This document shows positions 1 through 64,000 of a stretch of 64,000 nucleotides of DNA, in pieces. The DNA lies in NCBI RefSeq assembly GCF_024611995.1, contig NZ_CP102509.1, positions 7,130,001-7,194,000 on the forward strand, written 5' to 3'. The position numbers and the translations under genes are program-made. This DNA comes from Streptomyces sp. NBC_00162 (GTDB lineage: Bacteria; Actinomycetota; Actinomycetes; Streptomycetales; Streptomycetaceae). The first letter of the stretch is position 1. Each line of letters begins with the position of its first letter. The notes under the pieces are model-generated. The model had not been told where the DNA came from, made no database searches, and worked only from the letters and a program-made list of their open reading frames with translations.

Positions 1-2220
1 CAGGTGGATCCGGTACAGCCCCGGCTTGGCGGCCGGGTCCACCGGCTGCGCGAAGCCGACGCGCTCTCCGTCGCGTTCCACGGCCACCTTGAAACCGGGG
101 GCGTCGTCCGCGAGCGTGGCCGTGGCGTTCTGCGCCGACAGCGCGATTCCCGCCGCCCGCAGCTCCGCGTCGTCGACCCGGAGGTACAGGTCCGGCCCGG
201 CGATCCTGGTGACGTCGTCGTTGTCGAAGCGGCCCGAGTCGGACTCGCGCCTGAGGTCGAGGCCGGAGGGTTCGGGGGCCGCGCGGTTGACCACGCCCAG
301 GTCGTAGGCGGCCTGCGGCGGGTCGGTCGGCGACGCGTCACCCGGCCTGGTCGGATCGACGATGCCGGCGTCGCTGACCACCACGAAGTACGGCTGGTCC
401 TTGACGACCGGGATCGCGAGCCTGCTCGTCGAGCTGCCCGGCCGGGTCGTGGCGACGGTCCCGGTGGAGACCAGGTTGCCGAACTTGTCGTACGCGCGGA
501 CCTGGAGCCCGGAGATCACCTCGTTGAAGGCGATCTCGGCCTGCAGGTGCCCGGTGTGGCGGGGCTCGATCCTGAAGAAGTCCACGTCGGTGGCACTGTG
601 CAGGGTGAGCCGGGGCTTGGTGACCCTGTTGTTCGAGCCGATCGCGGCGGCGACGGCGGTGTCGATCGACTCGTTCGGTTCGAAGCCGTCGGGGAAGGCT
701 CCGAGCAGCGAGAACGTGTCGTAGTAGGTGGTCTGCGCCCCCTGGGCCGGGTTGGTGCCGGTCGGCGGGGTGGCGTTGCCGGTCCAGGTCGCGTAGCCGA
801 TCCCGTCGACCGTCCACACGCCGTTGTACTCGCCGATGCGCAGGGTCTGCTCGGTGGAGGCGGTCACGGTGCCGCAGCCCGGGTTGTTCCCGAACCGGCA
901 GCGGGCGCCCAGGTCGGGGTCGAAGGGGGCGTCGCTGATCCTGAAATCGTGCGACCAGGTCGCTCCGCCGTCCCGGCTCGCCGTCCCGTAGAGGTCGAGC
1001 AGGAAGTTGTTGTTCCCGTTCGGCCCGGTGCCGCCGTTCCGCCTGCCGCTGCGGTTGTCGTACCAGTGGGCGACGATGTTCCCGTCCTGGTCGATGTGGG
1101 CGGTGGGCATCACCGCGAGGGTCTGCCCCGGCCCGTGGTCGACCCTGGAGGGTGCGGCGAAGGAGACGCCGTTGTCCGTGGAGCGGGCGATGCGGACGTC
1201 TCCGTCGTCACCGCTCCCGAAGGCGTTGTCGGGGTCGTCGTTGGCGACCACGTAGACGTTGCCGGGACGGCCCGGGTCGGGCAGCACCCACGGCTGCATG
1301 GAGCCCTGGAGCCAGAAGTCGGTCCCCGGGATGTCGCCCGCGCCGTTCTGCACGTTGCAGGTGACGCTCGCCTCCCCGGCCCCGAACGGTGTGCTCCGCT
1401 GCGGTACGACACCGCCGGCGAAGTCGGCCCCGCCGGAGCCGTCGCGCAGGAGCCGTACGGTGCCCTGGCCGGGCGTCCCGTCGGTCCCCTCGTCGCACGT
1501 GCCGGCGTGGTAGGCGACGTAGAGGTCGCCGTTCGGGCCGATGGCCGCGTGCGAGGGCCAGACGTTCCCGTCCGCGGCGGCGGACAGGACGCTCGGCACG
1601 GACCAGTTCGCGCCGCCGTTCACGGAGCGGGAGAACTGGATCTCCCACGGCGCGCCGAGGTGGGTCCAGACGATGTAGAGGTTGTCCCGGTACGGGCTGG
1701 TGGGGTTGGCGTCGGCCACCAGCCACTGCTTGTCGTGGTTGTTGGGGCTGTTCCCGCTCACCTGGACGGGGGTGAACGTCTGGTTCCCCGGCGTCGTCAG
1801 GTCGTTGATCCGGGCGACCCCCACCCCGAAGCGGCCGGGGGTGGAGTTGAAGCTCGGCGAGAGATGGGTGACGAACAGGCGCCCTTGCGAGTCGAAGGCG
1901 AGGGAGGGGTCGCCGAAGCACTGGTTCCCGGTCAGGGTCGACGTCCGAGTGATCGGGAAGCCGTCCTTGCCGAAGTTGTTGTCGATGCGGACCGTGCATC
2001 CCCGCATGACGGCGACCTGTGACGGCCTGCGGGGATTGGCCGTGGCATTGTGCGGCTCGAAGCCGGTCTCGAGCGCCCGGTCTTCGCCCGCCCAGGCGGG
2101 TGTCGCGGTCTCGACGAACAACAGTGTCTGCAGTACGAGGAGAACACTGCTGAAAACGATGAGGGCACGGCGTCGGATGTGGTCGCCCAACACGCGTCCC
2201 CCCTGGCTGGTTCCGCTCAT
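1..2220 (-). CDS. Secreted BNR-repeat/sialidase-fold protein (3' end cut by window edge)
   Basis: The gene reads from an ATG at 2220 down to the window edge, so 740 codons are seen and the C-terminus is missing. Residues 1-45 look like a Sec signal peptide: basic IRRR, a hydrophobic run (LIVFSSVLLVLQTLLF), then a TPAWA cleavage region. The mature part carries repeated Asp-box-like turns typical of BNR/sialidase propellers (for example SVNGGANW, STDNGVSF, SRDGGATW). A beta-rich part follows (DVDFFRIEP, RPGSSTSRLAIPV) resembling a pre-peptidase C-terminal/Ig-like domain. The family is extracellular and often acts on or binds glycans, but catalytic sialidase residues cannot be confirmed by eye. 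It faces the same way as the phosphatase-fold gene upstream, with a terminator between them. Confidence 0.75.
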   Translation of the reverse strand, partial: MSGTSQGGRVLGDHIRRRALIVFSSVLLVLQTLLFVETATPAWAGEDRALETGFEPHNATANPRRPSQVAVMRGCTVRIDNNFGKDGFPITRTSTLTGNQCFGDPSLAFDSQGRLFVTHLSPSFNSTPGRFGVGVARINDLTTPGNQTFTPVQVSGNSPNNHDKQWLVADANPTSPYRDNLYIVWTHLGAPWEIQFSRSVNGGANWSVPSVLSAAADGNVWPSHAAIGPNGDLYVAYHAGTCDEGTDGTPGQGTVRLLRDGSGGADFAGGVVPQRSTPFGAGEASVTCNVQNGAGDIPGTDFWLQGSMQPWVLPDPGRPGNVYVVANDDPDNAFGSGDDGDVRIARSTDNGVSFAAPSRVDHGPGQTLAVMPTAHIDQDGNIVAHWYDNRSGRRNGGTGPNGNNNFLLDLYGTASRDGGATWSHDFRISDAPFDPDLGARCRFGNNPGCGTVTASTEQTLRIGEYNGVWTVDGIGYATWTGNATPPTGTNPAQGAQTTYYDTFSLLGAFPDGFEPNESIDTAVAAAIGSNNRVTKPRLTLHSATDVDFFRIEPRHTGHLQAEIAFNEVISGLQVRAYDKFGNLVSTGTVATTRPGSSTSRLAIPVVKDQPYFVVVSDAGIVDPTRPGDASPTDPPQAAYDLGVVNRAAPEPSGLDLRRESDSGRFDNDDVTRIAGPDLYLRVDDAELRAAGIALSAQNATATLADDAPGFKVAVERDGERVGFAQPVDPAAKPGLYRIHL

Positions 2221-2382
2221 CCCTCTCCTTCTGGCCCGGCCGCCGAGCGTGGTGCCCCGACGGCCTGCGCATCTCGCGAGAGGACTGTGGCAGCGTGCCG
2301 CCGGTCGCCCGGAGAGGCCGCGACCGAGTCACGGGAATTCACCAAGATCCCCGCCGGAACCACCCGTACGGACCACACGCGG

Positions 2383-2419
2383 AAGGCGCCTGACGGGCAT
2401 GAGCCCGTTCAGGCGCCTT
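2383..2419 (-). terminator. Rho-independent-type terminator after the EEP-domain gene
   Basis: A near-perfect inverted repeat has arms AAGGCGCCTGACGGGC and GCCCGTTCAGGCGCCTT, with one unpaired base in the left arm and a short loop. It lies 20 bp beyond the stop of the minus-strand gene that ends at 2440. There is no long T tract, which is usual in Streptomyces. Confidence 0.7.
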
Positions 2420-2439
2420 CTTCCGGCAAGGGGGAGGGG

Positions 2440-3420
2440 TCAGAACTCGAGGACCACCCAGGCAGGGTCGTGATCCGATCCGTCACCGGCGTGCTTGGTG
2501 CGCCGGTCGATGTGTGAACTCTTGTGCCGCGACGTGAGGCTGTGGCTGAGCCAGATCTGGTCGAACAGCTCGTACTGCGCGTCCTTGCCCGATTCCTTGA
2601 ACCGGTGGGTCCACGACCCCGACGCGGGCGGAGGCGGAACGTCGGCCTTGGGCGGGCGGGTCTCGATGGGGTGCTCAAGGGCCTGTTCGAGCTTCAGCTG
2701 CGGGGTCGGTTCGGCCAGCGCGGCGAGCGTGGGGGAGTCCGGAGTGTCGTTCATGTCGCCCAGCAGGACGAAGCGCCCGTCGGGGCGGGTGCGGGCGGTG
2801 AGGATCCGGGCGATGGTCTCCGCCTGCTTGGTCCGGCGGAAGTCGCCCTGGATCCGGCCTTCCACCGGATCCATCGTGTGCTCGACGAACTGGCTCTTCA
2901 GGTGGTTGTTGAAGACCGTCAGCAGATGCCGGTCCGGGTCACGTGGATCCAGGATTTCCACTTCCAGCAGGTCCCGGCTGAACACCCGCTCGCCGGGTAC
3001 CTCGGGATGGACCGCGTGCTGCCAGGAGGTGACCGCCCCGATCGGGAACTTGGAGAGCACGGCGAGGTCGATCAGCCGGGGATCGTTGCCTTCGATCAGC
3101 GACAGGAAGGGGTAGGTCCCTCCGAGACTCCCGGAGGCGAAGAAGCGCAGCGTGTCGATGTCCTCGACTTCCTGAACGGCCAGGACGTCCAGGTCCATCC
3201 CGCTGATCCGCCGGGCGAGTATCTCCTGCTCCTCGGGGCTGATGCCCTTGACGAGCTTGCCCTTGTACTTACGGATCCTGAACTGCTTGGGATCCTTGAA
3301 CTCGTAGCTGGAGGTCAACTGGCCGTCGGACCCGGTCGGCAGGACCTCCTGTATCTCAGCTGAGAAATTGAACCTCGAGAACAGGTTGTTGAGGTTGAAC
3401 GTTCCCACCGTGACATCCAT
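2440..3420 (-). CDS. Endonuclease/exonuclease/phosphatase (EEP) family protein
   Basis: This 326-residue protein has the EEP superfamily motifs in order: the N-terminal strand TFNLNNLF, the metal-binding Glu in AVQEVED, NNHLKSQ, the catalytic GDMND and the C-terminal SDHDP. These residues build the Mg2+ site that hydrolyses phosphodiesters in DNase I-like nucleases and phosphatases. No signal peptide is seen, so the enzyme should be cytoplasmic. The substrate cannot be deduced. The ATG at 3420 gives the intact first beta-strand and is the natural start. The gene appears monocistronic, closed by the hairpin at 2383-2419. Confidence 0.85.
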   Translation of the reverse strand: MDVTVGTFNLNNLFSRFNFSAEIQEVLPTGSDGQLTSSYEFKDPKQFRIRKYKGKLVKGISPEEQEILARRISGMDLDVLAVQEVEDIDTLRFFASGSLGGTYPFLSLIEGNDPRLIDLAVLSKFPIGAVTSWQHAVHPEVPGERVFSRDLLEVEILDPRDPDRHLLTVFNNHLKSQFVEHTMDPVEGRIQGDFRRTKQAETIARILTARTRPDGRFVLLGDMNDTPDSPTLAALAEPTPQLKLEQALEHPIETRPPKADVPPPPASGSWTHRFKESGKDAQYELFDQIWLSHSLTSRHKSSHIDRRTKHAGDGSDHDPAWVVLEF

Positions 3421-3631
3421 GACGCCTCCAGACGGAATCGGCCGAGGAGCCGTGGGCGCGGAGGAATGACCGAGGCGGACATCTGCCCTCTCTCGGGGTG
3501 CGTTCGCGCACGACCGGGCCGAGCAGGCGTTTCCACGCTACGTCACCCGGCCCCGGTCGGCGCGTCGAGGCCCGGCACCACCGGTGAGACCCTCGCGCGC
3601 GTCCGGTGAGACAGCTGGCCGGATGCCGCCG

Positions 3632-3668
3632 TTGACATGCACCTGTTGGGGCAAAATACCTGACATCA
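3632..3668 (+). promoter_or_regulatory. Candidate promoter for the two-component pair, possibly leaderless
   Basis: A perfect TTGACA hexamer sits at 3632. About 18 bp further is ATACCT, a poor -10. Transcription would then begin at or just before the GTG at 3669, which would give a leaderless mRNA. This fits the absence of any Shine-Dalgarno before that GTG. The rest of 3421-3631 shows nothing I can assign. Confidence 0.35.
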
Positions 3669-4877
3669 GTGATGATCATGGGCGAGGTGGTGTTGTCGGT
3701 GGCGTCCTTGTCGATACGGCGATTACGGGCACTGCGCAGGACGACGGGGGTGGGGTCGGGGCTGCAGCGTGCCCAGTCCTTCATGATCCTGACCACCCTG
3801 CTCTACCGGGCGAGCCATCTGACGGTCGGCGTCCTCGCGGTGGCCCAGCGACGGCACGACCTTCCCCTCCAGTACGCCGGGCTCGCCGTGGCCCTGGGGC
3901 TGAGCGCGGTGTGTTACGGAGCGGCCCTGCGGCGCGGCTGGTTCGACCGGCGGCACGTCTGGGCGGACGTCCTGGTCACCGGGTGCGTGCTGCCGTTCGT
4001 CCTCTGTACGTGGGGCGGGGTGCGAGAACCCGCCCTGCTCGGCTGGGCGATGCTGCTCGGCGGGTCGGCGAGCGCCGCTGCGGCCATCGCCCTCGAACGG
4101 TTCCACGTCCTCGCCGCGGTCGCGCTCCTCGTGGTGACCCACCTCATCGGCTACCAGCTGGTGGGCGCGAGCCCCGCGGTCCTCGGCGGCCACGTCAACT
4201 CGCTGCTGTCGTCCGCCGTGATGGCCTGGGTCATGTGGTGGTACCTGCGCCGCCAGGGACGCCTCCTCGACGACGCCAACGCCCGCGCGCTGGCCGCCGA
4301 GGCGCACAAGGCGCGCTACGCCGAGCGGCTGGAGCACCACCGCGCCCTGCACGACACGGTCCTGGCCACGCTGACCACCCTCGCGGCCGGCGGGATCGAC
4401 GCCAACGCGCCCCGGGTGCGGGAGCGTTGCGCCCGCGAGGCCGCCTACCTGCGCCGGTTGATCCAGCAGACCGCCGACGAGGTCCCCCACCGGGAGATCG
4501 GCGCGGCCCTGGAGGAGGCGGTCGGCTCCGTGGAGAGCCTGCAACTGCGGGTCACCGCCCAGTACCACGACCTGCCGAAGGTGCCGCCCGAGGTGGCCGC
4601 CGCGTTCGCCGACGCCGCGCGGGAGGCCCTGAACAACGTACGGCGGCACGCGGGCACCGGACACGCCTACCTCACCGCGACCGGAGACCCCGACGGGCGT
4701 GGGGGAGCCGTCGTCACCGTGGTCGACCGGGGACCCGGGTTCGACCCCGAGCGGTACGTGCCCGGCCTCGGGCTGCGCGGTTCGGTCTGCGCCCGGATGG
4801 CAGAGGTGGGCGGCCGGGCCACGGTGGACGCCGCCCCGGGCGAGGGGGTCCGGGTGGAGCTGAGATGGCCCCGGTGA
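3669..4877 (+). CDS. Membrane sensor histidine kinase (HisKA_3/NarL-partner type)
   Basis: The protein has 402 residues. The N-terminal half has about six hydrophobic segments (for example VWADVLVTGCVLPFVLCTW and LLGWAMLLGGSASAAAAIAL), so sensing is probably within the membrane. The dimerisation/phospho-acceptor box is HHRALHDTVLATLT, a degenerate HisKA_3 motif. The ATPase domain follows, with EALNNVRRHAGT as N box and DRGPGFDPERYVPGLGLRGSV as G1/G2 boxes. The stop overlaps the start of the response regulator by 13 bases, so the two are translationally coupled. The start codons run GTG-ATG-ATC-ATG, so the exact first residue is uncertain. The signal sensed is unknown. Confidence 0.85.
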   Translation: MMIMGEVVLSVASLSIRRLRALRRTTGVGSGLQRAQSFMILTTLLYRASHLTVGVLAVAQRRHDLPLQYAGLAVALGLSAVCYGAALRRGWFDRRHVWADVLVTGCVLPFVLCTWGGVREPALLGWAMLLGGSASAAAAIALERFHVLAAVALLVVTHLIGYQLVGASPAVLGGHVNSLLSSAVMAWVMWWYLRRQGRLLDDANARALAAEAHKARYAERLEHHRALHDTVLATLTTLAAGGIDANAPRVRERCAREAAYLRRLIQQTADEVPHREIGAALEEAVGSVESLQLRVTAQYHDLPKVPPEVAAAFADAAREALNNVRRHAGTGHAYLTATGDPDGRGGAVVTVVDRGPGFDPERYVPGLGLRGSVCARMAEVGGRATVDAAPGEGVRVELRWPR

Positions 4878-5539
4878 TCACGGTCGCGGTGGTCGACGAC
4901 GACCGGATGCTCCTCGACGGCATGCGGGCCTGGCTGGGCGGGGTTCCGGAGCTGCGGCTGGTGGCGACCGTGGCCACGGTCGGGGAGCTGCTCGCCACAC
5001 TGGCCGTGGAACTTCCGTACGGACCGGGCGAGTCGGGGTACGTCCCGCCCGACGTCGTCCTCCTCGACCTCGTGCTGCGCGACGGCTCCGCCCCCGCCGA
5101 CAACATCCGGCGGCTGCTGCGTTCCGGCAGCCGAGTCCTGATGATCAGCACCGTCCCGGACCGCTCCCGGATCATCGAATCGCTCCGGGCCGGCGCCGAC
5201 GGCTACCTGACCAAGGACAACGACCTGCCCACGCTCGTCGCCGCCGTCAAGGACGTCGCGGCGGGCCGCAGCGCCCATTCCGCGGAACTCGCCTTCGCCT
5301 GCGCCCACGACACCAGTCCCGCCCGGCCGCGGCTCTCGCCCCGGGAACGGCAGGTCCTGCTGGACTACGCGTCCGGGATGACCCTGAAGTCCGCCGCCCG
5401 GCGTGCGGGCATCACGGTCCACACCGCCAAGGACTACCTGGACCGGGTCAAGGCCAAGTACCAGCAGGCCGGCCGGCCCACCTACACGAAGCTCGACCTG
5501 GCCCGGAGGGTGCGCGAGGACAGCCTCGACGGGGGCTGA
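4865..5539 (+). CDS. NarL/LuxR-family response regulator
   Basis: This 224-residue protein has a receiver domain with the acidic pocket VDDDRML near residue 11, the phospho-acceptor Asp at about 68 in VVLLDLVLRDGS, and a conserved Lys in DGYLTKDN. The output domain begins around residue 155 (LSPRERQVLLDYASGMTLKSAARRAGITVHTAKDYLDRVKAK) and is a LuxR-like HTH with an atypical second helix. It overlaps and is coupled to the kinase at 3669-4877, so it should be its cognate partner. The target is unknown. The LAL regulator gene starts 152 bp downstream on the same strand and may be co-transcribed. Confidence 0.85.
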   Translation: MAPVITVAVVDDDRMLLDGMRAWLGGVPELRLVATVATVGELLATLAVELPYGPGESGYVPPDVVLLDLVLRDGSAPADNIRRLLRSGSRVLMISTVPDRSRIIESLRAGADGYLTKDNDLPTLVAAVKDVAAGRSAHSAELAFACAHDTSPARPRLSPRERQVLLDYASGMTLKSAARRAGITVHTAKDYLDRVKAKYQQAGRPTYTKLDLARRVREDSLDGG

Positions 5540-5691
5540 CCACCCCGCGCAAGCCCCCCAAACGGACGGCTACAGGGAACGGTCCCGCCCTTCGTATCGT
5601 CAACCCCGGCGCCGGCGCAGACGACGGCGCAGACGCCGCTCGCTCCGCCAGGCGACTGCACTTCCGCTTCCCCGCGCACCAGGAGAGGCAG

Positions 5692-8637
5692 ATGACAGAC
5701 CTGTACGAACGCATCAGCACGGGCATCGCCGGCAGTCACCGCACGCGAGGGGAACTCATCGGCAGGGAAGCCGAGATGGGGCAGATCGCGACCGCCCTGG
5801 CCGCCGCCCGGTCAGGGCGGGGCGGGGCGGTCTTCGTCACCGGCGAGCCCGGCATCGGCAAGACCCGGCTCGCCGCCGAAGCCGTCGCCGCCGCTGCCGG
5901 GGCCGGCATGGTCACGGCCCAGGGGCGGGCCGGCACGATGGGCCCGGTCGTCCCGTACCGGCCGCTGGTCGAAGCGCTGCTCCTGCTGTCCCGCGCCGGC
6001 CTGCTGCCGGACCCGGACGAGCTGGGCCGCTACGGGCCGGTCCTCACCCACCTGCTGACCGGCACCCGGGGCACGGCCGCCGGCGCCGCGTCACCCCTCA
6101 TGGTCGCCGAGACGGTCCTGCGCCTGGTCGCCGTCGTCGGACGGCAGCGGGGCTGCCTGCTCGTCCTCGACGACCTGCACGACGCCGACGCCGGGACGCT
6201 GGCGATCGTCGAGTACCTGCTGGACAACATCGGGCCACAGCCGGCCCTGCTCCTGCTCGTCGCGGGGCGCGAACCCTGCACGGCGACCGAACTGGCCGCG
6301 CGGGCCCGCCAGCGCGGGGCCGCGGCGGTACTCGACCTGCGCCCCCTCAGCCGGACCGACGTGCACCTCCTCGTCGCGACCGAGCTGGGAACCGCCCCGG
6401 CCGAGGCCGGCCCCGAGCTCGTCCACCGCGCGGTGACCTTCGGCGCCGGGATCCCCTTCCTGGTCAAGGAGCTCGTCCACGACCTCACCAGCCGGGCCCC
6501 CGGCGACGAGCGGATGCCGTCCGTCCCCGCCGCCGTCGCGGACAGCGTCAGACGCCGGGCCGAGAGGATCGGCCCGCTCGGCGTGGAATTCCTGAACACG
6601 GCGGCCCTGTTCGGCACGCGCTTCCCGCTGCCGGTGCTCCAGCACGCGACCGGCTGCGACCACGGGGAGCTGTCCGCGATCCTGCGCGCAGGGCTCGCCT
6701 CGTGCCTGATCGTGCCGGACGCGTCGAGCACGCAGTGGTACGCGTTCCGCCACCAGCTGGCCGCGGAGGCTCTGCTCGGCGACCTCGGACCGGGCGAGCG
6801 CGCCGGGTACGCGCGGCGCGCGGCGCGCGCACTGGCCGACCTGCACCCCGGTCTGCCCGGAATCTGGTGCGCGCAGGCCGCGGAGCTGCACGGACACACC
6901 GGCGACACACAGGAGGCCATACGCCTGTACTGCGAGGCGGCGGGGCGGGCGATGACCGAGGGCACGGTGGAGAGGGCGGTGGCGCTGCTCACCCGGGCCC
7001 ACCGCCTCGTCGACGCCGCCACCGCACCCGAACTGCACGCCGCCGTACTGGAGCAGCTGCTCGACGCCGTCGCCTGCTCGGCCCGGTTCGACCAGGTCCC
7101 CGCGCTGGTCGCCGGCCTGGAAGCCCTGGGCGGCGACCACGACGTGCCCGCCGGGCGCCGGGCCGGGCTGCACGCGCGACTGGCCCACATCGCCACCCTG
7201 AGGGGCCGGTCCGCGGAAGCCCTCCGGCACCTGGACGTGGCCCGCTGGCTGCTCGGGAGCCGCCCGGCCCCGGCCCACGCCGCCCGCGTGGACCTCGCCG
7301 CGGCGCACGTGGAGCTGAGCCGGTTCGCACCCGACCGGCTGTCCACCGCCGCCGGGTTCGCCCGCCGGGCGGCGGACGCGGCCGGGCACGCCGACTTGCC
7401 GGCCGTGGCCTGCGAGGCCCTGCTGATGCTCGGGCAGCTCACCTGGGAACGGGACGAGCCGGCCGCCATGGCACACCTCACACGGGCCTGCGCCCTCGCC
7501 CACGCGCACCGGCTGCCCGTACTGCGGGTGTCCGCCGAGGTGTACCTGGCCAGGATCGCCGCGCGCCACGACGGCCTGCCGGACCGGGTCGAGCAGGCCC
7601 GGCAGGAGGCCCTGCGCATGGGCGCGGCGCCGCTGGCGCACGAGACCGGCTTCGTCCTCGCCCTGGACCAGGTCCGGCGCTGCGAGTTCGAGGCCGCGCG
7701 GGACCGGATCCGCGCGGGGGCGGCCGACGCGGAGCGGCTGGGGCTGGGGAGGGCCCTGTCCCTGCTGCGGCTGGCCGACGCGGTGCGCTGGGCCCACCAG
7801 GGCCGGCGCGCCGAGATGCAGGAGGCACTGGAGGAGCTGGCTCCGCTCATCGACGACGCGCCGGGCGTGCGGTCGATGGCGTACGGGCTGGCGCGGGCGT
7901 TCTGTTCGCTGCTGGAGGAGAGGCACGACGCCGCCGAGCAGGAGTTCGCGCAGGCACTGGCCTACGACGCGGAGAACCCGGCGACCGGCGAGTTCGGCAA
8001 ACACGGGGTCATCCTGCTGCTCGGCGTGCTGGCCGGGCGCATGGGCCGGCGGCACCACGCCGACGTAGCGGAGGCCGGCGCCAGCGGCAGCCGCTGGAAC
8101 CGGCAGTTCGTCGGGCTGGCGCACGCCGTGCTGCTGGGCCGCGAGGGCCGCTCCGGCGAGGCGACGGCCGCCGCGCGTGCGGCGCTGGAGGCGGCCGAGT
8201 TCTACCCCATGGCGCGCCACCTGTGTCTGCGGCTGGTCGCGCAGTCGGCGTACGCGGACGGCTGGGGCGCCCCGGCCGACTGGTTGCGCGAGGCGGAGGA
8301 GTACTTCCACGGCGCCGGCCTGCAGGCCGGCGCGGGCGCCTGCCGGGCCCTGCTCCGCGGGATGGGCGCGCCGGTCCGGCAACGGCGCACGGGGACCGAT
8401 CAGGTGCCGCCCGGCCTGCGCCGGTTCGGCATCACCGTCCGCGAGTTCGAGGTGGCCCGGCTGCTCGCCGAACGGATCGGGAACAAGGACATCGCCGGCC
8501 TGCTGCACATCTCGCCGCGCACCGTCGAGAAGCACGTGGCGAGCCTCCTGCAGAAGACCGGCCACCCCAACCGGTCGGCCTTCGCCTCCGCCGCCCGCGA
8601 CCTGGTCACCGGCGCCGGTGCCACGGTGCCGGTGTAG
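5692..8637 (+). CDS. LuxR-family LAL regulator with AAA+ ATPase domain
   Basis: This 981-residue protein has the LAL (large ATP-binding LuxR) layout. The Walker A motif GEPGIGKT is at residues 51-58 and a Walker B-like LLVLDDLHDAD near residue 160. A long Ala-rich helical repeat middle resembles TPR. The C-terminal LuxR HTH at about 915-975 reads ITVREFEVARLLAERIGNKDIA then ISPRTVEKHVASLL. LAL proteins are often pathway activators in Streptomyces. It stops 15 bp from the convergent lanthipeptide exporter, so a local role in that cluster is possible but not shown. A purine-rich AGGAGAGGCAG lies just before the ATG. Confidence 0.88.
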   Translation: MTDLYERISTGIAGSHRTRGELIGREAEMGQIATALAAARSGRGGAVFVTGEPGIGKTRLAAEAVAAAAGAGMVTAQGRAGTMGPVVPYRPLVEALLLLSRAGLLPDPDELGRYGPVLTHLLTGTRGTAAGAASPLMVAETVLRLVAVVGRQRGCLLVLDDLHDADAGTLAIVEYLLDNIGPQPALLLLVAGREPCTATELAARARQRGAAAVLDLRPLSRTDVHLLVATELGTAPAEAGPELVHRAVTFGAGIPFLVKELVHDLTSRAPGDERMPSVPAAVADSVRRRAERIGPLGVEFLNTAALFGTRFPLPVLQHATGCDHGELSAILRAGLASCLIVPDASSTQWYAFRHQLAAEALLGDLGPGERAGYARRAARALADLHPGLPGIWCAQAAELHGHTGDTQEAIRLYCEAAGRAMTEGTVERAVALLTRAHRLVDAATAPELHAAVLEQLLDAVACSARFDQVPALVAGLEALGGDHDVPAGRRAGLHARLAHIATLRGRSAEALRHLDVARWLLGSRPAPAHAARVDLAAAHVELSRFAPDRLSTAAGFARRAADAAGHADLPAVACEALLMLGQLTWERDEPAAMAHLTRACALAHAHRLPVLRVSAEVYLARIAARHDGLPDRVEQARQEALRMGAAPLAHETGFVLALDQVRRCEFEAARDRIRAGAADAERLGLGRALSLLRLADAVRWAHQGRRAEMQEALEELAPLIDDAPGVRSMAYGLARAFCSLLEERHDAAEQEFAQALAYDAENPATGEFGKHGVILLLGVLAGRMGRRHHADVAEAGASGSRWNRQFVGLAHAVLLGREGRSGEATAAARAALEAAEFYPMARHLCLRLVAQSAYADGWGAPADWLREAEEYFHGAGLQAGAGACRALLRGMGAPVRQRRTGTDQVPPGLRRFGITVREFEVARLLAERIGNKDIAGLLHISPRTVEKHVASLLQKTGHPNRSAFASAARDLVTGAGATVPV

Positions 8638-8652
8638 GCGGTGTCCTGGGGA

Positions 8653-10173
8653 TCAGGAGAGCGCGCCGGCCCCCGCCAAGGTCACCACCCGGTCGAAGCG
8701 GCCGTCGAGATCCTCGTCCCCGTGGTGCACGACGAGGAGGGCGCGCCCCTCGGTCCGCTCCTGCAGGGCCCGGAGCACCAGTTCCCTGCCGCCCTCGTCG
8801 AGGTTCGAGAACGGCTCGTCGGCGAGGTACACGTCCGCTTCCTCACACAGGAGAGCGGCGACCCCGACCCGCTGCCGCTGGCCGGACGACAGCTCCGAGG
8901 GCAGCTGGTCGGCCAGCGGGTCCAGGCCCATCGACGTGCGCAGCCGCTCGTCGGCGACCAGTTCGCGTACCGGCAGCGGGGGCAGGTTCACCGGGGTGGT
9001 CAGGCTCGCCACCCGGGGCGGCAGGGTGACCGCACCCGCGTCGGGGGCGAGCGTCCCGGAGATGATGTGCAGGAGCGTGCTCTTCCCGCAGCCGTTGGGG
9101 CCGCGGAGCAGCACGTGCTCACCGGCGCCCAGCTCGAAGTCCTCGATCGACACGTCGGCGCCGTCGCCGTAGACGACCCTGGCCCCGCGGACCAGGACCA
9201 GGGATCCTTCCTCGTGGTACGGGATCTCCCGGGCGTCGCGCAGTGCCTGGATCCGCTTGAGGACGGCGGTGCTCCGGCGGGCCTGCGGGATCATGTTGAC
9301 GAGGTCGAAGATCCCGGTGACGGCCCGCCAGAGCGAGTTCACGAAGGCGAGGAAACTGCCGAACGACATCCTGCCGGAGAAGACGAAGAAGGCTCCGATG
9401 ATCATCGAGGCGGTGTCCGACAGGTTCATCACCAGGTCGCTGAGGGTCTTCTGCTTCAACGACAGCCGGTAGTTGACGAACTTGATGCCGAGGAACCCGC
9501 GCAGCGCGTCCTGGTTCGCCGTACGGGTGCCGGGCAGCAGCGACGGCAGACCGCGCAGCGCGTGGAAGGACTCGAGGGTCCGGGTCAGCTTGTTGATGTA
9601 CCGCGCCTCCGCCTCGCGTTCGGGCTCGGTGTTGTCCTCGATCCGCCTGGCCAGCCGGTTGCTCACGAGCACCAGCGGCGGCACGATCACCAGCAGGATG
9701 AGGCTGGCCTGCCAGGACAGGTACAGCAGCACGCCCAGGAAGACGACCGAGGCGACCGTCTGCCGCGCGATGCGGATACTGACGTCCACGGCCGGCAGGA
9801 CGCCCTCGGAGACGTCGTTGTGGATGCGGCTGACGTACGAGGCGTTCCCCGCCGCCGACACCTTCCGGCCGTCCAGGCCGAGCGTGCGTCCCAGCAGCTC
9901 CGTCTCCAGCACCAGCGTGAACGCGTTCTCGAACCGCTTGCGCCACGAGGAGATCGCGTAACCCGCGAGGTTGAGGGTCAGACCGAGCAACAGGTAGCCG
10001 GTCCCGAGGACGAGGAACCTGCGGAAGTCCGCGGCCAGGATCGCCTGATCGAAGAGGGCCTTGAGCAGAAGCGGGTGCAGCAGGGCCTCGAGCCCTCCCG
10101 TGGTCGCCTCGGCGGCCAGGATCACGACGAACCGGGCCCGGTGACCGCTCAAAGTGAGCCACAACTGGTTCAC
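8653..10173 (-). CDS. ABC exporter with fused membrane and ATPase domains (lanthipeptide transporter)
   Basis: The 506-residue half-transporter has an N-terminal membrane domain of about 300 residues, then a nucleotide-binding domain. The ATPase part shows Walker A LRGPNGCGKST, signature LSSGQRQR, Walker B ADVYLADEP and a late switch-type HH (VVHHGDE). There is no N-terminal C39 peptidase domain, so it would export without cutting the leader, as is usual in class III lanthipeptide loci. Its GTG start overlaps the LanKC stop as GTGA, which indicates translational coupling. It probably exports the modified peptide. It could also give immunity. Confidence 0.85.
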   Translation of the reverse strand: MNQLWLTLSGHRARFVVILAAEATTGGLEALLHPLLLKALFDQAILAADFRRFLVLGTGYLLLGLTLNLAGYAISSWRKRFENAFTLVLETELLGRTLGLDGRKVSAAGNASYVSRIHNDVSEGVLPAVDVSIRIARQTVASVVFLGVLLYLSWQASLILLVIVPPLVLVSNRLARRIEDNTEPEREAEARYINKLTRTLESFHALRGLPSLLPGTRTANQDALRGFLGIKFVNYRLSLKQKTLSDLVMNLSDTASMIIGAFFVFSGRMSFGSFLAFVNSLWRAVTGIFDLVNMIPQARRSTAVLKRIQALRDAREIPYHEEGSLVLVRGARVVYGDGADVSIEDFELGAGEHVLLRGPNGCGKSTLLHIISGTLAPDAGAVTLPPRVASLTTPVNLPPLPVRELVADERLRTSMGLDPLADQLPSELSSGQRQRVGVAALLCEEADVYLADEPFSNLDEGGRELVLRALQERTEGRALLVVHHGDEDLDGRFDRVVTLAGAGALS

Positions 10174-12872
10174 CGCGCGGCCTCGTCCAGCAGGAAGTCG
10201 GCCGTGCCACCGCCGTTCACGCGGTGCAGCACCCGCAGCACGCCCGCAGAGCCGGTCATGTAGTCACACGAGCAGCGCAGCAGTCCCTCACCGGGGACGC
10301 CCAGTGGGGTCAGCCCGTTCACGCGCGGCACCGCGAAGCGCTCGGCGGGCTCGAACAGGAACACCTTCCGGACGTAGTCCAGCTGCCGCAACGCGGTGTC
10401 GCGGTACGTGCGGTCACCGGTGAACTCGGCCGCGTCCAGCAGCGCGTCGGCGACGCCGCTCATGCCGAAGGCGTACCCCGGCAGCACCGAGTGCCCGGCG
10501 TCCAGCCCGCGCAGCACGGTCCGTGCGGAGTCCAGGTCCCCGTAGCGCAGCAGCACCTGCGCCACGCCCGCGGAGCCCACCTCGACGTACGGCTCCATGG
10601 TCCCTTCGTGCTCGAACATGACCGGGCTGTCGGAGGTATCGGCGTCCAGGGGTTTGGCATGGGCCATCTCCCAGGCGAGCGCGTCCTGCCCGAGCCGCAG
10701 ATAGCGGTCCTCTCCCGTGACCTGGTGCATCCGCAGCAGGAACATCGCCACACCGGCCTGCCCGAAGCCCAGCCCGGTCAACGGCCCCTTGGACGAGAAC
10801 TCGTTCAGCCAGTAGGCCTGCCGCCCGTCGCGCTGCGCGGCGGCGCACAGTACGCGCGCGCACTCCTGCGCCGCGGCGAGATCGCGGGGGTCGTGGCCGC
10901 GCAGGAAGAAGCGCAGGTTCGTCATGCCCAGCCCGGCGAGACCGTAGTAGAAGGTGTAGTCACCGGTCTCCGGGGCGCGCCGGTTGGCCTGGGTCAGCAG
11001 CTCCCTGGCCTGGGTCCGGAGCCCGAGCGAGTCGGCCGCCCAGGCCATGCCGGCCAGGCCGCTCATGAGACCGTCCGGGTACTCCGTCACGTCGATGCCG
11101 GACAGTTTGTCGCCCAGCCATTCACGCCATTCGGGCCGGATCGGGATGCCCGAGGCGTTCAGCGACCACAGGACGCCGCTGGCCCCGAAGCCGAGGCTCA
11201 GCGGGTTGGTGACGTGCGCGAACGGGTCCACGGGGAACAGCGTCGCCCGGTCGGTGTCGGCGACGGCCTCGACGAACGCGGCGACCCCGGCCTCGGCCTC
11301 CACCAGCCCGAGCCGCTCCTCGACGACCGGTCGCGGCGGCGCCGCCCGGACCTGGCCGAGCAGGTCCTCCTCGTGTTCCAGGGCCTCGAGCACGTCGGCG
11401 AGGGTGATCCGGGCCTGGGCCAGGTCGGTGAGCAGCTCGTGGATCCGCTCCGGCCAGCCCAGGGCGTCGGTGAAGATCCGGTAGGTGTCGAGGACGTCCT
11501 CGCGCAGGTACGACATCGCCGCGATCGGGAAGATGAAGTAGGCCATGGTGTTCGCCAGGCCGTACAGGTCGCCCTCCGGTCCGGACGCCTTGAAGAGGCT
11601 CCGGGAGAGGCTGAACCCCGGTGTGAACAGTTCGACCGGCTTCTCCAGCGCCGCGTCGTCGCCGGCGATCGTGTTCCCGCCCTCGGCCAGCCGGCACGCC
11701 TCCAGATCGACGATGGTCACCTCGTGGGTGTCGGTGTCGATGAGCAGGTTCGCGGGGGTGAAGTCACCGAGGATCACGTGGCGTTCGTGGGCGGCCTGGA
11801 TCGCACGCGTCAGTCCGCGGAAGACGGCGATGAAGATCCGCAGGAACTCCCGCGACCGGTCGATGTCGAACTCCGGCCGCGCGAGCGGGTTGCGTTCGAG
11901 CAGCACGGAGCGGATGTCGGAGCCCTCGACGAACTCCTCGGCTATGTAGTGGTGTTCCCAGTGCCGGAACGTGGCGATCGGAGTCGGGTACGAGCCGATG
12001 TCGCCCAGCCGGTTCAGGAACATCCACTCCCGGGCGAGGATGTCCACGGCGTCGTGGTCCTGGCGCGGGTTGATGTTGGTGTGCGGGCGGGCCTCCTTGA
12101 GGACCACCTTCCGGTCACCGTCCGCCGTGTCCTCGGCCGTGTACACCCCGCCGGCGTTGGAGAACTGGATCGCCCCGGTCACCCGGAAGCGGCCGCCGAG
12201 CAAGCCGTCGCCGTCGTCCTCGTCGGCGGGCTTCCAGTCGGTGAACGGCCAGGGCACCCACCACGGTTGGGCGTACCCGGGCCGCCGGTCGTCGGGGACG
12301 GGGCCGTCCGGTCCGAGGATGTGGGGCACCCGCCTCCCGAGCACGTCGACGGCGTGCGTGTCGAGGAACTGGCCGTACCGGAAGTAGAGCGCCTTGCTGT
12401 CCCGGTAGCGCAGGTCCGACAGTACGTAGGCGCCCTCGATGCCCTCCAGGACGCGGGCCAGGTCGGCCAGGCAGGTCCGGAACTCCTCGTCGTCACGCGG
12501 GTAGACGGTGACGAGTTTTCCGCCGCTGCCCCGGGACATGGCCTTGGAGTTGAGCATCTCGAAGATGTTGAGGTCGAGAGCGATCTTGAAGTCGATCTCG
12601 TGTGCCGTCAGATGTGCGATCACCGAGGCCGCGACCTCGCGCACGGTGCGCTGACCCGCCGACACGTGGATCTTCCAGCCCTGCGCCGGCAGGGCCGGGT
12701 TGTGCCGATGGCTCCACCAGATGCCGCTGCGGACGAATCGCGCCCGCACCTGCTCGTCGAGCCCGGCGAGGAAGTGGTCGGCCCTCGGCTCGTAGTCGAC
12801 GTCGAGCGGGTCGAAGAACAGCGTGTCGTTCCAGGCGAAGAGGAATCGGTAGACCCATCGTTCGTTGCGCAT
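10170..12872 (-). CDS. Class III lanthipeptide synthetase LanKC
   Basis: The 900-residue enzyme has the three-part class III layout. The N-terminal lyase-like region covers roughly 1-220. A Ser/Thr kinase-like domain follows, with VVLKEARPH for the Lys, HVILGDFTPANLLID for the catalytic loop and VTIVDLEACR for the metal-binding Asp. A C-terminal LanC-like cyclase starts from about residue 530. The cyclase repeats are visible (GLAGMAW, GLAGLGM, GFGQAGVAMF, GMSGVADAL, GSAGVLRV), but the Cys-His-Gly zinc ligands of LanC and class IV LanL are absent, which marks class III. The enzyme phosphorylates and eliminates Ser/Thr in the precursor and forms lanthionine or labionin. The ATG at 12872 has a purine-rich site (AGAGGCGG) before it. 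Confidence 0.92.
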   Translation of the reverse strand: MRNERWVYRFLFAWNDTLFFDPLDVDYEPRADHFLAGLDEQVRARFVRSGIWWSHRHNPALPAQGWKIHVSAGQRTVREVAASVIAHLTAHEIDFKIALDLNIFEMLNSKAMSRGSGGKLVTVYPRDDEEFRTCLADLARVLEGIEGAYVLSDLRYRDSKALYFRYGQFLDTHAVDVLGRRVPHILGPDGPVPDDRRPGYAQPWWVPWPFTDWKPADEDDGDGLLGGRFRVTGAIQFSNAGGVYTAEDTADGDRKVVLKEARPHTNINPRQDHDAVDILAREWMFLNRLGDIGSYPTPIATFRHWEHHYIAEEFVEGSDIRSVLLERNPLARPEFDIDRSREFLRIFIAVFRGLTRAIQAAHERHVILGDFTPANLLIDTDTHEVTIVDLEACRLAEGGNTIAGDDAALEKPVELFTPGFSLSRSLFKASGPEGDLYGLANTMAYFIFPIAAMSYLREDVLDTYRIFTDALGWPERIHELLTDLAQARITLADVLEALEHEEDLLGQVRAAPPRPVVEERLGLVEAEAGVAAFVEAVADTDRATLFPVDPFAHVTNPLSLGFGASGVLWSLNASGIPIRPEWREWLGDKLSGIDVTEYPDGLMSGLAGMAWAADSLGLRTQARELLTQANRRAPETGDYTFYYGLAGLGMTNLRFFLRGHDPRDLAAAQECARVLCAAAQRDGRQAYWLNEFSSKGPLTGLGFGQAGVAMFLLRMHQVTGEDRYLRLGQDALAWEMAHAKPLDADTSDSPVMFEHEGTMEPYVEVGSAGVAQVLLRYGDLDSARTVLRGLDAGHSVLPGYAFGMSGVADALLDAAEFTGDRTYRDTALRQLDYVRKVFLFEPAERFAVPRVNGLTPLGVPGEGLLRCSCDYMTGSAGVLRVLHRVNGGGTADFLLDEAAR

Positions 12873-12930
12873 GTCCGCCTCTGTGATCGTCCGAAGGCCG
12901 CCGCCGGCAGCGGCCGGTGAGAAACGGAAA

Positions 12931-12975
12931 CGGCGATCCGTGCGGGGACACAGCGCCTCCCCGCACGGATCGCCG
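12931..12975 (-). promoter_or_regulatory. 18-bp perfect hairpin between precursor and synthetase genes
   Basis: The arms CGGCGATCCGTGCGGGGA and TCCCCGCACGGATCGCCG pair over 18 bp with a 9-base loop. It lies 6 bp past the precursor stop and 58 bp before the LanKC start. Hairpins here commonly act as leaky terminators or mRNA stabilisers, so that far more precursor than synthetase is made. Confidence 0.8.
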
Positions 12976-12981
12976 TCGGGG

Positions 12982-13092
12982 TTAGACCGGCTTGACGGAA
13001 CAGCAGGTGCTGCTGCTGCTCGTCAGGCTGACGATGGCAGCGCTGTTGTTCGTCGCCACGGGCTGCAGGTTCTGAAGCTTGAGAACGCTCAT
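12982..13092 (-). CDS. Class III lanthipeptide precursor (36 residues)
   Basis: A 36-residue peptide is encoded directly upstream of the LanKC gene. The leader holds the class III recognition motif VLKLQ at residues 3-7, matching the hydrophobic-x-x-LQ helix of this family. The core region is rich in Ser/Thr and ends in a vicinal Cys pair: SLTSSSSTCC at residues 22-31, then SVKPV. Ser22-x2-Ser25-x4-Cys30 fits the labionin/lanthionine pattern. Ser25-x2-Ser28 with Cys31 is another possible register. The ATG at 13092 has AGGAAG ten bases upstream. It is shorter than most class III precursors and seems to have room for only one main ring, plus a linear tail. Confidence 0.88.
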   Translation of the reverse strand: MSVLKLQNLQPVATNNSAAIVSLTSSSSTCCSVKPV

Positions 13093-13302
13093 GGAGGTCA
13101 CTTCCTCGGAGGTCGAGTGGAGTCGGAGTCCGTACCGGCCGATCGGCATGCCCGAGTCAACGCCACCCGTCCCACCCGCACATGGGAGCTCTCCACCCAT
13201 CATTCCCGCGCACCACCCCCAGATACGGCTCGCCCGGGCCGGGCCCAAATGGTGGTGGGCCGCACAGAGGCGGCCCACGAGGACGTTCCGGGGTGCTGAA
13301 GA

Positions 13303-13338
13303 CGTCCGGGGCCGGCCCGTGCGGGCCGGCCCCGGACG
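13303..13338 (-). terminator. Strong hairpin terminator after katG
   Basis: Arms CGTCCGGGGCCGGCCCG and CGGGCCGGCCCCGGACG form a 17-bp perfect inverted repeat around two central bases. It begins 7 bp beyond the katG stop and separates katG from the lanthipeptide operon's promoter region. Confidence 0.75.
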
Positions 13339-13344
13339 CCGGGA

Positions 13345-15938
<2,594 letters not shown>

Positions 15939-16349
15939 ATGAGTGACCTGCTGGAGCGGCTGCGAGGGCGTGGCTGGCGGATGACGTCCCAGCGGCGTGT
16001 CGTCGCGGAGGTCCTCGACGGCGAACACGTGCACCTCACGGCCGACGAGGTGCACGCCCGTGCGGCAGAGCGGCTGCCCGAGATCTCCCGGGCAACCGTC
16101 TACAACGCCCTGGGCGAGCTGGTCTCCCTCGGTGAGGTCGTGGAGGTCACCACCGACGGCCGCGCGAAGCGGTACGACCCCAACGCGCACCACCCGCACC
16201 AGCACCTGGTGTGCTCCGCCTGCGGACTTATCCGCGATGTCCACCCGACCGGCAACCCGCTGGCCGGGCTCCCGGCGGAGGAACGGTTCGGCTTCACGGT
16301 GTCCGGGGTCGAGGTCACCTACCGGGGGCTGTGCCCGGCCTGCGCCTAG
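15939..16349 (+). CDS. Fur-family metalloregulator (PerR/FurA-like)
   Basis: The 136-residue protein has an N-terminal winged helix (RMTSQRRVVAEVLDGEHVHLTADEVHARAAERLPEISRATVYNAL) and a C-terminal dimerisation and metal domain. Two CxxC pairs form the structural zinc site: CSAC near residue 92 and CPAC at the extreme C-terminus. A His-rich NAHHPHQHLVC stretch supplies regulatory metal ligands. Its place divergent from katG matches FurA/FurS-type regulators of catalase-peroxidase genes in actinobacteria, which release DNA upon oxidation. The last codons and stop lie in the first unit of a 16-bp tandem duplication. Confidence 0.9.
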   Translation: MSDLLERLRGRGWRMTSQRRVVAEVLDGEHVHLTADEVHARAAERLPEISRATVYNALGELVSLGEVVEVTTDGRAKRYDPNAHHPHQHLVCSACGLIRDVHPTGNPLAGLPAEERFGFTVSGVEVTYRGLCPACA

Positions 16350-16364
16350 CCCGGCCTGCGCCTA
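16333..16364. repeat. 16-bp tandem duplication at the fur/P450 convergent boundary
   Basis: GCCCGGCCTGCGCCTA occurs twice head to tail (16333-16348 and 16349-16364). The first unit encodes the CPACA end of Fur. The second holds the stop codon of the convergent P450. Only 12 bp separate the two genes. Confidence 0.85.
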
Positions 16365-17579
16365 GGCCGCCGATACGGCGACCGGAAGCTCCCGGACGGC
16401 GTGGAACCTGAAGGTGGTGGTCCACGGGACCTCCTCCACGGGGCACGCGAGCCGCAGGGACGGCAGGCGGCGCAGGAGCGTCCCCAGGGCGAGGGTGACC
16501 TGCATGCGGGCCAGCGGCGCACCGAGGCAGTAGTGCAGCCCGTGGCCGAGCGAGAGGTGGGCCTTGTCCGCCCGGTCGAGGTCGAACCGGTCCGGCGCGG
16601 GGTAGCGCGCCGGGTCGCGGTGGGCGGCGGCGAGGGAGAAGAGCACGGTGTCGCCCGCGGGGATCCGGACGCCGCCGATCTCGACGGGCTCGGTCGGGAA
16701 CCGCCGGATCGCGGTGTGGTTGGGGTGGGAGTGACGCAAGAGCTCTTCCACGGCCTGCGGCAGCAGATCCGGACGGGCCTGCAGGGCCGCCAGCTCCCGG
16801 GGGTGCGTGAGCAGCGTGAGGAGGCCGTTGCCCAGCAGGTGCTGGACGTTCTCGCTCCCTGCCATGAGGAGGAGGAAGGCCAGCGAGACGAGCTCGTTCT
16901 CGGTGAGCCGGTCCTCGTCGTCCCTGGCCGCGATCAGATCCGACAGCATGTCGTCACCGGGGTGGGCGCGCCGCTCGGCCACCAGATCGAGCAGGAAGCC
17001 GTGGATGGCCCCGATCGCGGAGGCGAGTTCCTCCCGGGACGCCGGTGAGAGCATGCCGGCGACCCAGCCGGAGAACCTCCCCCGTTCGGCCTCGGGCACG
17101 GCGAGCAGCTCGCCGATCACCGTGAGTGGCAGGGGCCTGGCGAACTCCTCCACCACATCGGCCCGGCCCTCGGATTCCATGCGCTCCACGAGCCGGTCGA
17201 CCCGCGCGTCCACCGCCGTCTGGACGGAGCCGCGCAGGCTCTCGACGTGGCGGGGGGTGAACCCCTGGGACACGAGGCGGCGCAGCCGCAGGTGGTCGTC
17301 CGCGTCGATGTTCAGCAGGTTCGCGTCGAGCGCCGGGGGCAGGGCGAAACCCTTGAAGCCGGTACCCGAGTGCCTCTTGTTGACGGACAGCCGCGGGTCG
17401 ACGAGCCCCTGGCGGACATCGGCCTCCCGGGTCACCAGCCATACGGGCGAGCCGTCCGGCAGCGCGACGCGGTGCACCGAGCCCTGCTCGCGCAGCCGCG
17501 CGTACATGGCGTGGGGGTCGGCCGGGAAGTCGCGTCCGAAGGGCTGGGGAAGGGCCGTCGGGGCGGTGTTCAGGGTCAT
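16362..17579 (-). CDS. Cytochrome P450 (bacterial class I)
   Basis: This 405-residue monooxygenase has the haem-binding loop LSLGHGLHYCLGAPLA with Cys as thiolate ligand, the ExxR motif in VEELLRHSHPN and the PERF-like segment APDRFDLDRADKAHLSLG. The I-helix reads LLLMAGSENVQHLLG, so the usual acid-Thr pair is Glu-Asn, which is unusual for oxygen activation. The start ATG at 17579 overlaps the membrane-protein stop as ATGA, so the P450 is coupled to the regulatory cassette upstream rather than to a pathway. No ferredoxin gene is adjacent. The substrate is unknown. Confidence 0.92.
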   Translation of the reverse strand: MTLNTAPTALPQPFGRDFPADPHAMYARLREQGSVHRVALPDGSPVWLVTREADVRQGLVDPRLSVNKRHSGTGFKGFALPPALDANLLNIDADDHLRLRRLVSQGFTPRHVESLRGSVQTAVDARVDRLVERMESEGRADVVEEFARPLPLTVIGELLAVPEAERGRFSGWVAGMLSPASREELASAIGAIHGFLLDLVAERRAHPGDDMLSDLIAARDDEDRLTENELVSLAFLLLMAGSENVQHLLGNGLLTLLTHPRELAALQARPDLLPQAVEELLRHSHPNHTAIRRFPTEPVEIGGVRIPAGDTVLFSLAAAHRDPARYPAPDRFDLDRADKAHLSLGHGLHYCLGAPLARMQVTLALGTLLRRLPSLRLACPVEEVPWTTTFRFHAVRELPVAVSAA

Positions 17580-18769
17580 GCGGGTTCCTTGCGTGGTGTG
17601 GTGCCGGGGGCTTTCGGGTGGCCGGCGTAGCGGACGGCGATGGGCGAGGACATGGCGCGGGCCAGTCTGCGCTGGAAGGCGAGTTCGGCCGCGAGGTCGC
17701 CGGGGGCCGCGGCCATGGGCGTCTGCGGCTGCCGCTGGGGCGGGAGGTCGCGGCGCTTCGCGTCGATGGCGTTCCTGAGCTGCGCCGCCTCCACCACGGC
17801 CGCGAGTTCCTCGTCGCGCAGGCCGGCCCGTTCGGCGTCCTGCCGGGCCAGCTGGGCCACGTCCGCGTCCATCCACGTGCGCAGTGCCCACTGGGCGTCG
17901 CGGATCTCGATCACCATGCGGTACAGCCGGGTGCGCAGGTCAAGGGCACGGGTGAACGGCAGGACGGGTTCCGGTACGTGCTCGGTGAGACTGCGGTGCA
18001 GGGGGCTCAGCGCGCGGTGGGCGATCCGGTGGCCCAGCCGGTCGCGCAGAGCGGTGAGGTGCGGGCCCCAGTCCGGCAGGATCCATCCGACCGTCTGGAC
18101 GATCACGGCGATGGCCACGCCGATCTGCGCGAGGGGCTCCCAGGCGCGTCCGTCGTGGCCGAGCTGGGCCGCGAGGACATCGGCGGTCCGGGCTCCGGTG
18201 TAGAGGAGCGCGAAGGGCAGGGTGAGGGCGACCATGCGCAGTCCGCGGCGCAGCCACGGGGACGGCGCGATCCTGGAGTACCGCCGGCCCATCACACCGA
18301 CCTGGACCTGGTTCGCCGTGAAGGCGGCGAGGTAGACGACGAGGTAGGCGGGGGTGAACTGGGCCCGCGCGACGGCGAAGTCGTGCGGCGCCTCGCCGTG
18401 GGCCGACGCCGCGAAGAACAGCACGCCCATGGTGACCAGCACCAGTCCCAGGGCCACCACGCGGGGGACAGCCTTGCGGCGGGCCGCTTCCGGACCGTGG
18501 CTGAAGTGCAGCAGCACCAGCTGCTGACAGACGGTCATGATCACCACGCAGCTCTGGGTCAGGAGGCCGGAGAAGTTCTCGATCCCGGCGAACTCGCTGA
18601 CCTGTACCCAGACGGACGGGGTGGACACGGTGAAGATGACGAAGAGCAGCAGGAAGTTGGCGACCAGGGCGACCTGGGGGACCGAGCGGTCCGTCCTCAG
18701 CACCCGGGCCTTGTAGACGAGCGCCACGAGGGCCACGGCCGAACAGAGCGGATAGAGAAGGGTGTTCAA
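17576..18769 (-). CDS. MAB_1171c-like polytopic membrane protein
   Basis: The 397-residue protein has about seven hydrophobic segments in residues 1-240 (for example VALVANFLLLFVIFTVS and VVALGLVLVTMGVLFFAAS), then a soluble helical C-terminal third rich in charged residues. This matches the poorly characterised MAB_1171c-like family that accompanies XRE and ImmA/IrrE genes in Streptomyces. I chose the TTG at 18769 because it overlaps the upstream stop (TTGA) and places the first membrane helix at the N-terminus. The stop overlaps the P450 start. Its function is unknown. A sensor or transport role linked to the peptidase is only a guess. Confidence 0.75.
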   Translation of the reverse strand: MNTLLYPLCSAVALVALVYKARVLRTDRSVPQVALVANFLLLFVIFTVSTPSVWVQVSEFAGIENFSGLLTQSCVVIMTVCQQLVLLHFSHGPEAARRKAVPRVVALGLVLVTMGVLFFAASAHGEAPHDFAVARAQFTPAYLVVYLAAFTANQVQVGVMGRRYSRIAPSPWLRRGLRMVALTLPFALLYTGARTADVLAAQLGHDGRAWEPLAQIGVAIAVIVQTVGWILPDWGPHLTALRDRLGHRIAHRALSPLHRSLTEHVPEPVLPFTRALDLRTRLYRMVIEIRDAQWALRTWMDADVAQLARQDAERAGLRDEELAAVVEAAQLRNAIDAKRRDLPPQRQPQTPMAAAPGDLAAELAFQRRLARAMSSPIAVRYAGHPKAPGTTPRKEPA

Positions 18770-19338
18770 GCCGAGTCCCGTGCCACGGGCGACTCCAGGG
18801 AGCTCAGCCTCTCGGCGATCTCCCGGGCTTCCGGCGGCACGGTCCAGGTGGGGTGGACGTTCCACGTGCTGATCAGCCCGCCGATCAGCGAACCCACCAG
18901 CTCGGCCTCCAGCTCGGCCTCGGAGTCGCCGTGTTCGCGGCCCATGACACGTCGGACGAGCGCCGGGTCGAGGGAGGGCATCAGCAGCCGCGAGGCGTCC
19001 CCGGTCATGACGGGCGAGGTGTCGTGATCGCACACGACATGGCCGATCTCGTGGAGGATCACCTGCTGCTGATGGACGGGTACCAGGCGCTCCTCGGCGA
19101 AGATGTAGTCCCGGGTGTCGGTCGAGACCCACAGTCCGTGCGGCCCGGCGGACGGAAGGGCGAGGGTGGCGATATGCACCTGCCGTTGGCGCAGGGTGCC
19201 GACGTAGGCGCACAGTTCGCCGATGGTCAGCTTCTCCCCGGGCGGCAGGCGCAGGTCCCGCACCCTCTCCTGGCACCGTTCGGCCAGCGGGTTGCCGACA
19301 GGGCCGCCGAGTTTTGATCGCCAGCGCACGACGATCAC
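18766..19338 (-). CDS. ImmA/IrrE-type metallopeptidase
   Basis: The 190-residue protein has a zinc-peptidase motif HEIGH at residues 96-100 in QVILHEIGHVVCDHD, the hallmark of ImmA/IrrE peptidases. Proteins of this family cut XRE-type repressors, as in ICEBs1 ImmA-ImmR and Deinococcus IrrE-DdrO, and are often labelled as toxin components. An XRE regulator lies immediately upstream on the same strand, which fits a peptidase-repressor pair. The GTG start at 19338 lacks a clear ribosome site and a later GTG is possible. The stop overlaps the next gene. Confidence 0.82.
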   Translation of the reverse strand: MIVVRWRSKLGGPVGNPLAERCQERVRDLRLPPGEKLTIGELCAYVGTLRQRQVHIATLALPSAGPHGLWVSTDTRDYIFAEERLVPVHQQQVILHEIGHVVCDHDTSPVMTGDASRLLMPSLDPALVRRVMGREHGDSEAELEAELVGSLIGGLISTWNVHPTWTVPPEAREIAERLSSLESPVARDSA

Positions 19339-19478
19339 GGCACGTCGACGCTGAGTGCTGCACCGCTGTACATCCTGATCCCCTCGAATGATCGTCAGGA
19401 GTTCTACCCCAACACAGTTGTCCCTGGTCGTACAGGCGCCTTTGCGCCAGTGGGGGACCTGTCAAGGGGGACTTCGGG

Positions 19479-19931
19479 TCAGCCGTCGGCGCCGGTCCCC
19501 GGTTCGGGCGGCACCTCAGCGAGGCCCTCCAACTCGCGGACCCGTTCGATCAGTTCACCGATCGAGCGCAGGCTCCCCTCCGACAGCCCGGCGGTTCTCA
19601 GTGCGACCCGCTGGACCTGGGCGTCCCGCATGGCCGCCAGGAGGGCCAGTTCGGAGTTGACGGTGTCGGTCACCTCGTCGTCGAAGAAGTAGGCGGGCGG
19701 CACGCCGAAGAACTTCGCCAGACCCTCGATGTGCCGCAGCGTCGGATTGTCGCGCTGGCCCTTGCGCAGCAACCAGATGTAGCTGCCCGAGATGGGGACT
19801 CCGGAGGCCGTGATGGCACGTGCGACCTCCTCGCCCGTGTACGGGCCCCGGCCGGCCGGGGCCGTGGTGCCGAACAGGTGGTTCAGCTTGTCGGCCAGGC
19901 TGCCGGTCGGCTTGTTCTCGGGGTTGGTCAT
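19479..19931 (-). CDS. XRE-family transcriptional regulator
   Basis: This 150-residue DNA-binding protein has an N-terminal HTH (YTGEEVARAITASGVPISGSYIWLLRKGQ then PTLRHIEGLAKFFGVPPAYFFDD) and a helical C-terminal part. The ATG at 19931 is preferred over the one at 19946 because GGAGG lies 8 bases before it. A palindrome at 19955-19971 overlaps a TAAAAT -10-like box in its promoter, suggesting self-repression. It is closely similar in layout to the regulator at 21776. It probably controls, and is cut by, the ImmA/IrrE peptidase downstream. Confidence 0.85.
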   Translation of the reverse strand: MTNPENKPTGSLADKLNHLFGTTAPAGRGPYTGEEVARAITASGVPISGSYIWLLRKGQRDNPTLRHIEGLAKFFGVPPAYFFDDEVTDTVNSELALLAAMRDAQVQRVALRTAGLSEGSLRSIGELIERVRELEGLAEVPPEPGTGADG

Positions 19932-19954
19932 GCGCCGTGCCTCCATCTTCGAAG

Positions 19955-19971
19955 GCGCATTTTACCTGCGC
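19955..19971 (-). promoter_or_regulatory. Candidate XRE operator overlapping the promoter
   Basis: The perfect inverted repeat GCGCA-N7-TGCGC surrounds TAAAAT on the minus strand, a good -10 box about 24 bases before the XRE start. Binding here would block transcription. Confidence 0.45.
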
Positions 19972-19980
19972 ACTGATGTG

Positions 19981-20733
19981 TCAGCCCTCCGTCCGTCCGC
20001 CCGTCACGATCGGCAGCAATCGCGGTACGTGGTCGGCCAGATAGAAGTGGCCTCCCGGGAACACGTGCCGCGCGTACGCGCCGGTGGTGACCGAGGCCCA
20101 TTCGTCGATCCGGGCGAGGTCCACCTGGGGATCACGGTCCCCGGTCAGGGCGATGACCTCGACCCGCAGGGGTGCGGCCTCCGGTTCGCGGCGGTACGTG
20201 TCGATCAGGAGGTAGTCGTTGCGGACGATGCCCAGCACCATGTCCCGCAGGTCGGGATCGTCCAGGACCGCCGAGCGGGTGCCGCCGAGTGCCGTCATGG
20301 AGGCCATGAGCTGCTCGTCGTCGCGGACAACCGGGGCGGCCGGCTCGGGGGAGGCCCGCAGCTCCCGGCCCGACACGCACAAGCGCGTGACGGGCGAAGA
20401 GCCCCAGGATTCCAGCAGCCGCAGTGTCTCGTAGGCGACCGCGGCTCCCATGCTGTGGCCGAAGAACACCGTGTCGCGACCGTCGGCCGGCCCGTCGGCC
20501 AGGGCCTCCGCCACACCCTGTGCCAGCTGCTTCATCGAGGGGACCAGCGGCTCGGCCAGCCGGTTCTCCCGGCCCGGGTACTGGACGGACTGCAACGCGC
20601 AGCCGGGGCCCAGGTGCTCTGCCCAGGTGCGGAAGTAGCTCGCGCTGCCGCCCGCGTGGGGGAAGGTGACCACGCGGGTCTCCGCGTCCGGGTCGGGCCC
20701 GTAGGCCACCAGCCAGGGGGACTTCTTGCTCAT
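19981..20733 (-). CDS. Type II thioesterase (NRPS-associated)
   Basis: The 250-residue alpha/beta hydrolase shows TFPHAGGSASYFRTWAEHL, the nucleophile elbow GHSMG with Ser94, and the late catalytic His in FPGGHFYLADH. This is the usual pattern of editing thioesterases that clear misprimed or stalled carrier proteins in NRPS and PKS lines. The NRPS pair at 24513-47253 lacks any thioesterase domain, so this gene is its likely repair partner. It is unlikely to do chain release, since a PBP-type cyclase candidate exists at 47360. It lies 20 bp behind an ArsR-type regulator gene on the same strand. Confidence 0.88.
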   Translation of the reverse strand: MSKKSPWLVAYGPDPDAETRVVTFPHAGGSASYFRTWAEHLGPGCALQSVQYPGRENRLAEPLVPSMKQLAQGVAEALADGPADGRDTVFFGHSMGAAVAYETLRLLESWGSSPVTRLCVSGRELRASPEPAAPVVRDDEQLMASMTALGGTRSAVLDDPDLRDMVLGIVRNDYLLIDTYRREPEAAPLRVEVIALTGDRDPQVDLARIDEWASVTTGAYARHVFPGGHFYLADHVPRLLPIVTGGRTEG

Positions 20734-20753
20734 GGTGGTTCCGGCCAATCTGG

Positions 20754-21563
20754 CTAGCCGAGAACGGCTTCGCCGAGGTGGGTGAGGCGGTGTACGACGA
20801 GATTGCTCTTGCGCTCCGTCGCTACCAGCCCGGACCGCCGGAGCACGCTCACGTGCTTGCTCGCGGACGGCTTCGAGATGTGCAGGCGGCGGGAGATGTC
20901 GCCGGTGGAGCTGGGTACGCGGACGCTTTCGAGGACGCTCGCCCGGGTGTGCCCGAGCAGCTCGCGCAGGGCGGCGGCGCCGTCCTCCTCGGCCTGCCAC
21001 AGGGAGGAGGCGGACTCGGTGTCGAGCGGCACGTTGTATACGAGGGTGGTCAGCCCCTGCCGTCCGCTCTCCGGGTCCAGGACGAGCGGGCGGCTGGCGA
21101 ACAGCGAGGGGGCGAGGACGATCCCGTCGCCGGTGAGTCGTATCTCCCGTGCGTTCTGTCCGTTGTCCACCCGTAAGTAGGGCGCGTCCCAGTCGATGGT
21201 CGGGTGCAGCCGGTTGAGTGCGCTCTCCACCCCGCCGGAGAGGGCCGTCCGGCCGAACAGCTCCCGCTCCGTCTCCAGATGGCTGCGTATGCGCCCCCAG
21301 AACGGTTCGATGGCCGTGGCGTGGAAGTACCCCCCGACCGGGGAGGGGCCCGTCGCGGCGCGGGGCGCGGGCGGCGGGGCCGAGGCGGCGATCGTGGAGA
21401 TCCGGCGCAGTCTTCGCTTGACCTTCCGACGCCACTCGCTGAACTCGTCCTGCAGCGGCTCCGCGTATCTCAGCTCCGCGAGACGGGATTCGAACTCCGC
21501 CCCCAGAGTGCCGATGAAACGTATTCGCGACAGGTCCTCGACGGTCAGTCGGAGGGTAACCAA
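20754..21563 (-). CDS. ArsR-family regulator with DUF5937-like N-terminus
   Basis: This protein of about 269 residues ends in a winged helix typical of ArsR (SSTGDISRRLHISKPSASKHVSVLRRSGLVATERKSNLVVHRLT). The long N-terminal part (TLRLTVEDLSRIRF...) resembles the DUF5937 region found on Streptomyces ArsR proteins. The TTG at 21563 is chosen because AGGAG lies seven bases before it and the family N-terminus begins there. There are no clear metal-binding Cys pairs. The gene precedes the thioesterase gene and faces the orphan XRE gene across a region holding an 11-bp inverted repeat. Confidence 0.78.
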   Translation of the reverse strand: MVTLRLTVEDLSRIRFIGTLGAEFESRLAELRYAEPLQDEFSEWRRKVKRRLRRISTIAASAPPPAPRAATGPSPVGGYFHATAIEPFWGRIRSHLETERELFGRTALSGGVESALNRLHPTIDWDAPYLRVDNGQNAREIRLTGDGIVLAPSLFASRPLVLDPESGRQGLTTLVYNVPLDTESASSLWQAEEDGAAALRELLGHTRASVLESVRVPSSTGDISRRLHISKPSASKHVSVLRRSGLVATERKSNLVVHRLTHLGEAVLG

Positions 21564-21635
21564 CGCATTTCTCCTGATGTCAAAGCCATGCACGCGGTGT
21601 CCCGCGCGCCCCCATACCTTGCGCATCCACATGAG

Positions 21636-21667
21636 TTGATGACTGTTGACGACACTACAGTGATCAA
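21636..21667. promoter_or_regulatory. 11-bp inverted repeat in the ArsR/XRE divergent region
   Basis: TTGATGACTGT and ACAGTGATCAA pair at 10 of 11 positions around a 10-bp spacer. The size and symmetry suit a dimeric winged-helix repressor. It lies 73 bp before the ArsR start and could also overlap the XRE promoter. Confidence 0.5.
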
Positions 21668-21775
21668 CCGGCCTCGGGGCAGGGCGGTTTCGAGCCATCG
21701 GGTACTGACAGCCCGGCTTCGTGATCAGTAGAGTTGGCGACTCCTGAGGGGCCATGAGTGCAGAGGACGTGACCG

Positions 21776-22267
21776 ATGGCTGGCGGCGCTGACAGCAGAG
21801 ATACGGGGGCGGACGCCGACCGGACCCTCGCGGAGAAGCTGGATCGGCTCCTCACCGAGGAGCCCGGGGGCCGGCGTCCGCCGTCGTACGAGGAGGTCGC
21901 CACCGCGATCAACATCGCCGCCGGTGAGAGGACCATCAGCGCGACCTACATCTGGCAGCTGCGCACGGGCAAGAAGACCAACCCGACCAAGCGGCATCTC
22001 GAGTCGCTGGCCAGGTACTTCGGCGTCAAACCCGCCTACTTCCTCGACGACGAGGAGGCGGAGCGGACCGATGAGCAGCTGTCCCTCCTCAAAGCGCTCC
22101 GGGAAGCGGACGTACGCGCGCTCGCGCTGCGCGCCAACGGCCTCTCGCCTTCCAGCCGCCGCACCATCGCGAGCCTGATCGGCCAGCTGCGGGAACTGGA
22201 AGGCGTGGACGACCCGGACACCGCGCCGCAGGCGGACGCGTCGCAGACCGGTGACGCAGACTCCTGA
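21776..22267 (+). CDS. Orphan XRE-family regulator, paralogue of the one at 19479
   Basis: The 163-residue protein has the same design as the regulator at 19479-19931. The HTH reads SYEEVATAINIAAGERTISATYIWQLRTGKK, followed by PTKRHLESLARYFGVKPAYFLDD. The shared HTH and YF-GV-PAYF block suggest duplication. No ImmA/IrrE, membrane or P450 gene accompanies this copy. It sits at the edge of the NRPS cluster, 9 bp from the convergent MFS gene, and could be a cluster regulator. The ATG is preceded by GAGG at a normal distance. Confidence 0.83.
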   Translation: MAGGADSRDTGADADRTLAEKLDRLLTEEPGGRRPPSYEEVATAINIAAGERTISATYIWQLRTGKKTNPTKRHLESLARYFGVKPAYFLDDEEAERTDEQLSLLKALREADVRALALRANGLSPSSRRTIASLIGQLRELEGVDDPDTAPQADASQTGDADS

Positions 22268-22276
22268 GGCGAGCGC

Positions 22277-23518
22277 TCACCGCGCCGACCGCGACACCGT
22301 GCCCGTCCCCTCGCCCACCTCCTCCACGGCCGGAGCCTCCGGAGGGCGGCGCATGACCGGGCTCAGCACGGCAGACAGGGCGATGACGCCCAGCAGCGCC
22401 GAGCAGGCCAGCAGTGTGACGGGCCGTCCACACAAGTCGAAGGCGGCGCCCCCGGCGAGCGGCGCGATCGCGGCGCCGCCCGAACTGCAGATGTTCGCCA
22501 CGCTCATCACCCGGCCGCGATGGGTGTCCGGAGTGAGCAGCAGCTGGTAGGTCGTGAAGTAGGCGCTGGCGGTCGGCGCGGTGAAGGCGGTGACCCCCAG
22601 CAGGATCCCCGGCGTGTAACTGCCCGGCAGCAGCGCGATCCCCGCGGTCAGCACGGCGAAGAGCCACAGCACGAGGAAGATGGGACGGGAACCGGTCAGC
22701 ACCCGCTGGAGCCTGGGTGCGGCCAGTGCGCCCAGCAGCCCGCCGACCCCCAGGAGCGCGGCCATCACGCCGACCAGGCCCGAGCTCATCCCGCTCGTCT
22801 TCGCCGAGGCGATCACCACGAAGTAGACCGCTCCGTAGAAGAAGTTCGTGACCGTCGCGTAGAGCAGGCCCAGCCGGAGGAAAGGACGCCCGGATATCCA
22901 GCGGATGCCGTCCACCAGGTCCCGGGAGGACCACTTCCGGGACCCTTTCCGTCCGGCGGGCGGCTGCGGCCGGATGAAGAGCAGCAGGACGAAGCTGATC
23001 GCGTGGGCGACGCCGCCGAAGGCGAACGGCAGCGCGTTCCGCATCGCCTGCAGGAAGCCGCCCGCCGAGGTGCCGACGAGCTGGCCGGCGTACGTGCGCG
23101 CCGAGTTCATCGCGACGGCGCCGGACAGTTCCTCCCTGGGGACCAGGGCCGGCACCATCGCCGCGCCAGTGGCGAGCAGCACCGCGGTGGCGGCGCCGCT
23201 CACCAGGGCCAGCAGCACCAGGACCGGCAGCGACGCCACCTCCACCCACAAGGACAGCGCCGCGACGCCGAACACCGCGACCAGCACCCCCTCGCACCAG
23301 AGCATCACCGACCGCCGGTCGTAGCGGTCGGCCACGGCGCCCGCCGGCAGGCCGGCGAGCAGCATCGCGACGGCGTCCACGAAGGCGATGACGCCCGCCT
23401 GCGAGGGGGACCCGGTGATCGTCAGCACCAGCAGGGGCAGCGCGATCAGGGAGGTGCTGTAGGCGAACTCGCTGACCGCCTGGCTCGCCCACAGCAGAGT
23501 GAAGTCCTTCCTGGCCAT
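22277..23518 (-). CDS. MFS exporter (EntS-like, MFS_3 type)
   Basis: The 413-residue integral membrane protein has about twelve helices. The conserved loop 2-3 motif is GLPAGAVADRYDRRSVM. It begins MARKDFTLLWASQAVSEFAYS, typical of the enterobactin-exporter-like MFS_3 family. The ATG at 23518 lies one base past the oxygenase stop, so it is the last gene of the operon running from the PBP-type cyclase at 48706 down to 22277. Probable role: export of the finished peptide or self-protection. Confidence 0.85.
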   Translation of the reverse strand: MARKDFTLLWASQAVSEFAYSTSLIALPLLVLTITGSPSQAGVIAFVDAVAMLLAGLPAGAVADRYDRRSVMLWCEGVLVAVFGVAALSLWVEVASLPVLVLLALVSGAATAVLLATGAAMVPALVPREELSGAVAMNSARTYAGQLVGTSAGGFLQAMRNALPFAFGGVAHAISFVLLLFIRPQPPAGRKGSRKWSSRDLVDGIRWISGRPFLRLGLLYATVTNFFYGAVYFVVIASAKTSGMSSGLVGVMAALLGVGGLLGALAAPRLQRVLTGSRPIFLVLWLFAVLTAGIALLPGSYTPGILLGVTAFTAPTASAYFTTYQLLLTPDTHRGRVMSVANICSSGGAAIAPLAGGAAFDLCGRPVTLLACSALLGVIALSAVLSPVMRRPPEAPAVEEVGEGTGTVSRSAR

Positions 23519-23519
23519 G

Positions 23520-24500
23520 TCAGCCCAGCACGCGGGAGCGGGACCGCGTGTGCACGAACGTGCGCCGCAGGTCGCGGACCACGCTGGTGCGCTTGAGCCA
23601 CCGGTCCGCGCCGTCATACCGCGGCACGAACACGTCCCGGCCGTGCACCACCCGGTAGTTGTCCAGGAAGACGGCCTCGCCCGGGCTCAGCACGACCCGC
23701 TCGGCGGACGCGTTCAGCAGCTCGGCGCACTCCTCCATGGCCTTCCCGGCCTCCGCGTCACCGGGCAGCGCACTGGTGAAGTCCGCGTCGATCCGCAGGT
23801 ACGGGGCATCGGCGGGGCCGAACAGTACGGAGGCCACCTCGTGCTCGCGCTCCTCCCGGGCGACGGGCCGCCCGCCGGAGTACCGGGGTGGGACCGCATG
23901 CGAGTCGTCCGGGTAGAAACGGAAGCGCTCCTGCTGCAGCACCTCCCGCAGCGGCTCCGGCAGGGAGCGGGAGTCGAGCCCCGCGACGGTCGTGCCCACC
24001 CGGTCGGGGTTGCGCAGGCACATCAGGGCCACGTAGTCCCCCCGGCAGGCGTGGAACACGTCCTCGGTGTGCAGGGTGAGCTGGGTTTCGCTGCTCGCGC
24101 TGGTCAGCGAGGACTCCTGGCCCCTGGCCGGGCAGACGTCGTGCACCAGCCGGCCGTTCTGCTGGTTCGCCCAGGCGAAGGGATCCCCGAGCACGGAGGC
24201 GATCAGCAGCAGCACCAGCTCCTCCCGGACCGCCGCCCCCTCCTTCTCGGCGACCTGCCAGCTCGCCGGGGTCGGCACGAGGCCCTCGTCGACGGGAAGG
24301 TTCGCCACCGTGATGACGGGCTCCTCGGCGGTCCGGCAGGCCACGAGGAACTGCCGTATCCCGAGCGGCAGCCGCTCGGACTCCGCCCTGATCTCGTCCG
24401 CGAGGATGAGCGGCTCCCAGCCCCGGCGGCCGGCGAGGAAGCGGTCCGCCAGATCGGCCACCGCGTCCGTTTCGTTCTGGTCCAAGACATAGCGATTCAC
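23520..24500 (-). CDS. VioC/AsnO-type 2-oxoglutarate Fe(II) oxygenase
   Basis: This 326-residue enzyme belongs to the clavaminate synthase-like group. The iron ligands are visible as His144 and Glu146 in LHTEDVFH and the distal His286 in VVHGRDVF. The 2-oxoglutarate anchor is probably in RYDGADRWLKR. The HTEDxFH form is that of arginine or asparagine beta-hydroxylases (VioC, OrfP, AsnO), which act on free amino acids. One NRPS adenylation domain (module 4) has acidic pocket residues suited to a basic amino acid, so Arg or a relative is a plausible substrate. It starts with GTG 12 bases after the NRPS stop. Confidence 0.85.
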   Translation of the reverse strand: MNRYVLDQNETDAVADLADRFLAGRRGWEPLILADEIRAESERLPLGIRQFLVACRTAEEPVITVANLPVDEGLVPTPASWQVAEKEGAAVREELVLLLIASVLGDPFAWANQQNGRLVHDVCPARGQESSLTSASSETQLTLHTEDVFHACRGDYVALMCLRNPDRVGTTVAGLDSRSLPEPLREVLQQERFRFYPDDSHAVPPRYSGGRPVAREEREHEVASVLFGPADAPYLRIDADFTSALPGDAEAGKAMEECAELLNASAERVVLSPGEAVFLDNYRVVHGRDVFVPRYDGADRWLKRTSVVRDLRRTFVHTRSRSRVLG

Positions 24501-24512
24501 AGGAAGAACCCT

Positions 24513-27500
24513 TCAGTTGGCGCGTGCCTGCCCGGCGATCTGCTCCAGTCCCAGCAGGAACCGGTCGGCGAGACGCTCGACGGTGGCGGTGTGGTGGTGT
24601 CCGGGGGAGTGGATCCAGTCGATCCGCAGCTCGCCGTCGACGACGGCCGCCACGATGTCGATCAGGTGCGGGCGCGGGAGTCCGGGCGCCCGGTCACGGC
24701 CCAGGGCCTCCAGGTGTCCGCGGACCAGGCCCTCCGGGTCGGCGGACTGGTCCCACTGGCCCATGTAGTTGAAGCTCACGCGCGGCTGCTCCTGGGCCGC
24801 CAGCACCCGGCCGGGGCCGTCGGCGGCGGACAGGTGGCGCAGCGCCCCGTAGCCCAGTCCCCTTCCGGGGACGGCGCGCAGCAGGCGCCGTACGGCCTTG
24901 AGCGCGGGCGGCCAGTCGCCGGCCGGAACGTCGAGGGTCACGGGGTGGATCGTGGTGAACCAGCCCACGGTGCGGGACAGGTCCACGTCCTCGAACAGTT
25001 CCTCGCGGCCGTGGCCCTCCAGCGCGACGGTGACCGGAGCCCCGGCCCAGTCGCCCAGCACCCGCCCGAGCACCGTCAGCAGCACGTCGTTGATCTGGGT
25101 ACGGAAGGCCCCGGGCACCCGCTTGAGCAGATCGTCGGTCGCCTCCCGGCCCAGCCGGACGGACGCCACGGCGCTGCCGCCGTAGGTGTTGGCGCCCTCG
25201 CCGTCCTGCGGGACGGCCCGCGAGCCTGGGACCTGCGTCCAGTACTCCACCTCGTGGTCGAGGCCGCCGGAGCGGACGTGGTCGGCCAGGCGCCGGGCCC
25301 ACTGCCGGTAGCTGCTGGTCCGTGCACCGAGGCCGGCCGCGGCGCCGGCCGCGAGCTGTCCGTACGCGGTGGCCAGGTCCTCCAGGACCACCCGCCAGGA
25401 GACGCCGTCCATGACCAGGTGGTGCACGGCCAGGAACAGCTGGGGCAGTTCGTTCCCGCCCGGGCGGAAGAAGACTCCCCTGACCAGGTTCCCCGAGGCG
25501 AGCTCGAGGTCCTGCTGGGCAATCAGCGCCGCCTCGTCGGCAGCCCGTTCCCGGGCGGCCGCGTCCGGCTCGGACGACAGGTCGCACACGGAGAGCACAC
25601 CGCGGGGTGCGTCGCCGTACTCCTGCACCCACCCCTCGGGGCCGCGGTTGAACCGCAGACGCAGGGCGTCGTGTTGCGCGATCACGGCGTCCAGGGCCCG
25701 GCCGAGCAGTACGGGGTCGGTGCCGGGGGCCAGTTCGACCTGTACCGACATGGCGTACTGGTCCGGGGTGACGGCCTCGTGCTGGTCGAAGAACCACCGC
25801 TGGACGGGGGTGAGTTCGACGGTGCCGCGCGCCGGTTCGAGGGCCGTGGCAGAGCCGGAGCCCGGTGCGGCCACCGCGGCCTGCGCGGCCAGGGAGGCGA
25901 TGGTCTGGTGCAGGAAGAGCAGCCGGGAGGTCAGCTGCAGACCCTCCTGCCGGGCCCGGGAGACGACCTGTATCGAGAGGATCGAGTCCCCGCCGAGGTG
26001 GAAGAAGTTGTCGTGGACGCCGACGCGTTCGACCCCCAGCACCTCCGCCCAGATCCGGGCCAGCGCCTCCTCGGCAGCGTCGCGCGGAGCGACGAACTCG
26101 GCGCCGGACGGTCCCGCCTGCGCCTCCGGGGCGGGCAGGGCACGCCGGTCCACCTTCCCCGACGGCGACAGCGGCAGCGCGTCCAGGACCACGAACAGGG
26201 CCGGGATCATGTAGTCCGGCAGCGAGGCGGCCAGGTGCTCGCGCAGCTCCGCCGTGGACAGTTCGCCGCCGCCCACCAGATAGGCGACGAGCCTGCGGTG
26301 TCCGCCCTCGTCCTGGTGGGCGATCACCACGGCCTCGCGGATGCCCGCGTGGCCCACCAGCGCCGTCTCGATCTCCCCGGGCTCGATCCGGAAGCCGCGC
26401 ACCTTGACCTGGTCGTCGCTGCGGCCGAGGTGTTCCAGGGTGCCGTCCGACCGCCAGCGCGCCAGGTCGCCGGAGCGGTACATCCGCTCACCGGGAGCGC
26501 CGTACGGGTTGACCGGGAAACGCTCGGCCGTCAGCTCGGGCCGGTTCAGGTAGCCGCGGGCCAGACCGCCCCCGGCCACGTGGATCTCACCGGGCACCCC
26601 CACGGGTACGGGCCCGCCCGAGGCGTCCAGCAGCAGCACCCGGTAGCCGGGCAGCGGCCGGCCGACCGGGATCCGGCCTCCGCCCGCCAGGTGGCCGGCC
26701 AGTACTTCCTGGAACGTCACGTGCACGGTGGTCTCGGTGATGCCGTACATGTTCACCAGCCGGGCCCGGCCCGATCCGTAGCGGTCGAACCAGGTCGTCA
26801 GGTGCTTGGACTCCAGCGGCTCACCGCCGAACACCACCCAGCGCAGCGCCGGCAGCGGCGCCGAGCCGCGCTCCGCCGCGGTGGCCACCAGTTCGCGGAA
26901 CATCGACGGCGTCTGGCTGAACACCGTCACGCCCTCCTCGCCGAGCAGGGACCACATCGCCTCCGGGCTGCGCGCCGCGTCCCGCGGGACGATCACCGCG
27001 CGGCCGCCCGTGACCAGGCATCCCCACAGCTCCCACACCGAGAAGTCGAAGGCGTAGCTGTGGAAGACCGTCCACACGTCCCGCTCGTCGAACCCGTAGG
27101 CCGGGCGGCAGTTCTCCAGCAGATGGAGCACCGACCGGTGCTCGACGGCCACGCCCTTGGGGCGGCCGGTGGAACCGGAGGTGTAGATCACGTACGCGAG
27201 GTCCGTGCCGGACACCGCGCTCCGCGGCGCGGTCTCCGGGCGCCGGCCGATCGCCGCCCCGTCGCCGTCCAGATCGACCACCACGGCCCGGGTCACCGGC
27301 AGCCGCCGTTCCAGGCCGCGGTGGGTGACCAGGATCTTCGCCCCGGAGTCCTGGACCATGTGCGCCAGCCGGTCCGCCGGGTAGGCGGGGTCCAGCGGCA
27401 CGTAGGCCGCTCCGGACTTGAGGATGCCGAGCATGGCGACGGCCATCTCCACCCCGCGCTCGACGGACAGGCCCACCAGCACGCCCGGTCCCGCACCGAG

Positions 27501-30500
27501 GGACACCAGATGGTGCGCGAGCCGGTTCGCCCGTTCGTCCAGTTCCCGGTACGACAGGGCCTCCGGTCCGCACGAGACCGCCGTGGCCGCCGGGGTGGCG
27601 GCGGCCCGGGCGGCGACCGTCCCGTGCAGCGAACCGTGCGGAGCGGGCACACCGCCCGTCCGGTTCCACTCCTCCACCACCCGCTCGAACTCGCCCGGCG
27701 CGAGCAGCGGAAGCCCGGCCACGGTCTGCTCCGGGGCGGCGGCGACGCCCGCCAGGACGACCCGGACGTGCTCGGCGAACCGGGCGACCGTCTCCTCGTC
27801 GAACAGCTCGCTGCTGTACTCGACCAGGCCGCGCACCCCGTCCGGGTGCTCCTCGAACTCGATGGTGAGGTCGTACAGCGCGGAGTCGCGCTCCATCTCG
27901 AAGCCCGACGTGCGCAGCCCGGCCAGCTCCAGGTGGCTCCCCGGGGTGTTCTGCAGTACGACCATGACCTGGAACAGCGGGGTGCGGCTGGTGTCCCGCT
28001 CCTGCCGCACCGCCTCCACCACGCGTTCGAACGGCACCTCCTCGTGGGCGAAGGCCTCCAGCGCCGTCTCCCTGACCTGCCCGAGCAGCTCGCGGAACGG
28101 CATCCCGGGGTCGACCCGCGAGCGCAGCACGACGGTGTTCACCAGGAACCCGACGAGGTGCTCCAGCCCTGCGTGGCCACGGCCCGCCGAGGCCGTGCCG
28201 ACCGCGATGTCCTGCTGCCCGGAGTACCGGGCGAACACCACCTTCAGCGCGGCGGTCAGGGCCATGAACAGGGTCGCCTCCTGTTCCCGGGCCACCTCCC
28301 TGACGCCCGCCACTACGTCGGCGGGGATCTCGAAGGTGTGGGAGCGGCCCCGCGCCGAGCGGACGGCCGCCCGCGGCCGGTCCGTGGGCAGCTCCAGCGG
28401 CGCGACCCCGTCCAGGCGGCCGCGCCACCACTCCAGCTGCTCCTCCAGCAGGCCGCCGTCCTCCAGCCTGCCGCGCTGCCACGCGGCGAAGTCCGGGTAC
28501 TGGACCGGGACGTCCGGCAGCTCCGCCGGTTCCCCGCGCACCTGCGCCGCGTACAGCTCGCCCAGCTCCCGCGCGACGATCCCCATCGACCAGCCGTCGG
28601 TCACGATGTGGTGCATCCCGAGCACGAGCAGGTGCCGATCGGCGGCCAGCCGCACCAGCAGCAGGCGCAACAGCGGGCCGCCCTTCAGGTCGAACGGCCG
28701 GTCCACCTCGGCGCGCACCAGGGCGCGCAGCCGCTCCTCGCGCTCCTCCTCGGGGACGTCCGACAGGTCGGCCGTTTCCCAGCCGGGTTCCAGGACCTCG
28801 TGGACCAGCTGCACCCCGCGTCCGTCGGCCACGTCGAAGGTGGTGCGCAGCGCCTCGTGCCGGGCGACGAGCAGGCCGGCCGCGGTGCGCAGCGCCTCCG
28901 CGTGCAGCTCGCCCGTCAGCCGCACGGCCGCCGTCGAGTGGTACTCCGTGCTGTCCTCGTTGAAGTCCTGGAGGAACCACAGGCGTTGCTGCCCGAACGA
29001 CATGGGCAGGTCGGCCGTACGGGACACCACCGGGATCGCCGTCCCGTCGGTGCCGTCCGCGCCGCCGGCTCCGTCCGCTCCGTCCGCCGGGACCAGCGCG
29101 GCGGCGAGTTCGGCGACCGTCGGGGCGTCGAACAGCAGCCGCGGCGAGACCTGGATGCCCAGCGCCTTGTGCGTACGGGAGACCACCAGGATCGCGAGGA
29201 TGGAATTGCCGCCCAGATCGAAGAAGTTGTCGTGGACGCCGACGCGGGGCACGCCGAGGGCCTCGGCCCACAGCGCGGCCAGGGTCTCCTCGGTCCCGGT
29301 CCGCGGGCCGACGTACTGCGACTCCTGCTGCTCGCCCTCGGCGCTGGGGGCGGGCAGCGCCTTGCGGTCCACCTTGCCGTTCGGCGACAGGGGCAGCCGC
29401 TCCAGGCGGACGAAGGCGTCGGGCAGCATGTACTCGGGCAGCGAGGCCGACAGGGCGGTGCGCAGCTCGTTCGCGGTCAGCGCGCGGTCGGCGGTGTAGT
29501 GGGCGACGAGCCGCCGCACACCGGGGCTGTCCTCCCGTACCGACACCACGACCTGGCCCACGCCCGCCAGCCGGTCCAGCGCGGCCTCGATCTCGCCCAG
29601 CTCGATGCGGAATCCGCGGATCTTGACCTGGTTGTCGGCCCGGCCGATGAACTGGAGCCGGCCGTCCGCCGTGCGGCGGACGATGTCCCCGGTCCGGTAC
29701 ATGCGCGCGCCGGCCTCCCCGAACGGGCAGGCGACGAACCGCTCGGCGGTCAGCCCCGGCCGGTTCAGGTAGCCCCGGGACAGGACCGGCCCGGCCGCGT
29801 ACAGCTCGCCCGCGACGCCCACCGGCACCGGACGCAGCTGCGGATCCAGCACGAACAGCGAGGCGCCCGCGATCGGGCCGCCGATCGAGACGGTCTCGCC
29901 GTCGTCGGCGCCGAGGTGGTCGGCCACGGTGATCTGGATGGTCGCCTCGGTGGGCCCGTACTTGTTGATCAGCGGCACGTCCCAGGCGGAACGGACGGCG
30001 TCGGCGACCGACTTGGGCAGCGGCTCGCCGCCCACGAAGAGCCGGCGCAGCGCGCGCGGCCTGCGGTCCAGCGGGAGGGCGCCCAGCAGGGACGGGACGA
30101 ACTGCGCGATGGTGATCCCGTACCGGTCCATGACGTCGGCGAGTTCGAACGGGTCCTTGGACACGTCGGTGGAGACCACGTGGGCGGTGGCTCCCGAGAG
30201 CACCGACAGCATCAGCTCCCAGACCGACACGTCGAAGCTCATCGAGGTCCGCAGCAGCACCTTGTCGCTGGGGTCGACCGGATAGGCCTGCTCCAGCCAG
30301 GGCAGCAGGTTCGCGGCGTTCGCGTGCGTCACCATGACGCCCTTGGGCCGGCCGGTCGACCCCGAGGTGTAGATGACATAGGCGAGGTTTCCGCCCGTGA
30401 GCGCCACCTCGGGCGCCGACACCGGGAGCGCGCCGATGGCGGGCCAGTCGCCGTCCAGTTCCACCTCGACGGCCCCCGACACCGGCAGCCGGTCCCGCAG

Positions 30501-33500
30501 CTCCCGCTGGGTCAGCAGGATGCCCATGCCGGAGTCGCGGACCATGAACGCGAGACGCTCGGCCGGATAGGCCGGGTCCAGCGGGACGTAGGTGGCCCCC
30601 GCCTTGAGGATGCCGAGCACGCCGACCACCATCAGCGGGCCGCGCTCGACCGACAGGCCCACCAGCCGGTCCGGTCCCGCGCCCAGGGAGATCAGGTGAC
30701 GGGCGAGCCGGTTCGCCCGCTCGTCCAGATCCCGGTAGGTCAAGGTGCCCTCGGCGGAGGACACGGCCACGGCATCCGGGGTCCGCGCGGCCCACCGGGC
30801 GAACCGCTCGTGGGCGAACTCCCCCCGGCCGGGCACCGCGCTCGCCGCGTTCCAGCCGCGGACGGCCTGCTCGAACTCCTCGTCCGACAGCATCGGCACG
30901 TCGGACACCGACCGCTGCGGATCGGCGGCCAGGCCGGTGAGCAGGGTCTCCAGGTGCCCCGCCATGCGCTCCACCGTGGCCTTGTCGAGCAGCTCGGGGT
31001 CGTAGGCCAGCGAGTAGCCGAACCCGTCGCCCGCGTAGGCGCGCAGGACCAGCGGGAAGTTGGTGGTCTCGACGCTCTCCAGGTTGCGCAGCCGCAGCCC
31101 CTGGGCGGCCGCCGTCCCGTCGGTCATCGGATAGTTCTCGAAGTTAACCAGCGTCTCGAAGAGCTGGGTGGCGCCGGAAAGGGGGCTCCAGTTCTGCACC
31201 CGCGTCAGCGGAACGTACTCGTACTGCGCCGCCTCCACCTGAGCCTGCTGGATCCGCCCCAGCCACTCGGCCACCGGCGCGGCCCCGTCGACCTCGACCC
31301 GTACCGGCAGGGTGTTGAGCGTCATGCCGACGATCGAGTCCACCCCCGGGAGATCGGCGGGACGGCCGGAGACCGTCGCGCCGAACAGCACGTCGCCGCG
31401 GCCCGTGTACCGCGACAGCAGCAGGCCCCAGGCGCCCTGTACGAGGGCGTTCACGGTGATCCGCTGCCGTCGGGCGAAGGCGGACAGCTCCGCCCCGGCC
31501 TGCGGGGAGAGCCGGCGGACCAGCCGCCCGGTGGACGTGGACTGGTGGCCGGGGGCGGGCCGCCGGTCGAGGGGCAGCGGGGTGGGCTCCTCGAACCCGG
31601 CCAGCCGGCCGCGCCAGTACGCCTCCGCCTGCGTCAGGTCCTGGCCCTCCAGCCATTCCACGTACGAGCGGAAGGGCTTGCGGGCCGGCAGGACGGGAGT
31701 CCGTCCCTCCGCCAGCGCCTCGTACGCGACGGAGAGCGCGGAGAGCATCTGGAAGGTGCTCCAGCCGTCCAGCAGCACGTGGTGGGAGCTGCGCACCACC
31801 CGGACACCGGTCTGCGAGGTGCGGATCAGGGCGAGCCGGGCCAGCGGAGCCGTGCCCAGGTCAAGGCCCCGGGCCCGGTCCTCGGCGAGGAAGCGCTCCA
31901 GCTCGGCCCGGTGCTCACGCTCCGGCAGCTCCCGCCAGTCCAGGTGGGTCACCGGAAGCTCGGCGTGCCGGCTGACCACCATCAGCGGCCGGGGAACCCC
32001 CTCCCACACGAGCGAGCCGCGCAGCAGCTCCAGGTGGTCGGTGACGTACTGCCAGGCCGCCGCCAGCACCCCGACGTCGTGCACGTCGTCGAACTCGAAC
32101 ACCATCTGGTCGAAGTAGCCGGGGCCGCCGGGGTCGGCCAGCGTGTGGAAGAGCATCCCGGCCTGCGTCGGCGTCAGCGGGTAGATGTCCGCCACGGCGC
32201 GCCCGTTCCCGGCGATCCGGTCCACGCCGGCCTGGTCGAGGCCGGCCAGCGGGAAGTCGGAGGGGGTGGCGCCACCGCTGCCCTCGGCCAGGCAGTGCGC
32301 GATGATCTCGCGCAGGGAGGTCAGGAACTCCCCGGCGAGCCGCTCGATCGTGGCCTGCGCGAAGACCTCACCGGAGTACGTCCAGTTGACGCCGAGCCGG
32401 CCGTCGTCGATCAGGCCGATGACGTCCAGCAGGTAGGGGCGCGGCTCCTCGGGAGCGTGATCGAGACCCGAGGCGGACACCCGTCCGCGGACCAGGCCGT
32501 CCTCGCCCGTGGTGCCGTGGAACTGCCCGAGGTAGTTGAAGCTGATCTCCGGAAGCCGGTCGCCCCGCAGCGCGTGGCCGGGGCTGCCCGGCCGGGACAG
32601 GAAGCGCAGCGCGTCGTAGCCGAGGCCCCGCCCGGGGATCGCGCGCAGCTGCTCCTTCACCGACTTCAGGGACTCGCCCCAGCCGGCGCCGCCGCCGGGG
32701 AGGGTGAGTGCCACGGGGAAGTGGGTGGTGAACCAGCCGACCGTACGGGAGAGGTCGAGGTGGTCGAACAGCTCCTCGCGGCCGTGGCCCTCCAGGCCGA
32801 TCACCACGCGGTCCCGGCCGGTCCAGCCGGCCATGGTGCGGCCCAGCGCCGCCATGAGCACGTCGTTGATCTGCGTGCGATAGGAGGCGGGCACCCGGTG
32901 CAGCAGTGCCTCGGTCTCCTCCCGTCCGAGCAGCACCTCGACGGTCCGCTCGTGGGCGGTGGTGTTGGCCCCGTCCCGGTCGGTGGGCAGGGCCGGGGCG
33001 CCGTTCGGGTCCACCTGGCGCCAGTACGCGATCTCGGGGTCGAGACCGCCGGACCGCACGAGCTCGGCCAGCTGCCCGGACCACTGCCGGTAGCTGCTGG
33101 TCTTGGGGCCCAGGTCCACCGGCTTGCCCTCGGCGAGCTGCTCGTACGCGGCGGCCAGATCGGCCAGCAGCACCCGCCAGGAGACCCCGTCCACCACCAG
33201 GTGGTGGACGGCCAGCAGCAGCTGCGGCGCCCGGTCCGGGCCGGAGTCGAAGAACACGCCCCGTACCAGGGACCCCGCGGCGAGGTCGTGGGACCGCTGG
33301 GCCGCCAGCGCGGCCGAGTGCATCACCGTACGGCGCGCGGGCTCGTCCAGCGTGGTCAGGTCGCAGACGTCGAGCAGGCCGGTGCCGGCGCCGGAGCCGT
33401 ACTCCTGGACCCACTCCTCGCCCTCGCGGCGGAAGCGCATCCGCAGGGCGTCGTGGTGCGCGACCACGGCCTCCAGCGCGCGGCCCAGCAGTCCGCTGTC

Positions 33501-36500
33501 GGTGTCCGGGGCCAGCTCCACCTGGACGGACATCGCGTAGTGCTCCGGGGCCACGGTGTGCGCCGAGAAGAACCACCGCTGGATCGGGGTGAGTTCGGCC
33601 GCCCCCGGGCCCGTGTCGGGGGCGGCGGGGGACGGGTCCGCGTCCTTCGTCACCACGGCGGCCAGCGCGGCGATGGTCTGGTGGACGAAGAGCTGCTTGG
33701 AGGTGAGCCGGTAGCCCGCCTGGCGGACCCGCGAGACGACCTGGATCGACAGGATCGAGTCGCCGCCCAGGTCGAAGAAGTTGTCGTGGATCCCGACCCG
33801 CTCCGCGCCCAGCGCCGCGGCCCACGCGGCGGCCAGCACCTCCTCGGTCTCGTCGCTCGGGGCCGCGTACGCCGCGTCCGGCGCGGCATCGTGCGCACCG
33901 GGCTCGGGCAGCCCCCGGCGGTCGACCTTGCCGCTGGGCGTCAGCGGCAGCCGGTCCAGCCGCACGAACGCCGCCGGCACCATGTAGTCCGGCAGCAGAC
34001 CGCCGAGGTGACCGCGCAGCTCCGCCGGAGCGAGCTCGCGGCCGGTCACCAGATAGGCGACGAGCCGGCGGCGCCCGGAGGATTCCTCCCGGGCGACGAC
34101 GACCGCCTCCTCGACGTCCGGGTGCGACCGGACGGCCTTCTCCACCTCGCCGAGTTCGACCCGGAAGCCGCGGATCTTGACCTGGTCGTCGGCCCGGCCG
34201 AGGAACTCCAGGTCGCCGCCGGGCAGCCGCCGGGCCCGGTCGCCGGTGCGGTAGAGGCGGTCGCCCGCCACGAACGGGCTCGGCCGGAACCGCTCGGCGG
34301 TCTGCTCCTCGTTGCCGTGGTAGCCGCGGCCGACGCCCGCGCCGCCGATCCAGATCTCCCCGGGAACCCCGACCGGCACCACCCGCATCCCGGCGTCCAG
34401 TACGTAGACGCGGGTGCCCGGCAGCGGACGGCCCACCGGTACGAAGACCCCGTCCCCCAGGGTGTCGAGCCGGGGCAGGAACACCGTCGAGTCGACGGTC
34501 GCCTCGGTTCCCCCGTACGCGTTGACGACCAGCGTGCCGGGGTCGACCCGGCACAGCAGTTCCCGGCAGTCCTCCACCCGCCAGCCCTCGGAGCCCACCG
34601 ATATCAGCCGCAGCGGGGGGAACGGGCTGCCCCGGCGGGCGGACTCCGCCAGCACCGCGTTCAGCAGGGACGGGACGATCTCCAGCCCGGTGGCGCCGGT
34701 CCGCTCGATCAGGGCGAGCAGCGCGGGCGGGTCGGTGGTCACGTCCCGGGAGGCAATGATCAGCGCCCCGCCGAACGGCAGCGAGCGGATGAGGTCGGCG
34801 AAGAACAGGTCGACGGAGATGCTGGAGACGGACAGGAAGCGCAGCTCGAGGCGGGACAGGCCGTACTGCTCGTCCCAGGCCTCGCAGATGTGCGTCACGT
34901 TGCGGTGCTCGATCGCCACGCCCTTGGGGCGTCCCGTCGAACCCGAGGTGTAGATGACGTAGGCCAGGTCCGAGGGGGAGACGGACGCGTCGGGCGCCGT
35001 CGCGGGGGCCGCGGCGATCGTGTCGCGGTCGGCCGTCAGGTCGACGAGGACGGCGCCGGACTCCGGAAGCCGTCCGCGGACCGACTCCTCGGTGACCACC
35101 AGGGCCGCCCCGGAGTCGTGGAGCATGTGCGCGAGCCGGTCCGCGGGATAGTCCGGATCGAGCGGCACGTACGCCGCTCCCGCCTTGAGGATGCCGAGCA
35201 GGCCGACCGCCATGGCGGTGCCGCGCGGCACGCACAGCCCGACCGGCGTGCCCGGTCCGGCCCCCCGGTCCCGCAAGACGTGGGCCAGCCGGTTGGCCCG
35301 CTCGTCCAGCTCGCGGTAGCTCAGGGTGGCGTCGTCGGCGACGACGGCCACGGCGTCGGGGGTGCGCGCGGCCCGAGCGGCCACCCGCTCGTGGACCGGC
35401 GCCGGGTCCCCGGCTTCCCGCTCCGTCGCGTTCCACTCCTCGACGGCCTGCCGGTACTCGGCGTCCGTCAGCATCGGCAGGTCCGCGAGGGCCTGTCCGG
35501 GGTTCGCGGCGGCGGAGGCGAGCAGGGTGGTCAGATGGCCGGCCAGCCGGGCGGCCGTCCCCTCGTCGAAGAGCTCGGTGCTGTACTCGATCAGGCCGAG
35601 CAGCGCGCCGTCGCGCGCCTCGAACTCCACGGTGAGGTCGCAGAGCGAGGCGTCCCGGTCCAGCGCGTACGCAGCCGCGGCGACGCCCGGGAAGGCGACC
35701 GAGCCGGCCGGGGTGTTGTGCAGCACCACCATCGCCTGGACCAGCGGCGTACGGCTGGGGTCGCGCTCCGGCTGCAGCGCGTCCACCAGCCGGTCGAAGG
35801 GCACGTCCTCGTGGGCGAACGCGTCGAGGACGGTCTCCTTGACCTGGCCGAGGAGCTCGTCGAACGTCATCTCCGGGGCCACCCGCGAGCGCAGGACCAC
35901 GGTGTTGACCAGGAAGCCGACCAGGTGCTCCAGCTCCTCCTCGCGGCGGCCGGAGGAGGAGGTGCCCAGCGCGATGTCCTCCTGACCCGACCAGCGGGCC
36001 AGAACCGTGCCGACCGCCGCGGTCAGCACCATGAACAGCGTCGCGCCGCGGGACCGCGCCAGCTCCGACACGGCGTCGAGCGTCGCGGCCGGCACCTCGA
36101 AGCGCAGGGCCGCGCCGGCCGAGGACCGCACCGCCGGACGCGGCCGGTCGGTGGGCAGTTCCAGCGGGGCGAGTCCCGCCAGCCGCTCCCGCCACCAGCC
36201 GAGTTCGGCGGCGAGCAGCTCGCCGTTCTCCAGCCGGTCGCGCTGCCAGGCCGCGAAGTCCGGGTACTGCAGCGGTACGTCGGCCAGCCGCGCCGGACGG
36301 CCCTCGACCCGGGCCGCGTACAGCTCGCCCCACTCGCGGGCGGCGATCCCCATCGACCAGCCGTCGGTGACGATGTGGTGCATCCCCAGCACGCAGACGT
36401 GCTCGGCGGCGGACAGCCGCACCAGCAGCACCCGCACCAGCGGGCCGCCCTCGAGGTCGTACGGGCGGTTCATCTCGGCCTGCACGAGTTCGCGGACGCA

Positions 36501-36914
36501 ACGCTCGCGGTCGGCGGGGGCCGTGTCCGACACGTCCACGACCGCCCACTCGGGAGCCAGGCCGGGGCGCAGGACCTGCACCCCCTTGCCGTCGGCCAGA
36601 CCGAAGGTGGTGTGCAGCGCCTCGTGCCGGGCCATCAGGTCACCGACCGCCGCGCGTAGCGCCCCGGCGTCGAGCGGGCCGGTCAGGCGCAGCGCCTCGG
36701 CCAGGTGGTAGTCGGTGCCGCCCGGTGCGAAGTCCTCCATGAACCACAGGCGTTGCTGCCCGAAGGACATCAGCAGGGTCTCGGAGCGCGGGACGCGGGG
36801 AATCGCGAGACCGTTCCGGGCTCCGGAGCGGCCGGCCAGACGCTCGGCGAGGGCCGCGCGCAGATGATCGGGGAGCGCGGCGATCCGGTTCTCGCGCGAA
36901 GACGGCGTGTTCAT
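24513..36914 (-). CDS. NRPS, modules 4-6 (C-A-T-E-C-A-T-C-A-T-E), no thioesterase
   Basis: The 4133-residue synthetase opens with a short helical linker (residues 1-35). Approximate domains: C 40-480 (HHIVTDGWS), A4 495-1000, T 1025-1095 (LGGDSIL), E 1110-1550 ([10 protein letters not shown]), C 1570-2010 ([10 protein letters not shown]-acceptor type), A5 2030-2530, T 2555-2625 (LGGNSIL), C 2645-3080, A6 3100-3605, T 3635-3700 (LGGDSIL), E 3715-4125. Ten-residue pocket codes read by eye: A4 DLAEIVAVDK (acidic, suggests Orn, Arg or another basic residue), A5 DVWQFGKIQK (unassigned), A6 DFWSVGMVHK (Thr-like). Both E domains keep HHxxxDG. The chain ends on a D-residue with no release domain, so release must be in trans. 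The ATG at 36914 has AGGAG five bases upstream. Confidence 0.93.
32214..32345. repeat. Near-identical E-C linker segment, copy in the second NRPS
   Basis: About 130 bp that encode [20 protein letters not shown] and its flanks are almost identical to 40207-40338 in the first NRPS. The first 60 bp match exactly and the rest differ at a few positions. It lies at the E-to-C domain junction. Confidence 0.85.
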
Positions 36915-37005
36915 GAAGACTCCTAGAAGACGTGGGCGCCGGGGGCGCACCACGGAGCGTGTGCTCGGGTGTGGAAGGGGTGGAGGGGCGCGGCGAGGGC
37001 CCGCG

Positions 37006-40000
37006 TCACGGAGCGCCGTCGCCGGTCTCCAGCTCCGCGAGGATCCGGTCCTCGATCTCGTGCGCGGTCTCGGCGACCGTCGGCCGGTCGAACAGCGTTC
37101 TCGGCGACAGACCGGTGCGGAAGGCGGCGTTGATGCGGGAGGCCATCCGCACCGCGAGGAGCGAATCACCGCCGGAGGCGAAGAAGTCGTCGTGCACGCC
37201 GACGGGTCCGCCGCCCAGGAGCTCCTCCCAGATCTGCACCAGCACCTCCTCGGTCACCGAGCGCGGTGCCTCGTACGCGTCACCGCCGCCGACCCGGCCC
37301 TCCGGAGCCGGCAGGGCGCCCCGGTCCACCTTCCCGCTCGGGGTCAGCGGCAGCTCGTCCAGCGGGAGGAACACGGCAGGGACCATGAACTCGGGCAGGA
37401 ACGTGACCAGATGGGCGCGCAGTTCGGCGGGATCGGGATCACTCCAGCCCGGCGCCACGACATGGCCGACGAGGAAGGTGCGGTCGCCGTCCGAATGGGC
37501 CGTGACCGCCGCGTCGGCGATCCGCGGGTGCGTGACGAGCGCGGCCTCGATCTCGCCGGTCTCGATCCGGAAGCCGCGGATCTTGACCTGCCCGTCCGCG
37601 CGTCCCAGGTACACCAGGGTGCCGTCGGCCCGCCACCGCGCGAGGTCCCCGGATCGGTAGACGCGCTCCCCGGGCCCGCCGAACGGATGCGCCGGGAACC
37701 GTTCCCCGGTCAGCTCCGGCCGGCCCAGATAGCCACGGGCCAGACCGGCACCGGCGATGTACAGCTCGCCCGTCACCCCGGCCGGCACCGGCCGGCCCGC
37801 GGGATCGAGCAGCAGCACCTGGTAGCCCGGCAACGGCCGTCCCACGGGCATCGGGCCCCCGTCGGCCACGTCCTGGGCCGTGATCTCCTGGCGCGTCACG
37901 TACACCGTCGCCTCGGTGGGGCCGTACATGTTCACCAGCCGGGCCGGCCCGGTGCCGAAGCGGTCGAACCACGTGCTCAGGTGCTTCGGCTCCAGCGCCT
38001 CGCCCGCCAGGATCACCCAGCGCAGGTCCGGCAGGTCCGGGCAGCCGGCCCCGGCCGCGCTCTCCACCAGGGCGCGGAACATCGAGGGGGTCTGGCAGAG
38101 CACCGTCACCCCCTGCTCGCGCAGGAGCGCCCAGGCGGCCTCGGGCTGCTGCGCCCAGTCCCGGTCGACGAGCACCAGACGCCCGCCCGAGGACAGGCAC
38201 CCCCACATCTCCCATACGGAGACGTCGAAGGCGTAGCTGTGGAAGGCGCTCCACACGTCGTGCTCGCCGAACCCGTAGCCGGGCCGGGCGTTCTCCAGCA
38301 GGTTCAGCACCGAACGGTGCTCCACCGCCACGCCCTTGGGCCGTCCCGTCGAACCCGAGGTGTAGATCACGTACGCGAGGTCCTCGCCGGACACCGCCAC
38401 GTCGGGCGCGGAGGCGGGCCGCTGTGCGAGGGCCTCGCGGTCCCCGTGCAGATCGACCACCGTCACCCCCTCGGCGGCCGCACCGGAGGGGCCGCTGCCG
38501 TCGCCGACCAGGATCGCCGCACCCGAGTCGCGCAGCATGAACGCCAGCCGCTCCGCCGGGTACGCGGGGTCCAGCGGCACGTACGCCGCACCCGACTTCA
38601 TGATGCCGAGCAGGCCCGTCACGAGTTCGATGCCGCGTCCGGCCGACAGACCCACCGTCCTGCCCGGACCGGCGCCCAGGGAGATCAGGTGGTGGGCGAG
38701 CCGGTTGGCCTGCTCGTCGAGCTCCCGGTAGGTCAGCGACCGGCCGGAGGCCGAGACCGCGACCGCGTCCGGGGTGGCGGCGGCCTGCAGGCCGATCCGC
38801 TCGTGCAGGCAGCCGTCCGGCACGGCGGGCCGCTCGGGCGCGCTCCACGCGCGCACCACCCGCTCGAACTCGCCGTCGTCAAGCATCGGCACCTCGGCGA
38901 CGGCCTGTGCGCCGTCGTCGGCGAGCCCGGCCAGCAAGGCGGTGAAGTGCCCGGACAGGTGCCGGATCGTCGCCTCGTCGAACAGCGCGGGGTCGTAGGC
39001 CAGCGTGAACGCGAACGCCCCGTCGGTGTAGGCCAGCAGGTTCAGCGGGAAGCTGGTGATGTCCATGCCCTCCAGCCCCTTCAGCACCAGGCCGCTGTCC
39101 CCCGTGGGCCGGTCCTCCCTGGGGTAGTTCTCGAAGACGACCAGGCTCTCGAACAGGCTGGTGCCGGGGGCCGCATCGCTCCAGCCCTGGATCCGCGGCA
39201 GCGCCACGTAGTCGTACTGCCGCGCTTCCACCTGCTCGCGCTGCAGCCGGTCCAGCCACTCGGCCACCGGGGCTCCGCCGTCGACGTCCACCCGCACCGG
39301 AAGGGTGTTGATCAGCATGCCCGCGATCGAGTCCGCACCGGGCAGATCGGCCGGCCGCCCCGAGACGGTGGCACCGAAGACCACGTCCCGCTCACCGCAG
39401 TAGCGGGAGAGCAGCAGCGCCCAGGCCGCCTGGACCAGCGTGTTGACGGTCAGCCGGTGGCTGCGGGCGAAGGTGAACAGCGCCTCGGACGCGGCGGGGG
39501 ACAGCCGGGTCGCCAGACGGCTGGTGGAACGCGCCGAGTGGCTGGCCCGCGGGCTCCGGTCGTACGGCAGCGCCGTCGGCCCGCCCGCCCCGGCCAGCCG
39601 GTCGCGCCAGTAGGACTCGGCCAGCGCCGGATCCTGCCGCTCCAGCCACTCCACGTACGCCCGGAACGGCTGCCGGGCGGGCGGCGCGGCCACCTCGCCC
39701 GCCGCGAGCGCACCGTAGCCGCTGTGCGTCTGGGACAGGACGGAGAAGGCGCTCCAGCCGTCGAGCAGCAGGTGGTGGAAGGAGCACACCACGCGGACCG
39801 AGCTGTCGGTGAGCCGGATCAGCGCCAGCCGCATCAGCGGCGCCGCCGACAGGTCCAGCCCCCGGGCCCGCTCCCCGGCGAGGAGGTCCTCCAGCGCCTG
39901 CTCCCGGTCCCGTTCGGACAGCCCCCGCCAGTCCAGCCTCTCCACGGGCAGTGCGGCGCGGCGGCGTACCACCATCAGGGGCCGGTCCACTCCCTCCCAG

Positions 40001-43000
40001 ACCACGTGCGCGCGCATCACGCCCAGCTGGTCGGCGGTCTGCTGCCAGGCCGCCGCCAGCAGTTCCGGGTCGCTCACCCCGTCGAGTACGTACGTCATCT
40101 GCTCGAAGTACGTGGGCGAGGCGGGATCGGCGAGGGTGTGGAAGAGCATGCCGGCCTGCATCGGGGTCAGCGGGTGAATGTCCTCCACGTCCCGTCCGTC
40201 GCCCACGATCCGGTCCACGCCGGCCTGGTCGAGGCCGGCCAGCGGGAAGTCGGAGGGGGTGGCGCCGCCGCTGCCCTCGGCCAGGCAGTGCGCGATGACC
40301 TCGCGCAGGGCCGCCAGGAATTCCCCGGCGAGCCGCTCGACCGTCTCGGCGGAGTGGTTGGCGGGGGAGTGGATCCAGTCGATCCGCAGCTCACCGTCGC
40401 TGACGGCGGCCACGATGTCGATCAGGTGGGGGCGGGACAGACCACCGGCCTGGTCCCGGCCCAGCCCTTCCAGCCGTTTGCGGATCAGACCGTCCGTGCT
40501 GGTCGAACCATCCCACTGACCAAGGTAGTTGAAGCTGATCGCAGGTCCGGAGGCATCCGACCCGAGGCCGGAGCCGTCCGGGACGAGGTAGCGCAGCGCC
40601 CCGTGTCCGAGACCGCGGTGCGGGATCGCGCGGATGCGCTCCTTCACGGCCTTCAGCCCGCTGCCCCAGTCCTCCCGGGGCACGTCGAGGGCGACCGGGA
40701 AGGCGGTGGTGAACCAGCCCACCGTCCGGGACAGGTCGATGTCCTCGAACAGGTCCTCGCGCCCGTGCCCCTCCAGGGCGATGGTGACCGGCGCCCCGGA
40801 CCACCCGTGCAGGACCCGGCCCAGCGCCGTCAGCAGCACGTCGTTGATCTGGGTGCGGTACGCGGACGGCACCTGGTGGAGCAGGGCCCTCGTCTCGGCC
40901 CGGCCGAGCACGGCGGAGACCGTCGAGGAGGAGCCGAAGGTGTTCGGGGCCGTCCCGTCGCGCGGCACCGCGGCACCGGCCGGAACGCCGTGCCAGTACG
41001 GCAGTTCGCCTTCGAAGCCGCCGCCCCGCGCAAGCTCGGCCAGGTGGCGTGACCACTGCTGGTAGCTGCTGGTCCGTACGACCGGCTCGGCGGGCCGGCC
41101 CTCCGCGAACCGGGTGTAGGCGGCCGACAGGTCCTCGAGGAGCACGCGCCAGGACACACCGTCCATCACGAGGTGGTGCGCGGTGAGGAAGAGCCGCGGC
41201 AGCCGTCCCGCCCCCAGGCGGAAGAACACGCCCTTCAGCAGGCGGCCGGTGCCGAGGTCCAGCGAGCGCTGGGCCGCGAGGGCGGCCTCGTCGAGCGCCG
41301 CGCCCTGGTCGGATTCGTCGAGACCCGACAGGTCCCGGACGGTGAGCAGGGACGTCGCGGCCGGTTCGCCGTACTCCTGGACCCACTCGCCGCCGTCGCG
41401 CGTCAGCCGCATGCGCAGGGCGTCGTGTTGCGCGACCGTGGCGGCCAGGGCACGCTCCAGCAGGGCCAGGTCCGTGTCGGAGGCCAGCTCCAGCTGGACG
41501 GACATCGTGTAGTGGTCCGGGCCTTCGGGGTAGTCCTCGAAGAACCGCCGCTGGATCGGGGTGAGTTCGACCCGCCCGGAGACCTCGGTGGGTTCGCCGT
41601 GCGCCTCCGTGATCACGGCGGTGACCGGGGCGAGGGTGGCGATGGTCTGGTGGACGAACAGCAGCTTCGAGGTCAGCTGGAGACCCGCCTGCCGGGCCCG
41701 CGAGACCACCTGGAGCGAGAGGATCGAATCCCCGCCCAGGTCGAAGAAGTTGTCGTGGACCCCGAGCCGTTCGACGCCGAGCACCTCGGCCCACAGGGCG
41801 GCCAGGACCTCCTCCGTCGCACCGGCCGGCGCGACGTACGCCGGGCCGCCGGGCCGTCCGACGGCGCCCTCCGGTTCCGGCAGGAGTCCGCGGTCCACCT
41901 TGCCGTTCGCGGTGAGCGGCAGCCGGTCCAGGGACACGAACACCGAAGGCGTCATGTACTCGGGCAGGGAGGCGGCGAGGTGCGTGCGCAGCTCCCCGGC
42001 GGGTACCTCGTGCCCGGACACGAGGTACGCCACCAGCCGCCGGTGGCCCGAGTCCCCCTCGTAGGGGACGACGACGGCGTCCGACACGGCCGGGTGCTGC
42101 TTCAGCGCGTTCTCGACCTCGCCGAGTTCGATCCGGAACCCCCGGATCTTGACCTGGCCGTCGGCCCGGCCGAGGAACTCCACGGCACCGTCCGACCGTC
42201 GGCGGGCGAGGTCGCCCGACCGGTACATCCGGGAGCCGGGGGCGCCGTACGGGTCGGCGACGAACTGCGCCGCGGTCAGGCCGGCCCGGCCCAGGTAGCC
42301 GCGGGCCAGGCCGGGGCCCGCGATGTACAGCTCTCCGGGCACACCGGCCGGGGCGGGCTCCAGGGTCTGCGTGAGCACGTACACCCGGGTGTTGCCGATC
42401 GGCATGCCGATGGGTACCGGGGCGGCCGCGTCGAGATCGGCGGCCAGCGCGTGCACCGTGGTGAGCGAGGTCGCTTCCGTCGGCCCGTAGCCGTTGTGCA
42501 GCCGCAGCCGCGGATGCGCCGCCAGCACCCGGGCACAGTGCTCGGGAGAGACCGTGTCGCCTCCGGCGATGACCTGCCGCAGCCCGCGCAGCGCGCTGAC
42601 GTCGTCGTCGACGACCTGGTGGAACAGACCGGCCGCGATGGCCAGATGGGTCACGCCGTGCTCCTCCAGGAACGCCCCCAGCTCGCTGCCGGTCGGCGCG
42701 GCCGGCGGGTGCACGGCCAGCCGCGCACCGTGCAGCAGCGCCGCCCACACCTCCAGGGTCGAGGCGTCGAAGGACAGCGAGGCGAACTGGGCGACCGCGT
42801 CCCCCGGCCCGATGTCCAGGAAGCCGGACTCGCGGACCAGCCGGACCACCGCGCGGTGCGAGGTCATGACCCCCTTGGGGGCCCCGGTGGAACCGGAGGT
42901 GTAGATCACGTAGGCCAGCTGATCGGGGGAGAGCGCCACCTCGGGTGCCGTGGCCGGGAAGCCGCCGCCCTCACCGCCCGGGCCGTCCACGGTGATCACG

Positions 43001-46000
43001 CCGGCGCCGGTGCCCGGCAGCCGGCCGCGCAGTTCCTCCCGGGTGAGGAGCAGCCGGACACCGGCGTCCCGCACCATGTACGCCAGGCGCTGCTCCGGGT
43101 AGCCGGGATCCAGCGGGACGTAAGCCGCCCCGGCCTTGAGCACGGCGAGCAGGGCCACCACGGCCTGCGCTCCCCGCTCCAGGCACAGGCCCACCAGCAC
43201 GTCCGGGCCCGCGCCCGCGGCGGCCAGCCGGCGGGCGAGCCGGTTGGCGCGCGCGTCGAGCTCGCCGTAGGTCAGCCGCTCCGGGCCGTACGAGAGGGCC
43301 ACGGCGTCCGGCCGCTCGGCCGCGACGGCGGCGAACAGCTCCGGCAGGGAGGCCTCGGGCAGTGGGCGGTCCGTGTCGTTCCAGCCGTGGACGGCCTGCT
43401 CGAACTCGGGGCCGGTCAGCATCGGGAGGTCTGCCACGGACCGGTCGGGGTCCTCGCCGGCCGCGTCGAGCAGCACGTTCAGGTGCCCGGCGAGCCGGGC
43501 GACCGTCGCCTCGTCGAACAGGGCCGTGCTGTAGATGATCCGGCCCGCGACACCCGGACCGTCCTCGGTGAACTCCAGGGTGAGGTCGAAGGGCGCGGCG
43601 TTGTGCTCCACCGGGTGCGGGGCGACCTGGAGGCCGGGCATCCGGACATCGCCCCTGGGGGCGTTCTGCAGGACGATCATCGTCTGGATCAGCGGCGTGC
43701 GGCCGGCGTCCCGCTCCGGCTGCACCACCTCCACCAGCCGCTCGAACGGCAGGTCCTCGTGCGCGAAGGCGTCGAGCACGGTTTCCTTGACCCGGTCGAG
43801 CAGCGTGCCGAAGGACAGGGCGGGGTCCACCCGCGAGCGCAGCACGACCGTGTTCACCAGGAAGCCGACGAGCTGTTCCAGATCGCGGTGGCCGCGCCCG
43901 GAGGTCGCCGTGCCCACCGCGATGTCCTCCTGGCCGCAGTGGCGGGCGAAGACGGCCTTGACCGCGGCGGTGAGCACCATGAACAGCGTGGCGCTCCGCT
44001 CCCCGGCCAGAGCCCTGGCCTTGGCGACGGTCGCGGGCGCCATCTCGAACAGGAACTCGGCGCCGGCCGTGGACCGCACCACGGGCCGGGGCCGGTCGGT
44101 GGGCAGCTCCAGCGGGGTGATCCCCGCCAGCCGCTCCCGCCACCAGTCGGCCTGCCGCCCCACGACCCCGCTGTCCTCGATCCGGCCGCGCTGCCAGGCG
44201 GCGAAGTCGGCGTACTGGACAAGCGGTTCGGCCAGGCCGCCGCGCTCCCCGCGCACCCGGGCCGCGTACAGCTCGCCCAACTCCCGTGACACCACCCCGG
44301 TCGACCAGCCGTCGGTGACGATGTGGTGGATCCCCAGGACCAGTACGTGCTCCTCGGCGGACAGCCGGGCGAGCAGGACCCGGACCAGCGGCCCGTTGCG
44401 CAGGTCGTACGGCCGGGCGTGCTCGGCGCGCACCAGTTCCCGCAGCCGGTCCTCGCGCAGCCCGTCACCGGTGCCGGACAGGTCGGCGGTGTTCCACTGC
44501 GGCGCGAGCGAGGCGTGGACCACCTGGACGCCCTGGCCGCCGACCACGCCGAAGGTGGTGCGCAGCGCCTCGTGGCGGTCCGTCAGGTCGGTGACGGCGG
44601 CCCGCAGCGCGTCCCCGTCGATCCGCCCGGTCAGGCGCAGCCCGAAGGCGGTGTGGTACTCGGCGCTCCCGGGGTCGAAGTTCTCCAGGAACCACAGCCG
44701 CCGCTGCCCGTACGACATCGGCAGCAGGCCCTCGCGCGAGACCCGGGGGATGGAGATCTCCGCACCCTGCTCGGCGGAGTCGACCGAGGCGGCGAGCGCG
44801 GCCACCGTGGGGGTGTCGAAGAGCACCCGCAAGGACAGCTTGATGCCCAGTGCCTCCCGCAGCCGGGCGGCGGCCCGGACGGAGAGGATCGAATTGCCGC
44901 CCAGGGCGAAGAAGTCGTCGTGTACACCCACCTGATCGAGGTCGAGCACCTCGGCCCAGACCCCGGCGATGGTCTCCTCCACGGCGTTGCGCGGGGCGGC
45001 GTACCCGCCGTCGGGCCCCTGCGCCGGACCGGGCGCGGGCAGCGCGCGGCGGTCCACCTTCCCGTTGGGGGTCAGCGGGAGGGCATCGAGCACCACCACC
45101 GCCGAGGGGACCATGTACTCCGGAAGCCGCTGCGCCAGATGGGCGCGCAGCGTCTGCGCGCTGAGCGGCGCCCGGCCGGAGGGCACCGCGTACGCCAGCA
45201 GGTTGGTGTTGTGCGTGATCACGACGGCCTGGGCCACGTCCGGCCGCCTGGCCAGCGCGCTCTCGATCTCGCCGAGTTCGACGCGGAAGCCCCGGACCTT
45301 GACCTGGTCGTCCGCCCGGCCCAGGTACTCCAGGGTGCCGTCCCCCTTCCAGCGGGCCACGTCGCCGGTGCGGTACATGCGGCTGCCCGGCGCGCCGAAG
45401 GGGTCGGCGACGAAGCGCTCCGAGGTCAGACCGGGGCGGCCGTGGTAGCCGCGCGCCAGACCCGTCCCGGCGATGTACAGCTCGCCGCGCACCCCGGCCG
45501 GCACGGGCCGCAGCGCGCTGTCGAGCACGTGGATCCGCGTGTTGGCGATCGGGGCGCCGATCGGCGGCACCGCCGCGCCGCCGAGCGGGCCGCTCATCGT
45601 CGCGCACACGGTGCTCTCGGTGGGTCCGTAGGCGTTGATCATCCGGCGCCCGGCGGACCAGCGCTCCACCAGGGCCCCGGTGCTGGCCTCGCCGGCGACG
45701 ATCAGGGTGGCACCCTCGGGCAGCCCGCGGCCCTCCGGCAGCACGGCCACGGTGGTGGGGGTCAGCGTGGCGTGCGTGACGCCGTGCTTGCGGGTGTAGG
45801 CGGCCAGCGGCTCGCCCGGCTGCAGGGCCTCCTCGGAGCCCATGACGAGGGCGGCTCCGGTCAGCACGCCCATGCAGATCTCCCAGAACGCCGCGTCGAA
45901 GCTCGACGAGGCGAACTGCAGGACGCGGCTGTCCGGGGTGACCTCGAAGTGCGCGGCCTGGACGGCGGCCAGGTTGCCGATCCCGGCGTGCGAGACGAGG

Positions 46001-47253
46001 ACGCCCTTGGGGCGGCCGGTGGAGCCCGACGTGTAGATGACGTACGCCAGGTCCTGCGGGGCGGGCACGGTCTCGGGCGCGGTGACCGGCCACTGCTCCA
46101 GGGCCGCCCGGTCACGGTCCAGGTCGACCAGGACGGCCTCGGTCTCCGGCAGCCTGGCGACGAGGTGCTCCTGCGTCACGATCAGGGTGACCCCGGAGTC
46201 CTGGAGCATGTAACCGAGCCGGTCGGACGGGTAGTTGGCGTCCAGGGGCACGTAAGCGGCGCCCGCCTTCATGATGCCGAGCAGCCCGGTGATCATCCTG
46301 GCGCTGCGCTCCACGCACAGGCCGACCAGCACGTCGCGGCCGGCTCCGCGGGCGATCAGGTGGTGGGCGAGGCGGTTGGCCCGCTCGTCCAGCTCCCGGT
46401 ACGTCAGCGAGCCGTACTCGTCGATCACGGCCACGGCGTCCGGGCGCGACTCCACCTGGGCGGCGAACAGTTCCGGGAAGGTGCCGGTGGGGACCTCACG
46501 GTCGGTGGCGTTCCACTCGCGGGCCATCCGGTCGAACTCGGCGTCCGTGAGCATCGGCAGGGTGGCTACGGCCCGGCCGGGGTCCGCCGCCGCGCCCGCC
46601 AGCAGCCGGTTCAGGTGGCCGCCCAGCCGGCCGGCCGTCGAGGCGTCGAACAGGGCAGTGCTGTAGTGGACGCGCCCCGACAGGGCGTCGCCCGCCTCGG
46701 TGAACTCCAGCGCGAGGTCGAGCGGGTCGTACGGCGCCTCGTGCGACGGGTCCGCGCCCCGCAGGACGACCATGGTCTGGATGAAGGGGGTCACGCTGGT
46801 GTCCTGCTCCGGGGCCAGGGCCTCGACCAGCCGGGGGAAGGCGACCCCGTCGTGGTCCAGGGCGTCCCGCACGGTCCGCCCCGCCCGCTCGAGCAGCCGG
46901 GCGAAGGACTCCTGGGCATCGACGTCCCCGCGCAGCACCACGGTGTGCCCGGTACGCGGCGAGAGGGTGCCGACCGCGATGTCCTCCTGCCCGGAGTAGC
47001 GCGCGAACAGCGCCCAGGCCGAGGCGGTCAGCACCTCCAGCAGGCCCGTCCCGTTCCGCTCGGCGAGCCCGTGCAGGGCCGCCGTCGTCTCCGGGGGGAC
47101 CGTGAACGCGTGGGTGGACGTCTCCGTCGACCGGACGACGGGGCGCTGCCGGTCCAGTGCCAGGTCGAGCGAGGTGATTTTGTCCAGCCGGTTCCGCCAG
47201 AACTCCACATGCTCGGGCAGGGGCCGGCCAACCGGTGCTGCGGCGCGAGTCAA
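37006..47253 (-). CDS. NRPS, modules 1-3 (partial C-A-T-C-A-T-E-C-A-T)
   Basis: The 3415-residue synthetase has approximate domains: partial C 1-240, A1 255-760, T 775-845 (LGGNSIL), C 860-1290 ([10 protein letters not shown]-type), A2 1310-1800, T 1830-1900 (LGGDSIL), E 1910-2350 ([10 protein letters not shown]), C 2360-2790 ([10 protein letters not shown]-acceptor type), A3 2820-3310, T 3335-3405 (SGGDSLL, a variant). The first C domain starts after the HHxxxDG half, so this is a loading module with a relic. Pocket codes read by eye: A1 DAWTIAAVCK (Phe-like), A2 DALAIGGSLK (aliphatic-like, uncertain), A3 DVWCIAMVYK (unassigned, distantly Thr-like). The TTG at 47253 is chosen for the GGAGG six bases upstream. 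An in-frame ATG at 47310 would add 19 unlikely residues. Confidence 0.92.
40207..40338. repeat. Near-identical E-C linker segment, copy in the first NRPS
   Basis: This is the partner of 32214-32345 in the second NRPS, 8 kb away. Both lie at the boundary between an epimerase and the following D-acceptor condensation domain, in the same reading frame. Confidence 0.85.
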
Positions 47254-47359
47254 GCTGTGCCTCCATGAGGGACTGACCTCCGCGCCGGAGCCCGCGGCCG
47301 GTGGCCGCACGGGACGGGGGAAGTCGGAAGAAGAAGGGGGACGAAGAGGTGCGCGGCCG

Positions 47360-48706
47360 TCAGGCCGCGGCGGGCAGACGCGTGGCGGACCGCCCCGCCA
47401 GCTGCATCAGGTGCACGGCTCCCGTGGCGGGGTCCTGGACGAAGCGTCCGGGGTAGGGCGCGGCGGCGGTGTCGGTGCGCCGCGCGCTGAAGTGAAGTCC
47501 GTCGTACAGCGCGAGGTCCGCGAGCAGACCGGAGGGGTCGCTCAGCCGGATGCCCGCGCCGTGCGGCCGGACGGAGAAGACGGTGTCGCCGTTGGCGTAC
47601 TCGCCGAACAGCGGTGCCGGGTCCGCGAGGGCGCGGTCCGCGGCGGGGGAGGCGGGCAGGGCGCCCGTGTAGTCGGCGACGTCGAGGCCGAGCGTGCGCA
47701 GTTCCCGCAGGAGGGCGGGCCACAGCCGGGTCCCCGTGGTGGCGTTGGTGGTCAGCGCCACCGCCGCGCCCGTCGCCGGGTGGAAGCGGAGGTGGCAGGT
47801 GGCGCCGTCCACGGTGCCGTCGTGGCCCAGCCAGTGGCCGTCCGCGCCGTACCGGGCGAGCCCCAGGGTCCATCCGTCGGCCATCCCGAAGGCGTCGGCG
47901 GCGGGCTGCGAGGTGTGCATTTCGGCCCGGTCCTGCGGGCCGAGGAGGGGGGCGCCGCCGGCGTGGGTGCCGGTGTGGGTGCCGGTGTGCAGCCGGGCGA
48001 AGGAGACCAGGTCCCGCGCGCTGCCGCACAGTCCGCCGGCCGGCGCCCAGGTGGGCGGTAAGTACAGGCCGACCGGCCGGGCCTGCCGCTCACCGGGACG
48101 GACGGCGTGCCCCTCGGCCGCGACGCGGCCGCTCGGGCCGGAGCCGTGCAGGAAGTGCGGCCGTATGCCCAGGGGACCCAGCAGGAAGTCCCCCAGCGCG
48201 GCCTGCCAGGACGTGCCGGTGACCTCTTCGACGAGGCGGCCCAGCAGGTTGTAGCCGGTGTTCGCGTAACTGAAGGAGCTGCCGGGCTCGAGCAGCAGGG
48301 GGAGTGCGGCGACGCTCGCCGCGTACCGGAACAGCGACCGCTCTCCGGGGTCGGGGAGCTGGTGGTCGGAGACCAGACCGGCGGTGTGGGACAGCAGTTG
48401 CCGGGCGGTGATGGAGCCCGCGGCCCGGTCCTTCGGCTGCCGGAACTCCGCCAGTGAGCCGGCGAGCGGTTCGTCGAGCCCGATGTCGCCGTCGGACGCG
48501 AGCTGCACCACCAGGGTCGCGGTGAACGCCTTGGTGACCGAGCCGTAGGCGAACGCCGTCCCGGAGTCCACCGGTAAGCCGCCACCGGACCGGGTGACGC
48601 CGGTGGCGACGGAGATCAACTCCGTGCCCGTGTCCACGGCGAGCTGGGCACCGGGTACCGCGTGCTCCTCCGTCAAGGTGCGCAGCAGGTCGGCGGCATG
48701 CCGCAT
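47360..48706 (-). CDS. PBP-type thioesterase/peptide cyclase (SurE-like, beta-lactamase fold)
   Basis: The 448-residue serine hydrolase has the class C beta-lactamase/DD-peptidase fold motifs: Ser56-x-x-Lys59 (YGSVTKAF), Tyr147-x-Asn149 (SYANTGYN) and His295-Asp-Gly (GHDGT). There is no signal peptide or membrane anchor, so it works in the cytoplasm, unlike resistance beta-lactamases. It opens the NRPS operon, and the NRPS lacks a thioesterase and ends in an E domain. This is the setting of SurE-family cyclases, which release peptidyl chains with a C-terminal D-residue by head-to-tail cyclisation. The ATG at 48706 is preferred (GGAGG 8 bases upstream). An ATG at 48712 is also possible. A cytosolic esterase is the main alternative. 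Confidence 0.82.
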
Positions 48707-48848
48707 GTTCATGTCCTCCCCCATCGCTCGACCGGCACTGCCGAGGCGGCACGGATGTGTGCGCGCAGTGCGTCTTCCGGCACGCCGGCGGAAGGTGCAG
48801 ACGGCGGCCCGGAGGGTGTGCCACCGCTGTCGTGGCCGGCCCCCCGCC

Positions 48849-48890
48849 GGTACGGCTATCCACACCATCAGGGGTGTGGCTGCCCGTACC
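48849..48890 (-). promoter_or_regulatory. 5'-leader hairpin of the NRPS operon (shared element, copy 1)
   Basis: The outer stem is GGTACGG/CCGTACC and the inner stem CCACACC/GGTGTGG. They are separated by a symmetric 4-base internal loop and capped by 6 bases. It begins at the predicted transcript 5' end, about 180 bases before the cyclase start. Equivalent hairpins follow the other two shared promoters. Confidence 0.7.
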
Positions 48891-48895
48891 TCCAC

Positions 48896-48945
48896 ATCCT
48901 TGATCGAACGCACGGTCGCGGGCAAGGTGTTTCCCTGGGAGGAAA
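48896..48945 (-). promoter_or_regulatory. Shared operator-promoter, copy 1, driving the cyclase/NRPS operon
   Basis: On the minus strand the inverted repeat TTTCCTCCCAGGGAAA (48930-48945) is followed after 4 bases by -35 TTGCCC (48920-48925), an 18-base spacer and -10 AAGGAT (48896-48901). The same arrangement with identical spacings occurs at 57058-57107 and 62618-62667. The other parts of 48713-49030 show only the hairpin below and GC-rich sequence before pheA. Confidence 0.75.
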
Positions 48946-49030
48946 GTGCGCAGGTCGGAGCGCCTGTGACGGGGTCGGGGCGGGCCCCGTGCGAAGGGGT
49001 GCGGCACAGGCCCGGCCTAGGGTGGCGCGC

Positions 49031-49966
49031 ATGTCGGCAACCCGATACGTCTATCTCGGCCCGGAGGGAACGTTCACCGAGGCCGCCCTGCACACCCTTC
49101 CCGAAGCGGCGACCCGGGAGCTCGTCCCCATGGTGTCGGTGCCCGCGGCGCTCGACGCCGTCCGCTGCGGCGAGGCCGCCGCCGCCCTCGTGCCGATCGA
49201 GAACTCCGTCGAGGGCGGAGTCACCACCACCATCGACGAACTCGCCCAGGGCGAACCGCTGATGATCTACCGTGAGGTGCGCCTGCCCATCACCTTCGCC
49301 CTGCTGGTCCGACCCGGCACGGCGCTCGAAGACATCAAGACCGTGACCGGTCACCCGGTGGCCCAGTCCCAGGTCCGGGGCTGGCTGCGCAGGCATCTCC
49401 CGTACGCGGTATGGGAGTCGGCTTCCTCCAACGCGGACGGCGCCCGCCTGGTGCAGGAGGGCCGCTACGACGCGGCCTTCGCCGGAGCGTTCGCGGCGGC
49501 CCGCTACGGCCTGGAACCCCTGGTCACCGAGATCCACGACGCCGAGAACGCCGAGACGCGCTTCGTGCTGGCGGGCCGGTCGGGCAGGCCGGCGGCGCCC
49601 ACCGGACGGGACAAGACCTCGGTGGCGGTCTGGCTCGGCGGCGACCGGCCCGGGGCCCTGCTCGATCTGCTCCAGGAGTTCGCCGTCCGCGGGGTCAGCC
49701 TGATGCTGATCCAGTCACGTCCGACGGGGGAGGGGATCGGCAACTACTGCTTCGTGATGGACGCCGAAGGGCACGTCACCGAGCGGCGGGTGGGCGAGGC
49801 CCTGATGGGCCTGAAACGGATCGCTCCGAAGGTCCGCTTCCTGGGCTCCTACCCGCGCGCCGGGGACCACGGTGACCCCGCCGGAATACCGCGGCCCGGC
49901 ACGACCGAGGGCGACTTCACGGTCGTGGCGGACTGGCTGACGCGCATTCAGGACGGGCGGTACTGA
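49031..49966 (+). CDS. pheA: Prephenate dehydratase
   Basis: This 311-residue enzyme converts prephenate to phenylpyruvate, the committed step to phenylalanine. The N-terminal catalytic region has YLGPEGTFTEAAL, VPIENSVEGGVTTTIDEL and ETRFVLAG. The C-terminal ACT domain (about 205-285) binds Phe for feedback control. Its usual ESRP motif reads QSRP here, which may weaken feedback. The ATG at 49031 has only a weak ribosome site. It is divergent from the NRPS operon whose first A domain has a Phe-like code, so it may supply that residue. It could also be the housekeeping copy. Confidence 0.92.
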   Translation: MSATRYVYLGPEGTFTEAALHTLPEAATRELVPMVSVPAALDAVRCGEAAAALVPIENSVEGGVTTTIDELAQGEPLMIYREVRLPITFALLVRPGTALEDIKTVTGHPVAQSQVRGWLRRHLPYAVWESASSNADGARLVQEGRYDAAFAGAFAAARYGLEPLVTEIHDAENAETRFVLAGRSGRPAAPTGRDKTSVAVWLGGDRPGALLDLLQEFAVRGVSLMLIQSRPTGEGIGNYCFVMDAEGHVTERRVGEALMGLKRIAPKVRFLGSYPRAGDHGDPAGIPRPGTTEGDFTVVADWLTRIQDGRY

Positions 49967-49994
49967 TCCCGTGCACCCCCGACGACGGCCGCCC

Positions 49995-50657
49995 TCAGGC
50001 GGATTCGCCCCGCAGGTGGGCCAGGACGGCCAGCACCCGCCGGTTGCCCTCGGCCGGATCCAGGTCCAGCTTCATGAAGATGTTGCTGGAGTGCTTGACC
50101 ACCGAGGCCTCCGTGACGCTGAGCCGTTGCGCGATCGCCTGGTTGGTCAGGCCCTCGGCCATCAGCGTCAGCACCTCCCGCTCCCGGGGGGTGAGCCGGT
50201 TCAGCGGGCGGCGCGCCGTCTGCTGCGTCAGCAGCACGCGGACCACCTCGGGGTCGATGACGGTCTGGCCCGCGGCGACCCGCCGCAGGGTGTCCAGGAA
50301 CTCGGAGACCTCGCCGACCCGGTCCTTGAGCAGGTAGCCGAGCCCCGCCGCGCCCGCACCGCCGCCGCCGACCAGCTGGGTGGCGTACGCGGTGGCCACG
50401 TACTGGGACAGCACCAGGACGGGCAGCCGCTCGTGCCGGGCCCGCAGCTCCAGGGCGGCCTTGAGGCCCTCGTCCCGGAAGTCCGGGGGCATCCGGACAT
50501 CGGTGATGACGATGTCGGGCAACTCGGCGTCCACCGCGCGCGCCAGCGCCTGCGCGTCGCCGACCGCGGCGACCACCTCGTGGCCGCTGCGGGTCAGGAG
50601 TTCGACGAGTCCTGCACGGAGCAGCACTGCGTCCTCGGCAAGGACTACGCGGAGCAC
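49995..50657 (-). CDS. NarL/LuxR-family response regulator
   Basis: The 220-residue protein has a receiver domain (VVLAEDAVLLRAGL, phospho-acceptor Asp53 in ITDVRMPP, Lys in GYLLKDRV) and a C-terminal LuxR HTH (LTPREREVLTLMAEGLTNQAIAQRLSVTEASVVKHSSNIFMKL). The GTG at 50657 has GGAGG four bases before it and overlaps the kinase gene by 13 bases. Together with that kinase it forms a complete two-component pair beside the ABC exporter at 52205. Confidence 0.9.
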   Translation of the reverse strand: MLRVVLAEDAVLLRAGLVELLTRSGHEVVAAVGDAQALARAVDAELPDIVITDVRMPPDFRDEGLKAALELRARHERLPVLVLSQYVATAYATQLVGGGGAGAAGLGYLLKDRVGEVSEFLDTLRRVAAGQTVIDPEVVRVLLTQQTARRPLNRLTPREREVLTLMAEGLTNQAIAQRLSVTEASVVKHSSNIFMKLDLDPAEGNRRVLAVLAHLRGESA

Positions 50658-51958
50658 GGGACCTCCACTCGGAGCTGGGTCGGACCGCCGACCGGGCTGG
50701 AGACCAGCAGCCGGCCCCGGAGGATCGCCATGCGGTCCGCCAGCCCGGACAGACCGGTGCCCTTGTCGGGATCCGCCCCGCCGCGCCCGTCGTCGGTGAT
50801 CAACAGGATAAGCCGGTCGCCTTCCAGCCGGCCGACGACGGAGATCGCGGAGGCCCCGCTGTGCTTGACCGCGTTGGCCAGCGCCTCGGTCACGGCGAAG
50901 TACGCCATGGTCTCCACCTGGCCCGGCAGCCGTCGCGGCAGGTCGATGTCCACGGTGACCGGGACGGGGTTGCGCAGCGCGACCTCCGCTACGGCGGCGG
51001 CCAGCCCGTGATCGGTCAGCACCTGGGGGTGGATGCCCCGTACGAGGTCCCGCAGCTGGTCCAGGGCACGGCGGGCCTCCCCGCGGCCACGGGCGACCAG
51101 ATCGGCGGCCGCGGGACTCTTGTCCCCCAGCTCCAACTCGGCCAGGCCCAGGGTCATCGTGAGGGCCACCAGCTGCTGCTGGGCGCCGTCGTGCAGGTCG
51201 CGCTCGATGCGGCGGCGCTCGGCCTCGAAGGCGTCCGCCAGCCGGGCCCGGGAACGGGTGAGTTCGATGACCCGGTGGTCGTCCTGCGCCTCGCGGGGCG
51301 CGAGCAGGAACCAGGCCGTCCGTACCTGCGCGCCCGCCAGCAGCCCCGCGGCGTACGCGGACAGGGCCAGGCCCAGGGCCCCGCAGAGGCTGAACGGCAG
51401 CGCGGCCAGCGGATGGCCGACCGCCCGGCCGGGAATGATCATCACGGTTTCCGGTGCCAGCGCCCACACCACCACGGGCGAGACCAGCAGCATGCCCGAG
51501 AACGCCAACAGCACGGTCACGCCCAGGCCCGCACCGGCGAAGACGATCGCCAGCAGCGCCGTGTAGCCCAGCTCCCGCCAGGTCGCCGACTCCCGCAGCC
51601 GGGTCCGCAGCCGCCCCCAGGGACCCATGTCCAGGAGCGGGCCGTGCGGATCCGCCGGCGCGGTCGGCTCGATCAGCCGCAGCCGGCGCCGCTCCGCCCG
51701 GGCGACGGGGATCCCGAGCAGCGCGGTGGCCGCCAGGACCACCAGGCCCACCCCGACCACGGAGAGGACCACCCCGAGGGCCACCAGCACGGCCAGGCAC
51801 AGCAGCACGCCCACGCCGAACAGCGCGCCGCTGAACAGGTAGGCCCAGCTGCGCAGCGGCCAGCGGGACCGCAGGAAGGGCAGCGGCCCCGACCTCATCG
51901 CCTCCCAGACGGCGATGGTCTGCCCGCTCGGTTCGTGCGGCATCGGCTGCCCTGACAT
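50645..51958 (-). CDS. Sensor histidine kinase (HisKA_3 type, with sensor-like membrane domain)
   Basis: The 437-residue kinase has an N-terminal membrane domain with about four to six helices in two groups (AYLFSGALFGVGVLLCLAVL and the following helix; YTALLAIVFAGAGLGVTVLL and those after it). A classical HisKA_3 box follows (ERRRIERDLHDGAQQQLVAL). The ATPase has TEALANAVKHSG as N box and TDDGRGGADPDKGTGLSGLADR as G boxes. Such kinases often sense cell-envelope stress within the membrane. It is divergent from the ABC exporter genes, with a palindrome in the shared upstream region. Confidence 0.9.
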   Translation of the reverse strand: MSGQPMPHEPSGQTIAVWEAMRSGPLPFLRSRWPLRSWAYLFSGALFGVGVLLCLAVLVALGVVLSVVGVGLVVLAATALLGIPVARAERRRLRLIEPTAPADPHGPLLDMGPWGRLRTRLRESATWRELGYTALLAIVFAGAGLGVTVLLAFSGMLLVSPVVVWALAPETVMIIPGRAVGHPLAALPFSLCGALGLALSAYAAGLLAGAQVRTAWFLLAPREAQDDHRVIELTRSRARLADAFEAERRRIERDLHDGAQQQLVALTMTLGLAELELGDKSPAAADLVARGRGEARRALDQLRDLVRGIHPQVLTDHGLAAAVAEVALRNPVPVTVDIDLPRRLPGQVETMAYFAVTEALANAVKHSGASAISVVGRLEGDRLILLITDDGRGGADPDKGTGLSGLADRMAILRGRLLVSSPVGGPTQLRVEVPCSA

Positions 51959-52040
51959 CTGCGCACCCTTCGTGGAACCCGGCGCATCCGGCGCTCGGTG
52001 ATCTTCCTTGAACTCTAGTCCGGCCTCCTCCGCCTGTCGG

Positions 52041-52054
52041 TAGGGAAAACCCTC
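52041..52054. promoter_or_regulatory. Candidate operator TAGGGAAAACCCTC in the kinase/ABC divergent region
   Basis: AGGG-AAAA-CCCT is a perfect short palindrome in the 246-bp region between the kinase and the ABC ATPase. Its position suits autoregulation by the NarL-type regulators on both sides. It lacks the -35/-10 arrangement of the shared NRPS element. Confidence 0.4.
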
Positions 52055-52204
52055 CCCCGAGGTGTCCCCTCAGGCCCACTGCGCCGGGGCACCCCGCGGT
52101 GCTGGACTGGAGGGGTTCCGCTTCGCCCTCACCACCCACGGCAGTCCCCACCCGCCCACTCACCCCACCCACCGCACCCACCGCATCGGCAAAGGATTCA
52201 CGAC

Positions 52205-52945
52205 ATGGCACTTCTCACCGACATGAAGGTGTCGGCCGCGCGACTGGTCTCGGTGTCCAAGACCTACCCCGGCGCCACGGGGCCGGTCCTGCACGAGGTC
52301 ACCGTGGAGTTCCCGGCCCGCGCCATGACCGCGGTCATGGGCCCGTCCGGTTCGGGCAAGACGACCCTGCTGCACTGCGCCGCGGGACTCGACCGGCCCT
52401 CGGCGGGCCAGGTGCTCCTCGGCGACACCGATCTGGCCGTCTGCGACGAGGAGCAGCTGACGAGGATCCGGCGGCAGCGGGTGGGCTTCGTCTTCCAGCA
52501 GTTCAACCTCCTGCCCATGCTGACGGCCTACGAGAACGTGGCGCTCCCGCTGCGGCTGAACGGCCACCGGCCCAAGCGGTCGGTGGTGCAGGGGGCACTC
52601 GCCCAGGTCGGCCTGGAGAAGCTGACGGACCGCCGCCCGGCGCAGCTTTCGGGCGGGCAGCAGCAGCGGGTGGCCATCGCCCGGACCCTGGTGGCCGAGC
52701 CGGAGGTGGTCTTCGCCGACGAGCCGACCGGCTCGCTCGACCGGGCCACGGGCCGTCAGGTCATGGCCCTGCTGCGGAACCTGGTGGACCGGGCCGGGGG
52801 GACCGTGGTGATGGTCACCCACGACCCGGTGGCCGCCGCGTACGCGGACCAGGTGGTCTACCTGGTCGACGGCCGGGTGGTGGGCACCGACCCCGCTCCC
52901 ACCGTCGAGCGCATCACCGCCCGCCTGGGCCGGTGGGACGCCTGA
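52205..52945 (+). CDS. MacB/LolD-type ABC transporter ATPase
   Basis: The 246-residue ATPase has Walker [11 protein letters not shown]-loop [12 protein letters not shown], signature [13 protein letters not shown], Walker [13 protein letters not shown] and switch His in VTHDP. This is the LolD/MacB/FtsE type that partners FtsX-like permeases. It drives mechanotransmission rather than classical transport through a channel. Stop and next start overlap as TGATG. In actinobacteria such pairs, with NarL-type regulators, often confer resistance to cell-envelope peptides, so self-protection is likely here. Confidence 0.93.
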
Positions 52946-54927
52946 TGTGGCAGCTGTCCGTACGCTCGGTCCGGCACCACGCGCCGCTGTTCCTGGGCAC
53001 CTTCGTCTCGCTCGTGCTCGGGGTGGCGCTGATCGCGGTGTCCTCGGCGGCCCTGGCCGCCACCTTCGACGTCCGTCAGCCGTCCCCGGAAGGCCGGCCC
53101 TCGATCACGCTCCAGGACGGCAGCGGAACCACCCACACCCTGGTCAGCGGAGGACTGGACCTGGGCGGCATCCAGACCGTGCTGGTGATGGCCGGCATCG
53201 TCTCCGCGTTCGTGACCGTGTTCGTCATCGCCGGCACCTGTGCGTTCAGTGTCGCCCTGCGCCGCCAGGACATGGGCCTGCTCCGGCTGGTCGGCGCGGG
53301 CGCGCGGCAGGTGCGGCGCATGGTGATCGGGGAGAGCGTGGCCGTCGCGGTGCCCGCCGTCGCGGTGGGATGCCTGCTGGCCGTCGTGGCCACACCGTGG
53401 GCCGTGGACGGGCTCAACGGCACGGGCCTGTCGCCCGCGGAACTGCGGCCCGCCCCGCTGGGCGGCCCCCTGCTGATCGCGGCGGCCTCCGGGCTGGTCA
53501 TGGCCGTGCTCGGCGCGATGGCCGCGTCCCGCCGCGCCTCGCGGGTCCGGGCCACCGAGGCACTGCGTGAGGCCGCACTGGACTCACGTGCCATGACCGG
53601 GGGCCGCTGGGTGACCGGTCTGCTGCTGCTCGCGGTGGGCGGGGTCATGGTGGGGCTGGCCCCGCAGGCCGGCCTGGAGGGTTCCATTCCGCTGGCCCTC
53701 TTCGGATCGATGGCGCTGACCCTCGCCGCGTCCTCCCTTGGCCCGGCCTACCTGCCCGCGCTGACCCGGCTGCTGGCCGCTCCGTTCAGGCGCTCGAGCT
53801 CCGTGCCCGCCCGGCTCGCCGTGGAGTCGCTGGGCACGTCGAAGCTGAGGACGGCCTCCCTGGTGGGGCCGGTCCTCGCCATCGTCGCCGTGGTCGGTGT
53901 GTTCACCTCCGTCCTGTCGACCACGGGTGCCACGATCAAGTCCGACGACCGTCGCCGGACCGTCGGTCAACTGGTGGTGGAGGAGGCCGCCGGCGGGGGA
54001 GTGACCCAGGACGTGCTGGCCGTGCTCCGCGCGGACCCGAGGGTGCGCGCGGTGTCGGCGCCGGCCGGCCTGGAACTGGCCGTCGCCGACCGGTCCTCCG
54101 TACGGCAGGACCGCGGCGCCGTGGCCGACCTCCCCGCTCTGGCCCGCACCCACCGCATCGACGTGGTCGAGGGCGCCGTCACGGAGCTCGGCCCGGGACA
54201 GGTCGCGGTCTCGCGCGAGTACGCCGACTGGTACGGCTACCACGTGGGCAGCCGCCTGACCTACGGGCTCTTCGGCGGGAGCCCCGCCACCGCCGAGGTG
54301 ACGGCGGTCCTCGACGGCGGAACGGCCGTACCGCACGTGGTCCTTCCGGCCGGGTCGGCCGGGGCCCCCGAGCCGCAGAGGGCGACCGTACTGCTCGACC
54401 CGGCCTCGGCCGGCGCGGCCGGCACGGTGGCCCGCGAACTGACCTCCCGGCTCGGCGCGGACCGCGTGCGGGTGACGGAGACCGCCCAGTGGTTCGCGCG
54501 GTCGTCGAGCGATCAAGAACGACTCAACATGCTGGTCCTGGTGGTCCTGGCGGGACCCGCTTCCGCTTACGCATTGATCTCCGTGGCGAGTACCTTGGTC
54601 ATGTCGTTCAGCAGGCGCACCCGTGAGTTCGCCGACATGCGTCTGGTCGGCGTCAGCGAGAAGCAGTTGAGGAGCATGGCCCTGTGGGAAACTGGGTGCA
54701 CGACCACCGTGGCGGCCGTGGTGGCCACGGCCGTTGTGGCTTCGGGGCTCCAGGCCTATCGTGCAGCGCTGCGCGTGACGTATGACGTCGTTCCACTGAG
54801 TGTGCCGTGGGGGGCGCTGTCAGGGTTGGTCCTCGCATGTGTGGCGGTCTCGGCCACCGTGGGCCTGATGGCGACCCGGCGGCTCCTCGGGAAGGCCGGC
54901 ATCACGATGGCGACCACTCGTCAGTAG
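52945..54927 (+). CDS. FtsX-family ABC permease
   Basis: The 660-residue membrane protein has two FtsX-like units. The first runs from an N-terminal helix (LFLGTFVSLVLGVALIAVSSAAL) through three helices near residues 70-200 (TVLVMAGIVSAFVTVFVIAGTCAFSVALRRQDMGLLRLVGA). The second has a large extracytoplasmic domain (about 310-510) and three C-terminal helices (RTREFADMRLVGVSEKQLRSM before the last pair). The RRQDMGLLRLVGA and RTREFADMRLVGV blocks are the typical coupling loops. It works with the ATPase at 52205. Confidence 0.9.
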   Translation: MWQLSVRSVRHHAPLFLGTFVSLVLGVALIAVSSAALAATFDVRQPSPEGRPSITLQDGSGTTHTLVSGGLDLGGIQTVLVMAGIVSAFVTVFVIAGTCAFSVALRRQDMGLLRLVGAGARQVRRMVIGESVAVAVPAVAVGCLLAVVATPWAVDGLNGTGLSPAELRPAPLGGPLLIAAASGLVMAVLGAMAASRRASRVRATEALREAALDSRAMTGGRWVTGLLLLAVGGVMVGLAPQAGLEGSIPLALFGSMALTLAASSLGPAYLPALTRLLAAPFRRSSSVPARLAVESLGTSKLRTASLVGPVLAIVAVVGVFTSVLSTTGATIKSDDRRRTVGQLVVEEAAGGGVTQDVLAVLRADPRVRAVSAPAGLELAVADRSSVRQDRGAVADLPALARTHRIDVVEGAVTELGPGQVAVSREYADWYGYHVGSRLTYGLFGGSPATAEVTAVLDGGTAVPHVVLPAGSAGAPEPQRATVLLDPASAGAAGTVARELTSRLGADRVRVTETAQWFARSSSDQERLNMLVLVVLAGPASAYALISVASTLVMSFSRRTREFADMRLVGVSEKQLRSMALWETGCTTTVAAVVATAVVASGLQAYRAALRVTYDVVPLSVPWGALSGLVLACVAVSATVGLMATRRLLGKAGITMATTRQ

Positions 54928-54941
54928 CAAGGGGAGAGACT

Positions 54942-55607
54942 GTGCGCGTCCTGATCGCCGAAGATTCCGCGCTCCTGCGCATGGGAATGCAGCGGCTGCT
55001 GGAGGACGAGGGAATCGAGGTCGTCGCATCGCTGGGCGATGTGACCGACGTCCTCCAGGTGATCACCGAGTGCGAACCCGATGTGGCGATCATGGACGTC
55101 CGCATGCCGCCCACCCACACCGACGAGGGCATCAGGGCGGCGCGGGACATCCAGCGGCGATGTCCCGGCACCGCCGTCCTGGTGCTCTCGCAGTACGTCG
55201 AGTACGAATACGCCAAGGACCTGGTCCGCGACGCCCGCGGCGGCACCGGCTACCTGCTGAAGCAACGGGTGGGCAGCATCGACGACTTCCTCACCGCGCT
55301 GGAGCGGGTGGTGGCCGGTGAGACCGTCCTGGACGCCGAGATATACAAGAAGTTCATCGGGAACCCGCACGAGCGGCGGGCCGCGGAACTCCTCACCAAC
55401 CGGGAGCGCCAGGTCATGGAACTCGTGGCGACGGGCCTGTCCAACACGGGAATCATGGCCCGGCTGGACATATCCGAGCGCGCCGTGGAGAAACACGTCA
55501 CCGCGATCCTGAGCAAACTGCAGATCCCGAGTTCGGGAGAGGGCAACCGGCGCGTCCTCGCGGTCCTGGACTATCTGCGGGGAATGGGACAGGACAGCGT
55601 CGCCTGA
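54942..55607 (+). CDS. NarL/LuxR-family response regulator (second pair)
   Basis: The 221-residue protein has a receiver (RVLIAEDSALLRMGMQRLLEDEG, Asp52 in IMDVRMPP, Lys in YLLKQRVG) and a LuxR HTH (LTNRERQVMELVATGLSNTGIMARLDISERAVEKHVTAILSKL). The GTG at 54942 is preceded by GGGGAGAG. It starts 14 bases after the permease and overlaps the kinase start (TGATG), so ABC transporter and two-component system form one operon. Confidence 0.9.
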   Translation: MRVLIAEDSALLRMGMQRLLEDEGIEVVASLGDVTDVLQVITECEPDVAIMDVRMPPTHTDEGIRAARDIQRRCPGTAVLVLSQYVEYEYAKDLVRDARGGTGYLLKQRVGSIDDFLTALERVVAGETVLDAEIYKKFIGNPHERRAAELLTNRERQVMELVATGLSNTGIMARLDISERAVEKHVTAILSKLQIPSSGEGNRRVLAVLDYLRGMGQDSVA

Positions 55608-57025
55608 TGGGCGGGCTCGTCACGGACTCCTCAACCACCCGGTCCAGGCAGTCCGTTCAGTCGAAGGTCGCGGCCGGGGCCATCTACCTCTCCGTCGGCA
55701 GCCTCGTCGGTGTCCTGCTGGTGCCGCTCACCCTGGTCGCGATCGCGCTGCGGGTGCTCTCCCTCTGCCTCGCCGTCCTGCCGCTGGCCGGGGCGCTGTT
55801 CGTCAGGGCGATGATGAAGGCGGTGCGCCGGGCCCTGCCGCACGCCGGTCCGGAACCCGCGCCGGCCCCGCCTGCGGGACCGACGTGGCGCAGCGCCTGG
55901 CACTGGGTGGCCGGTGTCACTCCGGGCGGCCTGCTCGGCATACCGCTGCTGCGCGCGGCCGCCGACCTGGAACGCCTGCTGGCGGCCGCGGTCCTGCAGA
56001 CCTCGGCGGCCGACGGTACCGGCGCGAGCGGCGGTACCGTCGGGAAGCCGGCAGCGGCACCCCGGCGGCGGGGCGCCGCCGTGTGGGGGGACCTCGGGTA
56101 TCTCGGCCTCCTCCTGCTCGGCCTGATCTGGCTGATGCCCGTCCTCGCGCTGTCGCTGCCCGTGGTCGCCTTCGTGGTGAGCCTGCCGTTCGGCCGCACC
56201 GAGCAACTGTCCTTCGGCGAGGGCAACACGATCGTCGTCGAAGGCGCGGCGACCCGGATCGGCGTGGGGCTGGGCGCCGCCGTCCTCTTCGTCCTGCTCG
56301 TCATGCTGCTCTTCTGGCTGGGCAGGCTGCGGGCGCGGCTGGTGCGCAGGATCCTCGGCCGGGTCGACGAGGACGAGCGCCTGAGGCGCGAGGTGCTGGC
56401 CGAACAGCAGCGGATCGCCGCGCTGCGGGTCAACGACGCCGACTACCGCAGGATCGAGCGCGACCTGCACGACGGGGCCCAGGCCCGGCTGGCCGCCGTC
56501 ATGATGCGCATCTCGCAGGTCACCCGCCGCCCCGGCCGCAGCGCCGAGGACCTGCGGAAGGTGCTGGAGGAGACGCATCACGAGATCGACCAGGCACTCG
56601 ACGAGATCCGCGACCTGGTGCACGGGATCCAGCCGCCGATCCTGAGCGACCGCGGACTGCGTGCGGCCGTCGCCGCCCTCACCGACAAGTTCTACGTCCC
56701 GGTGCGGATGGACTGCACGCTGGAGCGCCGTCCGGCCGTCAACGTCGAGGCGGCGGCCTACTTCATCATCGCGGAATCCCTGACGAACGCCGTCAAGCAC
56801 GCCTCGCCCACCGTCATCACGGTGTCGCTGGCGCAGGAGGGGAACCACCTGGTCGCCGTCGTCACGGACGACGGGGTGGGGGGCGCCACCCCGCAGGGGG
56901 GAACCGGGGTGCGCGGCATGGCGGACCGGGCCACGGCACTGAACGGCGAGGTCGTGCTCACCAGCCCGGCCGGGGGGCCCACCACCGTCCGCGTGGTTCT
57001 CCCGTGGTCGCCCGCCGGCCTGTGA
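55607..57025 (+). CDS. Sensor histidine kinase (HisKA_3 type, second pair)
   Basis: The 472-residue kinase has an N-terminal membrane segment (IYLSVGSLVGVLLVPLTLVAIAL and next helix), a soluble loop, further helices (LGYLGLLLLGLIWLMPVLAL; VGLGAAVLFVLLVMLLFWLG), then the box YRRIERDLHDGAQARLAAVM. The ATPase part has AESLTNAVKHASP and TDDGVGGATPQGGTGVRGMADR. It is the last gene of the ABC-two-component operon. The shared promoter copy 2 starts 33 bp beyond its stop. Confidence 0.9.
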   Translation: MGGLVTDSSTTRSRQSVQSKVAAGAIYLSVGSLVGVLLVPLTLVAIALRVLSLCLAVLPLAGALFVRAMMKAVRRALPHAGPEPAPAPPAGPTWRSAWHWVAGVTPGGLLGIPLLRAAADLERLLAAAVLQTSAADGTGASGGTVGKPAAAPRRRGAAVWGDLGYLGLLLLGLIWLMPVLALSLPVVAFVVSLPFGRTEQLSFGEGNTIVVEGAATRIGVGLGAAVLFVLLVMLLFWLGRLRARLVRRILGRVDEDERLRREVLAEQQRIAALRVNDADYRRIERDLHDGAQARLAAVMMRISQVTRRPGRSAEDLRKVLEETHHEIDQALDEIRDLVHGIQPPILSDRGLRAAVAALTDKFYVPVRMDCTLERRPAVNVEAAAYFIIAESLTNAVKHASPTVITVSLAQEGNHLVAVVTDDGVGGATPQGGTGVRGMADRATALNGEVVLTSPAGGPTTVRVVLPWSPAGL

Positions 57026-57057
57026 CACACCGTGAGAGTGGGCTCTGACCTGGGAAC

Positions 57058-57107
57058 TTTCCTCCCAGGGAAACACCTTGCCGCCGCACATACGTCCGAT
57101 CAAGGAT
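57058..57107 (+). promoter_or_regulatory. Shared operator-promoter, copy 2, driving the oxygenase/glycosylation operon
   Basis: The inverted repeat TTTCCTCCCAGGGAAA (57058-57073) is followed by 4 bases, -35 TTGCCG (57078-57083), 18 bases and -10 AAGGAT (57102-57107). The operator matches copy 1 exactly, base for base. GACCTG precedes it in both. Confidence 0.75.
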
Positions 57108-57123
57108 GAGGGGGTACGGCTAC

Positions 57124-57141
57124 CCGCACCGTGGCGTGCGG
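57124..57141 (+). promoter_or_regulatory. 5'-leader hairpin, copy 2
   Basis: CCGCAC-CGTGGC-GTGCGG, preceded by the conserved GGTACGGCTACC. It begins about ten bases after the predicted transcription start and 65 bases before the first oxygenase gene. Confidence 0.55.
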
Positions 57142-57205
57142 CCTGGCCGGAGCGATCGAGGGGCTGCTGCCGAACCTCTCGCTGCCACTGATCTGGAGAT
57201 CCTTG

Positions 57206-58219
57206 ATGACACAGCTGAACGACTTACGCGCCGGGGCACCGTCCGTGACCGTGTCGCAGGAATGGGACGGACGCAGCCTGCCGGCCCTGGTCCGTGCGGA
57301 TGTGCCCGGCATCGGCCTGGCCGACTGGATCAGCACCCGCAAGCCGCTGGTGGACGACCTGGCCCGGCGTGCCGGGGCGGTCCTGTTCCGCGGTTTCGAG
57401 GTGACCGACTCCGCCGCGTTCCGCACCGTGATGGGCGCCCTGTCCGACGAGGTCCTCAAGTACGGGGAGCGCTCCTCGCCCCGCACCGAGGTGTCCGACA
57501 ACATCTACACCTCCACGGAACACCCCGCCGACCAGCACATCCTCCTCCACAACGAGCAGTCGTACACGGAGAACTGGCCGCTGCGGATCGTCTTCTGCTG
57601 CGAACGGCCCGCCGACCGCGGCGGCCGTACGCCGCTCGCCGACTCCCGCAAGGTGCTGGCCCGGCTGCGCCCGCAGACCGTCGCCAAGTTCGAGCGACTC
57701 GGCGTGCAGTACGTGCGCAACTACATCCCCGGCATCAGCCTGTCCTGGCAGGAGACCTTCCAGACCGACGACCCCGAGCAGGTGCGCGCGTACTGCGAGG
57801 GCGCAGGGATCTCCGTCGAGTGGGTGGACGGCATTCAGCTGAGGACCCGTCAGACCCGGCCCGCGCTGCACCGTCACCCGGTCACCGGGGACCGCACGTG
57901 GTTCAACCACGCCGTCTTCTTCCACGTCACCTCGCTGGCCGAGGAGGTCTGCGCCGGACTCCGCGCGGCCCTGGGGGAGGAGAACCTGCCGTACAACACG
58001 TACTACGGCGACGGCACGCCGATCGAGGACGAGACCCTCGCCGAACTGCGCGCCGCCTTCACCGCCGAGACCACCGGTTTCGACTGGGAGCTGGGCGACG
58101 TACTGCTCGTCGAGAACATGATCACCGCGCACGCCCGTGAGCCCTTCGAAGGCCCCCGGCGCATCCTGGCCGCCATGTCCGACCCCGTCGCGACGATCCG
58201 GGAAGGAGCGGCCGCATGA
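57206..58219 (+). CDS. TauD/SyrP-like 2-oxoglutarate Fe(II) oxygenase (first of a tandem pair)
   Basis: The 337-residue enzyme has the TauD/TfdA fold. Iron ligands are His115 and Glu117 in LLHNEQSY and a distal His in MITAHAREPFEGPRRIL, whose Arg residues would hold 2-oxoglutarate. The HNExSY form is that of SyrP-like enzymes, some of which hydroxylate the beta carbon of NRPS-tethered amino acids. The ATG at 57206 has GGAG seven bases upstream. The stop overlaps the next oxygenase as ATGA. Which residue it modifies cannot be read from the sequence. Confidence 0.88.
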   Translation: MTQLNDLRAGAPSVTVSQEWDGRSLPALVRADVPGIGLADWISTRKPLVDDLARRAGAVLFRGFEVTDSAAFRTVMGALSDEVLKYGERSSPRTEVSDNIYTSTEHPADQHILLHNEQSYTENWPLRIVFCCERPADRGGRTPLADSRKVLARLRPQTVAKFERLGVQYVRNYIPGISLSWQETFQTDDPEQVRAYCEGAGISVEWVDGIQLRTRQTRPALHRHPVTGDRTWFNHAVFFHVTSLAEEVCAGLRAALGEENLPYNTYYGDGTPIEDETLAELRAAFTAETTGFDWELGDVLLVENMITAHAREPFEGPRRILAAMSDPVATIREGAAA

Positions 58220-59217
58220 CCGCGCAGGAGATCCGGGCCCGGTTCACCGGCCCGGTGACCGCCGCACCCCTGGACCCGGAACCCTTCCTGCTCTGCATCG
58301 AGGCGACCCGGCCCGGCCTGCGGCTGGACGAGTGGATACGGGCCAACCGGGCGCAGCTCGGCGAGGAACTCGACCGTCACGCCGCCCTGCTCTTCCGCGG
58401 CTTCGCCGTCGACAGCCCCGAGGAATTCGGCGCCGCGGCCCGCGCGTTCTCGCCCGAGCTGCTCGACTACCTCGAACGGGCGGCCCCCCGCACCGAGATC
58501 GCCGACAAGGTGTTCACCTCCACCGAGCTGAGCCAGGACCAGTGGATCGCCTTCCACCACGAGATGTCCTACTCCCACAACTGGCCCGGCAAGCTGTACT
58601 TCTACGGCGACAGGCCCTCGCGGACCGGCGGAGCCACGCCCGTCGCCAGCGAGCGGGCGGTCTTCCCCAGGATTCCGGCCGAGCTCCGGGAGCGGTTCCA
58701 GCGGCACGGCGTGTGCTACGTGCGCAACTACAGCCCCGTGCTCGACATCCCCTGGCAGGTCGTCTTCCAGACCACCGACCGGGCCGAGGTGGAGGCCTAC
58801 TGCCGGGCCTCGCACACCGAGTTCGAGTGGCTGGGCGAGGACGGGCTGCGGACCCGTGCGGTGCGCCAGGCCGTCTCCCGGCACCCGCGCACCGGGGAGA
58901 CGGTGTGGTTCAACCACGCCCACCTGTGGCACGTTTCAGCCCTCCAGCCGGAGGTGGCGGAGTACCTCCTCGGCGCGTACGGGCCCGAAGGAGTGCCCCG
59001 CAACGCCTTCTACGGGGACGGCACGCCCATCGAGGACGAGGCCGTCGCGCTGATCGGGAAGCTGTACGAGGACAGCGCGGTCTCCTTCCCCTGGCAGCGG
59101 GGCGACGTCCTGGTGGTGGACAACCACCTCGCCACGCACGCCCGGGAGCCGTTCCGCGGTGACCGCCGCATCCTCGTGGCCATGTCCGACCTACAGGTCA
59201 ACCAGGACCTCGGCTGA
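58216..59217 (+). CDS. TauD/SyrP-like 2-oxoglutarate Fe(II) oxygenase (second of a tandem pair)
   Basis: This 333-residue paralogue has His114 and Glu116 in FHHEMSYSHNWP and the distal His in LATHAREPFRGDRRILVAMSD. It shares the YVRNY, WFNHA and YGDGTPIEDE blocks with the preceding gene, so the pair arose by duplication and now probably acts on different residues or carrier-protein partners. Start and stop overlap by 4 bases with the first copy. Confidence 0.88.
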   Translation: MTAQEIRARFTGPVTAAPLDPEPFLLCIEATRPGLRLDEWIRANRAQLGEELDRHAALLFRGFAVDSPEEFGAAARAFSPELLDYLERAAPRTEIADKVFTSTELSQDQWIAFHHEMSYSHNWPGKLYFYGDRPSRTGGATPVASERAVFPRIPAELRERFQRHGVCYVRNYSPVLDIPWQVVFQTTDRAEVEAYCRASHTEFEWLGEDGLRTRAVRQAVSRHPRTGETVWFNHAHLWHVSALQPEVAEYLLGAYGPEGVPRNAFYGDGTPIEDEAVALIGKLYEDSAVSFPWQRGDVLVVDNHLATHAREPFRGDRRILVAMSDLQVNQDLG

Positions 59218-59303
59218 CCGGGCGGGCGGCGCCGTGGTGGGGGAAACCCGACCCCAACCTCTCGACCTACCTGTCATGACCCCACCCCCGCCCCTCGGAT
59301 GCA

Positions 59304-60638
59304 ATGAACGGTGTGCTGATTCGACAGGCTGGAACCGCAATGACCGCAATGACCGCCTCGATGGGCGAGGCCGTGCGCCGCGTGGGCCGGCGGCGGATCT
59401 GGGTGGGCGGCTGGCTGCTCGCGGCAGCCTGGGCCGCGGTCTTCCCCCTCGTCTCGACCCTGGACACGCACCGCGTCTGGGGGACTTGCGCGGCGGCCGG
59501 CTATGCGGGCGCGGCCCTCGCCTCGTGCCTGCTGCCGCGCCCGCGCGCCCGTACGTGGGCCGTGGCCTGCGCCCTGCTCGGCGCCCTCGTCCTGCCGCTG
59601 CTGTACCTGCTCCTGACCGGGAGCGGGCAGAGCGAGGTCGCGGTGATCGAGAGGTCCGCCGAGCTGATGGTGAGTCAGTCCACGCCCTACCTGGCGGACC
59701 CGCAGACGGTCACGGACTACAACCCCTACCTGCCGGGGATGGCCCTGTTCGGCCTGCCCCGCGCCCTCCTCGGGGACGGCGGCCCCGCCCGGCTCCTCGG
59801 GGACGCCCGCATCTGGTGCGCGGCCGTGTTCCTGCTGAGCCTGTGGGCCGGCCGCCGCGTTCTGGCCGCACCCGTGGAGGGCCGGGCCGTGCTGCCGTCG
59901 CCGCGCCGGGCGCCCCGCACGACCCTGGCGGTCCTGCTCGCCTCGCCCGTGGTGGCCCTGCCGCTGTGCGTCAGCGGGGTCGACCTGCCGATGACGGGAC
60001 TGTGCTGCCTGGGGCTCGCCCTCGCGGCACGCCGCCGCCCGGTGGCCGCGGGCCTGGTGCTCGCCGCCGCCTGCTCGCTGAAGTGGACGGCCTGGCCCGC
60101 CCTGGCCGTCGCGGTGGCCCTGCTCGCCGGGAGCGGCGGCGCCCGCCGGGCCCTGCGCTGCGCGGTCGTGGCGGCGGCCGGCACGCTCGCCGTGGTGCTG
60201 CCCAGCGCCCTGCTGTCGCCCGGCCCGATGTTCCAGCAGGTGCTGGCCTTCCCCACCGGCCGCGCCCCGGTGGCGACCCCGGCCGCCAGCCCGCTGCCGG
60301 GCCGGCTGCTCGCGGACCTGGGCCCGGCCGGCTGGTACGCGGCGGTCGCCCTGCTCCTGTGCGGCGGGATCGCCGTCGCGGCTTCCCTCGTCGTGCGTCC
60401 GCCCGCCGGGGTGGTGGCCGCGGCCGACCGCCTCGCCCTGGGCCTGTGCGTGGCCTTCCTGCTCGCGCCCGCCGGACGGTTCGGCTACCTCGCGCTGCCC
60501 CTCGTCCTCGTCGTCTGGCCGAGGATCACCACCGGATCCCGGCGAACCGGGGCCCTTTCGGCCTCGCGCGCCGCGATGCCAGGGGCCGCCGTCCCCGGCC
60601 GCCTTGGGCAGGCCGTCACCGCCGGAGGAGCGCGATGA
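59304..60638 (+). CDS. GT-C membrane glycosyltransferase (GT87-like, polyprenol-sugar type)
   Basis: The 444-residue polytopic protein has about nine to eleven helices. Early in the chain, around residues 95-150, lies an extracytoplasmic loop with DYNPYLPGMALFGLPRALLG, resembling GT87/mannosyltransferase proteins that use polyprenyl-phosphate sugars outside the membrane. An LKWTAWPAL helix is typical of this group. Several ATGs lie close together (59304, 59340, 59349, 59361) and none has a strong ribosome site, so the start is uncertain. It overlaps the FkbM gene. Its location suggests glycosylation of the peptide during or after export. Confidence 0.72.
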   Translation: MNGVLIRQAGTAMTAMTASMGEAVRRVGRRRIWVGGWLLAAAWAAVFPLVSTLDTHRVWGTCAAAGYAGAALASCLLPRPRARTWAVACALLGALVLPLLYLLLTGSGQSEVAVIERSAELMVSQSTPYLADPQTVTDYNPYLPGMALFGLPRALLGDGGPARLLGDARIWCAAVFLLSLWAGRRVLAAPVEGRAVLPSPRRAPRTTLAVLLASPVVALPLCVSGVDLPMTGLCCLGLALAARRRPVAAGLVLAAACSLKWTAWPALAVAVALLAGSGGARRALRCAVVAAAGTLAVVLPSALLSPGPMFQQVLAFPTGRAPVATPAASPLPGRLLADLGPAGWYAAVALLLCGGIAVAASLVVRPPAGVVAAADRLALGLCVAFLLAPAGRFGYLALPLVLVVWPRITTGSRRTGALSASRAAMPGAAVPGRLGQAVTAGGAR

Positions 60639-61381
60639 CGGCGCCGCGTACGGTCACCCGGCGGACGGCGGGTGTGGCCGGGGCCCTGCACTGGGCCGCG
60701 GCCCGCATGCCCTTCGTGGAGGACGAGGTCGCGGGGCTGCGGGAGTTCGTCCGGCCCGGAGACGTCTGCCTCGACGTCGGCGCCGAGTACGGGCTGTACA
60801 CCTGGGCGCTGTCCCACCTCGTCGGAGGCGCCGGACAGGTGCACAGCGTGGAGCCGCTGCCCGGCCCGGCCCGCTGGCTGCGCCTGGCGTCCCGCACGCT
60901 GGGCTGCGCCAACGTGGTCGTACACCGCACCGCGCTGGGCTCCCGGACGGGGCACGGGGTGCTGAGCCTGCCGATGCGCCGCGGCACACCGGTGCACGGG
61001 CGCGCGTACCTCACCGAAGGCACCGACGGCCCCGGCCCCAATGCGGAGTTCCGCACCTCCCGGCCGGTGCCGACCACCGTGGACACCCTGGACCGGCTGG
61101 TGCGCGGGGCGGGGCTGGAGAAGGTGAGCTTCGTCAAGGCCGACGTCGAGGGGGCCGAACCGGCCGTGCTCGAAGGCGCCCGCGACACCCTGCTGCGCCA
61201 CCGGCCGGTGCTCCTGCTGGAGATCGAGCACAGGCACCTCGCGAAGTACGGAGCGAGCCCGGCGGACCTGGTCCGCCGGCTCCGGCCGTTCGGCTACCGG
61301 ATGCGCCGCTGGCACGGCGGCCGCTGGGCGGAGACCCGGGAGGTCCGGGACGACTGCCGCAACTACCTGTTCACCGACTGA
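60635..61381 (+). CDS. FkbM-family SAM-dependent methyltransferase
   Basis: The 248-residue enzyme has the SAM site VCLDVGAEYGLYTWAL, the acidic loop VHSVEPLPG and the FkbM signature VSFVKADVEGAEPAVLEGA, with LLLEIEHRHL. FkbM proteins O-methylate sugars and other hydroxyls. It is placed between two glycosyltransferase genes, so methylation of the attached sugar is likely. The ATG at 60635 follows GGAGGAG and overlaps the upstream stop. Confidence 0.88.
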   Translation: MTAPRTVTRRTAGVAGALHWAAARMPFVEDEVAGLREFVRPGDVCLDVGAEYGLYTWALSHLVGGAGQVHSVEPLPGPARWLRLASRTLGCANVVVHRTALGSRTGHGVLSLPMRRGTPVHGRAYLTEGTDGPGPNAEFRTSRPVPTTVDTLDRLVRGAGLEKVSFVKADVEGAEPAVLEGARDTLLRHRPVLLLEIEHRHLAKYGASPADLVRRLRPFGYRMRRWHGGRWAETREVRDDCRNYLFTD

Positions 61382-61397
61382 CCTTCACCGACTGACC
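61370..61397. repeat. 14-bp tandem duplication across the FkbM stop codon
   Basis: TTCACCGACTGACC occurs twice head to tail. The first unit contains the stop TGA and the second repeats it in the same frame spacing. A third partial unit (TTCA) follows. Confidence 0.8.
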
Positions 61398-61462
61398 TTC
61401 AGCGATCGACGATTCCCGGTCTCCGCGGACCCGGGGAACCCGAGGAAAGGAGCCTGCCCCCC

Positions 61463-62608
61463 ATGGGCACCACTCTGATCATCACCAACGACTTCCCGCC
61501 CCGGCAGGGCGGCATCGAGACCTTCGTGCACGCCATGGCCACCCGCGTGCCCGACAACGACGTCGTCGTCTACACCTCCTCCGAGCCCGGCGCCGCCGAG
61601 TTCGACGCCACCCTGCCCTTCCCGGTGATACGGGACCCCGGCCGCACCCTGTTACCGACGCGCCGGGCCACGGCCCGGGCCCTGGACATCGCCCGCCGGC
61701 ACGGCTGCGACCGTGTCTGGTTCGGGGCGGCCGCCCCGCTGGCCGCGATGGCCCCGGCACTGCGCCGGGCCGGGATCCGGCGGATCGTCGCCACCACCCA
61801 CGGCCACGAGATCTGGTGGGCACGCGTACCCGGTGCACGCCGCCTCCTGAGGCGCGTGGGCAACAGCGTGGACGTGGTGACCTATCTCGGGGAGTACACC
61901 CGTGCCCGCATCGCCCCGGCGCTGGGGCCGCGCGCCCGAATGAGCCGGCTGGTGCCGGGAGTGGACTCGAACGTGTTCCGCCCCGACCTCACCACCGGCC
62001 GCAAGCTGCGCCAGCGCTACGGACTGCAGCACCGGACGGTCATCCTCTGCGTGGCCCGGCTGGTTCCCCGCAAGGGCCAGGACACCCTCATCCGCGCCAT
62101 GCCGCTGATCCGGCGGATGGTGCCGGACGCGGCGCTGCTGATCGTGGGCCGGGGACCGGACGAACGGCGGCTGCGACGGCTCGCCGACCGGCACGCCCCG
62201 GGGGCGGTCGTGTTCGCCGGGGGGCTCGACCACGCCGAGACACCCGCCCACTACGCGGCGGCCGACGTGTTCGCCATGCCCTGCCGCACGCGCCGGGCGG
62301 GACTGGAGGCGGAGGGACTCGGCATCGTCTTCCTGGAGGCGTCCGCGACCGGTCTGCCCGTGCTCGCGGGGGACTCCGGCGGGGCGCCGGACGCGGTCCT
62401 CGACGGGCGGACCGGAAGGGTCGTCGACGGCCGCGAAGTCGCCGCGGTCGCCGACGCCCTGGCCGAGCTCCTGGTCTCCCCGAGCCGCGCCGCGACGGGC
62501 GCCGCGGGACGCCGCTGGGTCGAGGAGGAGTGGTCCTGGGAGGCCTCGTCCCGGCACCTGACCCACCTGCTGACCCCGGTGGACGTCCCCGCGGCCAAGC
62601 GGTTGTGA
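61463..62608 (+). CDS. GT4 glycosyltransferase, PimB-like
   Basis: The 381-residue GT-B enzyme begins ITNDFPPRQGGIETFVHAM, the N-terminus of GDP-mannose-dependent GT4 enzymes such as PimB. The donor site is visible in VARLVPRKGQDTLIRAMP and EAEGLGIVFLEASATGLPVLAGDSGG, which holds the EX7E motif. Probable sugar: mannose, from the family likeness only. The ATG follows GGAAAGGAG. With the GT-C gene upstream it makes a two-step glycosylation set (cytoplasmic and extracytoplasmic). Confidence 0.85.
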   Translation: MGTTLIITNDFPPRQGGIETFVHAMATRVPDNDVVVYTSSEPGAAEFDATLPFPVIRDPGRTLLPTRRATARALDIARRHGCDRVWFGAAAPLAAMAPALRRAGIRRIVATTHGHEIWWARVPGARRLLRRVGNSVDVVTYLGEYTRARIAPALGPRARMSRLVPGVDSNVFRPDLTTGRKLRQRYGLQHRTVILCVARLVPRKGQDTLIRAMPLIRRMVPDAALLIVGRGPDERRLRRLADRHAPGAVVFAGGLDHAETPAHYAAADVFAMPCRTRRAGLEAEGLGIVFLEASATGLPVLAGDSGGAPDAVLDGRTGRVVDGREVAAVADALAELLVSPSRAATGAAGRRWVEEEWSWEASSRHLTHLLTPVDVPAAKRL

Positions 62609-62617
62609 ACTGGGCTT

Positions 62618-62667
62618 TTTCCTTGCAGGGAAACTTCTTGCCCGCGGCGTGAGGTCTGAACAACGAT
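62618..62667 (+). promoter_or_regulatory. Shared operator-promoter, copy 3, driving the mbtH/P450 operon
   Basis: The inverted repeat TTTCCTTGCAGGGAAA (62618-62633) is followed by 4 bases, -35 TTGCCC (62638-62643), 18 bases and -10 AACGAT (62662-62667). The operator half-sites are identical to copies 1 and 2 and only the centre differs. It lies 10 bp after the GT4 stop. Confidence 0.72.
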
Positions 62668-62680
62668 GAAGAGGTACGGG

Positions 62681-62705
62681 TACCCGCACCACGACGGTGC
62701 GGGTA
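62681..62705 (+). promoter_or_regulatory. 5'-leader hairpin, copy 3
   Basis: TACCCGCACC-ACGAC-GGTGCGGGTA is a perfect 10-bp stem with a 5-base loop at the start of the predicted transcript. It is the most stable of the three leader hairpins. Confidence 0.7.
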
Positions 62706-62757
62706 GCCGCACTTCCACCGCCCGGGCCGCCCGGGCCGGCCGTCCGGCCGCCCGTGA

Positions 62758-62775
62758 GGCCCCGTCGCCGGGGCC
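62758..62775 (+). promoter_or_regulatory. Second hairpin in the mbtH leader
   Basis: GGCCCCG-TCGC-CGGGGCC is a perfect 7-bp stem midway in the 250-base leader, a possible attenuation site. The rest of 62706-62921 is very GC-rich and shows no gene. Confidence 0.45.
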
Positions 62776-62921
62776 CCGGCCCGAGGCCGTCTCCCGCACC
62801 GGCGGCCGCCGCCATCCGGGCCGCCGCCGTCAGCGGGACACCGCGCCGTTCGCGCACCGGTACGCAGCACCGCGCCGCGCGCCGCCCTGCCGGCCCCGCG
62901 CCCCATGTGAGAGGGACACCC

Positions 62922-63137
62922 ATGAGCAACCCGTTCGAGAACGACGACGCCGCCTACCTGGTCCTGGTCAACGACGAGGGGCAGCACTCGCTGTGGCCGG
63001 CCGCCACCGCGGTGCCCGCCGGCTGGCGCACGGTCCACGGTGCGGCGGGCCGCCAGTCCTGCCTGGACTACGTCGAGGAGCACTGGAGCGACATGCGGCC
63101 GCACAGCCTGGCCGGCACCGCTTCCCCGGCCGCGTGA
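62922..63137 (+). CDS. MbtH-like protein
   Basis: The 71-residue protein has the MbtH signature: N-terminal [24 protein letters not shown], then [10 protein letters not shown] and [14 protein letters not shown]. MbtH proteins bind NRPS adenylation domains and are needed for their folding or activity. The ATG at 62922 has GAGAGGGA upstream. It shares its promoter type with the NRPS operon, which supports joint expression. Confidence 0.95.
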
Positions 63138-63177
63138 CCCTCCCCGCCCGCGAGCCGAGCGAGGAGCCCGCCGCACC

Positions 63178-64000
63178 ATGACCTCAGCCCCCACCACCGT
63201 CCCGGACCTGACCGACCCGCTCACCCACCTTCCCCCCGACGGCCTGGACGAGGTCTGGGCACACCTGCGCCGCGAGGACCCGGTCCACTGGCACCCGGGC
63301 GGCACCGACACCCCCGGCTTCTGGGTCCTCACCCGGCACGCCGACGTCTCGGCCGTCCTGCGCGACTCCACCCGCTTCACCTCGGAGCGCGGCAACGTGC
63401 TCGCCACCATGCTGCACGGGGGTGACAGCGGGGCCGGAAGCATGCTCGCCGTCACGGACGGGCCTCACCACACCGCCCTGCGCAACCTGCTGCTCAAGGC
63501 GTTCTCCCCCCGCGCCCTGGAGGGCGTGGTCCGGCAGGTGCGCCGTACCAGCCGACGGCTCGTCACCGAGGCGCTGGAGCGCGGCGGATGCGACTTCGCC
63601 CAGGACATCGCCTCGTACGTGCCGCTCGCCACCATCTGCGACCTGCTGGCCGTGCCCGAGTCCGACCGGGAGTACATCCTCACCCTGACCAAGTCGGCCC
63701 TGGCGTCGGACTACGCCAACCTCCAGGAGGGCGAGGACCGCCTCGCCCGCGCCGAACTGCTGATGTACTTCCACGACCTGGTCCGCCACCGCCGCGCCCA
63801 CCCCGGCTCGGACGCCATCAGCCTGATGGCGACGGAGCCCGCGGGGTCCACCCTGCTGGACGACGACGCCGTCGTCCTCAACTGCTACAGCCTGATCATG
63901 GGCGGTGACGAGACCAGCCGACTCTCCATGATCGGCGCCGTGCGGACGCTGGCCCACGACGCGCAGCAGTGGCAGGCACTGAGCGACGGCACGGCCCCGC
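63178..64000 (+). CDS. Cytochrome P450 (3' end cut by window edge)
   Basis: About 274 residues are visible. The N-terminal half matches bacterial P450s: WVLTRHADVSAVLRDSTRFTSE, then LAVTDGPHHTALRNLLLKAFSPRALEGV, and the I-helix SLIMGGDETSRLSMIGAV with the usual acid-Thr pair. The haem-binding Cys lies beyond the window. GAGGAG lies 12 bases before the ATG. The MbtH gene is 40 bp upstream. P450s in this position often hydroxylate carrier-bound amino acids, a role that remains to be shown here. Confidence 0.9.
   Translation, partial: MTSAPTTVPDLTDPLTHLPPDGLDEVWAHLRREDPVHWHPGGTDTPGFWVLTRHADVSAVLRDSTRFTSERGNVLATMLHGGDSGAGSMLAVTDGPHHTALRNLLLKAFSPRALEGVVRQVRRTSRRLVTEALERGGCDFAQDIASYVPLATICDLLAVPESDREYILTLTKSALASDYANLQEGEDRLARAELLMYFHDLVRHRRAHPGSDAISLMATEPAGSTLLDDDAVVLNCYSLIMGGDETSRLSMIGAVRTLAHDAQQWQALSDGTAP

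Follow-up and report, generated by a model that had tools for sequence, protein, structure and literature searches.

A cassette of about 110 bases, made up of an inverted repeat, a promoter core and a predicted 5' hairpin, stands before three operons of an NRPS cluster in the window (the whole 64-kb stretch of DNA analysed), and in total 16 copies were found, spread over 11 genomes from two genera and all adjoining the same gene set. We consider it probable that the element is a shared promoter of the structural operons of this one cluster family, activated by a response regulator of the cluster and giving a message protected by a 5' stem-loop. Because it lies before key operons of one peptide-antibiotic cluster family, it is probably the on-switch that those clusters share.

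Anatomy of the element in the window

Searching the window for TTTCCN6GGAAAN4TTGCC with up to three mismatches gave three matches against a shuffle mean of 0.18, and a longer pattern running through GATCAAGGAT-N5-GGTACGG gave, at the same tolerance, the same three and none in 100 shuffles (Table 1). The equally spaced operator-promoter-hairpin layout originally predicted for three copies was thereby confirmed, with spacings of 6/4/18/5 in each of them. Gene annotation likewise agreed that every copy is directed at a cluster operon (thioesterase/NRPS, TauD/glycosyltransferase and mbtH/P450), the first gene of the last being one that we take to be mbtH-like from a 10-residue signature in its translation. 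The palindrome centre, formerly put near -47, was corrected to about -48.5, taking the last base of the -10 as -7. A hairpin had been claimed for all copies; this stands for copies 1 and 3 but not for copy 2, where the 3' arm is degenerate and most of the stem is lost. No Rfam family was matched within the window at gathering score.

Table 1. Positions of the element's parts and of the surrounding genes in the window
Feature	Position	Strand	Details
Copy 1, whole element	48849-48945	-	sequence reading
Copy 1 inverted repeat	48930-48945	-	TTTCC-TCCCAG-GGAAA, putative operator; pattern search
Copy 1 -35-like	48920-48925	-	TTGCCC
Copy 1 -10-like	48896-48901	-	AAGGAT; 18 bp from -35
Copy 1 predicted 5' hairpin	48849-48890	-	7 bp + internal loop + 7 bp; -31.4 kcal/mol, z -2.27
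Copy 2, whole element	57058-57152	+	sequence reading
Copy 2 inverted repeat	57058-57073	+	pattern search
Copy 2 -35-like	57078-57083	+	TTGCCG
Copy 2 -10-like	57102-57107	+	AAGGAT
Copy 2 hairpin region	57113-57152	+	5' arm conserved, 3' arm degenerate; z +0.76
Copy 3, whole element	62618-62713	+	sequence reading
Copy 3 inverted repeat	62618-62633	+	pattern search
Copy 3 -35-like	62638-62643	+	TTGCCC
Copy 3 -10-like	62662-62667	+	AACGAT
Copy 3 predicted 5' hairpin	62673-62713	+	z -2.77
PBP-type thioesterase/cyclase gene (beta-lactamase fold)	47360-48712	-	first behind copy 1; Pfam PF00144
Two NRPS genes	37006-47310, 24513-37169		copy 1 operon, after thioesterase gene; PF00668, PF00501
Prephenate dehydratase gene	49031-49969	+	divergent from copy 1; PF00800
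RR_A, NarL/LuxR-type response regulator	49995-50657	-	leading candidate activator; Pfam on G098 ortholog
HK_A, sensor histidine kinase	50645-51958	-	PF13796, PF07730
RR_B, NarL/LuxR-type response regulator	54942-55607	+	PF00072, PF00196
HK_B, histidine kinase	55607-57025	+
TauD-type oxygenase	57206-58219	+	first behind copy 2
TauD	58216-59217		copy 2 operon
GT87	59304-60638		copy 2 operon
GT4	61463-62608		copy 2 operon
mbtH-like gene (presumed)	62922-63137	+	first behind copy 3; translation
P450	from 63040		copy 3 operon; then HMGL-like, aconitase-like and aminotransferase genes beyond the window

Conservation across 16 copies

The order of inverted repeat, TTGNNN, 18 bp, NANNAT, 5 bp and a hairpin of about 18 bp, flush with the predicted transcript start, recurs in the 16 copies, every one of which keeps the 6/4/18/5 spacings. 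The inverted repeat occupies the same alignment columns, at a fixed distance upstream of the -35, in 16/16. The proposed operator TTTCC-N6-GGAAA is real as an inverted repeat, but its best-supported core over the 16 copies is TTTC-N8-GAAA, present in 15; the remaining copy, that of G546, is altered symmetrically, both halves having shifted together (TTGC-N8-GCAA), and its -35 is TTGACC. Invariant throughout are the TTG of the -35 and A2, A5 and T6 of the -10. Among the first 12 copies, pairwise identity was highest in the 5' arm (0.93), followed by the -35 (0.88), the -10 (0.85) and the repeat (0.81), and fell to 0.51 in the spacer and 0.41 in the upstream flank; fixed spacing with a drifting spacer, taken from the start as a mark of selection, holds over all 16 copies and 11 genomes.

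Distribution in the genome and among relatives

In the 9.0 Mb genome, a motif scan found no full copies besides the window's three, and the five places at 2 mismatches from the pattern all lacked the element's downstream parts. Independently of the element, 392 genomes of the same genus were sampled for an ortholog of the PBP-type thioesterase; nine had it (own genome included), and the element lay directly upstream in all nine. The same holds for G670 and G546, which were found via the element itself, and one copy directly precedes the thioesterase gene in 11/11 clusters. Relatives were seen to carry the element in related clusters only, always with one copy before this gene, and no full element was found outside such clusters in the genomes searched. 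The bare TTTCCN6GGAAAC occurs also at a few other places in four genomes checked; in the 11 cluster regions fetched, the TTTC-N8-GAAA core was found only in the elements.

The genome scan had been proposed as a test in which copies scattered at unrelated positions, like those of a mobile repeat, would count against the original interpretation, and it did not refute it. That the element is a functionless repeat, either mobile or duplicated recently, we regard as scarcely credible. Four genomes do carry two or three copies per cluster, as such a repeat might, but the place before the thioesterase gene is kept in every cluster despite drifted spacers, and a REP/MITE-type repeat was rejected because many scattered copies were not found.

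A covariance model was run on 394 genomes of the family with stricter filters and nine candidates scored per genome, so that divergent copies can be missed. It matched 23 genomes: full elements in four (G000, G272, G670 and G546), a full-length match of 22.6 bits in G344, and hairpin-only or partial matches in 18. When scored against the consensus of the element, the 16 other loci returned reached 38-42 of 88, compared with 58 for the two new elements, and the ten of them inspected in sequence were GC-rich inverted repeats without a promoter. That the element travels with TauD genes was rejected, since no copy was found by position weights or covariance model at six named loci whose TauD genes are the nearest relatives (70-78%). 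In that check the model gave weak hairpin-like matches at L015 and L040 (11.7-15.5 bits), which were set aside; another search added one of 13.6 bits at L128.

A weak promoter and its candidate activator

HrdB/sigma-70 promoters of Streptomyces have TTG at -35 and A and T at key -10 positions, the hexamers being 16-18 bp apart. The element resembles them in these bases and in its 18-bp spacer, but the first -10 base is T in none of the 16 copies, and a consensus promoter scan did not detect the window copies. Because that base is never T, the promoter is read as weak and activator-dependent. Our best reading of the element is a weak HrdB-type promoter turned on by a cluster-encoded response regulator of the NarL/LuxR type, and the earlier proposal that the palindrome is an activator site would fit its position just upstream of such a sigma-70-type promoter. 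It is highly improbable that the inverted repeat instead supplies the -35 (GGAAAC) of a promoter for an ECF sigma factor and that the TTG/-10 reading is wrong: although GGGAAAC in the window copies resembles ECF -35 elements, GGAAAC is replaced by CGAAAG in G670, TGCAAT in G546 and GGAAAA in G144; a GGAAC-like -35 is not conserved, and this candidate was rejected. Moreover, the alignment shows no conserved ECF-type -10 at ECF spacing, whereas every copy has its TTG and its NANNAT separated by 18 bp. Complementarity between the -10 region and the copy-2 gene start was dropped as well, the -10 lying outside the predicted transcript.

As activator of this weak promoter, we rank RR_A over RR_B; judged from gene content, RR_A is the most likely candidate, HK_A and RR_A being present in 11/11 clusters and RR_B in 10/11. 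It is possible, though we would not favor it, that the activator is not RR_A but RR_B or a protein encoded outside the cluster. In the gene order presumed to be ancestral, RR_B-HK_B-element-thioesterase, the element directly follows RR_B-HK_B, and NarL-type regulators are abundant, with each of 5 genomes yielding 41-56 matches; against RR_B, G084, whose 150 contigs are listed as 100% complete, carries two intact element copies and no RR_B-like match above 51% identity. The recognition-helix residues of RR_A and RR_B, taken at the presumed helix position and in a comparison covering all but the RR_B of G035, do not track the altered G546 repeat.

The mechanism that we infer, in its activator, transcription start and hairpin role alike, would run as follows. 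The activator, a response regulator of the NarL/LuxR type encoded in the cluster and most likely RR_A, would bind TTTC-N8-GAAA near -48 as a dimer; RR_A would be phosphorylated by HK_A and perhaps also by HK_B. The bound regulator would recruit housekeeping-type RNA polymerase to the intrinsically weak promoter TTGNNN-18-NANNAT, and the transcript would start flush with the stem-loop of about 18 bp, which would most likely guard a very long mRNA, at its 5' end, against 5'-dependent decay.

The 5' hairpin

Apart from window copy 2, all leaders (15 of 16) fold better than their shuffle mean, with z from -2.27 to -7.05. Hairpin pairs 8 and 11 are frequently mismatched, and covariation, with three pairs showing double changes, was not significant (120/500 shuffles as high). 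Stems at the very 5' end of a message, upstream of the ribosome-binding site, are the mark of mRNA-stabilising stem-loops of the ompA type. The predicted hairpin is like these in being a stable 5'-end stem upstream of the ribosome-binding site, and differs in being conserved in sequence and tied to one promoter family, with the non-significant covariation given above. Tentatively, and with some doubt, the hairpin may be a genuine regulatory RNA of a cis-RNA class reserved for one antibiotic-cluster family. Together with the activator site it may make up a portable switch of two layers, the one acting on transcription and the other on message lifetime or translation, that was copied before newly acquired biosynthetic operons.

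We think it unlikely that, with the same promoter, the hairpin arms are instead a tandem pair of DNA operators (GTRCGG-NTAN-CCGYAC, spaced by 22-24 bp) for a repressor that would cover the start site, the hairpin being a by-product of palindromic sites. Each arm is nearly palindromic in itself, the arms of G144 are near-identical direct repeats (17/18 letters), and in G670, G228 and G144 an A replaces the G at position 4 of the 3' arm, breaking a hairpin pair and completing the local palindrome. However, the 5' arm is palindromic at positions 4/15 in 0/16 copies, whereas pairing within the hairpin at these positions persists in 14/16 and 12/16, and the three double changes (w1, G089 and G251) preserve hairpin pairs. 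The two arms of a copy are no more strongly coupled as direct repeats than shuffled ones (p 0.49), and because 15% of shuffled arms reach at least 5 of 8 local pairs, the self-symmetry of the arms is weak evidence. A terminator or insulator against read-through from HK_B is very unlikely, even though in eight copies outside the window the element begins at the HK_B stop codon, which lies inside its upstream block: no T-run follows the stem in the three window copies or is visible in the other leaders, on which ground an intrinsic terminator was rejected, and w1, G35a, G84b and G272a keep the hairpin though their upstream neighbor is the divergent prephenate dehydratase gene.

Relation to known systems and significance

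Cluster-situated response-regulator regulons are a known kind of control in actinomycete antibiotic clusters. The present system is alike in its in-cluster regulator gene and the common inverted repeat before structural operons, but here the repeat is combined with a promoter core and a leader hairpin in a single fixed cassette, which is retained in two genera and stands also before further operons in four clusters. A literature search on such regulons found no member with this site.

NRPS clusters of the mannopeptimycin/desotamide type have a stand-alone PBP-type thioesterase. The cluster studied here resembles them in this enzyme, in six adenylation domains across its two NRPS, and in its glycosyltransferase genes. 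Such an element is mentioned neither in the available part of PMC13098539 nor in what a literature search on PBP-type-thioesterase NRPS clusters returned.

A precursor-supply (HMGL/aconitase) operon was found in four clusters, in all four preceded by the cassette; the seven other clusters have one copy each, with no such operon found in the regions fetched. This distribution suggests a way in which new operons are wired into a cluster. The element offers a signature, in sequence, of operons belonging to an uncharacterised peptide-antibiotic cluster family and points to one regulator to switch on for waking these clusters. Should the hairpin function at the RNA level, the control of antibiotic clusters would include message stability as a layer under selection.

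Distribution of the putative promoter element

Three copies of a composite element, comprising an inverted repeat (operator), promoter-like −35 and −10 motifs and a predicted 5′ hairpin, were confirmed by direct reading of the window sequence. With up to three mismatches, TTTCCN6GGAAAN4TTGCC matched exactly these three places in the window (shuffle mean 0.18), and the same matches were returned by a long pattern through GATCAAGGAT-N5-GGTACGG (0 in 100 shuffles). Genome-wide (9.02 Mb), as the original prediction had proposed scanning, the exact short pattern occurred solely at the three copies, and five further places with two mismatches lacked the downstream parts of the element. A covariance model likewise recovered only these as full copies in the genome, its remaining two matches being the opposite strand of two hairpins. 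Each copy was found to point at a cluster operon, as claimed (thioesterase/NRPS, TauD/GT and mbtH/P450). The two NRPS genes behind copy 1 encode three adenylation domains each, and an ABC/FtsX transporter and two NarL-type two-component pairs, HK_A/RR_A and RR_B/HK_B, lie between copies 1 and 2. Separately, a second small cluster (5692-12872) was observed next to the NRPS cluster.

Positions of the element copies and neighbouring features in the window
Feature	Position (strand)	Context
Copy 1	48849-48945 (-)	Divergent prephenate dehydratase gene on one side; PBP-type thioesterase and two NRPS genes on the other
Copy 2	57058-57152 (+)	Repeat starts 32 bp past HK_B; downstream two TauD oxygenase genes, GT87, GT4
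Copy 3	62618-62713 (+)	Repeat starts 9 bp past GT4 stop codon; downstream mbtH, P450, HMGL-like, aconitase-like, aminotransferase genes
RR_A	49995-50657 (-)	
HK_A	50645-51958 (-)	
GGTAGGGAAAACC	52039-52051 (+)	Between divergent HK_A and ABC/RR_B/HK_B operons
RR_B	54942-55607 (+)	
HK_B	55607-57025 (+)	
Large LuxR-type ATPase regulator	5692-8637	Adjoins the next two genes
ABC transporter	8653-10173	
RamC-type lanthipeptide synthetase	10170-12872	
HTH protein	20754-21755 (-)	

Exact TTTCCN6GGAAACN3TTGCC was detected in 4 of 392 genus genomes (the window's own, G000, at three places; G035 and G084, two each; G272, one), with no reversed control pattern among the matches listed; position weights built from these eight copies revealed a second in G272. 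A longer pattern (up to three mismatches) was applied to 322 genus genomes, a set mostly overlapping the former and leaving out G000; it matched four, namely G035, G084 and G272 again and G098, whose copy is divergent. Across 394 family genomes, the covariance model (with rough E-values) added G670 and G546, the latter from another genus. A protein search (E up to 1e-95) placed the thioesterase in 9 of the 392 genomes at 57–100% identity, five already known plus G089, G144, G228 and G251, and the element lay directly upstream in all nine. In total, this non-exhaustive sampling yielded 16 copies in 11 genomes, each next to the thioesterase gene and its accompanying two-component genes (the G098 contig stops short of the NRPS genes). 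Extra copies (G000, G035, G084, G272) precede the HMGL operon in all four clusters where it was found, and in G000 a further copy precedes the TauD operon; the HMGL gene was not found in the other seven clusters, within the 12–40 kb regions examined.

No Rfam family matched the window, and the element was not described in open-licence PMC titles and abstracts on regulation of this cluster type, on leader hairpins in Streptomyces clusters or on response-regulator repeats in NRPS clusters, nor in passages of PMC13098539.

Putative promoter architecture and predicted leader

The core repeat TTTC-N8-GAAA is present in 15 of 16 copies, that of G546 being TTGC-N8-GCAA, with its two half-sites altered correspondingly. 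All 16 share the −35 TTG, an 18-bp spacer and the −10 NANNAT, followed by 5 bp and the stem, and none has T at the first −10 base. The fixed spacing with varying spacer sequence noted originally held, spacer identity being just 0.51 (mean pairwise, first 12 copies) alongside 0.93 for the 5′ hairpin arm, 0.88 for the −35, 0.85 for the −10, 0.81 for the repeat, 0.69 for the upstream block and 0.41 for the upstream flank. TGA at element columns 4–6 is the HK_B stop codon in eight copies, so the ancestral gene order is presumed to be RR_B-HK_B-element-thioesterase; it is the GT4 stop codon in copy 3, six others keep it without a visible stop-codon role, and copy 1 has CGA. A palindrome, TTTCCCCATTCGGAAAC, with inner letters unlike the element's, was also seen at four distant G272 sites, matching on both strands; it may be a repeat or the target of a different regulator.

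A repeat centred near −48.5, a poor −35 close by and a −10 without its first T constitute the geometry of activator-dependent sigma-70 promoters. The proposed activator-type site is retained, with its centre moved from near −47 to near −48.5, and the promoter would depend on an activator bound there. The stem starts 6 nt past the last −10 base, about the expected first message base. Flush 5′ stems shield mRNA from 5′-end-dependent decay in other bacteria (ompA type), and the predicted stem may protect this message similarly. A GGGGG ribosome-binding-type run follows about 15–33 nt past the stem in 9 of 11 thioesterase leaders; those of copy 1 and G089 are longer.

Predicted leaders folded better than the shuffle mean in 15 of 16 copies (z −2.27 to −7.05), the copy 2 leader folding no better than shuffles (z +0.76). 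Counting G-U, the two arms of a copy pair with each other in 255 of 288 cells, with double changes at three hairpin pairs (copy 1, G089, G251). Against shuffled arms, neither own-arm pairing (p 0.23; 0.12 without copy 2) nor Watson-Crick-only pairing (p 0.14; 0.07 without copy 2) was significant; nor was covariation, 120 of 500 control shuffles reaching as many double-change pairs and 81 of 500 as high a covariation score. Since the arms are partly self-palindromic, they could instead be two DNA sites; however, positions 4 and 15, which mostly pair in the hairpin, never match each other within the 5′ arm, and we lean slightly towards the hairpin acting as RNA.

Candidate regulators

HK_A and RR_A are present in all 11 clusters (RR_A at 79–97% identity among seven compared), as is HK_B sequence, of which G035 has the last 203 residues only. 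RR_B occurs in 10 of 11, and the G084 cluster (contig C123, L040-L042) keeps HK_B and two intact elements despite lacking an RR_B ortholog (best match ≤51% identity); no ABC/FtsX match was found in the G084 region examined. Because RR_B is missing there though two elements remain, sequence comparison favours RR_A as the candidate regulator. Relatives of the HTH protein, a further candidate, were observed near the clusters of G098 (56%) and G251 (63%).

A second conserved site, GGTAGGGAAAACC, is exact and occurs once per region in seven cluster regions and lies near HK_A/ABC in four more (in G089 with one mismatch, an exact copy being elsewhere). It is probably the control site of the two-component and transporter operons, and its existence means that RR_A and RR_B may divide the two sites between them. 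It is retained in G084 too, which is uninformative on which regulator uses it. For the element, G084 constitutes a natural test of which regulator it needs.
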